From contig CANTFL010001342.1 of NCBI GenBank assembly GCA_947650285.1, positions 124,001 to 188,000 on the forward strand: 64,000 nt of DNA, read 5' to 3'. Source of the stretch: Hyaloperonospora brassicae (Eukaryota > Oomycota > Peronosporomycetes > Peronosporales > Peronosporaceae). The notes below the pieces were generated by a model that made no database searches, had not been told where the DNA came from, and saw only the letters and a list, made by a program, of their open reading frames with translations. Both the position numbers and the translations under genes were made by a program. Shown here in pieces: positions 1 to 64,000 of this stretch (positions are counted from its first letter, which is position 1; each line of letters begins with the position of its first letter).

Positions 1-829
1 GTGGGCTCATGACTTTTATAAATCTCCGCTAGGAGTCGTGTGCGTTACGCTTAATGTATCATATCGCCAACCAATACATGACTCATGGCGTTCCAACCAG
101 GCCATCCCTCGAATGAGATCAAATATCGTGTCTTATTCAATGACTAAGCAGTGTTCCAATCTACCAAATTCCCAAACTTTGAGCCTAAATTTATGGCAAT
201 CTTTGGCAACGTGACACACGTTTCCGTCTCCAGGCGAACGTTGATAGTCTCAATCGCATGCGCTTTAGCGCTCCGGCAGACCGCGGACTCCCTTCCAGGG
301 ATAGACGGCGAGCATGATTGATTGATGCCCAAAATCAATAAAAATATTTTAGGGTTTAGTAAATTCGTTTACTGTTGCTTCAACCACAAGCAATCCCGAC
401 TTGCAAACACGCTCCGTGTATAGAGCACAGAGCTCTGTAAGGCTAAGCCCTGTTTCAATCTGCCTCGTAGAGAAGTGACAGCACCCAGTTCATATCCAGT
501 AGAGCACCCAGCATCTACCGGGAACTGACGTTTTACGTGCCTTACTAGATTTCTGGCTGTTCGCAGAACTACGACTTATGTGAGCCTGGCGCAGCTTGCG
601 CAATGGGCATCCAAGACGTAAATGCTTAGTGCTTCCGCACGTATAGAAACGACCGATAACGCGTGGTTGTTTAGCGACCTAACGCTTAGGTTCATCTTCA
701 CTTTCACCCTCAGCATTGCTGAGGTCCGCGAGATTGGGCCTAGAAGACAATGAAGTGCTCATGGATCTGGCTCTGGTAGAGCTCGGGTTGTACCTATTTT
801 CACCCAGCTTAGTAAGCTTAAGTTATGGT

Positions 830-1553
830 CCGCATTACGCGCTATTTCAACCGCAGATTCCACGGCAGTAGGGTGGACTTGAGAGATTCCAGTTCTGTAA
901 GGGCCAGGGTGAAGTCATTCCATGAACACATTTACATGGGCTACCTCTGGGAGAAGATCGCTCTGCATACCAGCAATGAGTGTTATCAGCTCTTGAAAGT
1001 AGTCCGACAACTCATTCTTGCACTGACGGGTAGAGAAGAAGCGTGATCGCACGCGGTATACTTGGTCAGTCAGCATAATAGTGCGAATAAGGTAAAGCTT
1101 AATGATGTTTTATGCAGTGAAGGCGTCATAAATGAACGCGCCGCTCGTGAGTGCCCACTCCCTCGCCCTACCAGCGATCTCGTTTATCGTCACCGCGACC
1201 CTCTGATACTCATTTCGTTTCATACCCGACCTATGGGCGATCTCTACCTCACGGATCCAGAGGATGAGGTTCTCCTCCTCTTTACCGGAGTAGGGGTCAT
1301 GTCCAGCTCGACTGGTTGAGGCCTAGGCCCATCGTCTGGTATAGACACACAGCGTGTGGACATAGACGAACCTATTTGGGTTTATACCTGCCCAATTAGG
1401 GTCAATTATATACTGCATGAAGGTTTCGACACGTGGTTTTAGCACATTGGGACCTTGTGCAGCGAGGAACTCCACATACTCAGGCCCGGCGGCCGCGGTA
1501 AGCTTATCAAGCGCGACCATTTGAGCCTCAGTGAGTGGCGTGGATTTTTCCAT
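830..1553 (-). pseudogene. Decayed gag of an LTR retrotransposon (element A)
   Basis: The minus strand reads as a broken retrotransposon Gag. It opens with an ATG at 1553 (MEKSTPLTEAQMV...), runs about 75 codons to a stop near 1323, and resumes in other frames. Near 900-1050 a second block reads ELSDYFQELITLIAGMQSD then PEVAHVNVFME, which is the typical helical Gag core (compare LSDYVRELMTIIAAIQ in the relic at 61850). Frameshifts and stops separate the blocks, so it is not functional. Its 5' LTR lies just upstream at 1612-2011 in the same orientation and the rest runs off the left edge. The call rests on motif resemblance between the two relics in this window and on general knowledge of Gypsy Gag proteins. 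Confidence 0.6.
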
Positions 1554-1611
1554 CCTCACATAGAACCGTCTTGACAGATTCAGGCGTAGATTGACTACAA
1601 AGGCTACCAAG

Positions 1612-2011
1612 TGTAGCGGAGCTGCTCAGCTTTTGAAGTTAAAAGAAGATTGTAACGCTCCACGAGCAACTTTCGGTTAAAAAAAACCGACTCAGCGCGT
1701 CAACAAGCTCAAAGAGCTTACGGTCCCTGTTCCAAGGGACCAAACAATTTAGAGAATCACAGAACAGAGTGCTCAAAAGTAGTTGCCTTAACAAGGCGTT
1801 TGCTAACTCTTTACGATCGCAAGACGCCTCAGGAAGGCACGTGCCGTAAGAGGATCAAAAGGGGAACTGAACTCTATTTGTTTTATCTAAAAGAACAGTT
1901 CAGACTAAACGAACTTAATATCGACACTACTGTTCTAATCAATACCTTTTTAAAAGATCTCGTATTTGGTGGCTGACATACGTCAGCCCCCAGCAACTGA
2001 TATGGTGTTCA
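1612..2011 (-). repeat. LTR of element A (minus orientation)
   Basis: A 400 bp block which on the minus strand starts TGAACACC and ends GCTACA (TG...CA). It is recognisably the same LTR family as 61382-61780 on the plus strand: shared blocks include the CAGTTG..GGGGGCTGACG start, TCAGCCACCAAATA, and the GGAGC...CCGCTACA end. A TGGTAGCC stretch that could be a tRNA primer site lies immediately inside it (about 1601-1608, minus). It is full of short inverted repeats (for example 1970-1987 and 1721-1740). Confidence 0.6.
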
Positions 2012-2702
2012 AATACCATCTTCAATGGGATTTCGTCCCTGGTGTAAACCACACATGTTGTGTAACCCCGTTACAGTTTGCTCAACGATCAATGCTCACC
2101 TGTACTTGTCTTTTTGCACTTATGTGTTGACTCGATGCGCTTGCAAGTCAACTGCTTTCAGTGACACTTTTTTTCGAGTTGCCAAACTTGTTTCCTTATT
2201 CCTTACGTGATTCTTGTTGATGTTGATGTTACCGTCTCAATTTCCCACGATAAGGTTCGGTTCTGAATGTTTCTTGGAGCACACACCAACGTGAACACAA
2301 TGTGTTGATGGAGCTAGAAAGCACTCCCATGCATCAAAAGTCATGAGAAGGGAAAGGCGTTAGCGCTAGTCTACCCGACAAAGTGGCGTACGTCAGTCTA
2401 CACACAGAGGAGCGAACAACATACCGCCGGTACAAGTCTTCGCATAGAGCGACAAGAAAAGCAGACGATCAACTGAATACGTGTGCACGTCTAGTTTGAG
2501 AAGTCACGACGGTGGCAGGTTGATCTTATGCCATCTTCTGCCGGTCGGACATCCTGGTCCGACCAGTTTTCGGATGTTTGCGTGAGAGACGAGTCGATTA
2601 CGCGTCGAGCATGACGAAGCGACTGACGCATGCGCAAAACACCTGACAACGTACTTCCCAAACGCTAAATGCCACTCGTGTTTACCGGTCAACGTCTTGT
2701 GT

Positions 2703-2706
<4 letters not shown>
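2012..2706. other. Intergenic, no gene seen
   Basis: Between the LTR relic and the first host gene I see no coding sequence with support. Reading frames are short and without recognisable motifs. Confidence 0.5.

Positions 2707-2787
<81 letters not shown>
2707..2787. repeat. (AG)n microsatellite, about 81 bp
   Basis: An uninterrupted AG dinucleotide run. It lies about 180 bp upstream of the start codon of the membrane-protein gene at 2971, so it is probably in its promoter or 5' UTR. It creates spurious Arg-Glu or Ser-Leu reading frames. Confidence 0.98.
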
Positions 2788-2792
<5 letters not shown>

Positions 2793-2970
2793 AGAGAAGA
2801 TAAGGCAAACACTCTTCTGGTCGGACGAGCAGCACCTGTCGTGTTTAGCTTTGCACGTACCGTTACAGAAATAAGCATCACGGCGGCAGAGCCCGTCGTT
2901 TCGGAACCCTATTACACGTACGTTGCACGTCAGTCCGTCGTCGACACGCTTCAGTATCCCTTCGTCCGAC

Positions 2971-5900
2971 ATGGCCGCGACTCGCTCGGTGCTCGATGCG
3001 CTGGCAGCGGAAAAGATAGAAGCGGCGACGGCAGGTGCAAAACGGACGCGCGCGCGTTCGTTCGAGTCCCTTGTGCTGTCGAGTCACGAGCGCTTGTGCA
3101 GTGCCGAAACGTCGCAGCACAGTGCCGAGCTCGACGAGGCGTGGAGCGCCCGGAGCAATCCGAGCGTCAGTAGTGGCACCAGCAGCATTCGCGAGCGGCA
3201 TCGCCAGGCGATTGCGAGCGCGTTCTTTGGCTCGAGGTCGAACGTCACGGAGGCGATTGTCGAGAGTCCGCGGACGCCCAGTGGGGGTCGAGGGCGACGT
3301 CGGCAACGGCAGAGCAGGTGTCGTCGTGTGGACGGCAGACGAGAGAAACAGTTCCTGCGCCGGTTCTTTCGACCGCGACGAGCGTCCGAGTCCGCGCTCG
3401 CGGTCGTTCATGTCGAAGCACGTGCTCTTCCGGCGGAACACGTGAGGCGAGTGAAGACACAGGTGTCGGTACCGCTCGACTCGATAGAGAGAGACGAGGA
3501 GCGGTGGCAGCGGCGAGAGAACCGCTTGTTGTTTGACGAGTTGGTGCACCTGGCAAACACGCACCAGCCGGTTGAGTTTGGCCGGTTCAAGCAGCGGCGG
3601 TCGTTGCGAGGCAGTAGTCGCGTCGAGCGTCGCAGTGGGATGTCGAGCGGGCAGTTGCAGCGGTCCGCGATGGCTGAAGCGCTGGACGTGGGGGTTTCGT
3701 GCTCGACGTCGAGTCGTCAAGCGGCAGGGAGTGAGGAGAGCAGGTACGACGGCGACGCGAGGATCAACACGGAACTGCTGGAAGCGTACATTGCCTACTC
3801 CAAGTCCATTGGGCATGAGCCGAAGCTTCAGCTGCATCCAGACATGCTGCCGCTCGAGCCTCGCGATGCTTTGGACGAGGAGGTCCATGACGAGGAGGGG
3901 GACAAGGAACGACAGCACGTCCGTAGGGCATCGTTTATCCACGGCCGGCCCGTGCTCACCGAACAGCAGCACTTCTGGACGGGGTTCTTGGGAACGCGGT
4001 ACAGCAAACGTCGAGGCTGTGTGCAGTTTTGGACGTGGCTGCTCATCGGCGTCGGTGTGCTCTTGTGGCTCGGCATCTCGCTGTCTTCGCTCGAGATGAA
4101 CGAAGTGCTGCATCTCGACGCCTTTACGCTCCAAGACGTCCACGTGACGGACGACTATGCGTTCCTCCACTTTCTCGACGAAGTGGACTTCCACCTCACG
4201 TACACGATCGAGACGCCATTGCCAAGCAACTCGACTGCCCGTCGCAGTGCGCTGTCGTTCAATGCGCTGCTGCTGCTCGAAGACGAGTACGAGCACTACA
4301 TTCGAGGCGAAGCGTTCACGTACGTCGACGCCGGCACGACCTTACGCACGACGTCTGCGCATTTGTCGCTCACGTTGATCGACAACCCGCTGCAGGAGCG
4401 CATGTACTTTGTGTTGCAGCCGTGTGTCCTCGCGCGCAATCCATCGGCCGACTACTGTCAAGCAGCTCGACTGCCAACGAGTGTTTACTCGCGTGAAAAG
4501 ATCTACGAGCTGCCGAAGCAGTCGACGCTGGCCACGCAAGTGCACGACGCGCGCTTCGTTGCCACGTACGTGTACGTGAACCCGATTCCCGTGGCCTGCA
4601 GTTCGTCCGGGTGGCTCGGCGGCACGTACTTGCTGCTGTTCCTGCCGTACGTCGTCATCACGCTGTTCGGCCTCCGGGGGTTCCAAATGCTCGTGCACTG
4701 CGAGAGCTGGCAGCAGAACCTCGAGCGCAACTACGCGCGCGAGTTGCAGACGCCCGAGCACGAAGTGGACTACTGGCAGCCCATGCCGTGGGACCGGAAG
4801 GTCGCCAAGACGCGCTTGTGCGGCCCCTGCTGCTGGACAAAGTTCCGCCGGCCGCTCGAGCCCTTCCACACGTGGTGGCGGCACGAGAACTACTTCACGT
4901 GGGTCTTTTGCCCCTACCGCAACGAACAGCTCTCGCGGGGCGAGCGCGCGCTGATCGTCGTGTGCTCGCTGTACATTACGTTCTACGTGCTGTTTATTAT
5001 TGTCATGCTGCGGGACTCGTGGGGCACGGACATGACGCTCTTTACGTCCGTCGTACTCTACGCCATCTTGCTCGCCATCCTCCCGCCAGCAGGCAAAGCC
5101 GTGTTCAAAGAGCTCTTCAAGCTCATTTTTCGCCAACGGCGCAAGTACTTTCGAGCCAAAGCTACTGCAACGGCAACTGCAACTATACCTGCTACGGGTG
5201 GCCCCCTTCAGGGCTTTTCGTTCCGCTTGGCGTTCGTGCTGCAGTTCCTCGTCGTGCTGTTGCTCACGCTCGCGCAGGGGCCCATCTTTTACATATGGAC
5301 GTTCCGAAGCTGCTTGTTCCTGAAGCAGTTCATGTGGTTTGGGGCGCTGGCGGCCATCATGCGCATGTCGCTCGTGGCGCTCGCGCTCGACTTGATGTGG
5401 TACCTCATCATTCAGACGTGGGGCTGGAAGGACCTGTGTCCGTATTGCACCGAGCGCATCAAGCACTGCGACTGCTTCAACGACGAGCTGCTCGTCCTTG
5501 CGGTCGAGCGCGTGGGTCCCAAGTGGCAGCTCATTCGCGTGCTCGACGACCTCATGGCCAAGCAGTGCCACTACGACCCGCAGTTTGAGCTCTATACGGC
5601 CGAACAGCTCCGTGAGCGCTGGGACGTGCTCGTAGACCGCGCGAAGTCACACATGGCGAAGATTGAGAAACTACGTGCGTACCAGGAGAACAAACGGCTC
5701 GAGAGGTTGCGGTACGACCGCGTGCGACGCAGTGTCACGAGTTTCCTCTCGTTTCGTGGCGGGGCAGCGCTGTCGCATCGGTCGGGGTCCGAACTGCACG
5801 TGCAGAGCAATCGCATGTCGTGCAACGACATGAGCGTCGCAAGTGGCAGCGAAGACGCACTGCACGAGGGACACGTCGGGGCGGCGGCAATGGCGATGGA

Positions 5901-6852
5901 CGTTCAGGTGTGCAGTCTCCGCGAGCAGAAGATACTGGCGCTGACGAACGACATCAAGTTGGACAAGTTTGAAAAGCACTACGACTCGAACATCTCGAGT
6001 GTCTTTCACGTGCTCACGTGTTCGGTGCAGATATTGCGTCGACAGGGGAAGCACGAGGTCAAGACCCGACGGTTATTGAAGGAGCGAAGTTACGTGCACA
6101 ACAGAGAGGACGAGGACGAGGCGGTGTCGAGTGGCAATAATAATGAGGAGGAAGAGGAAGAGGAAGCGGAGGGAGACGATGAGGCGGTTCGAGGATCGCG
6201 ATCGGAGACTGGCGGCGCTTCTAGTGGTCGTGGCACTATTGGCGAGACCATGTGGGTGCTGGATACACCGGCCCAGCGTCTCGAGCGACGGGAAGAAGAG
6301 AAGCTGCGGCGCAAGCAGGCGTTCCGCGTCTTGAACAAGTACAAGATCGAGAGCGTGGACCACAATACGTCCGAGCCACGCGACATGTTGTCGCCGATCC
6401 GCTCGCGCCACAGCGCTGTGTCTGCTCTGTCGAATGGACGTTCGTCGCCCATGATGAGCCACGGGAGACAGCAGCACGAGGCAATGATGCGGCCGTTGCT
6501 GCTACCGAGCGACGTGCCGACTTCGCTGCCACGGGAGACGTTGGTGACGCTCGTGCTGGAAAAGGAACCGGGCGAGCAGGGTGAGGACGTGGAAAGGGGA
6601 CAGTACGACGAAAGGATAGCGACGGGCGGCCTCAACGTCAGTGACACGAACGATAACGACGGCGACGCGTACTTGAGCGACGTCGAGCGAGGCATTCCCC
6701 ACGCAGCTCTTGACCACAGACCCCCGCCGTCCAGCAGGACGTGTGTGTACTCTGTGACGGAGCGGCCGCAGACTCTGTTGCGACGGCTCTCTGCTTCGGC
6801 CTCAGTGTTCACTGCCTGGGCGCTCAATTACGACCCGGACGTGGACTACTGA
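2971..6852 (+). CDS. Large multi-pass membrane protein, unknown function
   Basis: Single-exon gene of 1,293 aa. The start chosen is the first in-frame ATG, in good context (GACATGG); the frame is open further upstream but without an ATG. Residues 1-350 are basic, Arg/Ser-rich and look disordered. A first membrane segment at about 354-375 is followed by a large loop of about 170 residues (probably lumenal or extracellular, with an NST sequon), a second segment at about 548-569, paired segments at 660-681 and 689-711, and two more at 750-776 and 787-818. The loop around 600-660 and the segment after 818 hold Cys clusters (CGPCC; CPYC..HCDC). The 475-residue C-terminal tail is charged, with a poly-Glu run near 1050. 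The pairing of segments 3 and 4 recalls the first helices of polycystin-type proteins, but no PLAT or pore motif is visible, so I assign no function. It is tail-to-tail with the Ubl-eL41 gene. Confidence 0.85.
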   Translation: MAATRSVLDALAAEKIEAATAGAKRTRARSFESLVLSSHERLCSAETSQHSAELDEAWSARSNPSVSSGTSSIRERHRQAIASAFFGSRSNVTEAIVESPRTPSGGRGRRRQRQSRCRRVDGRREKQFLRRFFRPRRASESALAVVHVEARALPAEHVRRVKTQVSVPLDSIERDEERWQRRENRLLFDELVHLANTHQPVEFGRFKQRRSLRGSSRVERRSGMSSGQLQRSAMAEALDVGVSCSTSSRQAAGSEESRYDGDARINTELLEAYIAYSKSIGHEPKLQLHPDMLPLEPRDALDEEVHDEEGDKERQHVRRASFIHGRPVLTEQQHFWTGFLGTRYSKRRGCVQFWTWLLIGVGVLLWLGISLSSLEMNEVLHLDAFTLQDVHVTDDYAFLHFLDEVDFHLTYTIETPLPSNSTARRSALSFNALLLLEDEYEHYIRGEAFTYVDAGTTLRTTSAHLSLTLIDNPLQERMYFVLQPCVLARNPSADYCQAARLPTSVYSREKIYELPKQSTLATQVHDARFVATYVYVNPIPVACSSSGWLGGTYLLLFLPYVVITLFGLRGFQMLVHCESWQQNLERNYARELQTPEHEVDYWQPMPWDRKVAKTRLCGPCCWTKFRRPLEPFHTWWRHENYFTWVFCPYRNEQLSRGERALIVVCSLYITFYVLFIIVMLRDSWGTDMTLFTSVVLYAILLAILPPAGKAVFKELFKLIFRQRRKYFRAKATATATATIPATGGPLQGFSFRLAFVLQFLVVLLLTLAQGPIFYIWTFRSCLFLKQFMWFGALAAIMRMSLVALALDLMWYLIIQTWGWKDLCPYCTERIKHCDCFNDELLVLAVERVGPKWQLIRVLDDLMAKQCHYDPQFELYTAEQLRERWDVLVDRAKSHMAKIEKLRAYQENKRLERLRYDRVRRSVTSFLSFRGGAALSHRSGSELHVQSNRMSCNDMSVASGSEDALHEGHVGAAAMAMDVQVCSLREQKILALTNDIKLDKFEKHYDSNISSVFHVLTCSVQILRRQGKHEVKTRRLLKERSYVHNREDEDEAVSSGNNNEEEEEEEAEGDDEAVRGSRSETGGASSGRGTIGETMWVLDTPAQRLERREEEKLRRKQAFRVLNKYKIESVDHNTSEPRDMLSPIRSRHSAVSALSNGRSSPMMSHGRQQHEAMMRPLLLPSDVPTSLPRETLVTLVLEKEPGEQGEDVERGQYDERIATGGLNVSDTNDNDGDAYLSDVERGIPHAALDHRPPPSSRTCVYSVTERPQTLLRRLSASASVFTAWALNYDPDVDY

Positions 6853-7238
6853 ACCCGTCATCTACGTCTGCTTCGTCCACTACAAAAGGTGACGTCACCT
6901 GTACCATATACACCACCACGTCCGACCATGTAGCAACCACACGACAGATACACAAGTGCAGTCATTCTGATCTTGGGATTCCACCAATCGTTCTTTGGTC
7001 CACTTATTCGTTAAAACCGCAGCTACAAACCACGCTACCGAATACCTCCACCATCCGGTCTCGGAGAAAAAACCGTGCGACCCAACCAGCTGTTTCACCA
7101 CCGACATTGCTTCCGCACGCGACCATCACTCGTGCTGTTGTGCCATCGTACTCGAACCTTCACTCTTACTGACGCAATCATTCAGGTTCGATCGTGATCG
7201 CTCACTTCACGAGCCACCGACAGTCGGTGACGCAGAGC

Positions 7239-7535
7239 TTATCTGGCGCGCTGACGCATTTTTCGGCGTTTGCGACGCAGACGACGCATGCGTTTCTTGC
7301 GCCACTTGGCGCGCATGCCGCCGGGCACAGACAGCAGCATCTTGAGCGTGTCGCACTCGCCGACCGCGTAGTCAGCAAGCGAGCCGCTTGTCAGCTGCTT
7401 GCCGGCGCAGACCAGTCGGAAGTCCGGGATGTACTCCACGTCCTCGACCGCCTGCATGACCGATGCAACAGAGGCGTCCGCCGCCACGCTCAGCGTGAGC
7501 GGGGAGCCCGACAGTGTCTCCACAAAGAGCTGCAT
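7239..7535 (-). CDS. Ubiquitin-like domain fused to 60S ribosomal protein eL41
   Basis: A 98-aa protein with two parts in one exon. Residues 1-73 are a ubiquitin-like fold (MQLFVETL start; RLVCAGKQL and SLADY blocks match the second half of ubiquitin and FUBI) ending PGG. Residues 74-98 (MRAKWRKKRM... RQRAR) are a complete 25-residue eL41, nearly identical to the animal protein. The fusion point Gly-Gly/Met is exactly where a deubiquitinase would cut to release mature eL41, the small basic peptide of the large ribosomal subunit. Known fusions of this kind are ubiquitin-eL40, ubiquitin-eS31 and FUBI-eS30; I do not recall one with eL41. The Ubl has few lysines and lacks the RLRGG tail, so it is closer to FUBI than to ubiquitin. 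The start ATG has A at -3. A 5' UTR intron is likely at 7564-7688. Confidence 0.85.
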   Translation of the reverse strand: MQLFVETLSGSPLTLSVAADASVASVMQAVEDVEYIPDFRLVCAGKQLTSGSLADYAVGECDTLKMLLSVPGGMRAKWRKKRMRRLRRKRRKMRQRAR

Positions 7536-7563
7536 CTTTCTTCCCTCCTGGATGCTCAGATGC

Positions 7564-7688
7564 CTAGAGTCACCAAACACACATGGCGTCAGTACGCTGT
7601 ATACAGCACAGGCAGATAGAGCGCGCTTTTGGGCTGTCGTATAGGGGCTGTCCGTACACACGATGCAACACGAGAGGGGTACACGTAC
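7564..7688 (-). other. Probable 5' UTR intron of the Ubl-eL41 gene
   Basis: On the minus strand GTACGTGT at 7688 and GACTCTAG ending at 7564 would make a 125 nt intron, ending 28 nt before the Ubl start codon. Leader introns are common in ribosomal protein genes. Not tested with transcripts. Confidence 0.45.
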
Positions 7689-7695
7689 CCAGAAC

Positions 7696-8864
7696 GATGT
7701 TCCCAGCAGAGCAGTCAGCAGAAAGTGAGATCTGGCGGCCGTGTCGGTCCAGAGCTCCTCGTCGATATCAATAGCTGGCCACGAGCTTGTCAGCAAGATT
7801 AGACCTGCACTTTGTATGGTGCAGAGTTCGCATCTTGTTTATTCACCGCGTTTTCCAACAGGACAAGGGGTGATACGCAAGTGTCTAATTGGCTGGAATG
7901 AACTGCAGACAACGTCAGGGAGTTTGCTGACCAGGTACATGTAAGTTACATAGTTCGATGTGTCCCACATCGTATCGATCTCTTCTTCCACTTTGCTTCA
8001 CATGACAGCTGCAAACGTGTAACTGCAAAATAAATTTATCGCCTACCACAACCGACCGGAAAAAGAAGTCCTCAGTTCTTCTACTAGCCTCACAAAACAC
8101 TCGATGACTAAGTTCAGCAATGTGAAACTCGCCGCGATCGTCTCGATAACTGCATGACAAGCTTTTGCCGAGAACGGTACCTACGCCTCGTACGACGTCT
8201 TCCATCTTCTGATCGAGAATGCCTCCATCTATCAGTGGCAAGTGCTACTGTATCTGATTCGAAAGAGATCGGCCACACTACTAATCCTGCACAATGTGAC
8301 TTCGTTCGGCTGCAATAGTGCGTCTTCCTACACCAGGTGTAAAGCACCACTACTCGAGCAAGAGCTGCCATCTCGACATAAATGCATGCACTCCACCCTT
8401 TCTGCTGATAGTTGATTGCTTACTGCAGCATGGAGTCATCTTGCATCGTCACATCTTGACCAATCTGACACACCACAAGTACGGCAAAGTAGCAGGAGAG
8501 GAAAAGGAGAGGAGGAGGAGTGCGAATTGTTTTCGACAAGCTCAGTCCTATCGAGCACAACGCTACTGAGCTTGTCAATCGGTGTCCGCTACGGCTTATG
8601 TCGGTCACATAAGCTGCTTTAATCACGAACAAAACCCATTGCGTGTTTGCTGAAGTTGCTATTCAATGAACGTGTGGCAAATATACAAACGTTACCAATT
8701 ATCCCCTTTCCATGCTTTCGAAACAGGTAAATTACGAAATATCCACGTGCCATCCCGCCGAAACCCAAATTATATCCGCAAAACATCCACATCGACTATC
8801 CACCGTCTACTAACAAACGACCGCTGGTATCCCAATTCAACACAAACAATTGTCGACACGAGTC
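7696..8864. other. Intergenic, no supported gene
   Basis: Contains only short frames. A minus-strand pair of stop-free blocks (8100-8241 and 7840-7990) looked faintly coding but could not be joined into a recognisable protein. Confidence 0.45.
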
Positions 8865-10732
8865 ATGTCCGTGCCACCGTCGCCGCCTGCTTTGACTCTC
8901 CCCCACGATGCAGCGCTGACCTCTCTCTCCAGTCCGTCACCGGCCACGCCGTCCACATCGTACCATCACGTCTCAGTAGCGCTCTACCGTCGCAAAAAGC
9001 GGTCGCACCCTCGCAGGAAATCGCACAACCGGACGGATCTTTCCAGCAGCTCTGACATTCGCCAAACCAGAAAACCGATCCGAAATTCCCAATTGTGTCA
9101 TTCCAAGAGCTCTTCACATACTTCAGAAGGCAGTACCGTTGATGCAACTCAAGACAAACAATCAGCTGCTGAACAGGAGCTACCGGTAACCAGATTGCTC
9201 GAAGCCGTACCGTCGAAGCTCCGAGTTCAGACCGAGTTCCCAACTAATTCAAGCTCACCACTACTATCTCCATGCGAAAGTTCGACTGTAAAAAAACGGT
9301 CGCGATACCCGTTAGGACCTGGAGAGGCAGACGAGCAATCAAAGAACATGCGGCTTCCTCCATCGTCCCCACGAATACCTCCAGCAGCTACCAGCTTTTC
9401 CTCGAACCCACCTGTCCCTCATTTGTTTCGGCTGTCGGACTTTTTCTACAAGGAGATCTTTGGCGTGCATGATATCAAACAGAGCGATGGCGTGCACCAA
9501 GAACGCGTGCAAAACTTCTTTGTCGTGCCAGTGAATACCGAGCAGCTCTTTCTCTTTGGCGTGCTGCTGGCACTCGATAGTTTTCTCTACGTGTTTACGT
9601 ACATGCCATTGCGGATCCTATTTGCCTGTGGCTGTGCCGTGACATCGGGTTTCCACACCCGGATCTTCCGACGTACGCACTTTTATGACTTGATGGTGGC
9701 CGTGATCATGGCAGTCGGGACAACCGTGCTGGGATACGTGGACATGTCGAGGGTGTACCACGCCATTCGTGGCCAAGCGATGATCAAGCTCTACGTGCTG
9801 TTCACGATGATCGAGATCTTTGACCGCTTGTTCTCATCCTTTGGACAGGACGTGCTTGACTCGCTGTATTACACAGCCAAGTACCATCCCCGCCGGGTCA
9901 CGCGCATGTTTTTGGCCTTTAGCGTGGCAATCGTCTATGTGGTCCTCCACTCGCTGCTGCTATTTGCCCAAGTCGTGACGCTCAACGTTGCTGTCAATTC
10001 AAGCAACACGTCTCTGCTCACGCTCCTCATTTCCAACAATTTCGCCGAGCTCAAGAGTTCAGTGTTCAAGAAGTTTGAAGAACAGAACCTGTTTCAGATC
10101 AGCTGCAGCGATATTGTCGAGCGCTTCAAGCTTCTCACTATTATCGGGCTTATTCTGCTGCAGTCGTCCACTGCAGATGTCGCCTGGGGGACGGTAAGAC
10201 GCGTTGACATGTGCGACATGTGTGTCTCTTTCATTGCTCGGGTCTTTTGCTTAGGTTCGACGTGGTGTGTCTGATGCTTGCTTTGTTCACGCAGGCTATG
10301 GTTTGGGTGGCTGAGATGCTGATCGATTGGATCAAGCATGCCTTCATCACCAAGTTCAATCAGATACCACCCACGATGTACTCCAAGTTCATCACAATTC
10401 TCTGTCGTGACCTCACGGGCTGGAAAAGCGAAGACACAATCCTCGACCATACGCACCACGTGTCCAAACGCTTGGGTCTAATGTCGCTGCCTTTGGCATG
10501 TGTGGTGCTGCGCATGCTGTCAAAAGCTCTAGCAGACGCGCCAATTGAGCTGACGTCACTTAGCGGCATCTTGATCACGGTGGTGTTTTTCATGTGTCTC
10601 GCAGCGTTCAAAGCGCTACTGAGCCTTGTGTTGATGATCTACGCTTGCAAATCAGGCCGCTTGGATGACACTCGTCCGAAAAGTCCGCGGTCCGCTCGCC
10701 ATCTCGAGTCCATCCATCAGTACAAGTTTTAG
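8865..10732 (+). CDS. TAPT1-family (DUF747) membrane protein
   Basis: Two exons, 8865-10193 and 10295-10732, with a 101 nt intron (GTAAGAC...TTCACGCAG, phase 0); 588 aa. The start is the first in-frame ATG (ATGTCCGTGCCACC); the frame is open upstream without an ATG. Residues 1-185 are Ser/Pro-rich and disordered. From about 195 the sequence matches the TAPT1/Emp65 family: the family-like DFFYKEIFGVHD block, then a run with MPLRIL, the block KLYVLFTMIEIFDRLFSSFG, and DVLDSLYY, all typical of Pfam family TAPT1. After the intron come the WIKHAFITKFN block and further hydrophobic helices, ending in a basic tail. Homologues sit in the endoplasmic reticulum or ciliary base membranes and have been tied to ER quality control and ciliogenesis; the role here is inferred only from the family. 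The intron falls in the middle of the conserved region, and both halves are needed for the domain. Confidence 0.9.
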
Positions 10733-13146
10733 GCAGCAGAGGCTGGATACGCTTTTTTCGCGTGGCCCAAGAGTACGAAGTCGAGAGTAATCAATCATCG
10801 ACACTATGCAGACTCTTTGCTCATCGCTACCAGCAGGTTGTGTCGCATTCACTGGGTACATCCAGGAAAACGCCCCAAACTTCTCCATGACGATGATGGA
10901 TACTATCGCATGTGTAGGTCAGTGCATATGACGTCTAGTGAGGCTGCCCGCGTAGCATGTTATCGACGTGACAAGCGTCGAGAAGGCACTACGGGTTGTC
11001 AACTCGAGAGGCGTGTGGCCGCTGTTCTACGATAAGATGGCTTGTTGTCGTCGACCTGGCCGACCGGCGTGCAAACTTGACATGTTACGACAAACAGGAC
11101 ACTTGACGGATAGATAATAGCCTGACGTCATTCCGAAGATGTCGACACGAACAGGAGACACTCGATCGGCACTAGTCCAAAGTGTACAATGAGAACGCAT
11201 CACTCGCACAGTAGCGCAATCCCTGTTAGGAAACCTCTCGCGATCTCTGATCTCGTTGCCGGTCAGTCTCTATCCATTCGGCTCCATCCAGCAAAAGATC
11301 GGCAAAAGCGCGTCTATTGACCATATCATCGAACTGCAACGGGGACGTGGTATCCATTAGCGGGCGGGACGTTTGTAGTACGGAGAAAAGACCGGCGAGT
11401 TGCCGTGACGTTCGACTGGCATCGGAAGATCGTCTGACTGCCCGCTGTCCGAGGGAGTAGTGCCAAACACGTGGGAAAGAGCCATACTGGAAACTGCTCG
11501 TGCGACACGTCGACGGCATTGAACTGGGCAGGAGCGCAACAATCTTCAATGCAAGGCACATGTCGCGACAATGGCGTGCGCCACTGAGCGTATCCGCTTG
11601 GAGCTGTGCAGCTTCCGAGCAGGAGCAGCAGCGTGGGCGCACTCTATCGTGACCAGAGATCAGTGCCACTACTGAGAGAGAGAGAGAAGGACCGGTACGT
11701 CTTGTCAGTGTATCCTCAGGCAAGACACGTGACAAACAGTCCCCTCGTCTACCGTGCACATAAACATCGACACGAGGCACCACCACGTCGGCAGACTGAA
11801 CGTGCATATAGGGTGCAGCTGCAGCGGGTTGCCCAGCTACACTGCAACACGCCAACCGACATGACGGTATGGCTGACCAACTTGTAGCTCGCAAACGAAT
11901 TGCTGACAAAGGCTCGGCTCTCGATCGACCGTGCGATCAGTTATGCCCCCGTGATGCTTCGCTTGCCACTGCTGGCCGAAAAGCTGAGTCGGTGCATGTG
12001 ATACAGTGCGATGCTGTGCCTGTCGGTGTGGAGCCCCTTCAACTGCAAGACAGTCAAGCGAGAGAGAAGTGCAAGCCGTGCGCTGGCCACGAGGCGGCCT
12101 CGATCCAAGTGACTGTCAAGAAGCTGTCGATATGCATCGCCCCGCACGTCGAACCGAGGCAGTCGTAAACCAGCAGTCGACGCATCTTCTGGTCATCGAA
12201 CGCGTCCGTCGCTTGGCCGTCATATCAGTGCTACTGTATCTCCTCCAGTCGCTCTTCGACACGAACGACTTGTCGCCCTCGGGCGTGTTCCACGAGTCGA
12301 CAGACGTGCACTGTGCCTCGCGACGGAATGCTGTCGTCATGTAGTCGAGAGGGAATGGGCGTTCCGTTACAAAGCGCCATCGCATAACGCCCCGACGTGG
12401 CCGGCGTGACCTCCACAGCAACAACAACAACAACAACAACAGCAACAACAACAGCAACAACAACAACACCACCACCACCAACCGCAACGACCGACCATCC
12501 CAGGGAGCCAGACCCCTAGTGTTACTTCAGCACGAGACGAACCGGAAGCTACGATGGGCCACGCACTGGCTCTCACAACGAGCGCGCGCGCGCGCTGTCC
12601 AGTCAGACGCGCAAAAGCGACTTTTGCAGCATGTCGCAGCTCGCTCGCCATCAGCCCCCGTCCGGTCAGCCAGTGTACCCATGGCCTTCGACAGGCGCGT
12701 GCGCGCGTGCGTGTCCCGTTTCTGTCCGATTCGGCCCTCAACAAGACGACCAGATGGCTTTTCTCTCGGCCACGGTGGCTCGTCTGTGTCTGCGACCGAG
12801 ACTCGCGTCACTGTGAACGGGCTCACTCTGCGATTCCACCGCTCGCAGTAAGATACACGCGCACGTGTACAACAAACGCGCGTTGCATTGGACGACGAGT
12901 GTGTGTTTTGGCCTCTAGACAAACACCACTCGAGTCGGAAGACAAACAAACCGTCCGTCAACGTCGTCCGTCGGTCGTGGCCCACGTCTACGACGGCACT
13001 TTTATCGACCTCTATCTATCAATCAATCTCTCTCTCTCTCTCTGTCTATCTATTCTATTGTATTAAGAACAACGCCGGCCGTCGCTCGCCTTCAAGTTGC
13101 TCGGTCCTGACGCTATAGCGAGCAACTACAACACGACACGTTCGCG
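10733..13146. other. Intergenic region with fragmentary frames
   Basis: No intact gene. On the minus strand some short blocks between 11950 and 12340 (for example DQKMRRLLVYDCLG and DAYRQLLDSHLDRGRLV) read like a decayed gene but in shifting frames. It also holds a CAA-type microsatellite at 12415-12480 and a short CT run near 13027-13040 just upstream of the FYVE gene. Confidence 0.4.
12415..12480. repeat. (CAA/CAG/CAC)n trinucleotide repeat
   Basis: Imperfect CAA tandem run with CAG interruptions ending in CAC units. It produces poly-Gln, poly-Asn or poly-Leu frames in which I see no gene. Confidence 0.95.
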
Positions 13147-16100
13147 ATGCTCGAGTTCCCGCTGCACGATGGCTTTTTTCCTCAAATCGCTCTCTCGCGC
13201 GAGGAAGTCAAGTACTACAAGCGACTGGGCAAAGAGCGCGTGACGCAACTGATCCGGATCATCGAGGACGCCGACTGTGCGTACAAGTGGACAAGTACCG
13301 CGAGAGATCGCCGCCGCCACCGATCGCGTCTGCCCGGTCGTGCTCGTCGCAGTTTCGAGTCGACAGACGACGTTGCGGTCGTGTGCGAACGGGCCAACTT
13401 TCTCGACTTTCAGCCCACGAACAAAGCAGCGCAGGCGTCGACGTTACTGAAAGCCAGTGTCCAAGTCTCGGACATGCAGGTCGACGAGATCTTACGCGCC
13501 GTGGCCAAAGTCAAGACGAAAGAGTTCCGGAAAACCATGCGGTACATGCACGAAGACGGGTTTGTCGATGGCCGGACGCTGTTTACGTTTCCGCGTGAAA
13601 GTGTCCGACCAATGCGAAACGGCTCCAGTGCGTCCTGTTTGTCGTATCGTGCGATCAAATGGCACGCGCTGCGAACCCAGCGGCGGCGCCATGGCGAAGA
13701 GGAGAAAAAAGTGGATTTCTGCTTTTTAGAGTACGCAGGCAAGAAAAAACCTCACCCGGGCTCGAACGTCGTGGGCTTTAGCATTCAGGAATCCATCTCG
13801 CGCGATCGAGAAGTCCCGACGTTGGAGAATTTCGGGATCGCACGTGGCTATTTATCGAGAATGGGTATCATTGTGTCGAAAACGCATCAAGCGAATACGT
13901 TCAAAGTGACGTCTATCTGTCAGATTGATGGCGACTTGAACCCAATTGTTCGGGGCGTGTTGGAGGAATTGATGGAAAAGACCGTTGGCGTTGTTGCTCG
14001 AATTCCAGGACTTGTGGCGCGACAGCGCGTAAGTAGTTTGCGGTTTGTCGAGCAGTGGCAATGGGTACCGAATTCCGATCGCAAAGCGTGTGCCGTGTGT
14101 CTTCGCGGGTTTTACTTTCGTCGGAAACACCACTGTCGAACGTGTGGCGAAGTCGTTTGCTCGTCCTGTGCTTTGCTGCGGGAGCTGGAAGAGCCGATCT
14201 TTGACATTGCCCATCTCCGTGTTTGTTCCGCGTGCATGACAAGCGCTGGCGCTCGACAACAAGAACAGCAGTTGTCCGTGCAGGGTGTCTCTGGCACTGG
14301 TGGCTCGCCACCTGTCTCGGGCACGTCAAACGACACCGAGTCGTACATTCGTGGCTTACGTAGTCCGCAGCACAATTCATACGAAGATATGGTGTTCCGC
14401 ATGCGGGAATCGCGGGACCGAGATCGCCGACAGAGTGACCTCTCTGGCGTTGTCCTCGAGACGGACACGGAGCTCAAGCCAGCGAGTCCTCTGCGAAAGA
14501 TTGGTGCGAGTCCTGAATTGCGGGCGCAAGACAAGATGCAAGCTCTTACTGACGTTGTTACGCGCATTCGTGAGGTACGTGACACGATCAACCTGACCAT
14601 GTCAGAAGCAGCCTACGGACAGCGGCAGGATGACGAGAATAGCGACGAGTTTGAGGAATTCAACGACATGTACAGCGAGATCACGAGCATTCAAGAAGCA
14701 CTGGAGAGTTCCGTGTCGAACTATGATACCGCACTGGCTAACGCAACGAATGCGGTACCAGCGATGTATTACTCTGGGCCGAGCACTCGTAGTCAGGATG
14801 ATGGCATCAGCGAACAGGACAAAGAGCATGACATGACGGCGAACCAGTTTGAGTCGGTGGCTCGCATTACGTTTGCAGCAGCTCGAGCTACGAAACAGGC
14901 TGGCCAAGCTTTCTTGTCCGTTGGAGAGCACCAAAGTCTGCCACGTGACGAGCTCAAGAGCAAAAGCATTCACGTGAAACTCGACAGCGACGCAGTATCA
15001 GCCAGCTCGGCTTCCGTAGCAAGCTATCCGACCTTATCGGACAGCTTTAACAGCTCTGGTGGCCACAGCATCGACCCATACTCAGCATCGAACTACGAGA
15101 AAATCATGGCAACTTATGAGCCCGAGCAAGATGGGTCCGAGCACGAATACGACGACAACGGGCACTCTTCGTACAACTTTGCCGACTCGGTCCGCCGTGT
15201 TACGGAGATCCATGAGCTGGAAAAGAAGATACTGGACTTGCAGCGTAGCCTGGAGGAAGCCCAGAGAAAGCTCTCGGTCATTGATGAGCCAGAATCCGAA
15301 GTACGTCTACGCCAGCAACGGGATGCTGCACGTGACCGCTCCACACAAAGTGAGCTGGCGAGTGTCTTTGAGCGTATTAGTGACCGGGACGATGGAAAAG
15401 GCCGTACAATGCTTGGCGAGACAGCCTCGTCCGAGTCACCGAGCCCCATCGCAATGGCATCACCGACGAAAGCGATACGATCGAGAGGCCTCACGACGCA
15501 AGACTTGGTATCCGAGCTAAGGGGTGTGATGGCTTCCATCGATACTCCTGTTCGTGATAACGGCGAACCACGACAATCGGGTTTGAGACCATCGACCCGT
15601 CTGTTGTCTCCACCGGGTGCCATGACCTCAACGAGCTTCCGAAAGCTGCCTTTTGGACTGTCCTCCCCGATTGCTACGAGCAAGACGGACTCATCGCCAC
15701 AAGACAGTACTTGTCATTCCGCAACGATGTCATCAAAGCCGAAAGCAAGACCAGGCCATGGAGATTTGAACATCAGTCGTGGCAGCATCAAGAAGAACCG
15801 CCATGGACGATCGTCTGGATCGAATCGACCTTCTGCAGCACCTACCGAGGGCTCGTACTTGCAAGCTCTTGGAACAACGCGTGGTACCCGATTTGGATGC
15901 GACGATGACGACGATGATGAGTTTGCTTCGTTATCTTCGGACGAAGAAAGTTACGAAGCTTGTTCGGACGACATGTCGTTGCTCAGCAGTGACGATTACA
16001 GGGAAGCTCAGTTGCGAAAGTGCCATGGCGGCCCCGATCCATTCTTCATTGAGGAAGACCTGAGTGCGTTGCTCAAGACACGGAAAATAGCAGAGACAAA

Positions 16101-16686
16101 CATGTCGCCGCCAATTGACCTCATTGCGTCGCCGTATTTGCCATCACCGCTTGATCCTGCCATGGAAATGGACGAGCGCAATGAGCTTCGAGACTTGATG
16201 GCCGGTCTTGTCCGTCCCCGCAGTTGTTCCCTGCCGTTCCCATCTGGTCAAATGAGTGGTGCTTCATCTGGTGAGTTTTTCAAGGACAAGCCATCATGGA
16301 GCGACGACGCTCCTGATCGCGCCCCAACAGTCTATCAAGTAAAGGAAGCGATCCACGAAGTTCGTGCGACTCTCGCAAGCTGTCGCTGCGAGTGTCCATC
16401 CGATACGGACCGCGCACGCAAACTCACTTCGATTTTCAAGGTGCTTCGCTCGTTGCATCGAGAGGGCGTGCGGTCCAAATTTCGCACGCTTCAGCACGAC
16501 GACATTCGCTACTCGAAGATGGTGCAGACGACGCCCAGCATTATTAAGCTGCTCAAGCTCGCGGGGTACGTCTCGCTGCAACAGAAGCTCACCATGCGAC
16601 GTGTAGATCCAGACTATCTGGCACTGTTTTTGCACGAACTGGATCGGGAACTCTATGCCTTACCGATCGAGGCGGGCGGGAGCTAG
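13147..16686 (+). CDS. START-like / FYVE / PUB-like domain protein
   Basis: Single exon, 1,179 aa, starting at ATG 13147. The N-terminal 300 residues have the general layout of the START-like module of oomycete FYVE proteins. A canonical FYVE finger follows at about 306-370: WVPNSDRKAC, CLRGF, the phosphoinositide-contact motif RKHHCR, then CSSCA and LRVCSAC, giving the eight zinc ligands. FYVE domains bind PI3P on endosomes, so the protein probably acts on endosomal membranes. Residues 380-1050 are a long low-complexity linker rich in Ser, Asp and Glu with a short coiled coil near 690-725. At about 1060-1170 the sequence resembles a PUB domain (IFKVLRSLHREG, then a helix ending IIKLLKLAGYV); PUB domains usually bind the AAA ATPase p97/Cdc48. 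The PUB call is the weaker one. An LYR gene follows 96 bp downstream on the same strand. Confidence 0.9.
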   Translation: MLEFPLHDGFFPQIALSREEVKYYKRLGKERVTQLIRIIEDADCAYKWTSTARDRRRHRSRLPGRARRSFESTDDVAVVCERANFLDFQPTNKAAQASTLLKASVQVSDMQVDEILRAVAKVKTKEFRKTMRYMHEDGFVDGRTLFTFPRESVRPMRNGSSASCLSYRAIKWHALRTQRRRHGEEEKKVDFCFLEYAGKKKPHPGSNVVGFSIQESISRDREVPTLENFGIARGYLSRMGIIVSKTHQANTFKVTSICQIDGDLNPIVRGVLEELMEKTVGVVARIPGLVARQRVSSLRFVEQWQWVPNSDRKACAVCLRGFYFRRKHHCRTCGEVVCSSCALLRELEEPIFDIAHLRVCSACMTSAGARQQEQQLSVQGVSGTGGSPPVSGTSNDTESYIRGLRSPQHNSYEDMVFRMRESRDRDRRQSDLSGVVLETDTELKPASPLRKIGASPELRAQDKMQALTDVVTRIREVRDTINLTMSEAAYGQRQDDENSDEFEEFNDMYSEITSIQEALESSVSNYDTALANATNAVPAMYYSGPSTRSQDDGISEQDKEHDMTANQFESVARITFAAARATKQAGQAFLSVGEHQSLPRDELKSKSIHVKLDSDAVSASSASVASYPTLSDSFNSSGGHSIDPYSASNYEKIMATYEPEQDGSEHEYDDNGHSSYNFADSVRRVTEIHELEKKILDLQRSLEEAQRKLSVIDEPESEVRLRQQRDAARDRSTQSELASVFERISDRDDGKGRTMLGETASSESPSPIAMASPTKAIRSRGLTTQDLVSELRGVMASIDTPVRDNGEPRQSGLRPSTRLLSPPGAMTSTSFRKLPFGLSSPIATSKTDSSPQDSTCHSATMSSKPKARPGHGDLNISRGSIKKNRHGRSSGSNRPSAAPTEGSYLQALGTTRGTRFGCDDDDDDEFASLSSDEESYEACSDDMSLLSSDDYREAQLRKCHGGPDPFFIEEDLSALLKTRKIAETNMSPPIDLIASPYLPSPLDPAMEMDERNELRDLMAGLVRPRSCSLPFPSGQMSGASSGEFFKDKPSWSDDAPDRAPTVYQVKEAIHEVRATLASCRCECPSDTDRARKLTSIFKVLRSLHREGVRSKFRTLQHDDIRYSKMVQTTPSIIKLLKLAGYVSLQQKLTMRRVDPDYLALFLHELDRELYALPIEAGGS

Positions 16687-16782
16687 CGATTCTGACACTT
16701 CTGCCTCTGATCGGACACGAAAGGCACAGGTTTGTACGAGCGAGTCGAGTCCCGAGACTTGTTTTGGTCAAACCGACGAAGA

Positions 16783-17076
16783 ATGGCGAGTGCGACTGGA
16801 CTGAGACGCAAAGTGTTGGTACTTTACCGTGACGTGCTGCGCGTGGCAAGAGGGTTCCCCGATCGTAGCATGGGTCGGAAACTGCAGTACAACGCGAGGG
16901 AGTTGCTGCGTCTGAGGCAGCACGAGACGAACGCGTTGCGCATTCAGACGTATTTGACAGAGGGCTATGATGCTCTACGCGTGTACCAAGTGCTACAGAC
17001 GGATGCTGAGTTGCTCACGGCCATTACGAGGAAAAAGAGAGACTCACTCGGGAGAGATGCAAAGAAGAAGAAGTGA
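16783..17076 (+). CDS. LYR-motif protein, SDHAF1/LYRM-like assembly factor
   Basis: A 97-aa basic protein. The start is the ATG at 16783 (A at -3, MASATGLRRK); the frame is open a little further upstream but without an ATG. Residues 14-16 are the LYR tripeptide in the setting VLVLYRDVLRVARGF, followed by a helical RLRQHETNALRIQTYLTEG block and a Lys-rich tail. LYR proteins are small mitochondrial factors that join the acyl carrier protein and the Fe-S cluster transfer machinery to respiratory complexes. The spacing RIQTYLTEGYDALRV recalls the SDH assembly factor SDHAF1 more than LYRM1, but I cannot fix the subfamily. No cleavable presequence is obvious, which is normal for this family. Confidence 0.8.
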   Translation: MASATGLRRKVLVLYRDVLRVARGFPDRSMGRKLQYNARELLRLRQHETNALRIQTYLTEGYDALRVYQVLQTDAELLTAITRKKRDSLGRDAKKKK

Positions 17077-18009
17077 GGACGCTCAGGGGCTATAGATAAT
17101 GAAACGGATCCAGCAGGAGATTAGCTGGCGAGTGTCGAGGGGGCATTGAGACGTGCGGTGGTGCTGATGCTGTGAATGACATCGAGTACTTGTGCACTTG
17201 CGGAGATTGACATGTACAAAGCACTTGTTCCCAATGTGTTTGTGATGATATAGACGCCGTAGACTTTCCAGTATGCCTAGTCACAACGATAACGCAGCTT
17301 ACAAGTCTACGTACATTTTACAATCTTGAATGGAAAGCTCGTCTGTCGATACGATGATGGCGTGTCGAGGTGGGTAGGAAGAAGACACGTTCTCGTTGTG
17401 AATGCTCGACGTGTATTTGCAGCCAGTCAACATGACAGGTGCAGATGGAGGCGAGCCTAAATGACTGGCAAACGGCCTTCTCGATAACAACAGCAGCTTT
17501 GTATGGATGGCCAATCGCCTCGATTGCCTGTCGTTGGGTTTTGTGGGGTGGAGCTGAGAATGGTTCACAAAAGCGGGTGCGTTTATCTGCTCGCTCAAGC
17601 GAAAAGGAGGTCAAATAGGGTCTAGTGCCCTGACGGGTGAACGAGTTTTCCCGATTGTAAACACAACGTACTGTAAGACGTATTGAGCCTCTATGCAAGT
17701 GAACGGATTGCAAGAAGTCGAAAGTCGACATGTGTAGCGCGAATGGAACCATCGGCACGAGTCTACAATATGAGACGGTGGAAGTGGTGTAAGCGTAAAT
17801 GTTATCCCAAGTGTCAAGACACAATCGAGCGTTCAAACTTGAGCCCTCAAGATGAAGGACCTAGTTGTCAAGAAAGTCGCCTGCATCACTCTGCAGTCCA
17901 TACAGGTCCTGTTCTTGCATCACCGTAGCCTTCGTCATCATCACTATGTGCTGTGTAGCATTAAAAAGCATTGACACGCAAGCTCGAGTGGGCCCAGCAG
18001 CAGTCCACT
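17077..18009. other. Intergenic, no gene seen
   Basis: 933 bp between the LYR gene and the 3' end of the CBS gene. No frame with recognisable protein features. Confidence 0.5.
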
Positions 18010-19796
18010 TTACGTCGCTTGATCCTTGCGAGCACTCGTGATGTAGTTGAGCAAATCAATCCTCGTTGCAAGGCCTGCAATCTTGCCGTCCGTCGAGGTC
18101 ACGACAGCAAAGTAGTCCTTGTCGAAAATCGAGGCAAGTTCGGCCAACGAGCTTTCGTAAGTCAAGCGGCTGAAATTGCCAAACGTCACACCTGCCACTT
18201 GGTCCGTTCGCGTCACGCGGCCTGACGACAGCATTGACAGCAGATTGCCGATCGTCACGACACCCTGTACAGTCCCATTCTCTGTCACGACGGGAAGCTG
18301 GTCATACCCGTGACGCTCCATCATCTCGACCGCGCTAGCGCATGAGAGCTGAGGAGACACCGTCGACGGGTGTGGCAGCTCCAAGACCGATACACGCTGC
18401 TCCGACCACCATGTGCCAGTTTCTTTGCGATATTTCGAGTAGTTTTCGTGCGTGTGCACCGTGTTTTCAACAAACTTGTGTTCGTACATCCACGCGTCGC
18501 TCAGAAACTTGCTCATGTAGTTACGCGTCGAGTCCGACAGAATCACAACGCAGCGCTGGCCCGCCTTCAGCTTCGAGGCAGCGCGCACTGCCGCTGCCAT
18601 GACAGAACCACTTGATCCACCACACAACAGTCCCTCCTCGCGGATCAACCGACGAGACATGATAAACGACTCCTGGTCGTTCGTTTTCTGCCACTCGTCT
18701 ACCAGGCTGCGATCGAGTACGCCCGGGATGAAATCATAGCCAATGCCTTCGACCTTGTACGGCATCAGTCGGTTCTTGTCGTTGAGCGACTCTGGCTGGG
18801 CCAGAATCGATCCTTCCGGGTCCACGCCAACGACAATGATCTCCGGACACTTCTCCTTCAGTTTCCTCGCAACGCCCGAGATCGTTCCACCAGTACCAAC
18901 TCCCACCACAACCATGTCCAGCTTTCCATCACACTGATCCAAGATCTCTTCTGCAGTGCCTTCGTAATGTGCCAAAGGGTTTGACGGGTTCACGTACTGG
19001 TCCAGTATATGAGCGTTCGGAAGCTCAGCCTGCAACCTCCTGGCAATGCCAATGTGACTCTCTGGCGAGTCCCACGCAGCCTCTGTAGGCGTGCGGATGA
19101 TCTCGGCCCCCAGCGCTTTCAACATGTTCACCTTCTCCTGACTCATCTTCTCTGTACCCACCCGACACGCAGCCAATGGCACGTACACACGCGTACACGC
19201 ACAAAAGATACACATGTCAGCTGCGCAGTAGAACACGCTGTTTCAGCAACGCTCACGCACCTGGCAGCGTAATGATGCAGCGATAGCCCTTGATCGCAGC
19301 CGCGAGCGCCAAGCCAATGCCTAACACATTGCAGTCATGTTCTGTGCATTTCACTCCACTGTTCATTTGGGGCACCTTGTCTTACCAGTATTGCCGGACG
19401 TGGGTTCAATGAGCGTATCCCCAGGTCGAATGCGACCTGCGGCCTCGGCGTCTTCCACCATGCGCTTGCCAATACGGTCCTTCACTGACCCGCCAGCATT
19501 GAAGAACTCGCACTTGGCCAGCAGTTCACACTCCAGGTGCGCCTTCTTGCTGATGCTATTGATGCGGACCATAGGTGTCTGACCAATCGCTGCCTGAGCA
19601 TATCAAAACGACGCCTCGAGTGAGAATGCCATTGTTGTTTACCGCTTCGATGCACTGGCACGTATGTGCTTTTCGACACAGCACAAGACAAAGTGTGGAT
19701 GAGCACGTCGACGCACATACGTACCATGATGTTAGGCAGGATCTCGAGGCCCGCGGGTGGCAAGCGCGACGTCGTCGGCACAGCTGGGGAAGCCAT
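18010..19796 (-). CDS. CBS: Cystathionine beta-synthase
   Basis: Four exons on the minus strand: 19796-19725, 19593-19386, 19320-19261 and 19151-18010, giving 493 aa. Introns are 131, 65 and 109 nt, all GT-AG. The start ATG has a perfect Kozak context (GCCACCATGG). The enzyme joins serine and homocysteine to cystathionine in transsulfuration, using PLP. Visible hallmarks are NAGGSVKDR with the PLP lysine at residue 62, the phosphate-binding-type [14 protein letters not shown] block rebuilt across intron 2, [16 protein letters not shown] and [12 protein letters not shown]. Two C-terminal CBS (Bateman) modules occupy about 365-490. The N-terminal haem-binding extension of animal CBS (with its Cys and His ligands) is absent, as in yeast and protist enzymes. 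It starts 383 bp from the divergent SHMT gene, another serine-using PLP enzyme. Confidence 0.95.
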
Positions 19797-20178
19797 GGTG
19801 GCAGCAAATGGGAACAATGACTGCAAAAGCGACGCGCTTTGTGTGCACCACACGACATCTGGCAGGTCGTTCGTGTGGCCCACGTCACGATGGCCGTGAT
19901 GCCCGCCATTCGATTTGGCAGGTCACACGCGTGGTGCCCAGCACTTTGCGCCGTCGGCAGCACCTGCAGCTTCTGATTTATGTACCGCACCCAAGTCCAC
20001 CGTCTGCGGCAAACGCCCATCGTCAGCCCTCTATAAACAGCACCTACTGTACAATTTACTACCACCCACCAGCGATGCAACAGAGTGATGGTCAGTGCAA
20101 TGTCCGCCATCGACTTGCATTCCGCATTTTGCTCCGTGCTGCGCACCCGTCCGACACCGCCCGCCACTCGCACTCACT
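19797..20178. promoter_or_regulatory. Shared divergent promoter region of CBS and SHMT
   Basis: The 382 bp between the two start codons must hold both promoters. On the minus strand at 19823-19804 the sequence CAGTCATTGTTCCCATTTGC resembles the oomycete initiator (TCATT followed by a pyrimidine-rich stretch and CATTT) and would give a short leader of about 20 nt to CBS. A TATA-like CTATAAAC lies at about 20031 facing SHMT. Co-regulation is an inference from the arrangement. Confidence 0.45.
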
Positions 20179-21709
20179 ATGCCACTCGTACGTCCCGTGT
20201 TGCCGTCAAACCGCCGCGCAGTGCCTCACCCACTCACTCACTCACTCACTTATTCTCTATCTGTCTTCGTCTGTTGTCTGCGTCTCTCTCTCTCTCTCTC
20301 TCTCCGTCTACGTGTCTCTGTAGGCCGGAAACGCCACGCTCGAAGAGCAGGACCCCGAGATCTTCCACCTCATTGAGGCCGAGAAGAACCGGCAGTGGAA
20401 GTGCCTCGAGCTCATCGCGTCCGAGAACTTCACGTCGCGCGCGGTCATGGACTGTCTCGGCTCGTGCCTCACGAACAAGTACGCAGAGGGGCTGCCGAAC
20501 GCGCGCTACTACGGCGGCAACGAAGTGATTGACAAGATTGAGATCCTCTGCCAAGAGCGCGCGCTGGCGGCGTACGGCCTCGACGCCGACCAGTGGGGCG
20601 TGAACGTGCAGCCGTACTCGGGCTCGCCCGCGAACTTTGCCGTGTACACGGCGTTGTTGCGTCCGCACGACCGCATTATGGGCCTCGACTTGCCCAGTGG
20701 CGGCCACTTGACGCACGGCTTTTACACGTACTCGAAGGCCGAGAAGACGCGCAAAGCCGTGTCGGCCACGTCCGTGTACTTTGAGTCGCTACCGTACCGC
20801 GTGAACGCCGAGACGGGGCTCATTGACTTTGACAAGCTCGCGGAACAAGCTGCGCTGTTCAAGCCGGCGATGATCGTCTGCGGCGGCAGCGCGTACCCGC
20901 GCGACTGGGACTATGCCGCGTTCCGCAAGATTGCGGACGACAACGGGTCGCTGCTCATGTGCGACATGGCGCACTACAGCGGTCTCGTGGCCACGAAGGA
21001 GCACAACAGTCCGTTCGAGTACTGCGACATTGTGACGACGACGACGCACAAGTCGCTCCGTGGACCGCGCGCGGGTATGATCTTTTTCCGCCGCGACGAG
21101 CGCAACTTTGAGTCGCGGGTGAACAACGCCGTGTTCCCTGCGCTCCAGGGCGGACCGCACGAGCACCAGATCGCCGGCATTGCCGCGCAGTTGAAGGAAG
21201 TGCAGAGCCCCGAGTTCAAGGCGTACGTGCAGCAGCTGAAGGCGAACGCAAAGATCTTGGCAAAGACGTTGACGGATCTTGGCTACTCGATGTGCACGGG
21301 CGGCACGGAGAACCACTTGGTGTTGTGGGATTTGCGTCCGCAGGGCGTCACGGGCTCGAAGATTGAGAAGCTCTGTGACATGGTGTGTATCACGCTGAAC
21401 AAGAACGCTGTGCTGGGCGACCGCAGCGCGCTCACGCCAGGTGGGGTGCGCGTCGGCACGCCTGCTCTGACGAGTCGTGGCTTCAAGGAGGCTGACTTTG
21501 TCCAGGTGGCCAATTTCCTCGACCGTGCGGTGAAGTTGTGCATCGAGATCCAGGCCACGAGCGGCAAGAAGCTGGTGGACTTTATCAAAGCAGCCGAAGC
21601 GCACGAGGGTGTGAAGCAGCTGCGACGTGACGTGAACGCCCTGGCCACCTCGTTTGAGATGCCTGGCTTCAAGGTATCGGAGATGCGCAACAAGACCATC
21701 GAAGAGTAA
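20179..21709 (+). CDS. SHMT: Serine hydroxymethyltransferase (glycine hydroxymethyltransferase)
   Basis: The main exon is 20324-21709. It opens [20 protein letters not shown], the usual start of the conserved fold, directly after a pyrimidine-rich tract ending CTGTAG. The only phase-compatible start I find is a 9 nt first exon (20179-20187, Met-Pro-Leu) followed by a GTACGT donor and a 136 nt intron; total 464 aa, the normal length for the family. The enzyme converts serine and tetrahydrofolate to glycine and methylene-THF. Hallmarks are [11 protein letters not shown], the [13 protein letters not shown] block, and [14 protein letters not shown] with the PLP lysine near residue 246. With this start there is no mitochondrial presequence, so a cytosolic form is predicted. 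The tiny first exon is the uncertain part. It is convergent with the START/FYVE gene at 22008 (about 300 bp between stops). Confidence 0.92.
20279..20304 (+). repeat. (TC)n tract in the SHMT intron
   Basis: A TC dinucleotide run that forms most of the polypyrimidine tract before the SHMT acceptor CTGTAG at 20323. Confidence 0.85.
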
Positions 21710-22007
21710 GTGCCGTTGCTCGCCTGTCGATAGTCTTTTTTCGCCCGAGGGCCGCTTTAGATTGTGTGCGGGGTGTGACAAGGGAGCTGCGTGCCCGCAC
21801 CTTTCTTCACTGCCGTAGTAGGTCATCATCACGCGTTTGTCGTGTGGTCGCAGATCTTCCAGCAACACGAACACCAACCCCCACTCAATATATTCAGCTG
21901 GCGTTGATGCCGCGACGGAAAAAGGTGCCACATGCGCGTTCATTCGTACGTACAAATGGGCTGCTCGCATCTCTTTTGCCATTATAGTGTGTGCACACAG
22001 TGGTTGG

Positions 22008-23279
22008 TCACTGCAGAATGGAACACTCGTCCATCTCTTGCAGCGTGCCGATTCTTTCTACTTTGGTTGTGCGAGCAGGCGAATACGAGGGATACTGCTC
22101 ACGGAGCTCTTCGCGCACCACGAGCGACGCGTCGCTCTTTGAGGCTTCGGCAATGCACTGCGCGCAAAAGACGAGTTTCTTGTCATACACTTTGCTCTTG
22201 CGGTGAACTGACACGACGCACACCTGTTTCTTGACGCAGCAGCGCTTGCACACCCACTCGGCACAACAAGCACAAGCTCGTGGCGTCGAGTGCAAGAACC
22301 CGCCAAAGCCGCGATGGCACACCCGACAGCGAGTATCGGACTGAGCGCGAGAGCGATGGGTTTGCGGCACGACAGTGACGCCTCCTGACGAGGCGGAACT
22401 CGAGCCTTGGCTACTGCTGACAACCGAATGCCGCTCTGCTCGCCGTTGCATCCACCACACGAGCTTCTTCATTTGCGCGCAATCGACATACCGAGCCATC
22501 GAGAGCCACTGGCAGGAAATCGCGTGCAGCGAGAGGTCGTTCAGCGTGTCGTTCGTCGAGTGAAAGTCAAAGTAGCCGCGTGTGTAGCAGTCCACAGCTG
22601 TCGTGGACTTCTGACGGAACAAGGTGCACACGGACATGTTTGCTCGCGCGATGCCATGGGTTGCAAACAGCGGCAGTTGCTTGAACTCGAGCGAGTGGAT
22701 CAAGTGGAAGCCCACGAGCTCGCCACAGACGTTCGGAAGCAGTCCCGTAGCTTCAATGCACGTGTAATCGCGAGGTTCCGACAGCGAGTAATAGCGCCAC
22801 GTGACATTCAGCGTGTGGAACGGGTCGTTCGGGGTCGGACCTTCGATGCACGTGAGCACTTTGCTGGCCGTGAGGCCGTCCTGCACGAACTTGGACCGCG
22901 CGCGCATCGAGTCGGAGCTCGTTGCAACCGACGCATACATGACATCGTGCAAGTTCCCGGCGACAGTGCCGAGCATCAAGAGCGACGGCATCGCTGGCTC
23001 GTCCGCGCGAGCTACACCAGCGCGCATGCGTGCTGCGCTGTTTCCATACAGCACGGACTTGAGCGGCTGAACGGCTTTGAACACCCGCATGCCTTCTTTC
23101 TGTTGGACCGCGCCCCACACTCGCGAGTCGGGAAAGCCGTCTCGTGTGAGCTGCAGCTCCTTGTGCTGCGTCAGGTTCGTTTCGAGCAACTTCGTGGACA
23201 GCGCTGTGATGGACGTGACGTCGGTCGGCGCGAGCTCCAGTGGCGGCAGCGACTGAGCGATCGCCTCTGGTTTCGACAT
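22008..23279 (-). CDS. START-domain protein with C-terminal FYVE-like zinc finger
   Basis: Single exon, 423 aa. The start is the ATG at 23279 (MSKPEAIAQSLPP, A at -3); the frame is open five codons upstream without an ATG. Residues about 25-270 look like an oomycete START lipid-transfer domain: a helix, a GMRVFKAVQP strand, the LMLGTVAGNLHDVMYASVA block, then WRYYSLSEPRDYTCIEATG and a GFHLIHSLEF strand. At about 325-395 a Cys-rich finger follows (CRVCHRGF, CACCAEWVCKRCC, FCAQC), an FYVE variant lacking the canonical R+HHCR motif: the position reads STPRACACC. It may therefore bind zinc without normal PI3P recognition. This architecture is expanded in oomycetes; a relic with the same START block lies near 27600. 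Function beyond lipid and membrane binding is not known to me. Confidence 0.85.
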   Translation of the reverse strand: MSKPEAIAQSLPPLELAPTDVTSITALSTKLLETNLTQHKELQLTRDGFPDSRVWGAVQQKEGMRVFKAVQPLKSVLYGNSAARMRAGVARADEPAMPSLLMLGTVAGNLHDVMYASVATSSDSMRARSKFVQDGLTASKVLTCIEGPTPNDPFHTLNVTWRYYSLSEPRDYTCIEATGLLPNVCGELVGFHLIHSLEFKQLPLFATHGIARANMSVCTLFRQKSTTAVDCYTRGYFDFHSTNDTLNDLSLHAISCQWLSMARYVDCAQMKKLVWWMQRRAERHSVVSSSQGSSSASSGGVTVVPQTHRSRAQSDTRCRVCHRGFGGFLHSTPRACACCAEWVCKRCCVKKQVCVVSVHRKSKVYDKKLVFCAQCIAEASKSDASLVVREELREQYPSYSPARTTKVERIGTLQEMDECSILQ

Positions 23280-26200
23280 GATCGCGGGCAGCAAAAGCTC
23301 AGCTGTCGTCCGTTTCCTCGCGCCGTGGCGTATGGAGCTGTCCCTTTATTTCGAGGTCGGATTTCTCGGTGGTGTTTACGATGACTCGACTGTCAGATGT
23401 TGGCCAGACACAGCGAAAGCGCAGTCGCTATGCGACGCGCAGAGACAGGCGAGTCACACCCGCGCCGCACGCGACCGGCAACAGCTGATGATGGACGGAC
23501 GAAGGGATAGCGCGCTGCTCACTGTTCACAGGTGACGCTATTCGGTCGGTTGACGCCGTTTGCGCTGCTCAGGCACGGGCAAGGGGATGTAGAAGAGCCA
23601 CTGTCCACGACAGCGACAGTGGTTCTGGCTCGTAGCACGAGTGCGTGCAGCATAGGAGCGACAACGGCCGTGACTGGAGAGCCACGTGCGTCCGACTGAG
23701 GTGGCTGTGATGGGCACAGTGGGCCGGCGGCCGCCTTGTGGTCGCCTCTTGTGCGAGAAAACTCGTCGTGTGTGTCCTCTGATTCGGGATCTTTTGAGGG
23801 CGCTTCGTTGGGATGTTTTGTCGGATACTTTTGCAGCGTGGTTTTGTAGCTGTGGAGTAACGACGAACCATCGTGCCAAGTGAGGCGTGTCGACGACTTG
23901 CATGCTGCATAGCTTTGCTGGTTGTCTGATACGCCTTTCTTTCTCTTGTGCGGCTAAAGTAGCTTTTTGCAAGCGACACCGGCACAGTTGTTTGGCTCAC
24001 ATCGTGTGACGGCAAAGAGGCAGCTTCACCTGTAGTAGTATCAGTTATCGATACACAGCTCTAGATCACGACATCAATCGACCATAATCTGCATAATATC
24101 GCGTCTGTCGCTGTAGTGCAATCATCGTGGCAGAATCTACCTGACAGTCTACGTTTCTATGTCACTGCACTAAGAAATAGAAAAGAAGAACGACACGAGC
24201 GTTCCAACGCAGGTAAATACTTTCTTTCTTTAACGTTTCTAAGACTTGTGCACTTCATTGCAACATGATTACGATGATGGCATGACGTGTGTAAACAAGA
24301 TCATGCACTGTCAAAGCAGCAGATGCGGTCGTCACTTTGCCACCGACATAGCCGAGAAATGGCGTTTGCCAAGTACCCAGCAAACGTGCTGCTACCAGTA
24401 TAACCTCAATGTGCACCAAGGTGCCCAGTATGAACGGTATACTCGCGATGTGTATACTGGGAAACGGTCTTTCTAACAATTGATTAATTACCGATTATAA
24501 CAAGAATGAATCATTATATAATAATGTAATGGTGACACGGCGTTGGAAACCAACAGGTTTCAGGAGTGTGGAACGTACTCCCTCGAAGGCTGTGTATGAT
24601 ACTGCAGAGCTTGCAACCAACATGAAAGCATGAATCACGCCCCTTGAAAAGATCGAGGCGGATGACTACAATCAGGGCGTTCATAGCTGAGACACAGTTG
24701 TTGATCTGCTACACGAAAAGCTTAGTTTTCTCGTCGTAGCAACAGCAGTGAACGAACATGTCGATCTTCGTCGCTCTGTGTAGAACAGTGTCATCTGCGG
24801 TAAATGCAGAAGGGGCGTCACGGCTTACAAGTGCGCCAACACTTGATCCTGAGTCGGATGAACGCTTTACTATCTTCTTGCCAAGTTCAAATGGACGAAG
24901 CTTGCTAAAAGCTTATGTGATCCATCAGATGTGAATCGAACATGCGTCTCAGTGACCTCGCGCAACTGGCTACAGCCCAGAGATATGAGTTGTAGGATCC
25001 GCGAATACCATTGAGTCGCCGCGCAATTTCCATCTTTGGTGCTTGGGCCGTGATCTGCTATCAATGATGAGTGCAATCCTTTGATGCATGAATGGAGGTA
25101 GCCATCTGGACCGACCACCACCTCCCTCGCTCGTTGGAATATACTGCTGACGATACACCACAGCTTGTCACACCACCTTTTACTCTAAAAGCTAGAACTC
25201 CAACGTTGTGATGCCATTCGGACTTCGAGTGACTGGGCGGCTAGATCTTCATCGTTGTCAAAGTTTGCATATGAAGACGTAAAAGTGGCAAGGACGTAGC
25301 CCGCTTGCCTGCATGAGACAGGCGATCAGTAGCAAGACCGGCTTGCACTTCACTGCAAAGAAAAGGTGTCTTGGCAAGGAGTCTCTATTATCGTCGTATC
25401 TTAGCTTGTGAAGACGAACGGCGCTACACTTCGACTTCTAAAGGTGAAGAGAGCACACACGAGTCCGTCCACAAGACCGTTTGTTCGCGTGTGTTTGCAT
25501 AAATCGTCTCAAAAGACATCGCCCGTAGCTTCGTGGCGTCATACAGTAGAAATTTGTGTGGCAACTTTGCCGCTCTGGCTCGCTGATGATCTACCTAGAG
25601 ACCGTCTCCATGCTTTCGAACGCTTTGGCACATGCAATCTTGTCGGAAGCCAACCCGCCGGAACAGCGATGTATGACTCTCAAAGACGTGGCGATGTCCG
25701 CTAGAGGGAAAGGAGTTGACGAGGAATGACAGAGCGACTGATTTATTGACAGCTTACGATGTCTTACAGTCCTTCGGCATACTGCCCTCGTCTTGTCAGG
25801 TGTGTTGTAAGCGTTCGCATAGTCTGCTTCTCGCTTTCTCTAGACATCCAAAATGTCCATCTTGGATACATTGCATATGAAGCCTCATATCTGGAACCAT
25901 GCAGGCTATCCTGCTCGTGTGGTCCAAGCATGACCGGATGTGGGTAAAACAGCAGCACGAACGCAACAAAGAGCCATCTCATCTCGCAGCCTCTGCTTCC
26001 GCGTTTCGAACGAGTATAACCCGCAAGTAGCTCTTCTGATGGTCAATTGACGTTTCGAAAACGCCAATTGCGATAGCCGCAGAAGCCAAACGCTTCATCG
26101 CTATCGAAGGCTACTCCAGAAACAGTGTTGTGAAGGAAGTCATTCGATGTGCAGTATCTCTGGTTGAGCGTGTGCCATCGATACACCAACAACTGGATAT

Positions 26201-27479
26201 TGTGCATCGACATCGATATGGAAGACGATGTAAGACGCATTCAGACGCAGCGAATGACTGCAAACAGTATTGAGGATCGAGCGAGTTTGACCGTCAGGGC
26301 TTCACAGTACAACGTGCGGCAACGAAGAGTAAGGCGAATGACTGCACTTTTGTGTGTCGTTGATCGATGTGACGAAGATCGATGCCAGTATCGTTTACAT
26401 GTGCTGGGTCAGCAATAGCATCGCGTGCACGAGTACGTGGGTGTGATAGCGCTGACACTCTACAGGTGGCTCATCGATCGAGACACATCTGCGTTCAGAT
26501 TGTCGAGAAAGTGCATGAGTGGTTGTTGGTGTGTAGATACAGTAGTGGCTTCATCCATCTACGCTCGGTCAACTGCAACCAGATGCCATATTCATCTTGC
26601 AAGCTTTGGGATTGCCAACCGTGCCGGTTTCGAAGTGGCTTCTGCATTGTACCCTCAACAACGTCGTGTGTGCTACTGGACACTAGTGCTAGATGTTATT
26701 CCAACGCGCGGCCAACGAGTCATCTCGCCCATCGTTCGCGCGGATTCTGGTAGATGCGCTGTAGAGCACTTTTGAGAGGTGACAGATGGGCGAATGGCAT
26801 CAGGAAAGACGCCATGATGATCCGAAGTGCCCTGGATACCAATGGATGTCCAGCTCCGAAGAAACTCGCACACACTACATGTACGGCATGTAAGACAGAC
26901 GCGAATATACCCGTCTCACTCACATGCGTTGCAGTAACAAACATGCAGTGACTTGTGCCGTGGTCCATCGGACACGAGATCGGCCTATTGATGCAATGTT
27001 TCCTACCTCTTTACAAATCGATCCTCGACACAGCGGCGGCACTACACCACCTCGTCGCATGTAGATCTGGCGATTACATCCGTGCAAGACTTGACAAAGA
27101 GAAGCTTCACCCTAGAACTCGTCAACATACTGACAGTCAACACCGTATAACATCGTGTCAATCGAACGTGCGTTGTATATATAATCCACGAAGAAGATCC
27201 CAGAGGGTCCGTCCATCGCATCGAAGTCTCTCTTGCATAGTAGGCAGCCAAACCAGGATCTTTACCCCATTCTGTCTTGCAAATGTACTCACTCTTCTGG
27301 TGTTACCAAGTGCTATAACATCACCCGACTCGGTCTTGTAGCTCAATGACGTCAGTCCTTCTGAGCTCCCTCACTCGCACGCGGCGCTTTCTGTCATCAG
27401 CACTTGTTCAATGGCTCTTCGTTCGTACTCTCCAATGAGTAAGCAGCGACAGTATCACATCCAGTGTTGTCCATTGTAG

Positions 27480-27760
27480 CAGGCAGCGCCACTGATTTAA
27501 CTGAGACACCGTCTCGTACGCACGTGGACGTGAGCTTTTGACCTGCTCATCGGTTGCCGCCGAGGCGACGAACATGACGTCGGTGAGCTGCCCCGGCACA
27601 GTGCCCCGCAGCAGCGCGTTGTAGCTCGCAATGCTATGCGCGACAAAGGTCTCTGCTAAGCGACGGCGCGACGCTACGTCGGACTCGACGAGGTGCAACT
27701 GCGACACGAGAGGCGCCAAGTCGTGTGTTTGTGCCGGGCGATGAAAAGAGACGCGCGAGT
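27480..27760 (-). pseudogene. START-domain fragment, decayed paralogue
   Basis: On the minus strand the block LLRGTVPGQLTDVMFVASAATDE aligns with LMLGTVAGNLHDVMYASVATSSD of the intact START/FYVE gene at 22008-23279, including GTV-G-L-DVM. About 40 residues upstream (LHLVESDVASRRRLAETFVAH) fit the preceding helix. Downstream the similarity is lost and no FYVE finger follows in frame. The surrounding 210-codon frame has low-complexity Ala/Val runs, which fits a decaying or spuriously open frame. Alternative: a highly diverged functional gene with unseen introns. Confidence 0.45.
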
Positions 27761-28160
27761 GGGCGACGACGACTGCGACTGCGACTGCTACGGCTTTTGT
27801 TTGTACGTTGGCATTGAACGCTTTGTCCGTCGTGAGGCACTCACGACGTGCGCGACAGATTGAGCGGAAAAGCGTTCGGTGGAAGCGCTGATCGCGTACC
27901 GTCGACGTCTGACTGGCGGGAGGTCGTGCAACTACAACTGCAACTACTGCAACTACCACTGCACTACTGGAACTACTACTACGTGGTCGCAGCCACGCGA
28001 ACAGGAGAATTCGTGGCTCTAATTGCTTCTTGGCACTCACTACCTACAGTCATGACCTCATACCGTCCGAGCCCTCTGACGTCGTAGATGTATGGGCAAT
28101 GAAGAAGAGGGAGCAGACGCGACGCAGAGTGAGTGATCGACCGGTCGACCGGTTCGAACA

Positions 28161-28233
28161 AATGGACGCACAGTCGACGGAATGGACGCACAGTCGACGG
28201 AATGGACGCACAGTCGACGGAATGGACGCACGG
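28161..28233. repeat. 20 bp tandem minisatellite, about 3.6 copies
   Basis: The unit AATGGACGCACAGTCGACGG is repeated exactly at 28161, 28181 and 28201, with a partial fourth copy to 28233. The unit is not a multiple of three. It lies in the gene-poor stretch. Confidence 0.95.
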
Positions 28234-28957
28234 ATCGCATCGTATCGTATGACCTGTCAAAATCCGTACGATCGACGCGACGCGCGTTCTCGAGACGCAC
28301 AATCGTACGACCGTCTTGTCATAGTCGACCCAGTTGTCCCACACGCAGCCACAGTCCTTTTTGCGTTTTCGACAAAAGACCCACTTTTTTCTTCTTCGTC
28401 CCACCCACTTTTTTCTTCGTCCGACCCACTCGACATCCAGTTCCGAACAACAGCTACCGATCGACCGTCTTCGTGGGGTGTACCGTTGCGATCGCAAGAC
28501 CGCTTCCACCCACTTCCTTCACTTTCTTCCTTCATCTTGCACCGCGACTGAGCTCGAGACAAGCGGAAGCGAAGAGGAGAGAGAGAGAGAGCACTCCCTC
28601 CCTCCATTGTATGGCGAAATTTGCCGACTGTATTACGTGGACCACTCTAGACGTCGAGTACGTCCTGCACTATCCGGTGTTCTCTGTCTTCGTATTTGTA
28701 TGGGTGACACCTGTTGGGCTCACAATCGAATAGCGCGATGTAACGTGTCTTTCACCTGCCCCGAAAACTGACTCTATCGTGTTTTTCGGCGGTTTGCGGT
28801 TTGTGCCTCCAGTTTATCGAAACCCCAACCCACACGAACGCAAGTCGGACTTCCTGCTTCAACTTTGTCGTCATCGTAATCTGCAAACGGCAGTGACGGA
28901 CGAACACAGCCGCAAACGAGTCGAGTAGCTCTGATCCAACACATTGGATTGACCGGA

Positions 28958-31063
28958 ATGCTCGTTGCTAGTGCTGGAGACGACGACGGGTCGAACGGCG
29001 GAGAAAGTGGTGGCGACAGTAGTGGTAATAGCGGGTTACCAGCACACGAGCGCTGCAGCCGATCGACTGCAGCTGGACGCAATGACCATTTGACACGTCA
29101 AAAACACGGTCAACTGACCATTGACGGCGTGTGTACGGATGCCGAAACGGGTGAGCTTCGTGCAGCTTCGAAAGGTGATGAACAAACCAGAGGTCAGCTG
29201 TCCGGAGTGCAGGACACTTGTTCCGAAAAGGAGCACAGTGCTCTGACGCGTGCGTTCTTGCAATACGGAAGTCTCCAGTCCGAGCCAAAAAGTCATGGCG
29301 CTACTGCAGGGTCCAATGCCAGACAGCTGCAGTCAGGTCTGCACCAATTCCAGAGTTCACATGGAGCAGGGAACAACGTCAAGAAGAAGTTGAATAGCCT
29401 GCAGGATGCTGCTTACTGGAGGGTGCGGACCTCGCAGTCTACATCGGACGAGTCTGGTGACGATTCGGAGACATCGTCGAGTTCGTACAGCTCATCAGGC
29501 AGTCCCGTGAAGACAGCGACGATTCCGATCCGCTCGTTATCGTTTTCGGTTGCGGATCGAGTAGAGTCGCAGCTTCTGGTCCCGAGTCAGCCGCGCAGAA
29601 CGCGCGAGGAACTTCCGCTGCTTGGACCACTCGCTCGAAGCTTCGACCCGGATATTGAGTCGAGGGGTCTACTTGCCGAGTTCAAGCGCGAGGCATGTGT
29701 CGACACGAAGGCGGAAGTGTGGAAGCTGCTGACGTTGGCGTACCCCGTCACGTTGGCGTACGTGTTGGAGTTTACGCCTGAGCTGGTGAGCATGACGTTG
29801 GTTGGCCACTTGGATTCGCCATTGACGAAACAGTATCTGGATGGTGTGGCGCTCTCGACTATGTGTATGAATCTGACTGCAATTGGAGTCGGCTTCGGTC
29901 TCGCCACAGCCATGGACACGCTATGTTCGCAAGCGTATGGCGCTGGGAAGTCGCAGAAACTCGGCATCTACCTCCAGAGTGGCTTGATTGTGCTGGGGTT
30001 GGCACTGATTCCTGTTTTGGCGATCAACTGGTATACGGAAGCCATTCTGCTCCTGATCGGTCAACCGGCGCAAGTGGCGAAGTTTGCTGGACGCTTCAGT
30101 CGGATCCTGCTTGCTGGGATTCCAGCCATGTACGTCTACGAGATGGTGAAGAAGGTGATGCAAGCCCAGAATGTCGTGCTGCCTATGGTGTACATCGCTG
30201 TGATCAGCAACCTCGTCAATCTGCTTCTGGGCGTCTACCTCACGTTCTTCACGTCGCTGGGGTTCGATGGTGCAGCCATCGCGCGCTTGTTGTCCCAAGT
30301 GGTGCTCCCGCTGTGTTTCATCCCGTATTTCATCAGCGACCCGCATCTTTCCACCGAGTGGTGGCCCGGCTGGCAACTGCAAGAAGCGGTACGTCATCTC
30401 AGCACCTTTTTGCGGCTTGGTCTACCAGGCGCTGCCATGATGTTGCTGGAGTGGTGGTCGTTTGAAATCATGGCGGCTTTCGTGGGCTTGTTGCCTCACA
30501 GTGTCGTTGCTATCAGCGTGCATTCGGTCTTGGTGAACGTGTCGACGTTTGCGTTCAACTTTTTCCTGGGCATTTCCGTGGCAGCTAATGTCCTTGTGGG
30601 CAACTACACTGGCAGCAACAAACCACTTCACGCCAAGACGGCATCGACTGTGGGCATGATACTATCCGTGTCGTTGTCGGCAGTGATTGCTGTGCTCGTG
30701 ATCGCGACGCGGTATGCGATCCCCGAGATCTTCATCAATGACGCTGCATCCATTGCAATGGCAGGGCACGCACTGCTCGTTCTCATGCCGTATCAGATGT
30801 GCGATGCGATGAACGCAGTGATGCAAGGGGTGTTTCGCGGCACGGGACGGCTCATGCTTGGCGCTTACATCAATCTGTTTGCGTACTTTGTCGTCGGTCT
30901 CCCCTTTGGCGTGTACCTCGCGTTTCGGATGGACATGGGCGTGGAAGGCTTGTGGCTCGGCCTCACTGCCGGCATCTTCGTTGGCTGTGTCGTGTCGCTC
31001 GGCAAGATCTACGGGACCAATTGGACGAGCATGGCGGAGGCTGCGCGCGTGCGCACGGGCTGA
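28958..31063 (+). CDS. MATE-family multidrug/toxin efflux transporter
   Basis: Single exon, 701 aa, starting at ATG 28958 (MLVASAGDDDG); the frame is open three codons upstream without an ATG. The first 240 residues are a Ser/Gly/Asp-rich, non-conserved cytoplasmic extension, long for the family. From about 250 there are twelve membrane helices of the MATE (multi antimicrobial extrusion) fold in two six-helix halves: VWKLLTLAYPVTLAYVLEF, the signature block AMDTLCSQAYGAGK in the first half, and ISVAANVLVGNYTGS plus MQGVFRGTGR in the second. MATE carriers export cationic organic compounds in exchange for protons or sodium. Position in plasma membrane or vacuole cannot be told. It is followed on the same strand, 600 bp on, by the phospholipase gene. 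Confidence 0.93.
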   Translation: MLVASAGDDDGSNGGESGGDSSGNSGLPAHERCSRSTAAGRNDHLTRQKHGQLTIDGVCTDAETGELRAASKGDEQTRGQLSGVQDTCSEKEHSALTRAFLQYGSLQSEPKSHGATAGSNARQLQSGLHQFQSSHGAGNNVKKKLNSLQDAAYWRVRTSQSTSDESGDDSETSSSSYSSSGSPVKTATIPIRSLSFSVADRVESQLLVPSQPRRTREELPLLGPLARSFDPDIESRGLLAEFKREACVDTKAEVWKLLTLAYPVTLAYVLEFTPELVSMTLVGHLDSPLTKQYLDGVALSTMCMNLTAIGVGFGLATAMDTLCSQAYGAGKSQKLGIYLQSGLIVLGLALIPVLAINWYTEAILLLIGQPAQVAKFAGRFSRILLAGIPAMYVYEMVKKVMQAQNVVLPMVYIAVISNLVNLLLGVYLTFFTSLGFDGAAIARLLSQVVLPLCFIPYFISDPHLSTEWWPGWQLQEAVRHLSTFLRLGLPGAAMMLLEWWSFEIMAAFVGLLPHSVVAISVHSVLVNVSTFAFNFFLGISVAANVLVGNYTGSNKPLHAKTASTVGMILSVSLSAVIAVLVIATRYAIPEIFINDAASIAMAGHALLVLMPYQMCDAMNAVMQGVFRGTGRLMLGAYINLFAYFVVGLPFGVYLAFRMDMGVEGLWLGLTAGIFVGCVVSLGKIYGTNWTSMAEAARVRTG

Positions 31064-31664
31064 GGAGTTACACGCGCAGACCGCGACTGCTGGTCCCGCT
31101 CTCGCGTTTTCTGGGATCGTCATCGTGTTGATCCAGCAGCAGTACACGAAGAGAGAGAGAGAGCAACGACGTGGTGATGGTGCATCATGCAACAGCGTTT
31201 ACCTCACGTTCTCCTTCGATCGCGCGTGCACTCGATAGTCGATCGATCAAGTGGGTTGTCGTGTGCTTTGCTCGTGCCGTGTGTTTCGTGGCACTGAACG
31301 CGCTCTGTGACATGGCCACACGCGAGTGGATTCCACTCAGATGCACTCGTTCGTCCTCTGTCAACGGCATCGTGGACCGACCCGTTGCGCGCTGCGTGTT
31401 GTTGGCGGCGTGCGTGGTCGCAGCTTGTAGTCACGTTTTGTCACCCGCTGCGTGGCCGACGTCGGCGCCGACTTACCGTGCACATTTACCGGTTTCTGGT
31501 TACCTTTCGATGAGAACTACTTGGTTTCGCCCTGCCTGGACACCTGAGTCCGATAATATCCAAAAGGCAGAGTTTGACGCGCCGTCCGTCAGTCCCACGT
31601 GGTGTTTCTTGCACGCCCCAAAAATATCCAATCGCCGCTCGTAATTTACCGTCCACCTGACGTC
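31064..31664. other. Intergenic between MATE and phospholipase genes
   Basis: 601 bp with a short GA run at about 31150-31164. A 157-codon plus-strand frame here has no recognisable motif and I leave it unannotated. Confidence 0.45.
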
Positions 31665-32848
31665 ATGGTCCTCTCCCGTCCGTTGCTGCTCTGCTGCGCG
31701 CTGTCCGCCGCGAACGTCAATGCGTCCGCTGACTTTCCCGACTTGGGCAAGTACACGCAACTGTGTGAGCCCTATACCTGTCGTGCAAAGCGCGCGTTGG
31801 TCCCGGTCAAGTACGTTTATGTGTCATCCCGAGCGATCCCGCCGGGATAAAATACGCGTTTACCCCTCTCTAACTATATCATCCGCCTGGTGGATTCTTA
31901 TTCCATGCTTCTGCAGAGACTTTGAGTTTACGACCAATGGCTGCGGCACTTCGGGTATGTCGGTGACGTCCAATCAGGAGTTTCTCGAATGCTGCAACTG
32001 GCACGACGCAGTATGTGGTCGATGTGTACTTCCTTGTGTGCTTTTCTTTCGGGCGCCAGCTATGCCGGTGTCGCTCTCTCTTGTTTTTGACGCTTTACTT
32101 TCGATTGCAATCGATTCGTGATGCGGTTTTTTGTATCTTGTGCTTTTCTTTGTTTGTCACTGTGCAGTGCTACAGCGTCTGCGGGATGCCGAAAGCCAAT
32201 TGCGAGAAACGCTTTCAAAAGTGTCTGAAAGAGAAATGTGGCGACGTTCGGGACGCCACAAAGCGTGGCGAGTGTTTATCAGCTGCCCGTATTTTTTACG
32301 TCAGCGCCAACGTACGTGTTTGCAGCAGTGCAATGGGCTGTGTATACTATGCTGCTTGGTGTAGCAGCTTGTCGACTGCCGAGAATGTACGGGCTCACGG
32401 CGTATGTTTGGTTACTGTTGGGATAATGGCCGTCCTGTTTGTTGCTGTTGCTATTGCTGCACTGTGTTGTTGCTACGTGGTACAGATGATTGCGTGTCCA
32501 GCCTTCCACGATGCACAGAAAGAAGCGTGCGAGTGCGTGCCGACGAAGGAAGCCGCAGACGCTATCCGCGAGCGTCTCGTGTACTTCCTCGAAGTGAATG
32601 GCGCGCCAGAAGACGAGCTTGCGGACGAGGCTCTGGACGCTCTGTTGGCAAAGTACAAGGGCCGGGAGCACACCATGTTCCTGCGCCTGCTGAAGAAGTA
32701 CCCGGACGCTCTCAAGCTGGACCCGCAAAAGTCCAACTATCTCGACGACGTTGTTCGCGATGCCGACGAGAGTCTGAAGGACATGGAGAAGAACGAGGCG
32801 GCCACCCGCGGGACGGACGAGTACGTGGACGAACACGAAGAGCTCTAG
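31665..32848 (+). CDS. Secreted phospholipase A2, group XII-like
   Basis: Four exons: 31665-31810, 31917-32010, 32168-32311 and 32486-32848, 248 aa. Donors are GTACGT, GTATGT and GTACGT; acceptors are CTGCAG, GTGCAG and TACAG. Residues 1-22 are a hydrophobic signal peptide. The catalytic core reads NGCGTSGM, then ECCNWHDACYSVCG (His-Asp of the active site, rebuilt across intron 2), then CEKRFQKCLKEKCGD and, after intron 3, ACPAFHDAQKEACECV. The order of cysteines and the NGCG setting match group XII sPLA2 rather than groups I or II. A charged 90-residue extension follows. Such enzymes hydrolyse the sn-2 ester of phospholipids outside the cell, although group XII members can be weakly active. 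Intron 3 (174 nt) is stop-free and in frame: its retention would add 58 residues with a membrane-like segment. It is convergent with TAF10. Confidence 0.85.
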
Positions 32849-32926
32849 AGACGACGACGACGACGACAGAGACGGCGACTTCAACTCGTGCAGTATGATC
32901 GTCAATGAACGAGTCTCTCGTGTATC

Positions 32927-32974
32927 TGCTGCTGCTGTTGTTGCTGTTGTTGTTGTTGTTGTTGTTGTTGTTGT
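32927..32974. repeat. (TTG/CTG)n trinucleotide repeat
   Basis: About 48 bp of TGC/TGT triplets in the 144 bp gap between the convergent phospholipase and TAF10 stops, so probably inside the overlapping 3' UTRs. A shorter GAC run sits at about 32848-32868. Confidence 0.95.
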
Positions 32975-32992
32975 GCTTGTTCCGTTCCGTTG

Positions 32993-33519
32993 CTATAGCG
33001 CTGGATCCTCTGGGACGTCGCTCATGTACTCGGGTCGGCAAATGTTCACGCCGTACTCTTTCAGACTCGCAGAGAGGTCGTCCATCGTCAGGACGGCCCG
33101 CGTGCTCGAGGAAGAAGACGTCGTTGCGTCTTGTGCCAGTGGGGCCGACACCGCTGTGGCCGGTGCTCGAAGGCGGTGGTATTGCATGGCGTCGTGCGTC
33201 ACGTCCAGCAGCAGTTTGTGCGCGACGAGCGAAACGAGTCGCGTGCTATGGGATATAGCGAGCGACGTGACATGGCAGGAGCGAGGAGGGCAAATACGGG
33301 ACACAATAACGTCACTTTTTTATACGGTGCGAGTTAGAGACAAAGCGGCGCGGTGAATAGAGAGAGAGAGAGACGCGAGAGACGCGAGACGTACATGCGC
33401 ACGTCATTCGTGGTGCATCCAGCTTGCTGGAGGTAGAAATCGACGAGCTCGTCCGGGATCGTCGGTGCGTACTGCGTCATGGCTGCCAGGAAGGCGTCGA
33501 GCTGCGCTGCTTCCGACAT
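32993..33519 (-). CDS. TAF10: TFIID/SAGA subunit TAF10
   Basis: Two exons on the minus strand: 33519-33395 and 33245-32993, with a 149 nt intron (GTACGTCTCG...CCCATAG); 125 aa. The start is the ATG at 33519 (MSEAAQLDAFLAAM). The protein matches TAF10 along its length: FLAAMTQYAPTIPDELVDFY, the QQAGC helix, DVRITRLVSLVAHKLLLDV rebuilt across the splice, then a loop of Ser residues and the C-terminal LTMDDLSASLKEYGVNI with the following RPEY motif. TAF10 holds a histone fold that pairs with TAF3, TAF8 or SPT7 in the general transcription factor TFIID and in SAGA. It is short because the N-terminal disordered region of the animal protein is missing. The intron carries CT-rich runs. It is convergent with the phospholipase gene. 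Confidence 0.93.
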
Positions 33520-36500
33520 AGTGACGGCACAGATCAAGTGCAGACGGAGTCTGGGGGACCGACGGAATAAGAGAGAGCGCTAATGGGTTGACGATGGGCG
33601 TGATAAAGAGGATAGAGTCAAGCGGACGCTAACTTGCGCGATAAAGCTGCGGATTGGTGCCGTATCTACATGGAATGACTGCATCTATCACACTGCTTGA
33701 GGTTAAACTGCTCACTGCGTTTTACCCGCTATTCGTCAAGATGTGGTCCCCCTTTTTAGCAGTCTCTTTTCGACCAGCTGGAGGAATTGATTTCACGACC
33801 ATTATTGTCGTTGTGAAAAAGCTGGCGTGTCGTAAAGTTGTTGCTACATGAAGACCAGCGCGAGGGACTGCGACGTGGGACAGTGTTTGCGGACAAGGAC
33901 TCTTCAATTCGGGTCAGTCTGACAAGCGATGATGACACTTGTAAGAACAACCGCCTCACGCGTGCCGACGTAATGACATGTCGCGGCCATTACTTCGACC
34001 GTCGCGACAAACGCATTCCTTGACGTTCCACATGACACGTGCGCACTTTTTACCGCACGTGTCGCTGTTTGCTCCCCGAAGTCGGCCAAAGCAAATGGAC
34101 AGACAAAGATGTCGGTAAGCCATCCCCACGTGTGGTCGGTCTCCCCTTGACGTAGCAGACCGTGTCGGTGGAACAAGTCGGTGCCGGGCGAGGCATCCGA
34201 AGCAGCAGATAGAGTTAGGACGAAGTCGTTGACCATAGAGAGACACTGTTGGTGACTTGTGTTGTCCACTGTACCGGTCGTCGATGGCAAGACGGACGTG
34301 TTGTGTGATACACGGGACCTGATGGACGCGTCACGTGCGTTGAGCGTCTGTCTCCACACTCGTATCTTGTTGCCGGTTTGCACGCCGATGCCTCACATTC
34401 TGTTCATGCTATCAGAGTCTATATGCGATCTATCTATCTGTCTATCTATCGCCTCGCTCGTCGCTCTTCAGACGTGGATGGGACTGGCTCATGGTCCTCA
34501 AAGAAGAGCTCGAGTCGACACTGAGCTCGCTCGTCAATCAGGTCACGCGTTGACACATGCAGCAATCGTCACGTCCTGTCCAAGTGAAGAAGCGCTGCTG
34601 GGTTGAAGGAACTCGCACGTGGTGTAACTCCTGGAGAAACCACAGCCGTGCAGACATGATGCCAAGCAGGGCCAAGACCCGCTTTCCTGCCGTGGGAACT
34701 CGCCGACCCACGCGCTGTTGTTATGGGATGCAATGACGGGCACCACGAGTCGGAGCGTCAAGCACCAACTCGCGACGCCATTAGACTGGTCGACGGGTCT
34801 CCACTGGCAGCACTGCACTGCACTGTACTATCCAGTGCAGTGCTAGTGCTGCATCCGATGGAAACAGTGTCTCTCCTTCGCCGTAGCGGTGGCTGTGTGA
34901 TCGAGATCCAAGGAACAACTGGTAAGCGAACGGAGACCGATCGATGGCAGGTAAGGAACGTGAGAGCTTGGAAGGGCTTCAGCGATCGCACAATGAATGG
35001 GATGGAAAACAATCGTGCGGCTCACCAGTATACGCCTCAAGACGATGGACCAGAACAAGCGATCCGCTGACGGCAGCACTCCTTGTCGCAGCTTACTGCA
35101 ACTGCATGGACCGAGTTCTACTCGTTGCATAAGCTGTCGTTCTTACGCAGCAGACGCAGGTTCGACGTCCGTAGCTTACAAGTGGGTCAACCGGCGAGAG
35201 GGCCGAGAAGAGGACGACGGAGGACGCTGTCGGTGTCGTACGCTCGCTCGCCTTTGTCTGCCTCGTTGCCCAGCAAAGAGCGCAAAGTATGGACACGTGG
35301 GGTGTCATTCCGCGGCTATCCACAACTGCCCCGTAGGTACCTACCAGCGACGCGGCAGAAGAGCAGCTCCGTGCTGTCGATAGGCGCGAACTGATTGCCG
35401 CTCGACGAGATTGATACCGCGCAATCCGCTGTCGACGAACGCAGTCCATGCACACGGCTTTTCCTCGAGTCAGACTCACCACCGAGTCGAAAAGACACCG
35501 TACAAGACACCCTGTCAACTGCACCGCAGCGTCTACACGCAGAGCCCAAAGCGTCCATTAAACGGTCGGCGATTCTCTGTCAATGCCAGGCGTAGCTCGT
35601 TCGTCGCTTGCCGGTTGAGGAGGACGATATGGTGTGCCATCTCACGCATGTCCCAACGTGTAGGCAGGACGGACGTTGTCAAACGATAGCAATGGGGACT
35701 GCCGGCCAGTCGTTTCGCTACTCGTCTGGTGTGCTGTAGATCCGATACAGTCAGAGCGTTCGCGCCGCCCGCTGCGATTTCTCCTCTCTCCGACTGCGCT
35801 CGGCAGCGACGGCAGTCAACTTCACTGGACCTGAACCAGCAGCATACGCCTCCTACCGATCGTCCACTTGTTTCGAGCTCTCAACGACGTGCGTCTGTGC
35901 ACTACGTACCGCTCCGAGTTGCTCCAAGTCGTCGTCACGTCCCGCATGTTCACGAGCGGTGCCGCCTCTTTTGCTGCCGTAGAAAAGGCACACGGCGGCG
36001 GCGGCCCGTCTGGTGCTGAGACCGGACAAACCCCCTGAGCAGATGCACGGGAAGATCGCGTATTGCAGCACATTTGTGTTGACACCTGCCCCGGGCGTGG
36101 ACCATTTGTCTTTCCTTCTCAAGGAGTTCGCTGGGCGGCTTTGCGATCCGTGGCAATGCCGGAGCGAAACGTGGGGCGTCTCGTCTCGGAATGCCGAAGA
36201 CCGCTACTGCCCGAGCGCTCTCCGAGTGAGAAGCTCCTCGATCGAGTGAGCACGAGAGCAACGCCAGCTGTCTGCCGTTCGCTTTACAACACTACGCGGT
36301 GTGAGGTCTCCACGACAGCAGCAACAACGCACCACGCACTGCATCTCCCGCTCTATCTCTGAAGGTCTTCCGACTCACTCGGACGTACAGCAAACCTCTC
36401 CGTGTCGTACTCGCCGAAGAGTCCATTGGCGTAGACAGACGCCCCGTCGCTCGCTCAACTTGCAAAGCAGCTGAGCGCACGCGCAGACTTGTGGTGGCCA

Positions 36501-37602
36501 CAGAGATTCTCCTGCGTGCAGGACGTTAGTGCTCGTCAACTCTCTCTCGAGCTCTTCGGCCCGTACGGTAGCGATATTGGTGTGTCCTGCTTGCACCTCA
36601 GAGCTCGACGGCTCGAAAGTCTCGCCCCGCGTCAGCCTCAGGTTCCAGCGAAAGAGAACGTCCGGTGCGTTGTGATAGAGGTGAGAGATCGGCACTCGAC
36701 CCGCTGGTTTCGCGCAAGCTTTGCCGGCGTTTGCCCATAGTGTTTCCCCCTCACGATCGACGCAGCAGTGATCGGTCGGTCGGCCATCTGCAAGAAAAAG
36801 CGAAAGCCACTGTCCGCTGTTGCTGAGAGACGTGATGTGATGCCTGTCAGCCTGTTGCCGCTCGTTTTCTCGATACTGAGCATGACTTGCAGCACTGCAC
36901 CGGCCGCCGACTGCCGCACCTGTGCGTGCACATGTGTAGTTTGTCCCATCCATTCGCGACGTTTGTCTCACAAGGCGCTGCTCGTTCAATCGAAGAGCCA
37001 CTTGAGCCGCGAGGGCATTTATTCGTCACCGACATCGGTCGCATCCATCTCGAGTACCTCTTTGCTCAAATTGAGCCTCCATGGCTGCTGTCTCATCCAC
37101 TGCTGCGTGTATAGCGCTCGCAGTCGAGGGCGTGCAATACATATCCACGCGTGCCTTCCGCTTGCAACACGCGCGCACGGTCTCTGCTGTTTCACGCAGC
37201 CGGCTTGGAAGAGGCACGTCCAGTCTCTGCTCGCGTGTACACACGCTCCGGCGCTTTTCTGCCATGTCCTGCAGGTCTCGACGATGCCGCGAAGACAACC
37301 AACAACAGCAACCACAGCAGCCCCGACCACCACAACGACCCGAGCGGCGCCAGCCAAAGGCCGCAAAGGGTATAGTCCATTGTCTCGTCCCCCCGACAGA
37401 AACGAGTCTTGCGACAAGATGGACGACACGCTGCTCGAGCGCTGGCTCTGCCCTCGCGCTCGTTCCGACATGACCGATCGATCGATCGATTGATCGCCCC
37501 CTTGTCACTTTTGCATTGCCACTGCCGACGACGGAGTAGTCGGTCGGTCCACCGCGTCGCATTTTCCGTCAGTCACCGCCACGCGGGACGTCGCAGTACT
37601 AC
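33520..37602. other. 4 kb without an intact gene; coding-like debris
   Basis: GC-rich sequence with many medium frames on both strands but none with a recognisable domain. Plus-strand blocks such as MHGKIAYCSTFVLTPAPGV (36040-36100) and minus-strand blocks near 36400-36700 read like fragments of former genes. An old START/FYVE paralogue is possible given the neighbours, but I cannot show it. Confidence 0.35.
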
Positions 37603-40398
37603 ATGTGGGCATCGAGCAGTCTCATTAGCGAGAGCGGGTGCAGCGAAAGCTCGCGCGGCGTTCGGTTGGAACGCGACGTGGAGCAGCAGCGGCTGACGAT
37701 CACACACGGACGGGACGACGCGGACGCGTGCGTCGAGCTCTCGGACCAGGAGATCGTCACGGACTTGTTAGCGACGTTGCCCAAGCTCAAAGCAGCGGTC
37801 GAAGACCACGAGAGCAAAGCGCCGAATTGGCTGCGCAAGTCCAAGAGCGGCGACGCTGTCGAAGTGTTTGAGCTCTTGCCGACGCACGACGGCAAAGGCG
37901 ACGACATGGATATTGTTTACTCGGTCGTGGCGACGATCGAGATCGAGTGCCACTTGAACGAAGTGCTGAACGTGCTCACGAGCCACCGCACGAATCACGA
38001 CTTGGAGGCGTCGATGCGCGCGATCATTCCCAACAAGAAGGTCCGGCAGGGCCAAGTGCTATTGCAGCCGCACGCGACGACACTGGACGGCGCGCCGGCG
38101 CGGCACACGCGGGGCAAACACCGGACGTTCCGCGGTGGCAGCTCGTCCATCCGCTTTGACAACCCGAGCATTCCGGAACACTGCGTGGACGACAATGACA
38201 GTGACGCCGGCGCGGCGCGCAAAGTGCTCGTGAGCGTGAGCATGACGCGGTTCAAGTCGAAGCGCCGGCTGGACCTCCAAGGGCGGCTCCGGAACTGCCA
38301 CCAGCGGCTGCAGAAGCTCTGCCTCGCGACGCTCACGCATCAGTTTGCCGACAACCAGCGCGCGATCCACGTGATCAAGACGCTCCCGCGGTCGCTGCAC
38401 GACCGCCTGGCGCCCGTGGAAGAGAAGCAGCAGCGCCAGTCCGTGCTGGGCAGCGGCCTGCGCGGCCTCGACCACATCTCGGTCGGCTTTGACGTCCAGA
38501 CGCGCACGGTGCACTGCGTCGGGTCGCGCGGGACGCGACAGTCCACGCGGATCATCGCACACGGGTACGCGGCCATAACGCCGCCCGAGCAGTTTGGCCA
38601 CTACCAGCAGACGACTGCTACGCCGTACAGTCCGTCCGAGTTGGCCCACTACCGCTCGTCCCGCATCAACGCCGAAGCAAAGCACGTGATCGAGCTCCTG
38701 ACCACGTCGCTGCAGCAATTCGAGCGCGTGATCCGCCGGCGCCGCTTTGGGCTGCAGACGTTCATCAAGATCCGACCGGGCGATCGCGGCGGCGGCGGCG
38801 ACCGCCAGGGCTTTGAGACCTGTGAAGTGTGCAAGAAGCGTTTCTCGCTGCTCCGGCGCGAGCTCTATTGCCAGCTGTGCGGCCACGTGTGCTGCGGCGA
38901 CTGCTCGAAGCTCTACGAGGTCGAAGCTACGGTCGGCGACGTCACGAAGAAGCGCATGTGCGTGCGCTGCATCGCCAACGTCGACTCGTGCGTCTTCGAG
39001 GACGACGAGTTCACGACGGCGTTAGGGCCCGCCGTGGTCGAAGACGACGACGACGACGACACGTCGTACGACCACGAGAGCGACCGCGGGAGCGACTGCG
39101 GCCGCGGCCGGCGCTACGAGAACGACACGACCGCCAGCATTGGCTCGACCGTCACGTGCTCGGAGTTCGAGAGCGGCGGCAGCCCCGACGAGCTGCTGAG
39201 CGAGCTGTACCCCGAGAGCGCGCTGCTCGAGCACTCGATGGCGCTCCAGGCGCTTGACCGCATGGTGAACCCGCACGCACACGCCGTGCGGCAGCAAAAG
39301 GCGCTCGAGCGGTCGCGCATGACGCAGTCGCAGCTGAGTCCGCCGCTGCCCGTGCGGCGGGGGCAGCCGGTGCCGTCGTCGGCCCCTCCCGCTCGCGGGC
39401 AACAGGTGCAGGCGGCGGCCCACCACCTCACGCACAGCCAATTGAGCATCTCGCGCTTCAAAGAGTCGCAGCTGACGCAGTCGCAGCTGAGTCAGTCGCT
39501 CTCGAGCATGCAGCAGCTCCAGCAGTCGCGTCTGACGCAGAGCCAACTGAGCCAACCGCACGCGCGCTCGCGCCTTCAGCCGTCGAGCCACTTTGCGCCC
39601 AGCAGCAGCAGTCACGTGAGTGCCTCGCGTTTCCAGCAGTCGCACCTCGACGACTCGCTCGTGGCACAGCTTCGCGCGGACGTCGAAGACCACCTCAAGC
39701 GCACGTTGCGCGCCAACTTCCACGACACGCGCGCCAAGTGCTCGGGCGCAGACGAGTCGCAGTTCTCGATCGCGCCGGCCGAGCGCGACTACCAATTGGA
39801 GTTCGACGGCAGTCAGACCATGTCGCCGTCGCATCCGCTGCCGCCAAAGCCGCTGCCGGCGCAAGAGCGGCGGCGACTGCACTACGTCATTGGCTCGGGG
39901 GCGCTCAGTCCTGCCTACGACCGCAGTGCGCTCAACATGCTCGCGCAGGTGGCAGCGAACCACTTGAATTGCCCTATTGGGTACGTCACGATGATCGACC
40001 AGTCGACGCAGTACGTCGTGGGGCTCTACCCGCGAAAAGCCATTGGCACGTCGCTGCCGCGAGAGGAGTCCATGTGCTCCTACACAGTGTACCACGAACG
40101 TCCGCTCGTGGTCAAAAACGCTCTCAACGATATCCGATTCAGTCACATGGGCTTTGTGAGCCAAACTGGGCTGCGGTTCTACGCCGGGTTCCCCATTCGC
40201 GCTCCCGATAGCGCCGTAGTGGCGACGATCTGCGCGGCTGACTATAAGCCGCACAAGTACATTTCGGCCAAGCAGTACGTCGCCATGGAAGCACTGGCTG
40301 ACTTGGCCGGGACGCTCCTGGTCACGCCGGATCTTGAGTTCAACACAGCAAAGCACAAGCGCCAAGCGGTTTCGAGGCAGCACGTGCGGAACCAGTAA
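37603..40398 (+). CDS. START-like / FYVE-like / GAF domain protein
   Basis: Single exon, 931 aa, start at ATG 37603. Residues about 60-400 look like the START-like module of oomycete FYVE proteins (DIVYSVVATIEIECHLNEV and following strands, ending in helices before the finger). A Cys-rich FYVE-like finger lies at about 405-460: CEVCKKRFSLLRRELYCQ, CGHVCCGDCSK, then MCVRC; the basic R+HHC patch is replaced by RRELYC, so lipid recognition may differ. Residues 470-750 are disordered and contain acidic runs and several imperfect TQSQLS repeats (about 570-660). At about 765-910 there is a GAF domain (LAQVAANHLNCPIGYVTMID, GTSLPREESMCSYTVY, LRFYAGFPIRAP), a fold that binds small molecules or mediates signalling. 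Combined START, FYVE and GAF proteins are typical of oomycetes; their function is not established. Confidence 0.88.
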   Translation: MWASSSLISESGCSESSRGVRLERDVEQQRLTITHGRDDADACVELSDQEIVTDLLATLPKLKAAVEDHESKAPNWLRKSKSGDAVEVFELLPTHDGKGDDMDIVYSVVATIEIECHLNEVLNVLTSHRTNHDLEASMRAIIPNKKVRQGQVLLQPHATTLDGAPARHTRGKHRTFRGGSSSIRFDNPSIPEHCVDDNDSDAGAARKVLVSVSMTRFKSKRRLDLQGRLRNCHQRLQKLCLATLTHQFADNQRAIHVIKTLPRSLHDRLAPVEEKQQRQSVLGSGLRGLDHISVGFDVQTRTVHCVGSRGTRQSTRIIAHGYAAITPPEQFGHYQQTTATPYSPSELAHYRSSRINAEAKHVIELLTTSLQQFERVIRRRRFGLQTFIKIRPGDRGGGGDRQGFETCEVCKKRFSLLRRELYCQLCGHVCCGDCSKLYEVEATVGDVTKKRMCVRCIANVDSCVFEDDEFTTALGPAVVEDDDDDDTSYDHESDRGSDCGRGRRYENDTTASIGSTVTCSEFESGGSPDELLSELYPESALLEHSMALQALDRMVNPHAHAVRQQKALERSRMTQSQLSPPLPVRRGQPVPSSAPPARGQQVQAAAHHLTHSQLSISRFKESQLTQSQLSQSLSSMQQLQQSRLTQSQLSQPHARSRLQPSSHFAPSSSSHVSASRFQQSHLDDSLVAQLRADVEDHLKRTLRANFHDTRAKCSGADESQFSIAPAERDYQLEFDGSQTMSPSHPLPPKPLPAQERRRLHYVIGSGALSPAYDRSALNMLAQVAANHLNCPIGYVTMIDQSTQYVVGLYPRKAIGTSLPREESMCSYTVYHERPLVVKNALNDIRFSHMGFVSQTGLRFYAGFPIRAPDSAVVATICAADYKPHKYISAKQYVAMEALADLAGTLLVTPDLEFNTAKHKRQAVSRQHVRNQ

Positions 40399-40973
40399 CG
40401 CAGATAGCAACGGGCGGGCGGGCGGCGACACTCCCGATGACAGACGCAGTGAACATATAAACAAACGTTGTAAATAGGATATGATGGACTACGTCTTGGC
40501 TGGGGTGTGTGTGTGTGTGTTTGACAGGCAAAGCGCCTTTCGAGCACAGTCGGTTGCGATACGATGCCACTGCAGTATGGAGATGTATGCCATACTCATT
40601 CACGATGAGAGGACTGCGTGGGTACAGAAGACGACAATGGCTGAGCCACTACCGTCGCATGTCCTCTCGCACGAACGACATCGAACCCACCACATTGACA
40701 TGCACGCCCACCAGTTGATGACATTTCCTGTTGCTGCTTTTCGTGTCGGCGACACCATTGGCGCGCAATTATTACAACTGAAAGCACGGAAGACGCTCGA
40801 CCGAATACTCGGTATTCAGCCGAACCACTGCCGGCGGCCAAGTCGCCTCGTACTTATCCGAGTTCCTCCAAGCGCCTCGTTTTCGTTGTCCGTGCCACAT
40901 GATGTACATCGTGTATCGTCAACCTGTGCCCACCGGCAAGCGCTGTCCGCCAAGGCTTTCCGTGACCATCACT
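40399..40973. other. Intergenic upstream of the PPR gene
   Basis: About 575 bp with a short GT run (40507-40521) and no supported gene. Confidence 0.5.
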
Positions 40974-40989
40974 CTCATTCCGCATTCTG
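40974..40989 (+). promoter_or_regulatory. Oomycete initiator-like element before the PPR gene
   Basis: CTCATTCCGCATTCTG fits the oomycete initiator consensus (GCTCATTYYNCAWTTT, from memory) with few mismatches. It lies 8 nt upstream of the ATG at 40997, so the leader would be very short, as is usual in this group. Confidence 0.5.
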
Positions 40990-40996
40990 ACGCAAC

Positions 40997-43513
40997 ATGT
41001 CCGCACTGCTGCGCTTCGCCGCATCGGCTCGTGTCCGCTGCCCGCTCGCTGCATGCAGCGCGTTGCCCGCGTCTGCGCGTGCGCCCACGCACCGTCACGA
41101 GGCGCCCACTGACCTTCCCAGCACCACGTCGTCGCTCCAGTACCGCTCGATCTCTCAGTCTGCTGTCTGCATGAAGCGCAAAGGCGGCGCGTCTGCGTTT
41201 GCGCCGAAACCCTCGCGCTGGAACTTCAGCAAAGGCAACAAGAGCCACACCGCACTAAGTACGAAACAGAAGTTGAAGAAAGATGCCGCGCCGCATCGAT
41301 CGCCCGCCGAGCGCACGCGCGCCCTGAAGACAGCGCAGCGCGCGAACGACCGCAACGCGAGAGAGTGGGCAGCGCTCGAGCGCAACGACGAGCTGACGAA
41401 AGAGCTCGACGCGGTGTTTGAGTACCTGGACCAGTCGGGCCCGCACGGCGACTACGTGTACGAGCCGGCGCCGAGTCTCGTGGACGTGGACCACGTCGAC
41501 GCGCTCGACAAACTCAACGCGATCGCCCGTGGCACGTTGCAAGCGCCAGGCAGCAACCCGACCGACGAGGCCGACGGCCCAGCGCCCGCACAGGACCTGG
41601 CGGTCGTCGACTATAACTTTCTCTTGCGCGTGTACGCAGTCAAAGGGCTCCACAAGGAAGCGAACGCGCTCTTGGCACGGATGGAGCGCAACTTGACGCC
41701 GCGGGCAGCCACAGCGGCCGTTGTTGTGCCGGTCGAGCCGACCGACGGGACAGAGCTGGCGCTGCTGACCGCGCTCGAGGCCGTGCCGCACGCTGTCGCG
41801 CCGGACGCCAAGTCGTACATGTTGTACGCGACAGCGCTCGGCGCGAGCGGCCAAGCAGCGCATGCTGTGCGCGTGATTGGCCGCATGAAAGAGCGCGGCG
41901 TGATGCCGAACGTGGCAGTGTACAATGCCGTGATGCGCGTGTGTGCGAGAGCAGGACGCGTGCCCTGGGCCTACACGGTCATGGAGAAGATGCAAGTCGC
42001 TGGCTTCGTGCCGGACCGCGCGTCGTTTACGATCTTGATGAACGCAGCGATCGCGGAAGGGGACCTGGACAAGGCGTTTGAGACGTTCCACTTGATGCGG
42101 ACGCACGTGGCCGAGCCCGATGAAGTGGCGTTTAGCTGTTTGATCCACGGCTTTGCCCGAGAAGGACGGGTCGAGCGGGCGCTGAATTTGCTGGAAGATT
42201 TGCTCTCGTGCGGCCTCACGCCGTCGCTCGTGACGTTCAATGCGCTCATGAACGCGTGCGCCAAGTCGCACTACTACGCCCACAAAGCGATCGACTTTTA
42301 CTATGAGATGCAAGAGCTGTACGACTATACGCCGGACTTGTACTCGTACGGGACAGTGCTGCACGCGTGCGCGAAGAATGGGGACTTTATCCAGGCCGAG
42401 CAGATTCTCCGGCACATGGACCGCCACCACGTTCCTATGACGGAGTATGTGTACAGCACGTTGTTCAATGTCTACGCTCGCGCTCAAATTAGGACGATTG
42501 TGGACAAGGCCCCGCGCAATGCAAAGGCTTTGGCCAAGCCCGAGCCGGTGTACCAGGAGCCTCTCGAGTGGGACGATGAGGGCAAAGAAGTGGATTTGAC
42601 GCGTCCAGGCAAGGAAACGTTTTCGCTCGAGAACGCCAACTACGACGGGAGTTTTGACGATGGTGATGGAGACGAAGACGAAGAAGTCGAGGCGTACAAG
42701 CTGAGTCCTGAGGCTTTGGCTCAAGTGGAGGAAATGCGTCAGCAGGATCACGCCGATCGCAACGTGCAGAAAAAGACGACGGAGTCGACAGAAGTGGTCA
42801 GAGTTGAGCAGACGATGGAAGTTTACGGCGAGCAAGACCGTTTGCTTTTCGCTGACAGCGAGGAGTCGCATAATTTTGAGCTGACGCCAATGGATCTGAC
42901 AAACTTTGGCAAGTACCAGACGCTCAATATCAAGCGTGCGGAAGCCCGCTTTCACGAGATGACCTTTGACAACGGCCTCCAGCCATCTCTGGTCACGCTG
43001 AACTCGATGCTTGCCGTGTACTCGAACGCGCTGCGTCTGCGCTCAGCAGAGACGTTTATGAACGAGACGTATACGAAGTTTGGTTGTCGACCCAACAAAT
43101 TCACGTACCGATCCATGATGCAAATGTACGTCCGTGCGAAGCGAACGACGCAGGCTGAACAACTACTCGAGCGTGTACGAAGTGAGATTGAGGACGGCGA
43201 TCTGGAGGCCGATGCAGTGACGTTTGGTATCTTGGTGGATCACTACGCTAGAAAGGGTCTCGTACGACGCGCGCTGGCGACTCTCGAGGACGCTGACGCT
43301 CTAGGACTGCAAATGCAAGAGAAGCATCTGAAGAAGATTCGTGTGTTGACGGAGAAGTATGGAGTTTTCTCTGACCTCATTCCAGAGGACCCGGACGCTG
43401 TGCTGCTTGCTGGTTCGCGTCACAAATTGATGGCGAAGCGCAAGGTCCGTGCGCAAGCGTTGGAGTATACGCGCAAGGTTGGGAAACGCTATTTGTTGCC
43501 GGAAAGGAATTAG
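40997..43513 (+). CDS. Pentatricopeptide-repeat protein, probably mitochondrial
   Basis: Single exon, 838 aa, start at ATG 40997. The first 40 residues (MSALLRFAASARVRCPL...) are rich in Arg, Ala and Ser without acids, as in a mitochondrial presequence. PPR motifs are evident from about 190 to 500: DYNFLLRVYAVKGLHKEANALL, VAVYNAVMRVCARAGRVPWAY, ASFTILMNAAIAEGDLDKAFE, VAFSCLIHGFAREGRVERALN, LVTFNALMNACAKS, LYSYGTVLHACAKNGDFIQAE. A charged insert of about 130 residues follows (540-640), then three more repeats (LVTLNSMLAVYS, FTYRSMMQMYVRAKRTTQAE, VTFGILVDHYARKGLVRRAL). PPR proteins bind organellar RNA sequence-specifically; here the likely role is mitochondrial RNA processing or translation. 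No DYW, SMR or endonuclease domain is seen. Confidence 0.92.
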   Translation: MSALLRFAASARVRCPLAACSALPASARAPTHRHEAPTDLPSTTSSLQYRSISQSAVCMKRKGGASAFAPKPSRWNFSKGNKSHTALSTKQKLKKDAAPHRSPAERTRALKTAQRANDRNAREWAALERNDELTKELDAVFEYLDQSGPHGDYVYEPAPSLVDVDHVDALDKLNAIARGTLQAPGSNPTDEADGPAPAQDLAVVDYNFLLRVYAVKGLHKEANALLARMERNLTPRAATAAVVVPVEPTDGTELALLTALEAVPHAVAPDAKSYMLYATALGASGQAAHAVRVIGRMKERGVMPNVAVYNAVMRVCARAGRVPWAYTVMEKMQVAGFVPDRASFTILMNAAIAEGDLDKAFETFHLMRTHVAEPDEVAFSCLIHGFAREGRVERALNLLEDLLSCGLTPSLVTFNALMNACAKSHYYAHKAIDFYYEMQELYDYTPDLYSYGTVLHACAKNGDFIQAEQILRHMDRHHVPMTEYVYSTLFNVYARAQIRTIVDKAPRNAKALAKPEPVYQEPLEWDDEGKEVDLTRPGKETFSLENANYDGSFDDGDGDEDEEVEAYKLSPEALAQVEEMRQQDHADRNVQKKTTESTEVVRVEQTMEVYGEQDRLLFADSEESHNFELTPMDLTNFGKYQTLNIKRAEARFHEMTFDNGLQPSLVTLNSMLAVYSNALRLRSAETFMNETYTKFGCRPNKFTYRSMMQMYVRAKRTTQAEQLLERVRSEIEDGDLEADAVTFGILVDHYARKGLVRRALATLEDADALGLQMQEKHLKKIRVLTEKYGVFSDLIPEDPDAVLLAGSRHKLMAKRKVRAQALEYTRKVGKRYLLPERN

Positions 43514-44331
43514 ACGCCAACGGGTATGATACGAACGGAAACACAGACGGTGGTGAGACGGATGTACATTGCAACATGCGGAAGGCGATAGTCGGATAGT
43601 AACGCAGCGCACGAGTTGGCTTGTAAATGATCATAGACAGTGGCACGTTACCTCATGACGCGAAATCGACGCTTTCGATAGATGTGGTAAAGTGGCACGT
43701 GAGAGTCATTCGGCGCACGCGAAGCACCACTGCAAAGGCATCAGTTGCCTTCGTCGTCGTGACTCTTTTGTCCACGTACAAAATGGCATTGAGCGATCGG
43801 CTCACTTCTAGGGATAGCCAATCCGTCCGCCAGAGACCATCCACCTGCAAAAACGACAGCGAATGGCCTCTGTGCCAAGTAGTTGTCCGTTCACAGCACC
43901 TTCATATAGCTGCTTCCTTGTACCCAAATTACGCGTTCTATCCGCACATATGCTGCGATAAGCTTTTGGACCACCGCGAGGCAGGTCCTGTGTTGAAAAC
44001 GCAAGTCGGGCGGCGCTTCTTTCGTATCGGCAGTGGACTCGTGATAGATAGGGCGCGCGGTATTCGCTTGCCGGATAGATGCATCACGCTGAGACGCTAT
44101 CACCAGCTCGTTCATGGACTCCTCTATTCGACCATAATGAGTTCTTCCATTAGGCGCTATTCTCATTACTTCCGACGTAAACTACGGGATGCACGTACCT
44201 GTTTAGTTTGTCCGCATCTTTTGGTATTTTGGTCCTGTCAATGCCCACTTTTGGCAAAGGATGCAACACATCACAATACCACGTTGTAAAAGGCTACAGT
44301 GGTAATCTTTCGGACGGATAGTACGCTCTCC
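43514..44331. other. Intergenic between PPR and TBCE genes
   Basis: 818 bp. A 220-codon plus-strand frame (43627-44289) has no recognisable features and I regard it as chance. A weak initiator-like TCAATGCCCACTTTT lies near 44238, about 90 bp before the TBCE start. Confidence 0.45.
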
Positions 44332-46328
44332 ATGGCGTGCACGGCGTCCTCTTTTTCGACCAAATCTGCGCAACTGAGAGCAGTTGGCGACCGGATCGAC
44401 GATGGCGTTGGGTCACTCGGTACTGTTCGTTACGTAGGTCCCGTACCGACCGCAACCGATCCATCGACGCTGTATTACGGTACTTATTGCATATAAACAG
44501 TCGTCCAGAGCTGTATTTAATGGCGGTACAAAAGTGTGCTCAGGATGTACCCATTTCTGTCTTGTCATAGGCATCGAATGGGACGAGTGGGGTCGAGGCA
44601 AACATGACGGTAGTGTCGACCTGCCCAATGGCGATCGGGTCGTGGTCTTTGCAGGTCCATCTGGTCGTCGCGAAAGCCGTGCAGGTCACGGGGATCCAGT
44701 AGGTGCTCCAATCTACAAATGCTCATTTGTCAAGGTGTCAAAAGTCGACGGCATGCCCCTATCGAGCACTGTGGTCCAGAGACTGCAGGAGAGATACAGT
44801 GCAGAGGGCAGTTGCTTCGATGTTCGCGATACAGACGTCGATGTCGTCGTGACTGGAGAAGTGAAGACGACGCTTGGTAGTGAGAAGCCCATTGAGTTTG
44901 TAGGAGCCAAGAAACTTCGTACTCAGCAGACGTTAAAGACGATCGAGAAAGTCTCGCTGTCGGGATGTCAAATCGCTGAGCTCGGCATTGGGACGCCAGG
45001 CGAGAGTCTTCGAACGATGACTCCGAGGCTGACCGAGCTAGACCTGTCGAAGAACCTGTTTCGAACGTGGACTGATGTTGTCGCTGTTGTCCGTGAGCTG
45101 CCGTTTCTGGAGACACTGATTCTCAGTGGAAACCGATTTGCGTTTGATGAGGAGGACGTAGCTGAAGATGACAGCAATGTTTTCGAAAGCGTCAAAGTGC
45201 TCGTGCTAAATCAGACACTGCTGCGTTGGCACCAGGTAGGGAAGCTAGTATCGCGCCATTTCCCAAAGCTTGAAGAGCTGCACGTGGTTGGCAACGAGTA
45301 CGACGACGATCAGTTGAGCGTGTTCGAGGCAAGTGGAAGCTGGACGAAGACGCTTGCGGTCCTCGATCTGAGCCTCAATCACTTTGCCTCGTGGAATCGA
45401 CTTGTTTGTACCGTCGGCGTGATGTTCGAGAACCTGAGTCAGCTGGTTTTGAATGGGAATCGCATCGCTACGCTCGTCACTGACAGCAGCAACTCCGCCG
45501 CGGGGTTCCAGAAACTAACGACGCTATCGCTGAGTGACAATCTGGTGAACTCGTGGACCTCTATCGATAGTTTGAACGCGTTTCCGCTTTTGGACACACT
45601 GCGATTTTCAAAGAACCCACTGACGTCGCAGATGAGCCCGGGTGAGGCCCGGATGCTCATTATCGCACGTACAGACCATGTTGTGGCCTTCAATGCAAGC
45701 CTTGTTCGAGAAAAAGAACGCGCAGAAGCTGAGCGATTGTATTTGAAGCGCATACTGCATGAACTGGCCGTCGTCGCCGATGATGCGTGTGAGTGTGAAC
45801 GGGTGCTGGCCGCACATCCGCGCTACAATCGCCTGCGAGAACTGCATCCAGACATATCCATTGAGCAAAACGACAGCGCCAACGGCTGTGGATCAACGGC
45901 TGGGCCGCGCAAACTGGCGTCAAGCTTAGTCAAAGTCAGCATCATCCCAATGTCAATGCGAGCGACATCACTTCAGCCGCTGGTGAAGAACATTCCTCAG
46001 CAGATGAAGGTATCACAGCTAAAGCTACTCATTGAGGCTAAGTTTGGTGTTGAAGTACCTGTTCAGGTGCTATCGTTTCGCACCGATCCAAGAGTAAGTT
46101 TGTACTGCATTGATGCTATGGCGTTACGCTGACACACTCACACACTGTTTGTTGTTGCACTATAGAGTCTGCCAATGGTGCTCGACGACGACAGCGCTGA
46201 AGTCAGTTACTTCGGGATACAGGTATGACAACGTGCTCGTTGCTGCATTGCGTTATCTTACCGCTTCTCTCTCGTTTGTTTGTATGGTCTAGGACGGGTC
46301 TGAGGTGCTAGTCAATGACTCGGAATGA
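44332..46328 (+). CDS. TBCE: Tubulin-folding cofactor E
   Basis: Four exons: 44332-44479, 44571-46093, 46166-46222 and 46293-46328, 587 aa. Introns are 91, 72 and 70 nt. The first junction rebuilds a CAP-Gly domain (residues about 20-90): GTVRYVGPVP then LYYGIEWDEWGRGKHDGSV; CAP-Gly domains bind the C-terminal EEY tail of alpha-tubulin. Leucine-rich repeats run from about 150 to 380 (LTELDLSKNLF, LETLILSGNRF, LAVLDLSLNHF, LSQLVLNGNRI, LTTLSLSDNLVNSW). A ubiquitin-like C-terminal domain spans about 480-587 and depends on the two small last exons. TBCE works with cofactors A-D to assemble the alpha/beta-tubulin dimer. In this copy the usual CAP-Gly GKHDG motif is intact. The gene appears functional. 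Confidence 0.93.
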
Positions 46329-47415
46329 TTGCACGCAAACCATTGTTGATATTGGCACATGCTGAGGGTTTCCAAATGCGACTAAATGTTTACTCAACGC
46401 GCGACTTTCTTTGCTATTTTGTTTCACGAATGTTTGGCTCCAGATGCATCAAGAACGGCTCATCGGCGCCAGATAAAGTCGGGTGTGGCCGACTCGTTCC
46501 TTCGTGTTGTGGAAGTCAGAGTCACCCGACAGCCTTTGCAATGGTAGGATGGCACATCCGCGTGGCTATAGGGTATGTACAACGTACAGTGTTACGTAAC
46601 CGACGACTTCAACCTGTATTGGGGTGAGGTCAGCAGTAGCCCTTATCTTAACGAGTGTGTATTGAAAGTCGATACTGTTGCTCGATTCAACCTGACAACG
46701 TGCTAAGCAAACGCCCATTTGCTGAGGTGGGTGAACTCCTTCCAATCAAAACTTGTTGGGTGCACCAACCGGACGGCGTATTTGGTCAGCTGTTACTGCT
46801 TCGGCTGCACCGATACGACTGGCTCTCGATTATCTCTCAGATCTACAGCAGTTCCTCACTGGATGTCCTTGCCTTCATGCTTTGGTAATCCATCAGCACA
46901 GTGTCTTGCACGAGACACAGAGGGAAAGCATATCGATCTAACATGGGTACTGGCACCCCCTGCTTTGCCTTTTTTACCTATAACGCGGCGTCGTTTTGGG
47001 TCCGTTTGCTTTTGTTGCAATGCCTATTTGCTGACGCTTCAATGTATGATCTTTATTTCTGCAGAAGTAGGCTGAGAGGTAAGAAATCGACGGAAGAAGA
47101 GACGGGAAAGGTGATGGTCTTCCGTGAGACCAAATTGAGTCATTGAGAAATTGTTTGACGCACGGGTCGCTCTCGAGGCGTCGCTGAACACTTTTTGAGT
47201 GGCACTGTCGCCTAAGTGCGTACGGACCAGCCGGAAGATCACCGTTTTCGACTAAAACGGCTCACCGCCAACTGCTTCGTGCCGCTCAGGGGGGGTAAAT
47301 TATCTGCACGGTAGGTCCATGCGCAATTGAACAACCTGTACGCGTTTATAGAGTCGAGCAGCTCATAAACGAAAGCCTTACGCCCAAGTTTCTCAAGCGT
47401 TACTATACATTAGTG
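46329..47415. other. Intergenic, no gene seen
   Basis: About 1.1 kb between TBCE and the Gypsy insertion. Short frames only. Confidence 0.5.
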
Positions 47416-47420
47416 CTTAC
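47416..47420. repeat. Target-site duplication CTTAC (left)
   Basis: CTTAC directly precedes the 5' LTR and is repeated at 55396-55400 directly after the 3' LTR. A 5 bp duplication is normal for Gypsy integrases. Confidence 0.9.
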
Positions 47421-47806
47421 TGTAACGGGGCAGCCCGTTACATGATATTGTCACTTAAGGAAAGTGACAATAAAGAATATAAGATGGATATTCTTTAAAC
47501 AATATCACCAAAGTGGTGATATTGAAGGGTCGACCAAAGGGTCTGTTCATTGGTTGATATCGTGATGATATCAACCCACCAATCGCCGCAAGACGCGCGC
47601 AATGAGTGGTGACGAGACGTCACCATACACTCAGTTATATTAGTATAATTAAGTTAAGTCAAACGAAGAGACAGTAGTTATAGACTTAATTTATTAATAT
47701 AACAGTTCTACTTTACCCTACCTACGCTTCCTCGCTCGCCACGTGTACGTCCGTCGGGGCACCCAAATCCCTTGCGTTAAGTTACGCAAGGGTGTGCCCC
47801 GTTACA
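47421..47806 (+). repeat. 5' LTR of element E
   Basis: 386 bp, TG...CA, with a perfect 12 bp terminal inverted repeat (TGTAACGGGGCA and TGCCCCGTTACA), longer than the 2-6 bp usual for LTRs. It is a chain of short hairpins: arms at 47421/47434, TTGTCACTT around 47448-47472, CAATATCACC around 47499-47524, TTGATATC around 47552-47572, TGGTGACG near 47608-47627 and CCCTTGCG near 47769-47793. Confidence 0.95.
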
Positions 47807-47808
47807 CC

Positions 47809-47826
47809 TGGTAGCACTTTGTAGTC
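47809..47826 (+). other. Putative tRNA primer-binding site
   Basis: TGGTAGCACTTTGTAGTC begins two bases after the 5' LTR, the usual place for a site complementary to a tRNA 3' CCA end. A similar TGGTAGCC..TTTGTAGTC follows the LTR of element A. The tRNA species was not identified. Confidence 0.55.
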
Positions 47827-47850
47827 CTTCCAAGGACCACATCATCCAAC

Positions 47851-49006
47851 ATGAACATGTTGGATGAAGAAGACACCTTTCACGCCACGCGTGAAGGGTT
47901 TACCCATTTGAGTGACATTGAATGGGGTGCGGTAGAACGAATGAGTTCTACCGTAGGCGAACTCGTCGTCAGCACCATGTTGGAGTCTCTAGACAGAGAC
48001 CAACAACATGCTGCTATCGCCAAGTTCATTCACAATGAACTTGTCGCCGAAAGGGGAGAAAGTAGCCTTGCTTCAACAGCAAGGCTCTCAACAGGCCGAG
48101 CACTTGAAAGAACCCGGTGCTCAACAGACAGAGCTGTTGAGACAGCAGCAATTCCATGCTGCTGTGGGCGGGACGGCACATGCGCGTCGTCCCGAAGTGA
48201 TGAAAGTCGACATCTCCAAGTACAGTGGAGTCCCGGAGGACTCCCTGTTACTATGGTTTGTCGAACTCGACAGAGCCCTAAGGTCTCGTCGCGTCGAAGA
48301 TGAGCAAATGAAACTCACATTTGCTCAGACCCACTTGGCAGGGCGTGCCAAAACTTGGTCCCTGGGACTCGAGAGTAGCGACCCAAATGTGTTTAGGTCG
48401 CTAGATGACTTCAAGTCCCGGCTCAGACAAACGTTTGAGCCGCCACGTGCTGAGTTCAGGGCTCGTTCAGAGCTCCTGAAACTCAAGCAGGGTAAGCGTG
48501 ATGTGCACGCTTACGCACAACATATACGACTCCTTGCGAGTAGTATAACTGCAAACCCAGTCCATGAACACACGTTGATTACGGTATTCATGCAAGGGCT
48601 CGCAGAAGGGCCCGTCAGGAGCCACCAGTTCCGCCTTGAGCTGAATACGCTGGAAGATGCGATATCAGCCGCGGAACAGGAAGATTTTAGCATGAGACAT
48701 ACTCATGCTAGCTCAAACTCTTACCGTCCACCGAGACGACAAGCGATCGGAGGTCCAGAACCAATGGACCTCTGTTATGTTGAGAGCGAGAGACCTCGCT
48801 CTACAAGCAACAAGCGATTGCAGAGGTGCAATCGCTGTCAGAAGTTAGGGCACTACGCATACGAGTGTAGTGCTCCGCGCCCAGTACCAAACAGTACTGA
48901 GCGAAATGGACGACCATTCACCAAGAAGGGCAATGGGCGTGGGTCCAGCGCTGTTGAGAAACCGCAACAGCGAGACGGGCCATCAAAAAATGGTCGGGGT
49001 CAGTAG
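47851..49006 (+). pseudogene. gag: gag of element E (one frameshift)
   Basis: Starts at ATG 47851 (MNMLDEEDTFHATREGF) and reads to about 48050 in one frame, then continues in another frame to the TAG at 49006. The switch is at the AAAGGGGAG run near 48047-48055 and fits a one-base gain. The protein is a Gag: a helical capsid-like core (WFVELDRALRSR, AKTWSLGL, LKSRLRQTFEP-type block, QGKRDVHAYAQHIRLLASSI, ITVFMQGLAEGPVR) and a zinc knuckle near 48829-48872 reading CNRCQKLGHYAYEC (CX2CX4HX4C). A basic Gly/Arg tail follows. Gag forms the virus-like particle of the retrotransposon. The G-run location means a sequencing or assembly error is also possible. Confidence 0.85.
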
Positions 49007-49056
49007 GGGCGGAGCGCCCTACTGATCCAGCAACCTCAAGAGAATTTGCAAACCTC

Positions 49057-52000
49057 TTGACGAAAGTTGCTCCAGATACACAATCATTGTGTGTCTCTGC
49101 ACCTGGTGATGACGTTTCGCTCATCACCTTGAAGTTGGAAGCGACAAATGACTTGTCACTTCGTGCCCTAGTAGACTGTGGGGCGTCGAACAACTTTGTT
49201 CGTCGCCAGTCACTAGAGGGTCGTAGGCTCAAGTTCGTTGAGCGCGACATTCCCCCTCACAAGGATGACGGTGCGCCTTGCAACAGGCGCATCGATAACC
49301 GTTGAGAAACGTGTAGTAGGAATCCACTACACGTTAGAGGGCGAGCAGTACGATGATGACTTCATCGTACTAGATCTGGATGACAAATTTGATGTCATCC
49401 TGGGATTACCTTGGCTCAGAAAATACGAGCCAAGGGTGAGCTGGCAGCATCGATCCGTGAAGATGCCTGCTGCTTGTTCATCAGATGGCCATCTGATGAA
49501 CATCTTGGAGCGTCCACAAGCGTGTGGATGTTCTGCGAGTGAGTGCGATGGCCTCACTTGCGGTACGGTCGTTAGCACGACTGCACAAGGTCACAGTGTA
49601 GTTGATCACTACACTGTGGAGCAAGCTCCCGGCGGCTGTACAGAAGTACAGGCTGCGCCGAAGGTCCACCACTCGAATAAGTCGAGTGGACCGGGACATG
49701 GATGCATGCCTAGCGGGCAGCATCTTAGAAGAAAGAAATCTGTTGCCCCCAAGGGGCAACATGAAAATTTAGGTCGACTGGAGAGTCGACCGTAGAGGAT
49801 CGGTTCCTGACTGTGGTTGCACAGCCACAGTCGGAAGACGTCGAGGGAATAAGTCCCCACGTACTTGAGGAAGGAGTTCCTCAAGAGTTGCTTGCTGAGG
49901 GATCAGGCCCTCAGCAACCTGTGGAAGCAAGATCCCAGGAAGAAACCGAGACGTTGAACGTCTTGGTTAATGACGGATCAAGCGTAGGCATTTATACGCT
50001 TGATCTGATTGTGTCTCCGAAGTTGACTTCGGAGATAACTCAGTTGCCAACGCTAGAACCGAAACGGTTCTTGCGTGATCTGCGTAGTGGCAAAGTCAAG
50101 CAGATCTGCGTACTCGTCACAGAGGACGAGTATGTGACCGACATTCGGTCGGCAACAGTATTTGCTGAGAACGAACGGGTTCTCAGCAGCTCATCGATGG
50201 ACGAAAGTGTCCTCGATGAGAAGACTCGGATTGAGCGATACGCGTCCCAATCCTGGGAGTCACTTCAGGCAAATCCTTTGTATAAGGATTTGATCGAATT
50301 CAGGGATGTGTTCCCTGAATCCGTACCTTGCGAGTTGCCTAATGGACAAAGGCACTCGACACGAGATCGAGCTCAAACCGGGCTCGAAATACTGTGTCAT
50401 GAAGCAGTGGCCACTGCCTCGTGAACAAGTGATAGCGATCGACAAGTTCTTTGCCGATCGCTTAGCAGCAGGCCATGTGAGGGAATCAACATCCCCTCAC
50501 AGCTCTCCGACCTTCTGTGTGCGAAAGGCCACAGGAGGGTGGCGGATAGTGCACGCATTCAACAAGTTGAATGCTGCAACGGTACCGGCTCAGACGCCGA
50601 TACCGAGGAAGGACGTAATCATAGATGGTATGTCAAAGAGTACCATCTTTTCGTCCATGGATCTGATGGATGGATTCTATCAGATCCTGATGCGTGAACG
50701 TTGAATCCCATTCACGGCAGTGAGCACCCCCAGCGGGATGCTGTGGGAGTGGCTAGTGATGCCACAGGGGCTGAGTAATGCCCCTGCAACATTCAACAGA
50801 TGTGTAACAAATCTGTTGAGACCGGTGCGGGACTTCGCACCGAGTTACTTCGACGATGTGTTCGTCCATAGCCGGGCTATGGACGGAAAGACGGACGTTG
50901 AAGTTCACAGAACTCAAGTTCGTCAGGTTCTCCAACTTATGCGCAAGCATAAGTTGTACGCCAACCTCAAGAAGTGTATATTCGCGGCTAGCGAAATACC
51001 ACTTCTTGGGTGCATCGTGGGGAAACACGGCGTACGCCCTGATCCCGAAAAGATCAAGGCGATCACCGACTGGCCAGTGCCAGTCGATGTCAAGGGACTT
51101 CGAAAGTTCCTTGGTCTTGCGGCGTACTTGCACAAGTACTCGCGCAACTACGCCGAGATGACGGTACATCTTTCTTGCTTGCTCAAGAAAAATGTCAAGT
51201 GGTCATGGAACGCTGAGTGCCAGCGTTCCTTTGAAGGTATCAAGCAAAGCTGGATGCAATCGCCGATCTTGGCGATTGCAGATCAGGACAGACCATTTCA
51301 TGTGGTCTGTGACGCCAGCGATTTCGCAATCGGCTGTGCGTTAATGCAGTTCGATGCAGATGGCGCGGAGCGCGTCATCTGTTATCAATCGCGTCAGCTG
51401 CAAGCAGCTGAGCGTAATTACCCAGTGCATGACAAGGAACTCCTTGCCATGAAATACGCACTGGCTAAATTTCGCGTCTATCTCTTGGGAGATAGACCGT
51501 TTGTTGTCTACACGGACCATGCGTCATTACGCACGGCCGTAAACAGCCCACACCTCTCGCAAAGAATGGCGAGGTGGCTGTCTTTCTTCGCGGAGTATAA
51601 CTTCTCCGTGGAGTATAAACCGGGACGACTCAATGTCGTCGCGGATGCTCTTTCGCGCCGGCCCGATTTCGAGCCGGACGCGCAATCCAACAGTGAGGAC
51701 AAGCCCACTGTTGCGACTCTGTCAGTCAGTGTCCCGTCGTCAAGTAAACTTGAAGACGTACGAAAGGCATACGCGGAAGATAAGGATCTTCTGCGATTGA
51801 TGGATCATCTGGTGAATCCATCCAGTAAATCCATGAGGGATTTACCGGCTTTGTACCGATCCTCATCGGATCGGTATAGTACACGCAACGGATTGCTGTA
51901 CTATACAGCTGTTGCCGACGACACGCCTCGTGTCGTCGTACCCGCTCATCATGATTTGCGATTGCGCATCATGTATGAGTGTCACGATGCCCCAACAAGC

Positions 52001-53901
52001 GGCCATCGTGGTAGAGAAAAGACTTACCTCACGGTAAGTCGCGACTTTTACTGGCCCCGCCAGTATCAGTTTGTTCGCAAGTACATCCGTGCTTGCGAAG
52101 TATGTCAACGGGTGAAGCCTAGTCCTTCATCCCGTGCGCCATTGCAGCCTCTGCCTGTTCCGACAGAGTGCTGGCAGTCCGTTTCAATGGACTTCGTCTT
52201 CGGGTTTCCCGAAGACGCTCACAAGAATAATGGTATTCTTGTGTTTGTGGACCGATTCAGCACGATGGTCCATCTTGCTGCTGTCCCTGAGTCAATCAAG
52301 GCTCAAGGTTGTGCTCGTGTCTTTCTAGACACGGTCTTTAGACTCCACGGGTTACCCCGTGAACTCGTATCCGACCGTGACCCTCGGTTCACGGCGGAAT
52401 TTTGGCAAACCGTGTTCCGTACTCTCGGAACACGATTGAAGATGTCCACTTCTGACCATCCAGAAACAGATGGTCAGACGGAACGTGCGAACCGTGTCCT
52501 CGAAGAGATTCTTCGAGGATATGTCCACTCGTTTCCGAGTTGGAGCGAATTCCTACCCATGGTGGAATTCGCCATCAATAATTCGGTGCATGCTTCAACA
52601 CAGCACACACCGTTTTACGTGAATGGCCTACGCCATCCACGTGTGCCCACCCTTCTAGAGTGTGACTCTTGGATAAGGGGGGAGGGACTCGCTCGAGCAA
52701 AAACCGTTTTGGCTCTTGCTCATCACGTGTCGACGCAAACGTCGTCACGTATGATGCCGATGTCGATCAAGTCGACATCGATGAAGAAGATCATCTCAAT
52801 AATAGCGAAGACGCTATTATTGATTCGGATGATGATGACGATGCTGGTATATTCAGCATCGTCAACGATTATGCCAGCGAGGAAGAAGACAACCTCGCTG
52901 AAGAAGAGAGCAATCTCTTAGCAGTGCGTACGAAGCGCACTGCTAGACAAAACAAAGAGTCAGCAGAGAACTTCCTGCTGACTCGAGAAGCGGTAGTCCG
53001 TTTCGTTCAGGACTCCATCGCAAATGCGGTGGACCGTCAGAAACGGAACGCAGACAAGAATGGAAGAGCAAATGTTCTTTCATTTAAGGTTAATGACCTA
53101 GTACTACTGTCAACGGTAAACCTACCTGGACATGCAGTCACTAGTGTCGGCAGTAGTAAACTACTGCCGAAATACATTGGGCCATTTCGAGTGTTGCATC
53201 GCAAGGGCAATGCATACACACTCGAATTGCCACGTAGGATGCGCACGCATCCTACGTTTTACGTGGGGAGGCTTAGGTCGTACTGTCAGTACGAGCCTTC
53301 TTCTTCCGATGAAGATAGCCCCCACGTTCAAGAACATCCATCAAGTTCTTGCGTTCGCGCTCCAGACGATCCGTCTGGTCGCGCAGATATGATACCTCGG
53401 AACTCAACCGAGTTATCTCTCCGCGAGCTGTCGCCAGCTCGCCGAAAAGGGAGCGGACATCCCGCTCGACCTGAAGCTGCGCCGTGGCATAATCGGCGCG
53501 ATCCCTCGCCCGATCAGCCTCGTGATCCTTGCGGTTCTTCCGCACGGTGTCGGTCAAAGCGTAGCGTCGGTCGCGTTCGTGCTTCAAGTCATCGCGCAAT
53601 TCATCGATTGCGCGATCCATCTCATAAGGGTCGAGATGGTGGGCCTGGGGTTCTGGAGGAGGTCTTTCCTCCTCCACCACAATCTTTGGTGGATGCTCAC
53701 GGTGATCAACGCTTTCTAGTGGAGCGTATCTTGAATCACCGTGACGATTCAGGATCAAGGACGAGCTACCTCGTCCAGTGGCGGGGGTATCCACCCTCTT
53801 GGAACAGCTGGGAGCCCCGCTCTCAGCTGTTAATGGATGTTGAAGGTCTCGTCCACCAGTATGACGAGACCCATCCGATGAGTCCTGTGGCCCATCGGTA
53901 A
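49057..53901 (+). pseudogene. pol: pol of element E: PR-RT-RNaseH-INT-chromodomain, broken
   Basis: Domains in order: aspartic protease (ALVDCGASNNFV near 49165-49200), reverse transcriptase (about 50330-50990; catalytic YFDD at about 50846), RNase H (about 51280-51660; CDASDFAIG, YTDHASL), integrase zinc finger (HX..H..CEVC, about 51946-52120) and core (about 52170-52520; SMDFVFGF, SDRDPRF, NRVLEEI giving D-D-E), and a chromodomain (about 53713-53880; FLVERILNHR, YLVQWRGYPPSWNSWEP). Breaks seen: frame changes near 49255, 49780, 50330 and 52680 (the last in a six-G run), and a TGA at 50702-50704 just upstream of the STPSGMLWEW block. The RT, RNase H and integrase frame from 50720 to about 52680 is intact. 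The stretch 53273-53901 is also covered by the antisense ORF on the other strand. Pol copies element RNA and inserts it; the chromodomain steers insertion to chromatin. Confidence 0.9.
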
Positions 53902-54877
53902 ACACGTGCCCTAGGCGCTTGTAGACGGATTGCAAGTTTGCAATCGCGTCACGCATCTCGTCCGAGAGATGTGCCCTTCCCCAGGGCGAATTTAGGGAGT
54001 ACACATCCCTATGTGCACGCTGCGAGTTGTCAACACAACTCGCACAAGGTTCTCCCCATGTGAGGCAAGGAATGCCTGCCTCACTCGATAAACAATGCAA
54101 CCGGTACCTAGCACCGGTTGGCGTTCGCCGTTCGAACCTGAGGCGTGTTGCCTCAAGTTTCTTGAGCCACCCTTCTCGTCCAAAATTCTTTACGTTTTGG
54201 ACGAACGCGTTCCACGCAGCCAAAAGCGATGTTTTGTCACGCTTTTGGTTGCTATTGTACCATTGATGTCTAAGGAAGACATCGAGATAAAAGTCTTCTT
54301 CAGCGCGAAAGTTCTTCGCGCTGGGACTCAAGCCGTGTAGCTCGGTTGCATCGAATAAGGGTATTCGATGGTGTTGGCCTGTCTCGTGAGACAGGCTATT
54401 GATGAGTTGTTCGGGCAAACGCCACGGCTTCAACTCATCACGCTTCACAGTGGTACCCTTGTCGGTGCCACGGCTCCCAGATTGACGACGGCTCGCTCCA
54501 TCGTCAACACGCTCGTGCGAAGACGCACGAGCCGGCGGTGGTGAAGAATAGAGCTCACCACCCTGATCATCGTCATCACTGCCGAACAGACTGTGATGCG
54601 AATCACGAGTCCGTTCGTTCGGCAGTGGCCTTGGCGAATACTGAGGCGTCGCCGGTGAGCGAGACGCCTCTGGAGCATTGCCCGAGTCAGACACGTCTGA
54701 CTCGCCAGAGTAGATGACCTCCACATCGGGGTCATCATACGCACGCGGCGTGATACCGCGTGCACCTGCAGCACCTGTTGCTGCAGGCGAAGAAGGGTCG
54801 GCAGACGACGAAGCGTCTGCCGCAGAGGCTTGCACAGCACCAGGCTGTGTGGGTCTTGAGTCACCTCGCATAGACAT
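53273..54877 (-). CDS. Antisense ORF of the Gypsy element, 534 aa, unknown function
   Basis: An uninterrupted minus-strand frame with a true ATG at 54877 (MSMRGDSRPTQPG), running opposite to gag-pol at the 3' end of the element. Residues 1-150 are Ser/Ala/Asp-rich. Residues about 185-330 form a compact, aromatic- and Cys-containing block (EEDFYLDVFLRHQWYNSNQK, LLAAWNAFVQN, RRTPTGARYRLHCLSS, then CLTWGEPCASC). Residues about 425-520 are a strong coiled coil rich in Arg, Glu and Leu. The same protein is encoded, with substitutions and breaks, in the second copy at 63003-64000, so the frame has been kept by selection at some time rather than by chance. Its last 210 residues overlap the pol chromodomain region. 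Antisense ORFs are known in some plant Gypsy elements; I do not recognise this protein. Expression is unproven. Confidence 0.7.
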   Translation of the reverse strand: MSMRGDSRPTQPGAVQASAADASSSADPSSPAATGAAGARGITPRAYDDPDVEVIYSGESDVSDSGNAPEASRSPATPQYSPRPLPNERTRDSHHSLFGSDDDDQGGELYSSPPPARASSHERVDDGASRRQSGSRGTDKGTTVKRDELKPWRLPEQLINSLSHETGQHHRIPLFDATELHGLSPSAKNFRAEEDFYLDVFLRHQWYNSNQKRDKTSLLAAWNAFVQNVKNFGREGWLKKLEATRLRFERRTPTGARYRLHCLSSEAGIPCLTWGEPCASCVDNSQRAHRDVYSLNSPWGRAHLSDEMRDAIANLQSVYKRLGHVFTDGPQDSSDGSRHTGGRDLQHPLTAESGAPSCSKRVDTPATGRGSSSLILNRHGDSRYAPLESVDHREHPPKIVVEEERPPPEPQAHHLDPYEMDRAIDELRDDLKHERDRRYALTDTVRKNRKDHEADRARDRADYATAQLQVERDVRSLFGELATARGEITRLSSEVSYLRDQTDRLERERKNLMDVLERGGYLHRKKKARTDSTT

Positions 54878-54995
54878 GTTAGCTATGCGAGGTCAAGCGG
54901 AAAGTGAGTGGAACGGACCAAACAAGTACTCCCTGTCCCAATGGTGGCCAACGGGTGGCCTCCATATTTCGATAGTCATACGGTGACTATCAGTT

Positions 54996-55004
54996 AAGGG
55001 GGGG
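54996..55004 (+). other. Polypurine tract before the 3' LTR
   Basis: AAGGGGGGG, three bases before the 3' LTR, is the expected plus-strand primer. The same tract (as CCCCCCTT) lies beside the LTR at 62872-62885 of the inverted copy. Confidence 0.8.
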
Positions 55005-55007
55005 TGA

Positions 55008-55395
55008 TGTAACGGGGCAGCCCGTTACATGATATTGTCACTTAAGGAAAGTGACAATAAAGAATATAAGATGGATATTCTTTAAACAATATCACCAAAG
55101 TGGTGATATTGAAGGGTCGACCAAAGGGTCTGTTCATTGGTTGATATCGTGATGATATCAACCCACCAATCGCCGCAAGACGCGCGCAATGAGTGGTGAC
55201 GAGACGTCACCATACATGCAGTTATATTAGTATAATTGAATTAAGTCAAACGAAGAGACAGTAGTGTAAAGACTTAATTTATTAATATAACAGTTCTACT
55301 TTTACCCTACCTACGCTTCCTCGCTCGCCACGTGTACGTCCGTCGGGGCACCCAAATCCCTTTCGTTAAGTTACGCAAGGGTGTGCCCCGTTACA
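55008..55395 (+). repeat. 3' LTR of element E
   Basis: 388 bp, nearly identical to the 5' LTR. Differences noted by eye are a few substitutions (around ATACATGCAG, ATTGAATTAA, CTTTCG), an altered AGTGTAAAG stretch and one extra T in TTTTACCC. Confidence 0.95.
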
Positions 55396-55400
55396 CTTAC
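55396..55400. repeat. Target-site duplication CTTAC (right)
   Basis: Matches 47416-47420. Confidence 0.9.
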
Positions 55401-55683
55401 TGATAGGGACAAAACAGCTCGTGTTAAATGATGTACTGAGAGATGCCGTCTCTCCGAGGACGAATTGACCTAAACTATTTTATCAGACAAAAAGAATGTT
55501 AATCTGGATGGACCACTTGCATCCCAAAGCTGTTTGGCACCATTTGATAACACTTTTTTTGGACTCAGAGATAATTAATTACATATTACACAAATAACAC
55601 CCAAGCTCCGACATCTACGACAAAAGATGAGTCGCTTGTAGTTTTCTCAAATTTCACCCAAGCTCCGACATCTCCGACGAAGA

Positions 55684-57530
55684 ATGAGTCTGGCCACCCT
55701 CGCATCTACCAATACGAAGCGTGCTCGTGAGAACGCAGCACGCTCGATTTTGAAGTTCCTCGAGGAGGAGGAGGTTAGTTGGGACTACCTGCAGCAGTGC
55801 ATGCAGCGCGAGAGGGCGCCTCTCGTCTTAGAAGCTGTTGTGGACAAGCTCGGCATGTATCTCGAGTTCACGGACGGACGAAAGGGACAGCTTTTAGCTC
55901 GACACTCGGTCATGCAGTACTTTCGACTGGCCAGGAACTGGATGTTGGAACAGTTTCCACAGCATCGAGCAGCGGTCGACACGAACCTTCTTCAGAATGG
56001 ACAGACGCTGGAACGCCATTGCATAAAGCGTGTGTCAGGACCATTTGTGAACAAGGCCCCAGCATGCACAAAGTCGGCTCTCAAGAAAATGATGGAGTAC
56101 TTGTATCCCACTGCGGTTACAGGTGCTGACTACCAATATGCGGCGCTGTTGTGCCTGCTTTGGTTCCTCTTTAGTCGCGCGTCGGACCTCACAATGCTGC
56201 GGAAGGCTAGCTGATCTATTGGATCGGGCGACAAATTCTTCGTCCGTTTTATCCGCATCAAGACTTCGGAAGAGCAAGGTCGGTCGCTCTTCCCCAACGA
56301 AGACTACGACACGTGTTCTCTGCTTGCCATTGCACTAGCCCTTGTGACCCACGCATCACCAATAATTTCAGTGCTGAGCCAACTTCCTAAGCAGTAGGCT
56401 GTTTTGCAGTCCACGTAGGCACCGGCAACTCCGCTCATCGATATGCTTGATTACCAGAGGTTGTGGTGTCTTCGCAGGATACGTCTTCCGCCGCTGCAAA
56501 GATGAAAAACAGTCCAGACAACGCCCCCGGTGTTCACAGCTACGTCAACCATGTTCTTGATCGGTAAAAGCAGGTGTATCCGAGCGCTTGACATCTCACT
56601 TTTTTTTGGCGTGGAGAGGCGCAGCATACGAATGGGGCTGGGTTGTGTGTACAGTGGGTCTTCGACCGAGGGGCTTGGAACATAACACCGACGAACAAAC
56701 CCTTCGCTTATGTCTATAATAAACCGTCCGAAGACCATAAGGTTGCTCAGGTCTTAGGTGGGCGACACCCTGACACATTCGTCTCGCTTCTTTTGATCGA
56801 TGTCTTCGATTCCGGTACTAAGACAAAGTTTCAGGCTGTTGCGACAGCGCTTTTCGACGCGTCTCACGGCTTAGCGACTCTACAGTACGTTGTGAGCGTA
56901 AGGTTGCGTGAAACGCGTATCACTTACTTGCTGCTTCATTATCCATCATTGAAGCGTATCAAAATGAAGGACTTGTGGTCACACGTCTAGAAGCGTGCGT
57001 CATCCGGCAAGGTTATTCCACCAACGAGCTTCTAGCTTGGTTATCGCATCTAGCCTGCAACATGAAAACAAGTCTGCAAACAAACCCCATAAAGGCTTAA
57101 GAAAGATCGAGCAACGTAACAAAACATTCATTATTTCTCAATCAAGCCGCCTTGATTGAACAACTTATTAGGCTGAACCACAAGCTCGACTCTCGCATTT
57201 TTATTGTGGAAGCTACAGTATACAACAAGGAACAGCCTAAAGATACACACGAGAGAATGAGGCTACAATCGATTAAAAAATCAGCAAAACGACGCCGAAC
57301 GAGTACAGTAACAAACCTGAAGGACGTATGGTTCTTCTGGTATGCTCAGGAACCCGAGTCTGGGGTGAGTCTGATAGCTTCAGCAAGCACACGAGATACA
57401 CCGGCAAACTGGTGGCTGCTTATACGAAGCTTTTCTTGCTGATAATTTCGTGCTTGACGAGAAATTTCCGCAGTATCTTGACGCTGTGTTAACGATTGGC
57501 GATGTCGCCGAGATGAGGTTACTGTAGATT
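55684..57530 (+). pseudogene. Crypton-type tyrosine recombinase, decayed
   Basis: A first frame (55684-56214) from ATG reads MSLATLASTNTKRARENAAR and continues through KFLEEEEVSWDYLQQCM to LLCLLWFLFSRASDLTMLRK, the fold and Arg-containing box of oomycete Crypton tyrosine recombinases. It ends at a TGA, but the sequence goes on in another frame (GDKFFVRFIRIKTSEEQG then LFPNEDYDTCSLLAIALALV). A third block (56643-56990) has DRGAWNITPTNKPFAYVYN and SEDHKVAQVLGG, and a fourth (57152-57442) has QLIRLNHKLDSRIF and NLKDVWFFWYAQEP, all in the order expected for this family. At least three frameshifts or stops make it non-functional. Cryptons move as DNA by a recombinase of this kind without terminal repeats, so the ends cannot be set. 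The repeated CCAAGCTCCGACATCT just upstream (about 55603 and 55660) may be part of it. Confidence 0.75.
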
Positions 57531-59753
57531 CATGGCGAGCACAACATCAAGGCCCGCGGAGCACAAATGTCATCAAGTCCATGTGCAATCTACACAAAGC
57601 TGGTCATCTAAGCAAACACATCCAACGATACAGACAACTTCAATCCGCCGGGCGCATTGTAGATTTAGCTTCTGCGCATACTACAAACATCATCGGATAG
57701 ATTATCAACCCGCAGTACCCATAGATGTTGGTCTTCACGCCATTGTACACATGCTGATTGATTCCGCACTAAAGAAGGAGAAATACAACAAGTACATATT
57801 AACAAGATCGGCGAGACACTTTAGCTCGTCCTTACTCTAATATTACAGCGTATATACAGCATAGTACAACAATCCATTTTACCCTTAATCGTCGAGGTCA
57901 GCTCCCTCAAAATGTTCTTGGACATGACAAGTCGTATCACGATGTACACCGTTTACGCACGGGAAACAGGTCATCCGGGTAGTACACGGGCGGCATGTAG
58001 TCCACCATGTAGCTGCTTACCTGTCATTGGATACAACATAACGATCAATGCGCAATTAATAACGCGCGTATAAATACACATAGACACGGGTGCACGTGCA
58101 TATACATTGAATCCCCATCATGTACAAATCGTCCAAAGTCCACATGTTGTGTTAGATTGACACGTTGGCACAACTCACGATGTAGTGAAGTAGATCAGCA
58201 CGTAATATTTAACTTTCGAACACGCACACAAGGAAAATTAATTTGCCTCAATCAATCGTATGTTAAGCCCCCTGTCCACTAATCATTGCTAGCACAAAAA
58301 TGCACACAAAATTGCACACTATTACACAATTTCGTACTGGCTTTGTCCCGGTCGGAGCGTGTCTGAGGTCGGAGATTTCACGGTATGGTATAGGATACCT
58401 TTGGTAGCGGTAAGAAAAGCATGGTGACTTTCTTAGAGGGGAAGCAAAACAGCGAAAAGTACGCAAGTACACTGAAAAAATTATCTCGTGCTTTTCGTGT
58501 ACGATATGAGTACTGATGGACTGATATTTTAGCAGCATAACGCCTCGATACACCAATCTTGAACGACGTCGGCGTGGTTTACGGACAAAATGTTTCCTGT
58601 CATCGAATAGCCAGCCAATTCGCCGGACTTGCACCCGATCAAAAACTCATGGAAGTGCTAGCAGTACATAAGAATCAGCGGCACTATTGGTCTTGAGCTA
58701 AGCTGATTGATTTCATTGTTAAGTGCTGGAGAAATATTGGCGCCGTTTACTATTTATACATCCCCATTCGATGCACAAACGGTGCGTGGAGGTGCTGATA
58801 AATCGGAATGCTCATTTCTTTTAGCTCAGAACCACTTTACTTATGAGCCACGTGCTGTCCGCGTAAAATCACGTTTGGTGCTGTCAGACATATGTTTATA
58901 TAAAAACGACACAGGAATGTAATGTCAACATTAACTTTCTATAAATCGCATTAAAATTATAAGCTATATTATCGGATTGTGACGGCTGAAATGTCAACAA
59001 TCGAGTTTAAAAATAAGCAATAACTAGTATAACTGTACTCGTTTTCAAATTGAGCCTAAATTTGGCATAAATTGCAGAAAACTATTAGATTTTCACTTTT
59101 CACTAGTGTATTGTAAACGTTCAGTCACTTGAAGGGTCAGCAATCGAACTGACGTTTCTCCTAGTGACAAGCGTCCACCTTCTTACCAATGAACCTAAAC
59201 CATTTCAACAATGTGTATCGTATTCAGTGTAATACATCACGTCTTTGACAAATCTATTTGAGCGTTGTATACTTTCGTGCAAGCAGCAAATGATTCGTTT
59301 CGGTTCGTGAATTTGCTCTTGTTTTGATCTTACACCAGCGGTGCCAACTGCCTGACCTACACGATAGGTGCAAAAATCTGCTTCTTACGACCATGTGCTG
59401 CTCCTACATTGTTTTCGCATATCAGAGTAAAGTGCGGACAGGAATAATATAGCCACCCATTCTTTTAAAATTTTAAAGCAATCAAGCCGAGTTTAAGGAC
59501 AGCAAATATAACAACATATATTACTATAAATGGTAAATATGAAAGATCTTAGCTTTTAAAACTCTGAATGTTAAATCAAAAGTATTTATGCTGAGAAATG
59601 TACGACCACAATGATATGGCCACGAAAAAAAGTTAAGTATCGACTCGACCTTAGCGTTGGTAAGAGTCACTAATCTTCAATCTTGTCAATCGTTTCATGT
59701 AATTATTTCAGTATAAGGTTGGACCAAGGTGGAAATTATCCTTTTTGATACAT
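57531..59753. other. AT-richer non-coding stretch
   Basis: No gene seen. Only a tRNA-like relic at 59131-59198 stands out. Confidence 0.5.
59131..59198 (-). other. tRNA-like sequence, possible SINE or tRNA relic
   Basis: On the minus strand GGTTCATTGGTAAGAAGG resembles a D-arm (A box) and GTCAGTTCGATTGCTGAC a T-arm (B box), with TTGTCAC between them where an anticodon loop would be (GTC, Asp-like). The acceptor and anticodon stems do not pair well and the T-loop is one base long, so it is not a working tRNA. It could be a tRNA-derived SINE fragment or chance. Confidence 0.3.
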
Positions 59754-60165
59754 TGTAGCGGAGCTATATCTAGCTCCTAGCCAGAGGAATAATATGTTTT
59801 TACAAAGATAATAAGAATAAACAAAAATAAGGACCCAACGAGTCTTGTCGTTCAGTAAACCTCGACTCGATAAGCCAAGTTGTTCGTAGAACAATGAATT
59901 CGCAAAGTAACAAAGTTCAGGAAGCTCCGAGTCCTGCTCAAGGTAATCGAAGGATCTAGTACATTCACTGCACGAGGTGTGAGAGTCAAATTTTTATTGA
60001 GGCTAACAAAGTCTAGAAACAATTAAGACACCTAAACAAGACTTGACTGTTTTATGATCAAAGAAGCCTTGCGAAGGCACGTATCTTTAAATGATCGTAA
60101 TGAAAATTGGTTTTTATTTACGAATCGAATGCAACTGAGTTCCCCTTCAAGTACTAATATAAGCA
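59754..60165 (-). repeat. Degenerate LTR related to element A
   Basis: On the plus strand it begins TGTAGCGGAGCT...AGCTCCTAG, like the LTR end at 1612 and the reverse of 61780, and contains a GCGAAGGCACGT..GAGTTCCCCTT stretch matching 1830-1870. The far end is set only by the expected length. Divergence is high. Confidence 0.4.
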
Positions 60166-61381
60166 TTTACTTCCCTAGAGTAAAGCCAGAAACGTTTCTC
60201 TCGTACCTGACACGAAACTGTTTCAGATGAGTGGCACAACACACGGTACACGTATCTGTAGCGTCGTGTTCAACTTATCGTGTATCACCGATACACCGTT
60301 CCCCATCAGCCTATTGATACCTCGAATCAACATTCATCTCATTCCATCTAAACGGCTTTAGCCAGGAAAGAACAGGTAACCTCACGACCGCGTTCCTATT
60401 ACTACGCTAGTATGACGCGATAATGGCTCTCAGTGATGGCTATCAGCTTTGAAACATATTATTTTACAAGATATGGTAGACCACGAGAGTGACACTCAAC
60501 TTTCGAGTGAGCACACGTCCTTAAGCACTTTTGTGCAGGGAATTTACCCACTCGAGCACCAAATCCGTTCCCAAAACGATGTGCTGCTAGTTCGCTAACG
60601 GTGCTGAGTAATAATTTTAGGCTGCGAGGCTGACATCATTACCCATAGGCTCGATGAGAAGCATCTGCACTATCTATGGGTGATAAGAGTGCTTGCATTT
60701 GGTCTAGTAATCGTGCGTCTATCCGGGCGAGACAAGAATTTGTTTTGTGTCCGCTCAGCATTGATGATCGACTTCGTCCAGTCGCAAGCCAATTGTTGGT
60801 ACGGTGAAATTACCAAATCCGAGATGACAACGCCTAGCAAAATCTCGGCACGTCAAGCGCTACTTTACACTGCATATCGTGCCGATGGGTCTCTACCTGT
60901 CAAGTCTGACTGATCAAGTACGTGGTGCATCTGTTGCCTCTAATGGACAATCCCTATCATCTTCTACCCTAGTGAGTCGGATTTCAACAATGAGATGCAT
61001 TTCAATCGCCGATTGTAGCGAATGCATCTACTACACAGTCTAGATGCTTTTTAAGCTAGCGGCGACGTTGCCGGTATTTAGTAGAACGAACATTGCGCTA
61101 CGACTTCGCATGGGACGATGACCAGAGGCCAATTTCGTTTGTTGCATCGACCCTCCACCCATATCGGAGGACCGCAGGCGCGATCGCACCGATTTTCTTC
61201 GGCTGCAATTGTCATATGTTCCGGTCATGGCATGACGACTTACCGTCATCGCCTACACGTACGATTGCTAAGCTTGCGATTGGTGGAGTGGACACTGCGT
61301 GGAACGGAGTCACACGTCGGTTAGTTACCAATATAACATGTGTGGTTCACACTAGGGATGAGATCCCATTAAAAGGGATAC
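60166..61381. other. Unassigned repeat-like debris
   Basis: Short frames without motifs, between two LTR relics of opposite orientation. Probably transposon remains, not proven. Confidence 0.35.
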
Positions 61382-61780
61382 TACAACACCTTATCAGTTG
61401 TTGGGGGGGGCTGACGTGTATCAGCCACCAAATAAATGATCTTTAAAAATGGTACTAATTTAAGGTATTCGTGTCTAGATCAGGTACATTTAGGCTAAGG
61501 TTTCTTTTCACGTAGAATCGAGATAAAGTTCGGTGTCTCTTTTGATCTGATAGAGACAAGTTCCTTTCCAAGGCGTCATAGGTCGTTAAAGAGTCAGGTC
61601 TTTGATAGACATTGACTCCTGAGCACATTGTGCAGTCGATTCGTTTAATTGTTAGGTCTCTTAAAACAAGGACCTAAAGCTTTAATCCGTTGGCTCGTAG
61701 AGTTGAGCTCTTTACAGAACTAAATTGCTCGTTACATCGAAAGCCTTCCTCTTTCTAGGAGCTATACCAGATCCGCTACA
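61382..61780 (+). repeat. LTR of element B (same family as element A)
   Basis: About 399 bp, plus orientation, matching the reverse complement of 1612-2011 at both ends and in several internal blocks (TCAGCCACCAAATA, GATCTTT, the final CCGCTACA). It is a 5' LTR, since gag-like sequence follows on the same strand. Confidence 0.6.
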
Positions 61781-61849
61781 CCTTTTATACATGAGAAAAC
61801 TTTGCGCTGCAGCTTATCCGCACTTTTCTGCCGCCTAATCAGGTATATC

Positions 61850-62094
61850 GCGTGCGGTCACGCGTCTTATCTAGCCTTCAGAGCAAGATTAAGTTATCGG
61901 ACTATGTCCGAGAGTTAATGACTATCATAGCTGCTATTCAGATTGAACCTTTCCCAGAGGTAATCCAGGTGACGTGTTCATGGAGGGTCTTCGTATTTCC
62001 CGCCAGAACTATAGTCTTTCGTGTCCACCCCGTTGCTTTGGACGAGACTTTCAACATAGCGCACAATGCAGACTACAAATCTAAGCTTTCTTAG
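61850..62094 (+). pseudogene. Decayed gag fragment of element B
   Basis: Reads SSLQSKIKLSDYVRELMTII, then AAIQIEPFPEVIQVTC and, after a short out-of-frame piece, TIVFRVHPVALDETFNIAHNA. This is the conserved Gag core of oomycete Gypsy elements (helix, PLPE-V-VT, ME-GLR, ART-FRV). Truncated by stops and by the following insertion. Confidence 0.6.
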
Positions 62095-62478
62095 CTCAGA
62101 TATAGGGGGTAAGATAAGCTCCACTCTAGCAAGCTCAATAATCACCTCAGCGTTCTCTAAACCTAACTTACAATTCGTTATAGCACACATTTGTGAGCGC
62201 TGGCGCAGACAACGAGGTTTGTGATTGTTAATGCAAAATTATAGGTAAATTTTTCACGATAAACGTGGTGAACCAGCTACCAGCTGATTTGGTATGTGGT
62301 AGTACTGTATTGAGTAGGAATTTGGATCCATGCATCTTTCACGGTGGAATTCGGTCAATTCTCATACCATACAGGTGTCGCGGTGAGAGCGACGTGTCCC
62401 AAAACGCTTGTGCAGGTTTAAAGTCTTCGCATGGTATCCTCTATTTTCCGCTTCGTAGCCAAAGCCGTACAACCTGTT

Positions 62479-62871
62479 TGTAACGGGGCACACCCTTGCG
62501 TGAACTTAACGCAAGGGCTTTGGTGCGCCCGACAGACGTACACGAGGCAAACGAGGAAGCGTAGATAAGGGAAAAGTAAAACTGTTATATTGATATAATT
62601 AAGTCTATAACCACTGTCTCTCTGTTTGACTTAACTTAATTATGTTAATATAACTGAGTGTATGACGACGTCTACTCACCACTCATTGCGCGGGTCTTGC
62701 GGCGATTGGTGGGTTGATATCGTCAAGATATCAACCAATGAGCGGACTCTTTGGTCGACCCATCAATATCACCACCATTGGTGATATTGTTCAAATAATA
62801 ATCAACTTAATATTATTTATTGTCACTTTCCTTAAAGTGACAATTTCCATGTAACGGGCTGCCCCGTTACA
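62479..62871 (-). repeat. 3' LTR of a second, inverted Gypsy copy (element D)
   Basis: 393 bp. On the minus strand it starts TGTAACGGGGCAGCCCGTTACA and ends TGTGCCCCGTTACA, as in element E, with the polypurine tract beside it (62872-62885). The element therefore continues to the right past the window end, on the minus strand. It is clearly more diverged from E than E's two LTRs are from each other. Confidence 0.9.
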
Positions 62872-63002
62872 TTACCCCCCCTTAACTGATAGTCACCGTG
62901 TGACTATCAAAAAGATGGCGGCCACTCATTGGGCACCATTGGGACAGGGAGCACTTGTTGAGTCCGTTCCATTCACTTTCCACCCGACCTCGCATAGTTA
63001 AC

Positions 63003-64000
63003 ATGTCTATGCGGGGTGACTCAAGACACGCACAGCCCGCTGCTGTGCCAGCCTCTGCGGCAGACGATTCGTCGTCTGCTGCTCGTTCTCCGCCTGCAGC
63101 AAGAGGTGCTGCAGGTGCACGCGGTATCAGCACCGCGTGCGCATGATGACCCTGACATTGAGGTCATCTATTCTGGAGGGTCAGACGTGTCTGACTCGGA
63201 AAAGCCTTTGGAGGCATCGCATTCACTTGCGGTGCCTCATTCATCCACGACACTGCAGGACGTACGGACTCGTGACATGTGTCACAGTCTGTTCGGCAGT
63301 GATGATAAGTCTGATGATGAGTATGATTGCTCATCACCGCGATCAACTCGTGCTCCTTCGCACGATTGACTTGACGATGGTGCAAGCCATCGTCATACTG
63401 ACAACCGTGGTACCGACAAGGGTACCAATGTGAAGCGTGATGAGCTGAAGGCGTGGCGTTTGCCTGAACGGCTCATCAATGGATTGTCTTACGAGACAAG
63501 CCAACATTATCGAATACCCTAATTCGATGCGACTGAGCTTCACGACTTGAGTTCCAGCGCGAAGAACTTTCGCGATGAAGAGGATTTTTATATCGATGTC
63601 TTCTCTAGACGTCGATGGTACAACGGCAACCAAAAGCGGGACAAAGCCTCGCTTTTGGCTGCGTGGAACGCGTTCGTCCAAAACTTAAAGACTTCGGACG
63701 AGAAGGGTCGCTCAAGAAACTTGAGGCGGTACCCCTCAAGTTTAAAAAGCGAACACCAACCGGTGCAAGGTACCGGTTGCATTGTTTGTCGAGTGAGGCA
63801 GATATTCCTTGCCTCACATAGGGAGACCCTTGTGCGAGTTGTGTTGACAACTCACAGCGGGCACCTAGGGATGTGTACTCCCTAAGTTCGCCCTGGGGAA
63901 GGGCACACATCTCGGCTGAGATGAGTGACGCGATTGCCAACTTGAAATCCGTCTACAAGCGCCAAAAGCGCGTGTTTACCGATGGTCCCTCGGACCTATC
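63003..64000 (+). pseudogene. Antisense ORF of element D, broken, truncated by window edge
   Basis: Starts at ATG 63003 (MSMRGDSRHAQPAAVPASAA) and follows the antisense protein of element E through at least three frame changes: DDPDIEVIYSGGSDVSDSE (from 63140), TVKR-like KGTNVKRDELKAWRLPE (63420), then SSAKNFRDEEDFYIDVF and LLAAWNAFVQN (63550-63690) and RRTP-like KKRTPTGARYRLHCLSSEA (63750-63810). There is also a stop near 63522. The parallel with 53273-54877 at protein level, over about 300 residues, is the main evidence that the antisense frame is a real gene of this family. Confidence 0.75.

What the first reader, a model, noticed from the sequence alone, without database searches (positions are those of the whole stretch)
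47421..55395. A retrotransposon tiled end to end with short hairpins, coding sequence included
Reading the element, I find one short inverted repeat after another, mostly with arms of 8-13 bp and loops of 0-8 nt, often back to back. Checked by hand: 47421-47442 (arms 9), 47930-47953 (9), 48064-48086 (8), 48120-48141 (8), 48142-48165 (9), 48301-48327 (10), 48376-48403 (8), 49476-49501 (a perfect 26 bp palindrome), 49592-49618 (11), 49977-50004 (10), 50864-50884 (10), 50933-50956 (10), 51916-51938 (10), 52220-52243 (10). The pattern runs through LTR, gag, RT, integrase and the antisense ORF, so thousands of bases satisfy protein coding and local self-complementarity together. Host genes in the same window do not show it. 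I know of no description of such a palindrome-tiled retroelement. It could mean a genome-wide RNA fold (packaging, protection from degradation or silencing), a mutational process such as template switching at hairpins during reverse transcription, or protein- or DNA-level selection for cruciforms.
Basis: seen in the sequence. Interest (0 to 1): 0.92.

Follow-up and report, generated by a model that had tools for sequence, protein, structure and literature searches.

The report
Retrotransposon tiled with short hairpins
A jumping element in a downy-mildew-like microbe is built, genes included, from about 135 short self-pairing hairpins that evolution keeps intact, and a sister element in the same genome does the same with hairpins about half the size, for a reason not yet known.

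Summary
The Ty3/Gypsy chromodomain retrotransposon at 47421-55395 holds 73 perfect inverted repeats (arm >=8, loop <=8) in its internal part; dinucleotide shuffles give 0.9. Host DNA is at chance. A tolerant scan finds 140 hairpins covering 42% of LTRs, gag, pol and antisense ORF alike. RNA folding is about 47% more stable than shuffles on both strands; the highest vertebrate RNA virus in the passages read reaches 23%. Stems are maintained: against an 88%-identical sibling, synonymous change is 3-fold lower in stems than between them, and 16 of 21 double changes keep pairing. Stem mismatches show no G-U preference in this family, so a sense-RNA fold alone is a poor explanation. A sister Gypsy family in the same genome (61% pol identity) is tiled too, with 5-bp stems and mostly 3-4-nt loops at other positions. 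Four Copia loci and five other loci show no clear excess. I read this as a structure maintained for the single-stranded forms of the element, its size set family by family. Packaging, shielding from silencing, or templated hairpin repair by the reverse transcriptase: undecided.

The parts
47421..55395 (+). Ty3/Gypsy chromodomain LTR retrotransposon, tiled end to end with short hairpins
   Evidence: LTRs, Pfam domains, hairpins
47416..47420 (.). target-site duplication CTTAC, 5' side
   Evidence: read directly
47421..47806 (+). 5' LTR, TGTAAC...GTTACA, with 6 non-overlapping hairpins
   Evidence: differs from the 3' LTR by 6 substitutions and 2 gap columns in 389 columns
47993..49006 (+). gag reading frame with Retrotrans_gag and zinc knuckle; 11 perfect hairpins against 0.29 in codon shuffles
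48958..50424 (+). protease region of pol, in alternating frames in this copy (frame-broken here; other copies have open frames of 1339 aa or more over the RNase H domain)
50294..52921 (+). RT, RNase H, integrase; 18 perfect hairpins against 0.43 in codon shuffles of 50333-52639
   Evidence: Pfam for 50720-52921; alignment to the sister family from 50345 on
52666..53901 (+). integrase C-terminal SH3 (PF24626) and chromodomain (PF00385)
53273..54877 (-). antisense ORF, 534 aa, with homologues elsewhere, no fold match; 15 perfect hairpins against 0.5 in codon shuffles
49475..49502 (.). longest perfect palindrome, 28 bp (arms 14)
52758..52984 (.). example of dense tiling: five perfect hairpins with arms 9-12 in 227 bp, downstream of the integrase core
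54741..54822 (.). three near back-to-back perfect hairpins (arms 8, 9, 9) inside the antisense ORF
54996..55004 (+). purine run before the 3' LTR (candidate polypurine tract)
   Evidence: read directly
55008..55395 (+). 3' LTR
55396..55400 (.). target-site duplication CTTAC, 3' side
   Evidence: read directly
62479..64000 (-). start of a second, older copy (locus L031: 90.8% identical over 8.0 kb, its LTRs 96.2% identical to each other), also hairpin-rich (32% coverage over the copy)

Best explanation
SHOWN: a chromodomain Ty3/Gypsy retrotransposon of a Peronosporaceae-like genome carries about one short hairpin per 57 nt over its whole length (usual stem 8-10 bp, loop 2-8 nt, unit 22-26 nt), and pairing is maintained across replication cycles while inserted copies tend to lose it. 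A sister family keeps its own, shorter hairpin (5-bp stem, mostly 3-4-nt loop). INFERRED: selection maintains pairing, with a benefit that saturates at a family-specific stem length, and it acts on single-stranded forms made in each cycle (genomic RNA, antisense RNA and/or cDNA). Every stretch then folds on itself, so the strand is compact for packaging by the family's own Gag and poorly available for pairing with antisense or small RNA. Most of the confidence is in selection for structure; packaging versus shielding is close to open (the shielding rival below overlaps with this statement).
For: Density far above every shuffle, codon-preserving ones included. Stem change against L062 (88.0% identical over 6.8 kb; its LTRs 98.2% identical, so mostly differences between active lineages): 134 of 2305 stem sites against 540 of 3874 between hairpins, p=8e-25; similar when hairpins are taken from L062 (129 of 2217 against 545 of 4016). 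Synonymous rate 0.088 in stems, 0.281 between, 0.337 in loops. 16 of 21 double changes at Watson-Crick pairs keep pairing, p=7e-5; 15 of 22 in the reverse comparison. Sites where the window base is found in fewer than 10% of the 36 close copies: stem 3 of 1412, between 36 of 2252, loop 12 of 339. Stem/between ratio of variant rates over up to 60 loci: 0.85 (in 1 locus), 0.66 (2), 0.67 (3-5), 0.51 (6 or more); shared against single p=0.03; 0.36 for changes common to L033 and L038 (14 of 635 against 55 of 898). AT-rich stems are longer, rho -0.285, p=0.0008. L062 LTRs have hairpins of largely different sequence. Sister family: 134 hairpins (arm >=5, loop 3-8) against 25.6 in mononucleotide shuffles; synonymous rate 0.168 in stems against 0.320 between; 10 of 15 doubles keep pairing; excess of stacked pairs up to a pair distance of 13. 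Hairpin centres of the two families coincide 3, 6 and 3 times in three comparisons against control means of 1.3-1.5 (control maxima 5, 5, 6).
Against: No G-U preference in this family: shared stem mismatches 12 A-C, 10 G-T (my tally of the list); WC+GU 114 against WC+AC 116 hairpins of arm >=8, though 19 against 12 at arm >=12, and host DNA gives 82 against 111; pooled A-C 59, G-T 37. In the sister family single changes run the other way, G-T 45, A-C 28 over two comparisons. Pairs free on both sides change at 12 of 66 sites against 254 of 1012 between hairpins (p=0.24, L062 and L075), so full neutrality there is not excluded. No transcript, small-RNA or probing data were available. The size set-point is unexplained.
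Confidence: 0.5

Rival explanations
1. Templated palindrome repair: during reverse transcription the growing strand folds back and copies itself over a short, enzyme-specific length, so imperfect hairpins are continually turned into perfect ones; coding selection removes bad outcomes.
For: Explains perfect pairing without G-U preference, even spread over LTR, coding and antisense regions, family-specific size and compensatory doubles. Doubles are seen at both-fourfold pairs (2 of 11 pairs against L062, 2 of 22 against L075) while fourfold sites with a constrained partner change little (16 of 284 against 105 of 473 between hairpins, L062).
Against: No clear arm polarity against the outgroup L073: left arms 137 of 340, right 124 of 337, between 405 of 1054; amino acids 46 of 111, 38 of 106 and 124 of 354. 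Of 118 hairpins fully aligned to L062, 9 have 3 or more changes in some arm, and 2 of these have them in one arm only. Over all seven comparisons, which reuse the same pairs, both-fourfold pairs change at 18 of 168 sites against 543 of 2825. Other Gypsy and Copia loci tested do not show it, which an enzyme-specific process could still allow.
Confidence: 0.2
2. Shield against RNA silencing: sense and antisense transcripts, and small RNAs cut from them, fold on themselves and cannot pair with each other.
For: Both strands fold equally. The unit (median 24 nt) lies near the 20-22 and 24-26 nt small-RNA classes bound by Phytophthora infestans AGO1 and AGO4, and AGO1 binds small RNAs from Gypsy elements (PMC6284064, passages). 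An antisense ORF with homologues elsewhere suggests antisense transcripts. The family is abundant.
Against: The sister family's 5-bp hairpins would protect little. No small-RNA data here. Transition mismatches get no more tolerance than transversions in stems (43 to 35 single changes, against 282 to 243 changes between hairpins).
Confidence: 0.2
3. DNA-level selection: cruciforms or hairpins in the double-stranded element or in single-stranded cDNA.
For: Near-strict Watson-Crick pairing and strand symmetry in this family.
Against: Arms of 5 bp do not form stable cruciforms (general knowledge). Mutations found in a single inserted copy fall in stems at 0.85 of the rate between hairpins, close to neutral.
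Confidence: 0.1
4. Ordinary sense-RNA structure as in structured RNA viruses, with G-U pairs tolerated.
For: Folding excess of 47%; A-rich loops at all three codon positions; G-T above A-C in the sister family and at arm >=12 here (19 against 12).
Against: No G-U excess among shared stem mismatches in this family: a 3:1 preference would give 10 or fewer G-T among 22 with p=0.003. Loops in the antisense-only region are not A-rich (A 23, T 21).
Confidence: 0.1
5. Chance, base composition or assembly artefact.
For: None found.
Against: Shuffles; all 30 loci L001-L030, from many contigs, have 10.25-11.75 such repeats per kb.
Confidence: 0.005

Closest known systems
[quoted passage not shown] passages found by search terms were read, including from the abstracts)
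   Same: Many short local stem-loops through coding sequence; folding energy far below shuffles; paired sites less variable; paired runs over 14 bp avoided (the longest arm here is 14).
   Different: The folding excess here is about 47% against 15% for SARS-CoV-2 and 23.4% for the highest vertebrate RNA virus named there (other fragment size and shuffling program, so only roughly comparable); stems are near-perfect and of a family-specific length; no G-U preference in this family; LTRs are included; pairings are conserved at 88% identity; and it is a retrotransposon.
Structured genomic RNA of yeast Ty3 and Ty1, and HIV-1 (PMC11381356; abstract and one section read)
   Same: LTR retroelement RNA with local structure; stable, highly structured regions make up to 30% of Ty1 and Ty3 RNA.
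   Different: Mosaic of structured and dynamic regions with special sites, not uniform tiling with one hairpin size.
Dispersed packaging signals of small RNA viruses (recalled, no call)
   Same: Many stem-loops spread over a genome and read by the coat protein.
   Different: Those share a loop motif; the loops listed show no common one by eye.
Rickettsia palindromic elements and mitochondrial double-hairpin elements (recalled, no call)
   Same: Palindromes within coding sequence.
   Different: Those are inserted repeats of shared sequence; here the hairpins differ in sequence and run through Pfam domains.

Membership tests
Ty3/Gypsy LTR retrotransposon, chromodomain-bearing | gag, protease, RT, RNase H, integrase in this order, integrase followed by a chromodomain | tested here: met
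   Pfam matches in order
Ty3/Gypsy LTR retrotransposon, chromodomain-bearing | LTRs with TG...CA ends and a short target-site duplication | tested here: met
   LTR pair, TGTAAC...GTTACA and CTTAC on both sides
Genome-scale ordered RNA structure | folding energy clearly below dinucleotide shuffles across the genome (threshold 3% in PMC3950689) | tested here: met
   mean 47.5% on +, 46.3% on - in 26 windows each; L062 47.2% in 27 windows
Genome-scale ordered RNA structure | paired sites less variable than unpaired sites | tested here: met
Genome-scale ordered RNA structure | individual pairings poorly conserved between relatives | tested here: inconclusive
   98 of 119 alignable window hairpins shared with L062 at 88% identity, but centres nearly independent of the sister family at 61% pol identity
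Genome-scale ordered RNA structure | acts as folded sense RNA (so G-U pairs should be tolerated; this criterion is my own, not the papers') | tested here: inconclusive
   no G-T excess over A-C among shared stem mismatches in this family; the sister family leans to G-T
Genome-scale ordered RNA structure | structure present in the RNA in cells and linked to evasion of host sensing | not testable with these tools
   needs probing and expression data

The most novel reading that the evidence does not exclude
A clade of oomycete chromodomain retrotransposons has evolved a second, shape-based code over its entire sequence: every stretch is built as a hairpin of a family-specific size (about 24 nt with 8-10 bp stems in one family, about 13 nt with 5-bp stems in its sister), independent of sequence, position, strand and coding, read or made by the family's own Gag or reverse transcriptase.
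Probability: 0.4. Interest if true: 0.95.

Novelty: new variant of a known kind. Interest (0 to 1): 0.88.

Why it matters
It would be the most strongly structured protein-coding sequence that I know of (a recollection, not a survey), with thousands of bases serving proteins and near-perfect local palindromes together. Two families in one genome with different hairpin sizes make the cause testable: selection with a size set by Gag, silencing or stability predicts one thing, templated repair by the reverse transcriptase another. If selection, it extends genome-scale structure from RNA viruses to retrotransposons; if templated repair, it shows an RT-driven mutational process shaping whole elements.

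Tried and rejected
Protein-level test for other species: counting places where codon choice could give arms of 9 or more, the window pol scores 1.70 times shuffles and 120 homologues average 1.42; 8 host ORFs score 0.68-1.15, 4 Copia ORFs 0.89-1.38, gag 1.79, SH3-chromo 1.29, antisense ORF 1.52. By genus the means run from 1.23 (2 Aphanomyces) and 1.26 (17 Globisporangium) to 1.47 (64 Phytophthora) and 1.65 (3 Peronospora). But the sister family, which lacks long stems, scores 1.26-1.47, so I draw no conclusion about other species from it.

Homologous pairing in the sister family: 142 of 337 window pairs are complementary in L073 against 0.19-0.28 at other offsets. This is no more than the roughly 61% of shared bases alone would give, it does not fall off with distance from the loop, and centres hardly coincide; rejected as shared structure. 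My first reading that the sister family has no hairpins was an effect of the 8-bp threshold and was dropped.

Periodic spacing: none seen. Codon register: 40, 37, 21, the register pairing third with third positions rarest, p=0.04, but that register is the commonest of 34, 37, 42 in the sister family, so not used. Minus-strand polarity: A-C 59 to G-T 37, p=0.03 uncorrected; the pool joins the shared mismatches, variants in 3 or more loci and single changes against L062, and leaves out L031 (A-C 30, G-T 34); it is reversed in the sister family; not used. Rfam: 0 matches in 47000-56000 at gathering thresholds. IMG/VR and GTDB contigs: pattern matches but no confirmed relative. Structure of the antisense ORF: mean pLDDT 54, no PDB match at E<=0.001.

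Literature on such elements: the searches (15 of 117 papers listed) listed no paper whose title or shown start of abstract describes a palindrome-tiled retrotransposon; this covers only the open-licence library, those terms and what was listed.
Full report
WHAT IT IS. The stretch 47421-55395 is an LTR retrotransposon with TGTAAC...GTTACA LTRs and CTTAC target duplications. It carries gag (PF03732), aspartyl protease, RT, RNase H, integrase with an SH3-like domain, and a chromodomain, so it is a Ty3/Gypsy chromodomain element. A 534-aa antisense ORF lies at the 3' end. The PPR gene at 40997-43513 is closest, among named entries, to Peronospora matthiolae (84%), then to other Peronosporaceae, so the host is a downy-mildew-like oomycete. 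The genome holds at least 40 copies at about 99% over 1 kb, and all 30 loci cut for the best RT_RNaseH matches (150 scored) match the window element at 90-99%.

THE OBSERVATION. All 14 listed hairpins are there. Perfect inverted repeats number 73 in the internal part against 0.88 in dinucleotide shuffles, while host DNA is at expectation. Codon-preserving shuffles give 0.3-0.5 per region against 11-18 observed. A tolerant scan gives 140 hairpins covering 42% (135 without the second LTR). Counted without the second LTR, 15 of 16 bins of 500 bp hold 7-11; the last, cut at 55007, holds 2. Placement is random. Stems peak at 8-10 bp: the chance of one more pair is 0.82 after 7 pairs, 0.33 after 10 and 0.25 after 12. 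The unit is 22-26 nt (quartiles). Folding is 47% below shuffles on both strands; four Copia loci are between -3.3 and 1.7%.

MAINTENANCE. L062 holds a complete sibling element with its own LTRs, 98.2% identical to each other, and 88% identical to the window element over 6.8 kb. It has 136 hairpins covering 40%; 98 hairpins are shared, 21 alignable ones are only in the window copy and 15 only in L062 (21 and 23 could not be aligned). Stems change at 5.8%, stretches between at 13.9%, loops at 17.0%; taken from L062, 5.8, 13.6 and 15.1%. Synonymous sites: 0.088, 0.281 and 0.337. Double changes at Watson-Crick pairs keep pairing in 16 of 21 (15 of 22 in the reverse comparison). Variants found in one of up to 60 loci are nearly as common in stems as between them (ratio 0.85); shared ones less (0.66, 0.67 and 0.51 for 2, 3-5 and 6 or more loci; 63 stem and 171 between variants in 3 or more loci against 400 and 768 in one, p=0.03). 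Of six loci aligned over most of their length at 90-95% identity, L034, L035, L036 and L045 have 30-34% coverage, while L033 (40%) and L044 (42%, part of the L062 element) have kept theirs; L001 has 44%. So pairing is kept in replicating lineages and lost passively in many old copies. AT-rich stems are longer, as expected if stability is what counts.

STRAND. Selection on a sense RNA should tolerate G-U. Stem mismatches shared by the close copies are 12 A-C and 10 G-T (my tally of the list; window-only ones and those with no data in the close copies left out). Hairpins of arm 8 or more allowing G-U number 114 and allowing A-C 116; at arm 12 or more 19 and 12; host DNA gives 82 and 111 at arm 8. 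Pooled counts are 59 A-C to 37 G-T, and variants in one locus, taken as neutral, 96 to 103. Against symmetry, loops are A-rich on the + strand (A:T 215:143 against 1074:1009 between hairpins, p=0.003), at every codon position, though not in the antisense-only region (23:21). I conclude that the level, sense RNA, both RNAs or DNA, is open.

THE SISTER FAMILY. Query P0112 brought a second Gypsy family (L073-L076, open frames of 1299-1606 aa; about 61% identical in pol to the window element for the three tested). By the 8-bp criterion it has almost no hairpins, but its RNA folds 13-16% below dinucleotide shuffles on + and 18-22% on -, and 15.1 and 17.3% below codon shuffles for L073. The L073 ORF has 135 hairpins of score 5 or more against 44 in codon shuffles, 55 against 14.5 at 6 or more, and 5 against 3.9 at 7 or more. 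A host ORF in the same test has 44 against 32.8, 18 against 10.9 and 4 against 3.4, a mild excess; the window RT-IN 63 against 20.6, 47 against 6.4 and 41 against 2.6. L073 is tiled with 5-bp stems (109 of 134), mostly with 3- or 4-nt loops (97 of 134): 134 in 6.0 kb against 25.6 in mononucleotide shuffles, with excess stacked pairs up to a distance of 13 and near background from 14. Its stems are conserved too: L075 114 of 1399 against 608 of 3999, p=4e-12; L076 42 of 1404 against 255 of 4068; doubles keep pairing in 10 of 15 and 2 of 3. Hairpin positions in the two families are nearly independent. Four Copia loci (0.96-1.44 times shuffles), three loci found with a protease model (L077-L079, not identified further, 0.93-1.20), a distant Gypsy-like locus (L080, 27% pol identity over 176 columns, 1.19) and L081 (0.72) show no clear excess. 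So the trait is seen in two related families, with a size that differs by family.

MECHANISM. Shown: tiling, maintenance in replicating lineages, family-specific size, presence in coding and non-coding parts. Inferred: selection on single-stranded forms, with benefit saturating at the family's stem length. I put packaging by Gag and shielding from silencing close together; the family-specific size favours a protein of the element, the small-RNA-like unit length of this family favours silencing. Templated hairpin repair by the reverse transcriptase is the main rival; the test that could separate it (pairs free on both sides) gave 12 of 66 against 254 of 1012 for the two most divergent sibling comparisons, p=0.24, and 18 of 168 against 543 of 2825 over all seven comparisons, which reuse the same pairs: leaning to selection, not decisive.

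KNOWN RELATIVES. The nearest known phenomenon is genome-scale ordered RNA structure: 15% for SARS-CoV-2, 7.5-10.7% for HCV and 23.4% for the highest vertebrate RNA virus named in PMC7642675 (passages), with a threshold of 3% in PMC3950689 (passages). Those values were computed with other fragments (350 bases in the first paper) and another shuffling program, so the comparison is rough. Yeast Ty3 RNA is mosaic-structured (PMC11381356, abstract and one section). The element looks like genome-scale structure by energy and by conservation of paired sites, but I do not file it as a member, since action as folded sense RNA is not shown and the mismatch counts of this family do not support it.

Noticed in passing
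window 53273-54877 (-): Antisense ORF with ten homologues at 31-84% identity (one named, Peronospora matthiolae): low-confidence N-terminus, helical middle part, a helix of about 100 residues, basic tail. No Pfam match over its cut-off and no fold match.
   Followed up: partly
window 48958-52921: This copy has its pol in several frames with a stop before 50705, while other copies show open frames of 1339 aa or more; the window copy is broken although its LTRs differ at only 6 sites and 2 gap columns.
   Followed up: no
L062 (C781:545600-554400): Complete sibling element with longer LTRs (about 447 bp); 96.3% identical to L002 over element positions 2500-4200 (as L044) but 88% to the window element overall, which suggests recombination between families.
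   Followed up: partly
L033 and L038: Two copies 96.0% identical to each other and 94.2 and 92.7% to L002, with a shared rearrangement: element positions 2083-2208 followed within 10 nt by 2492-2498 onward: a further subfamily.
   Followed up: partly
window 55586-55690: Two 48-nt direct repeats (83% identical), starts 57 nt apart, just downstream of the element.
   Followed up: no
window 34815-34843: An isolated perfect hairpin (arm 11, loop 7) in otherwise hairpin-poor host DNA.
   Followed up: no
L073-L076: In the sister family the antisense strand folds more strongly relative to dinucleotide shuffles than the sense strand in 4 of 4 loci (18-22% against 13-16%).
   Followed up: partly
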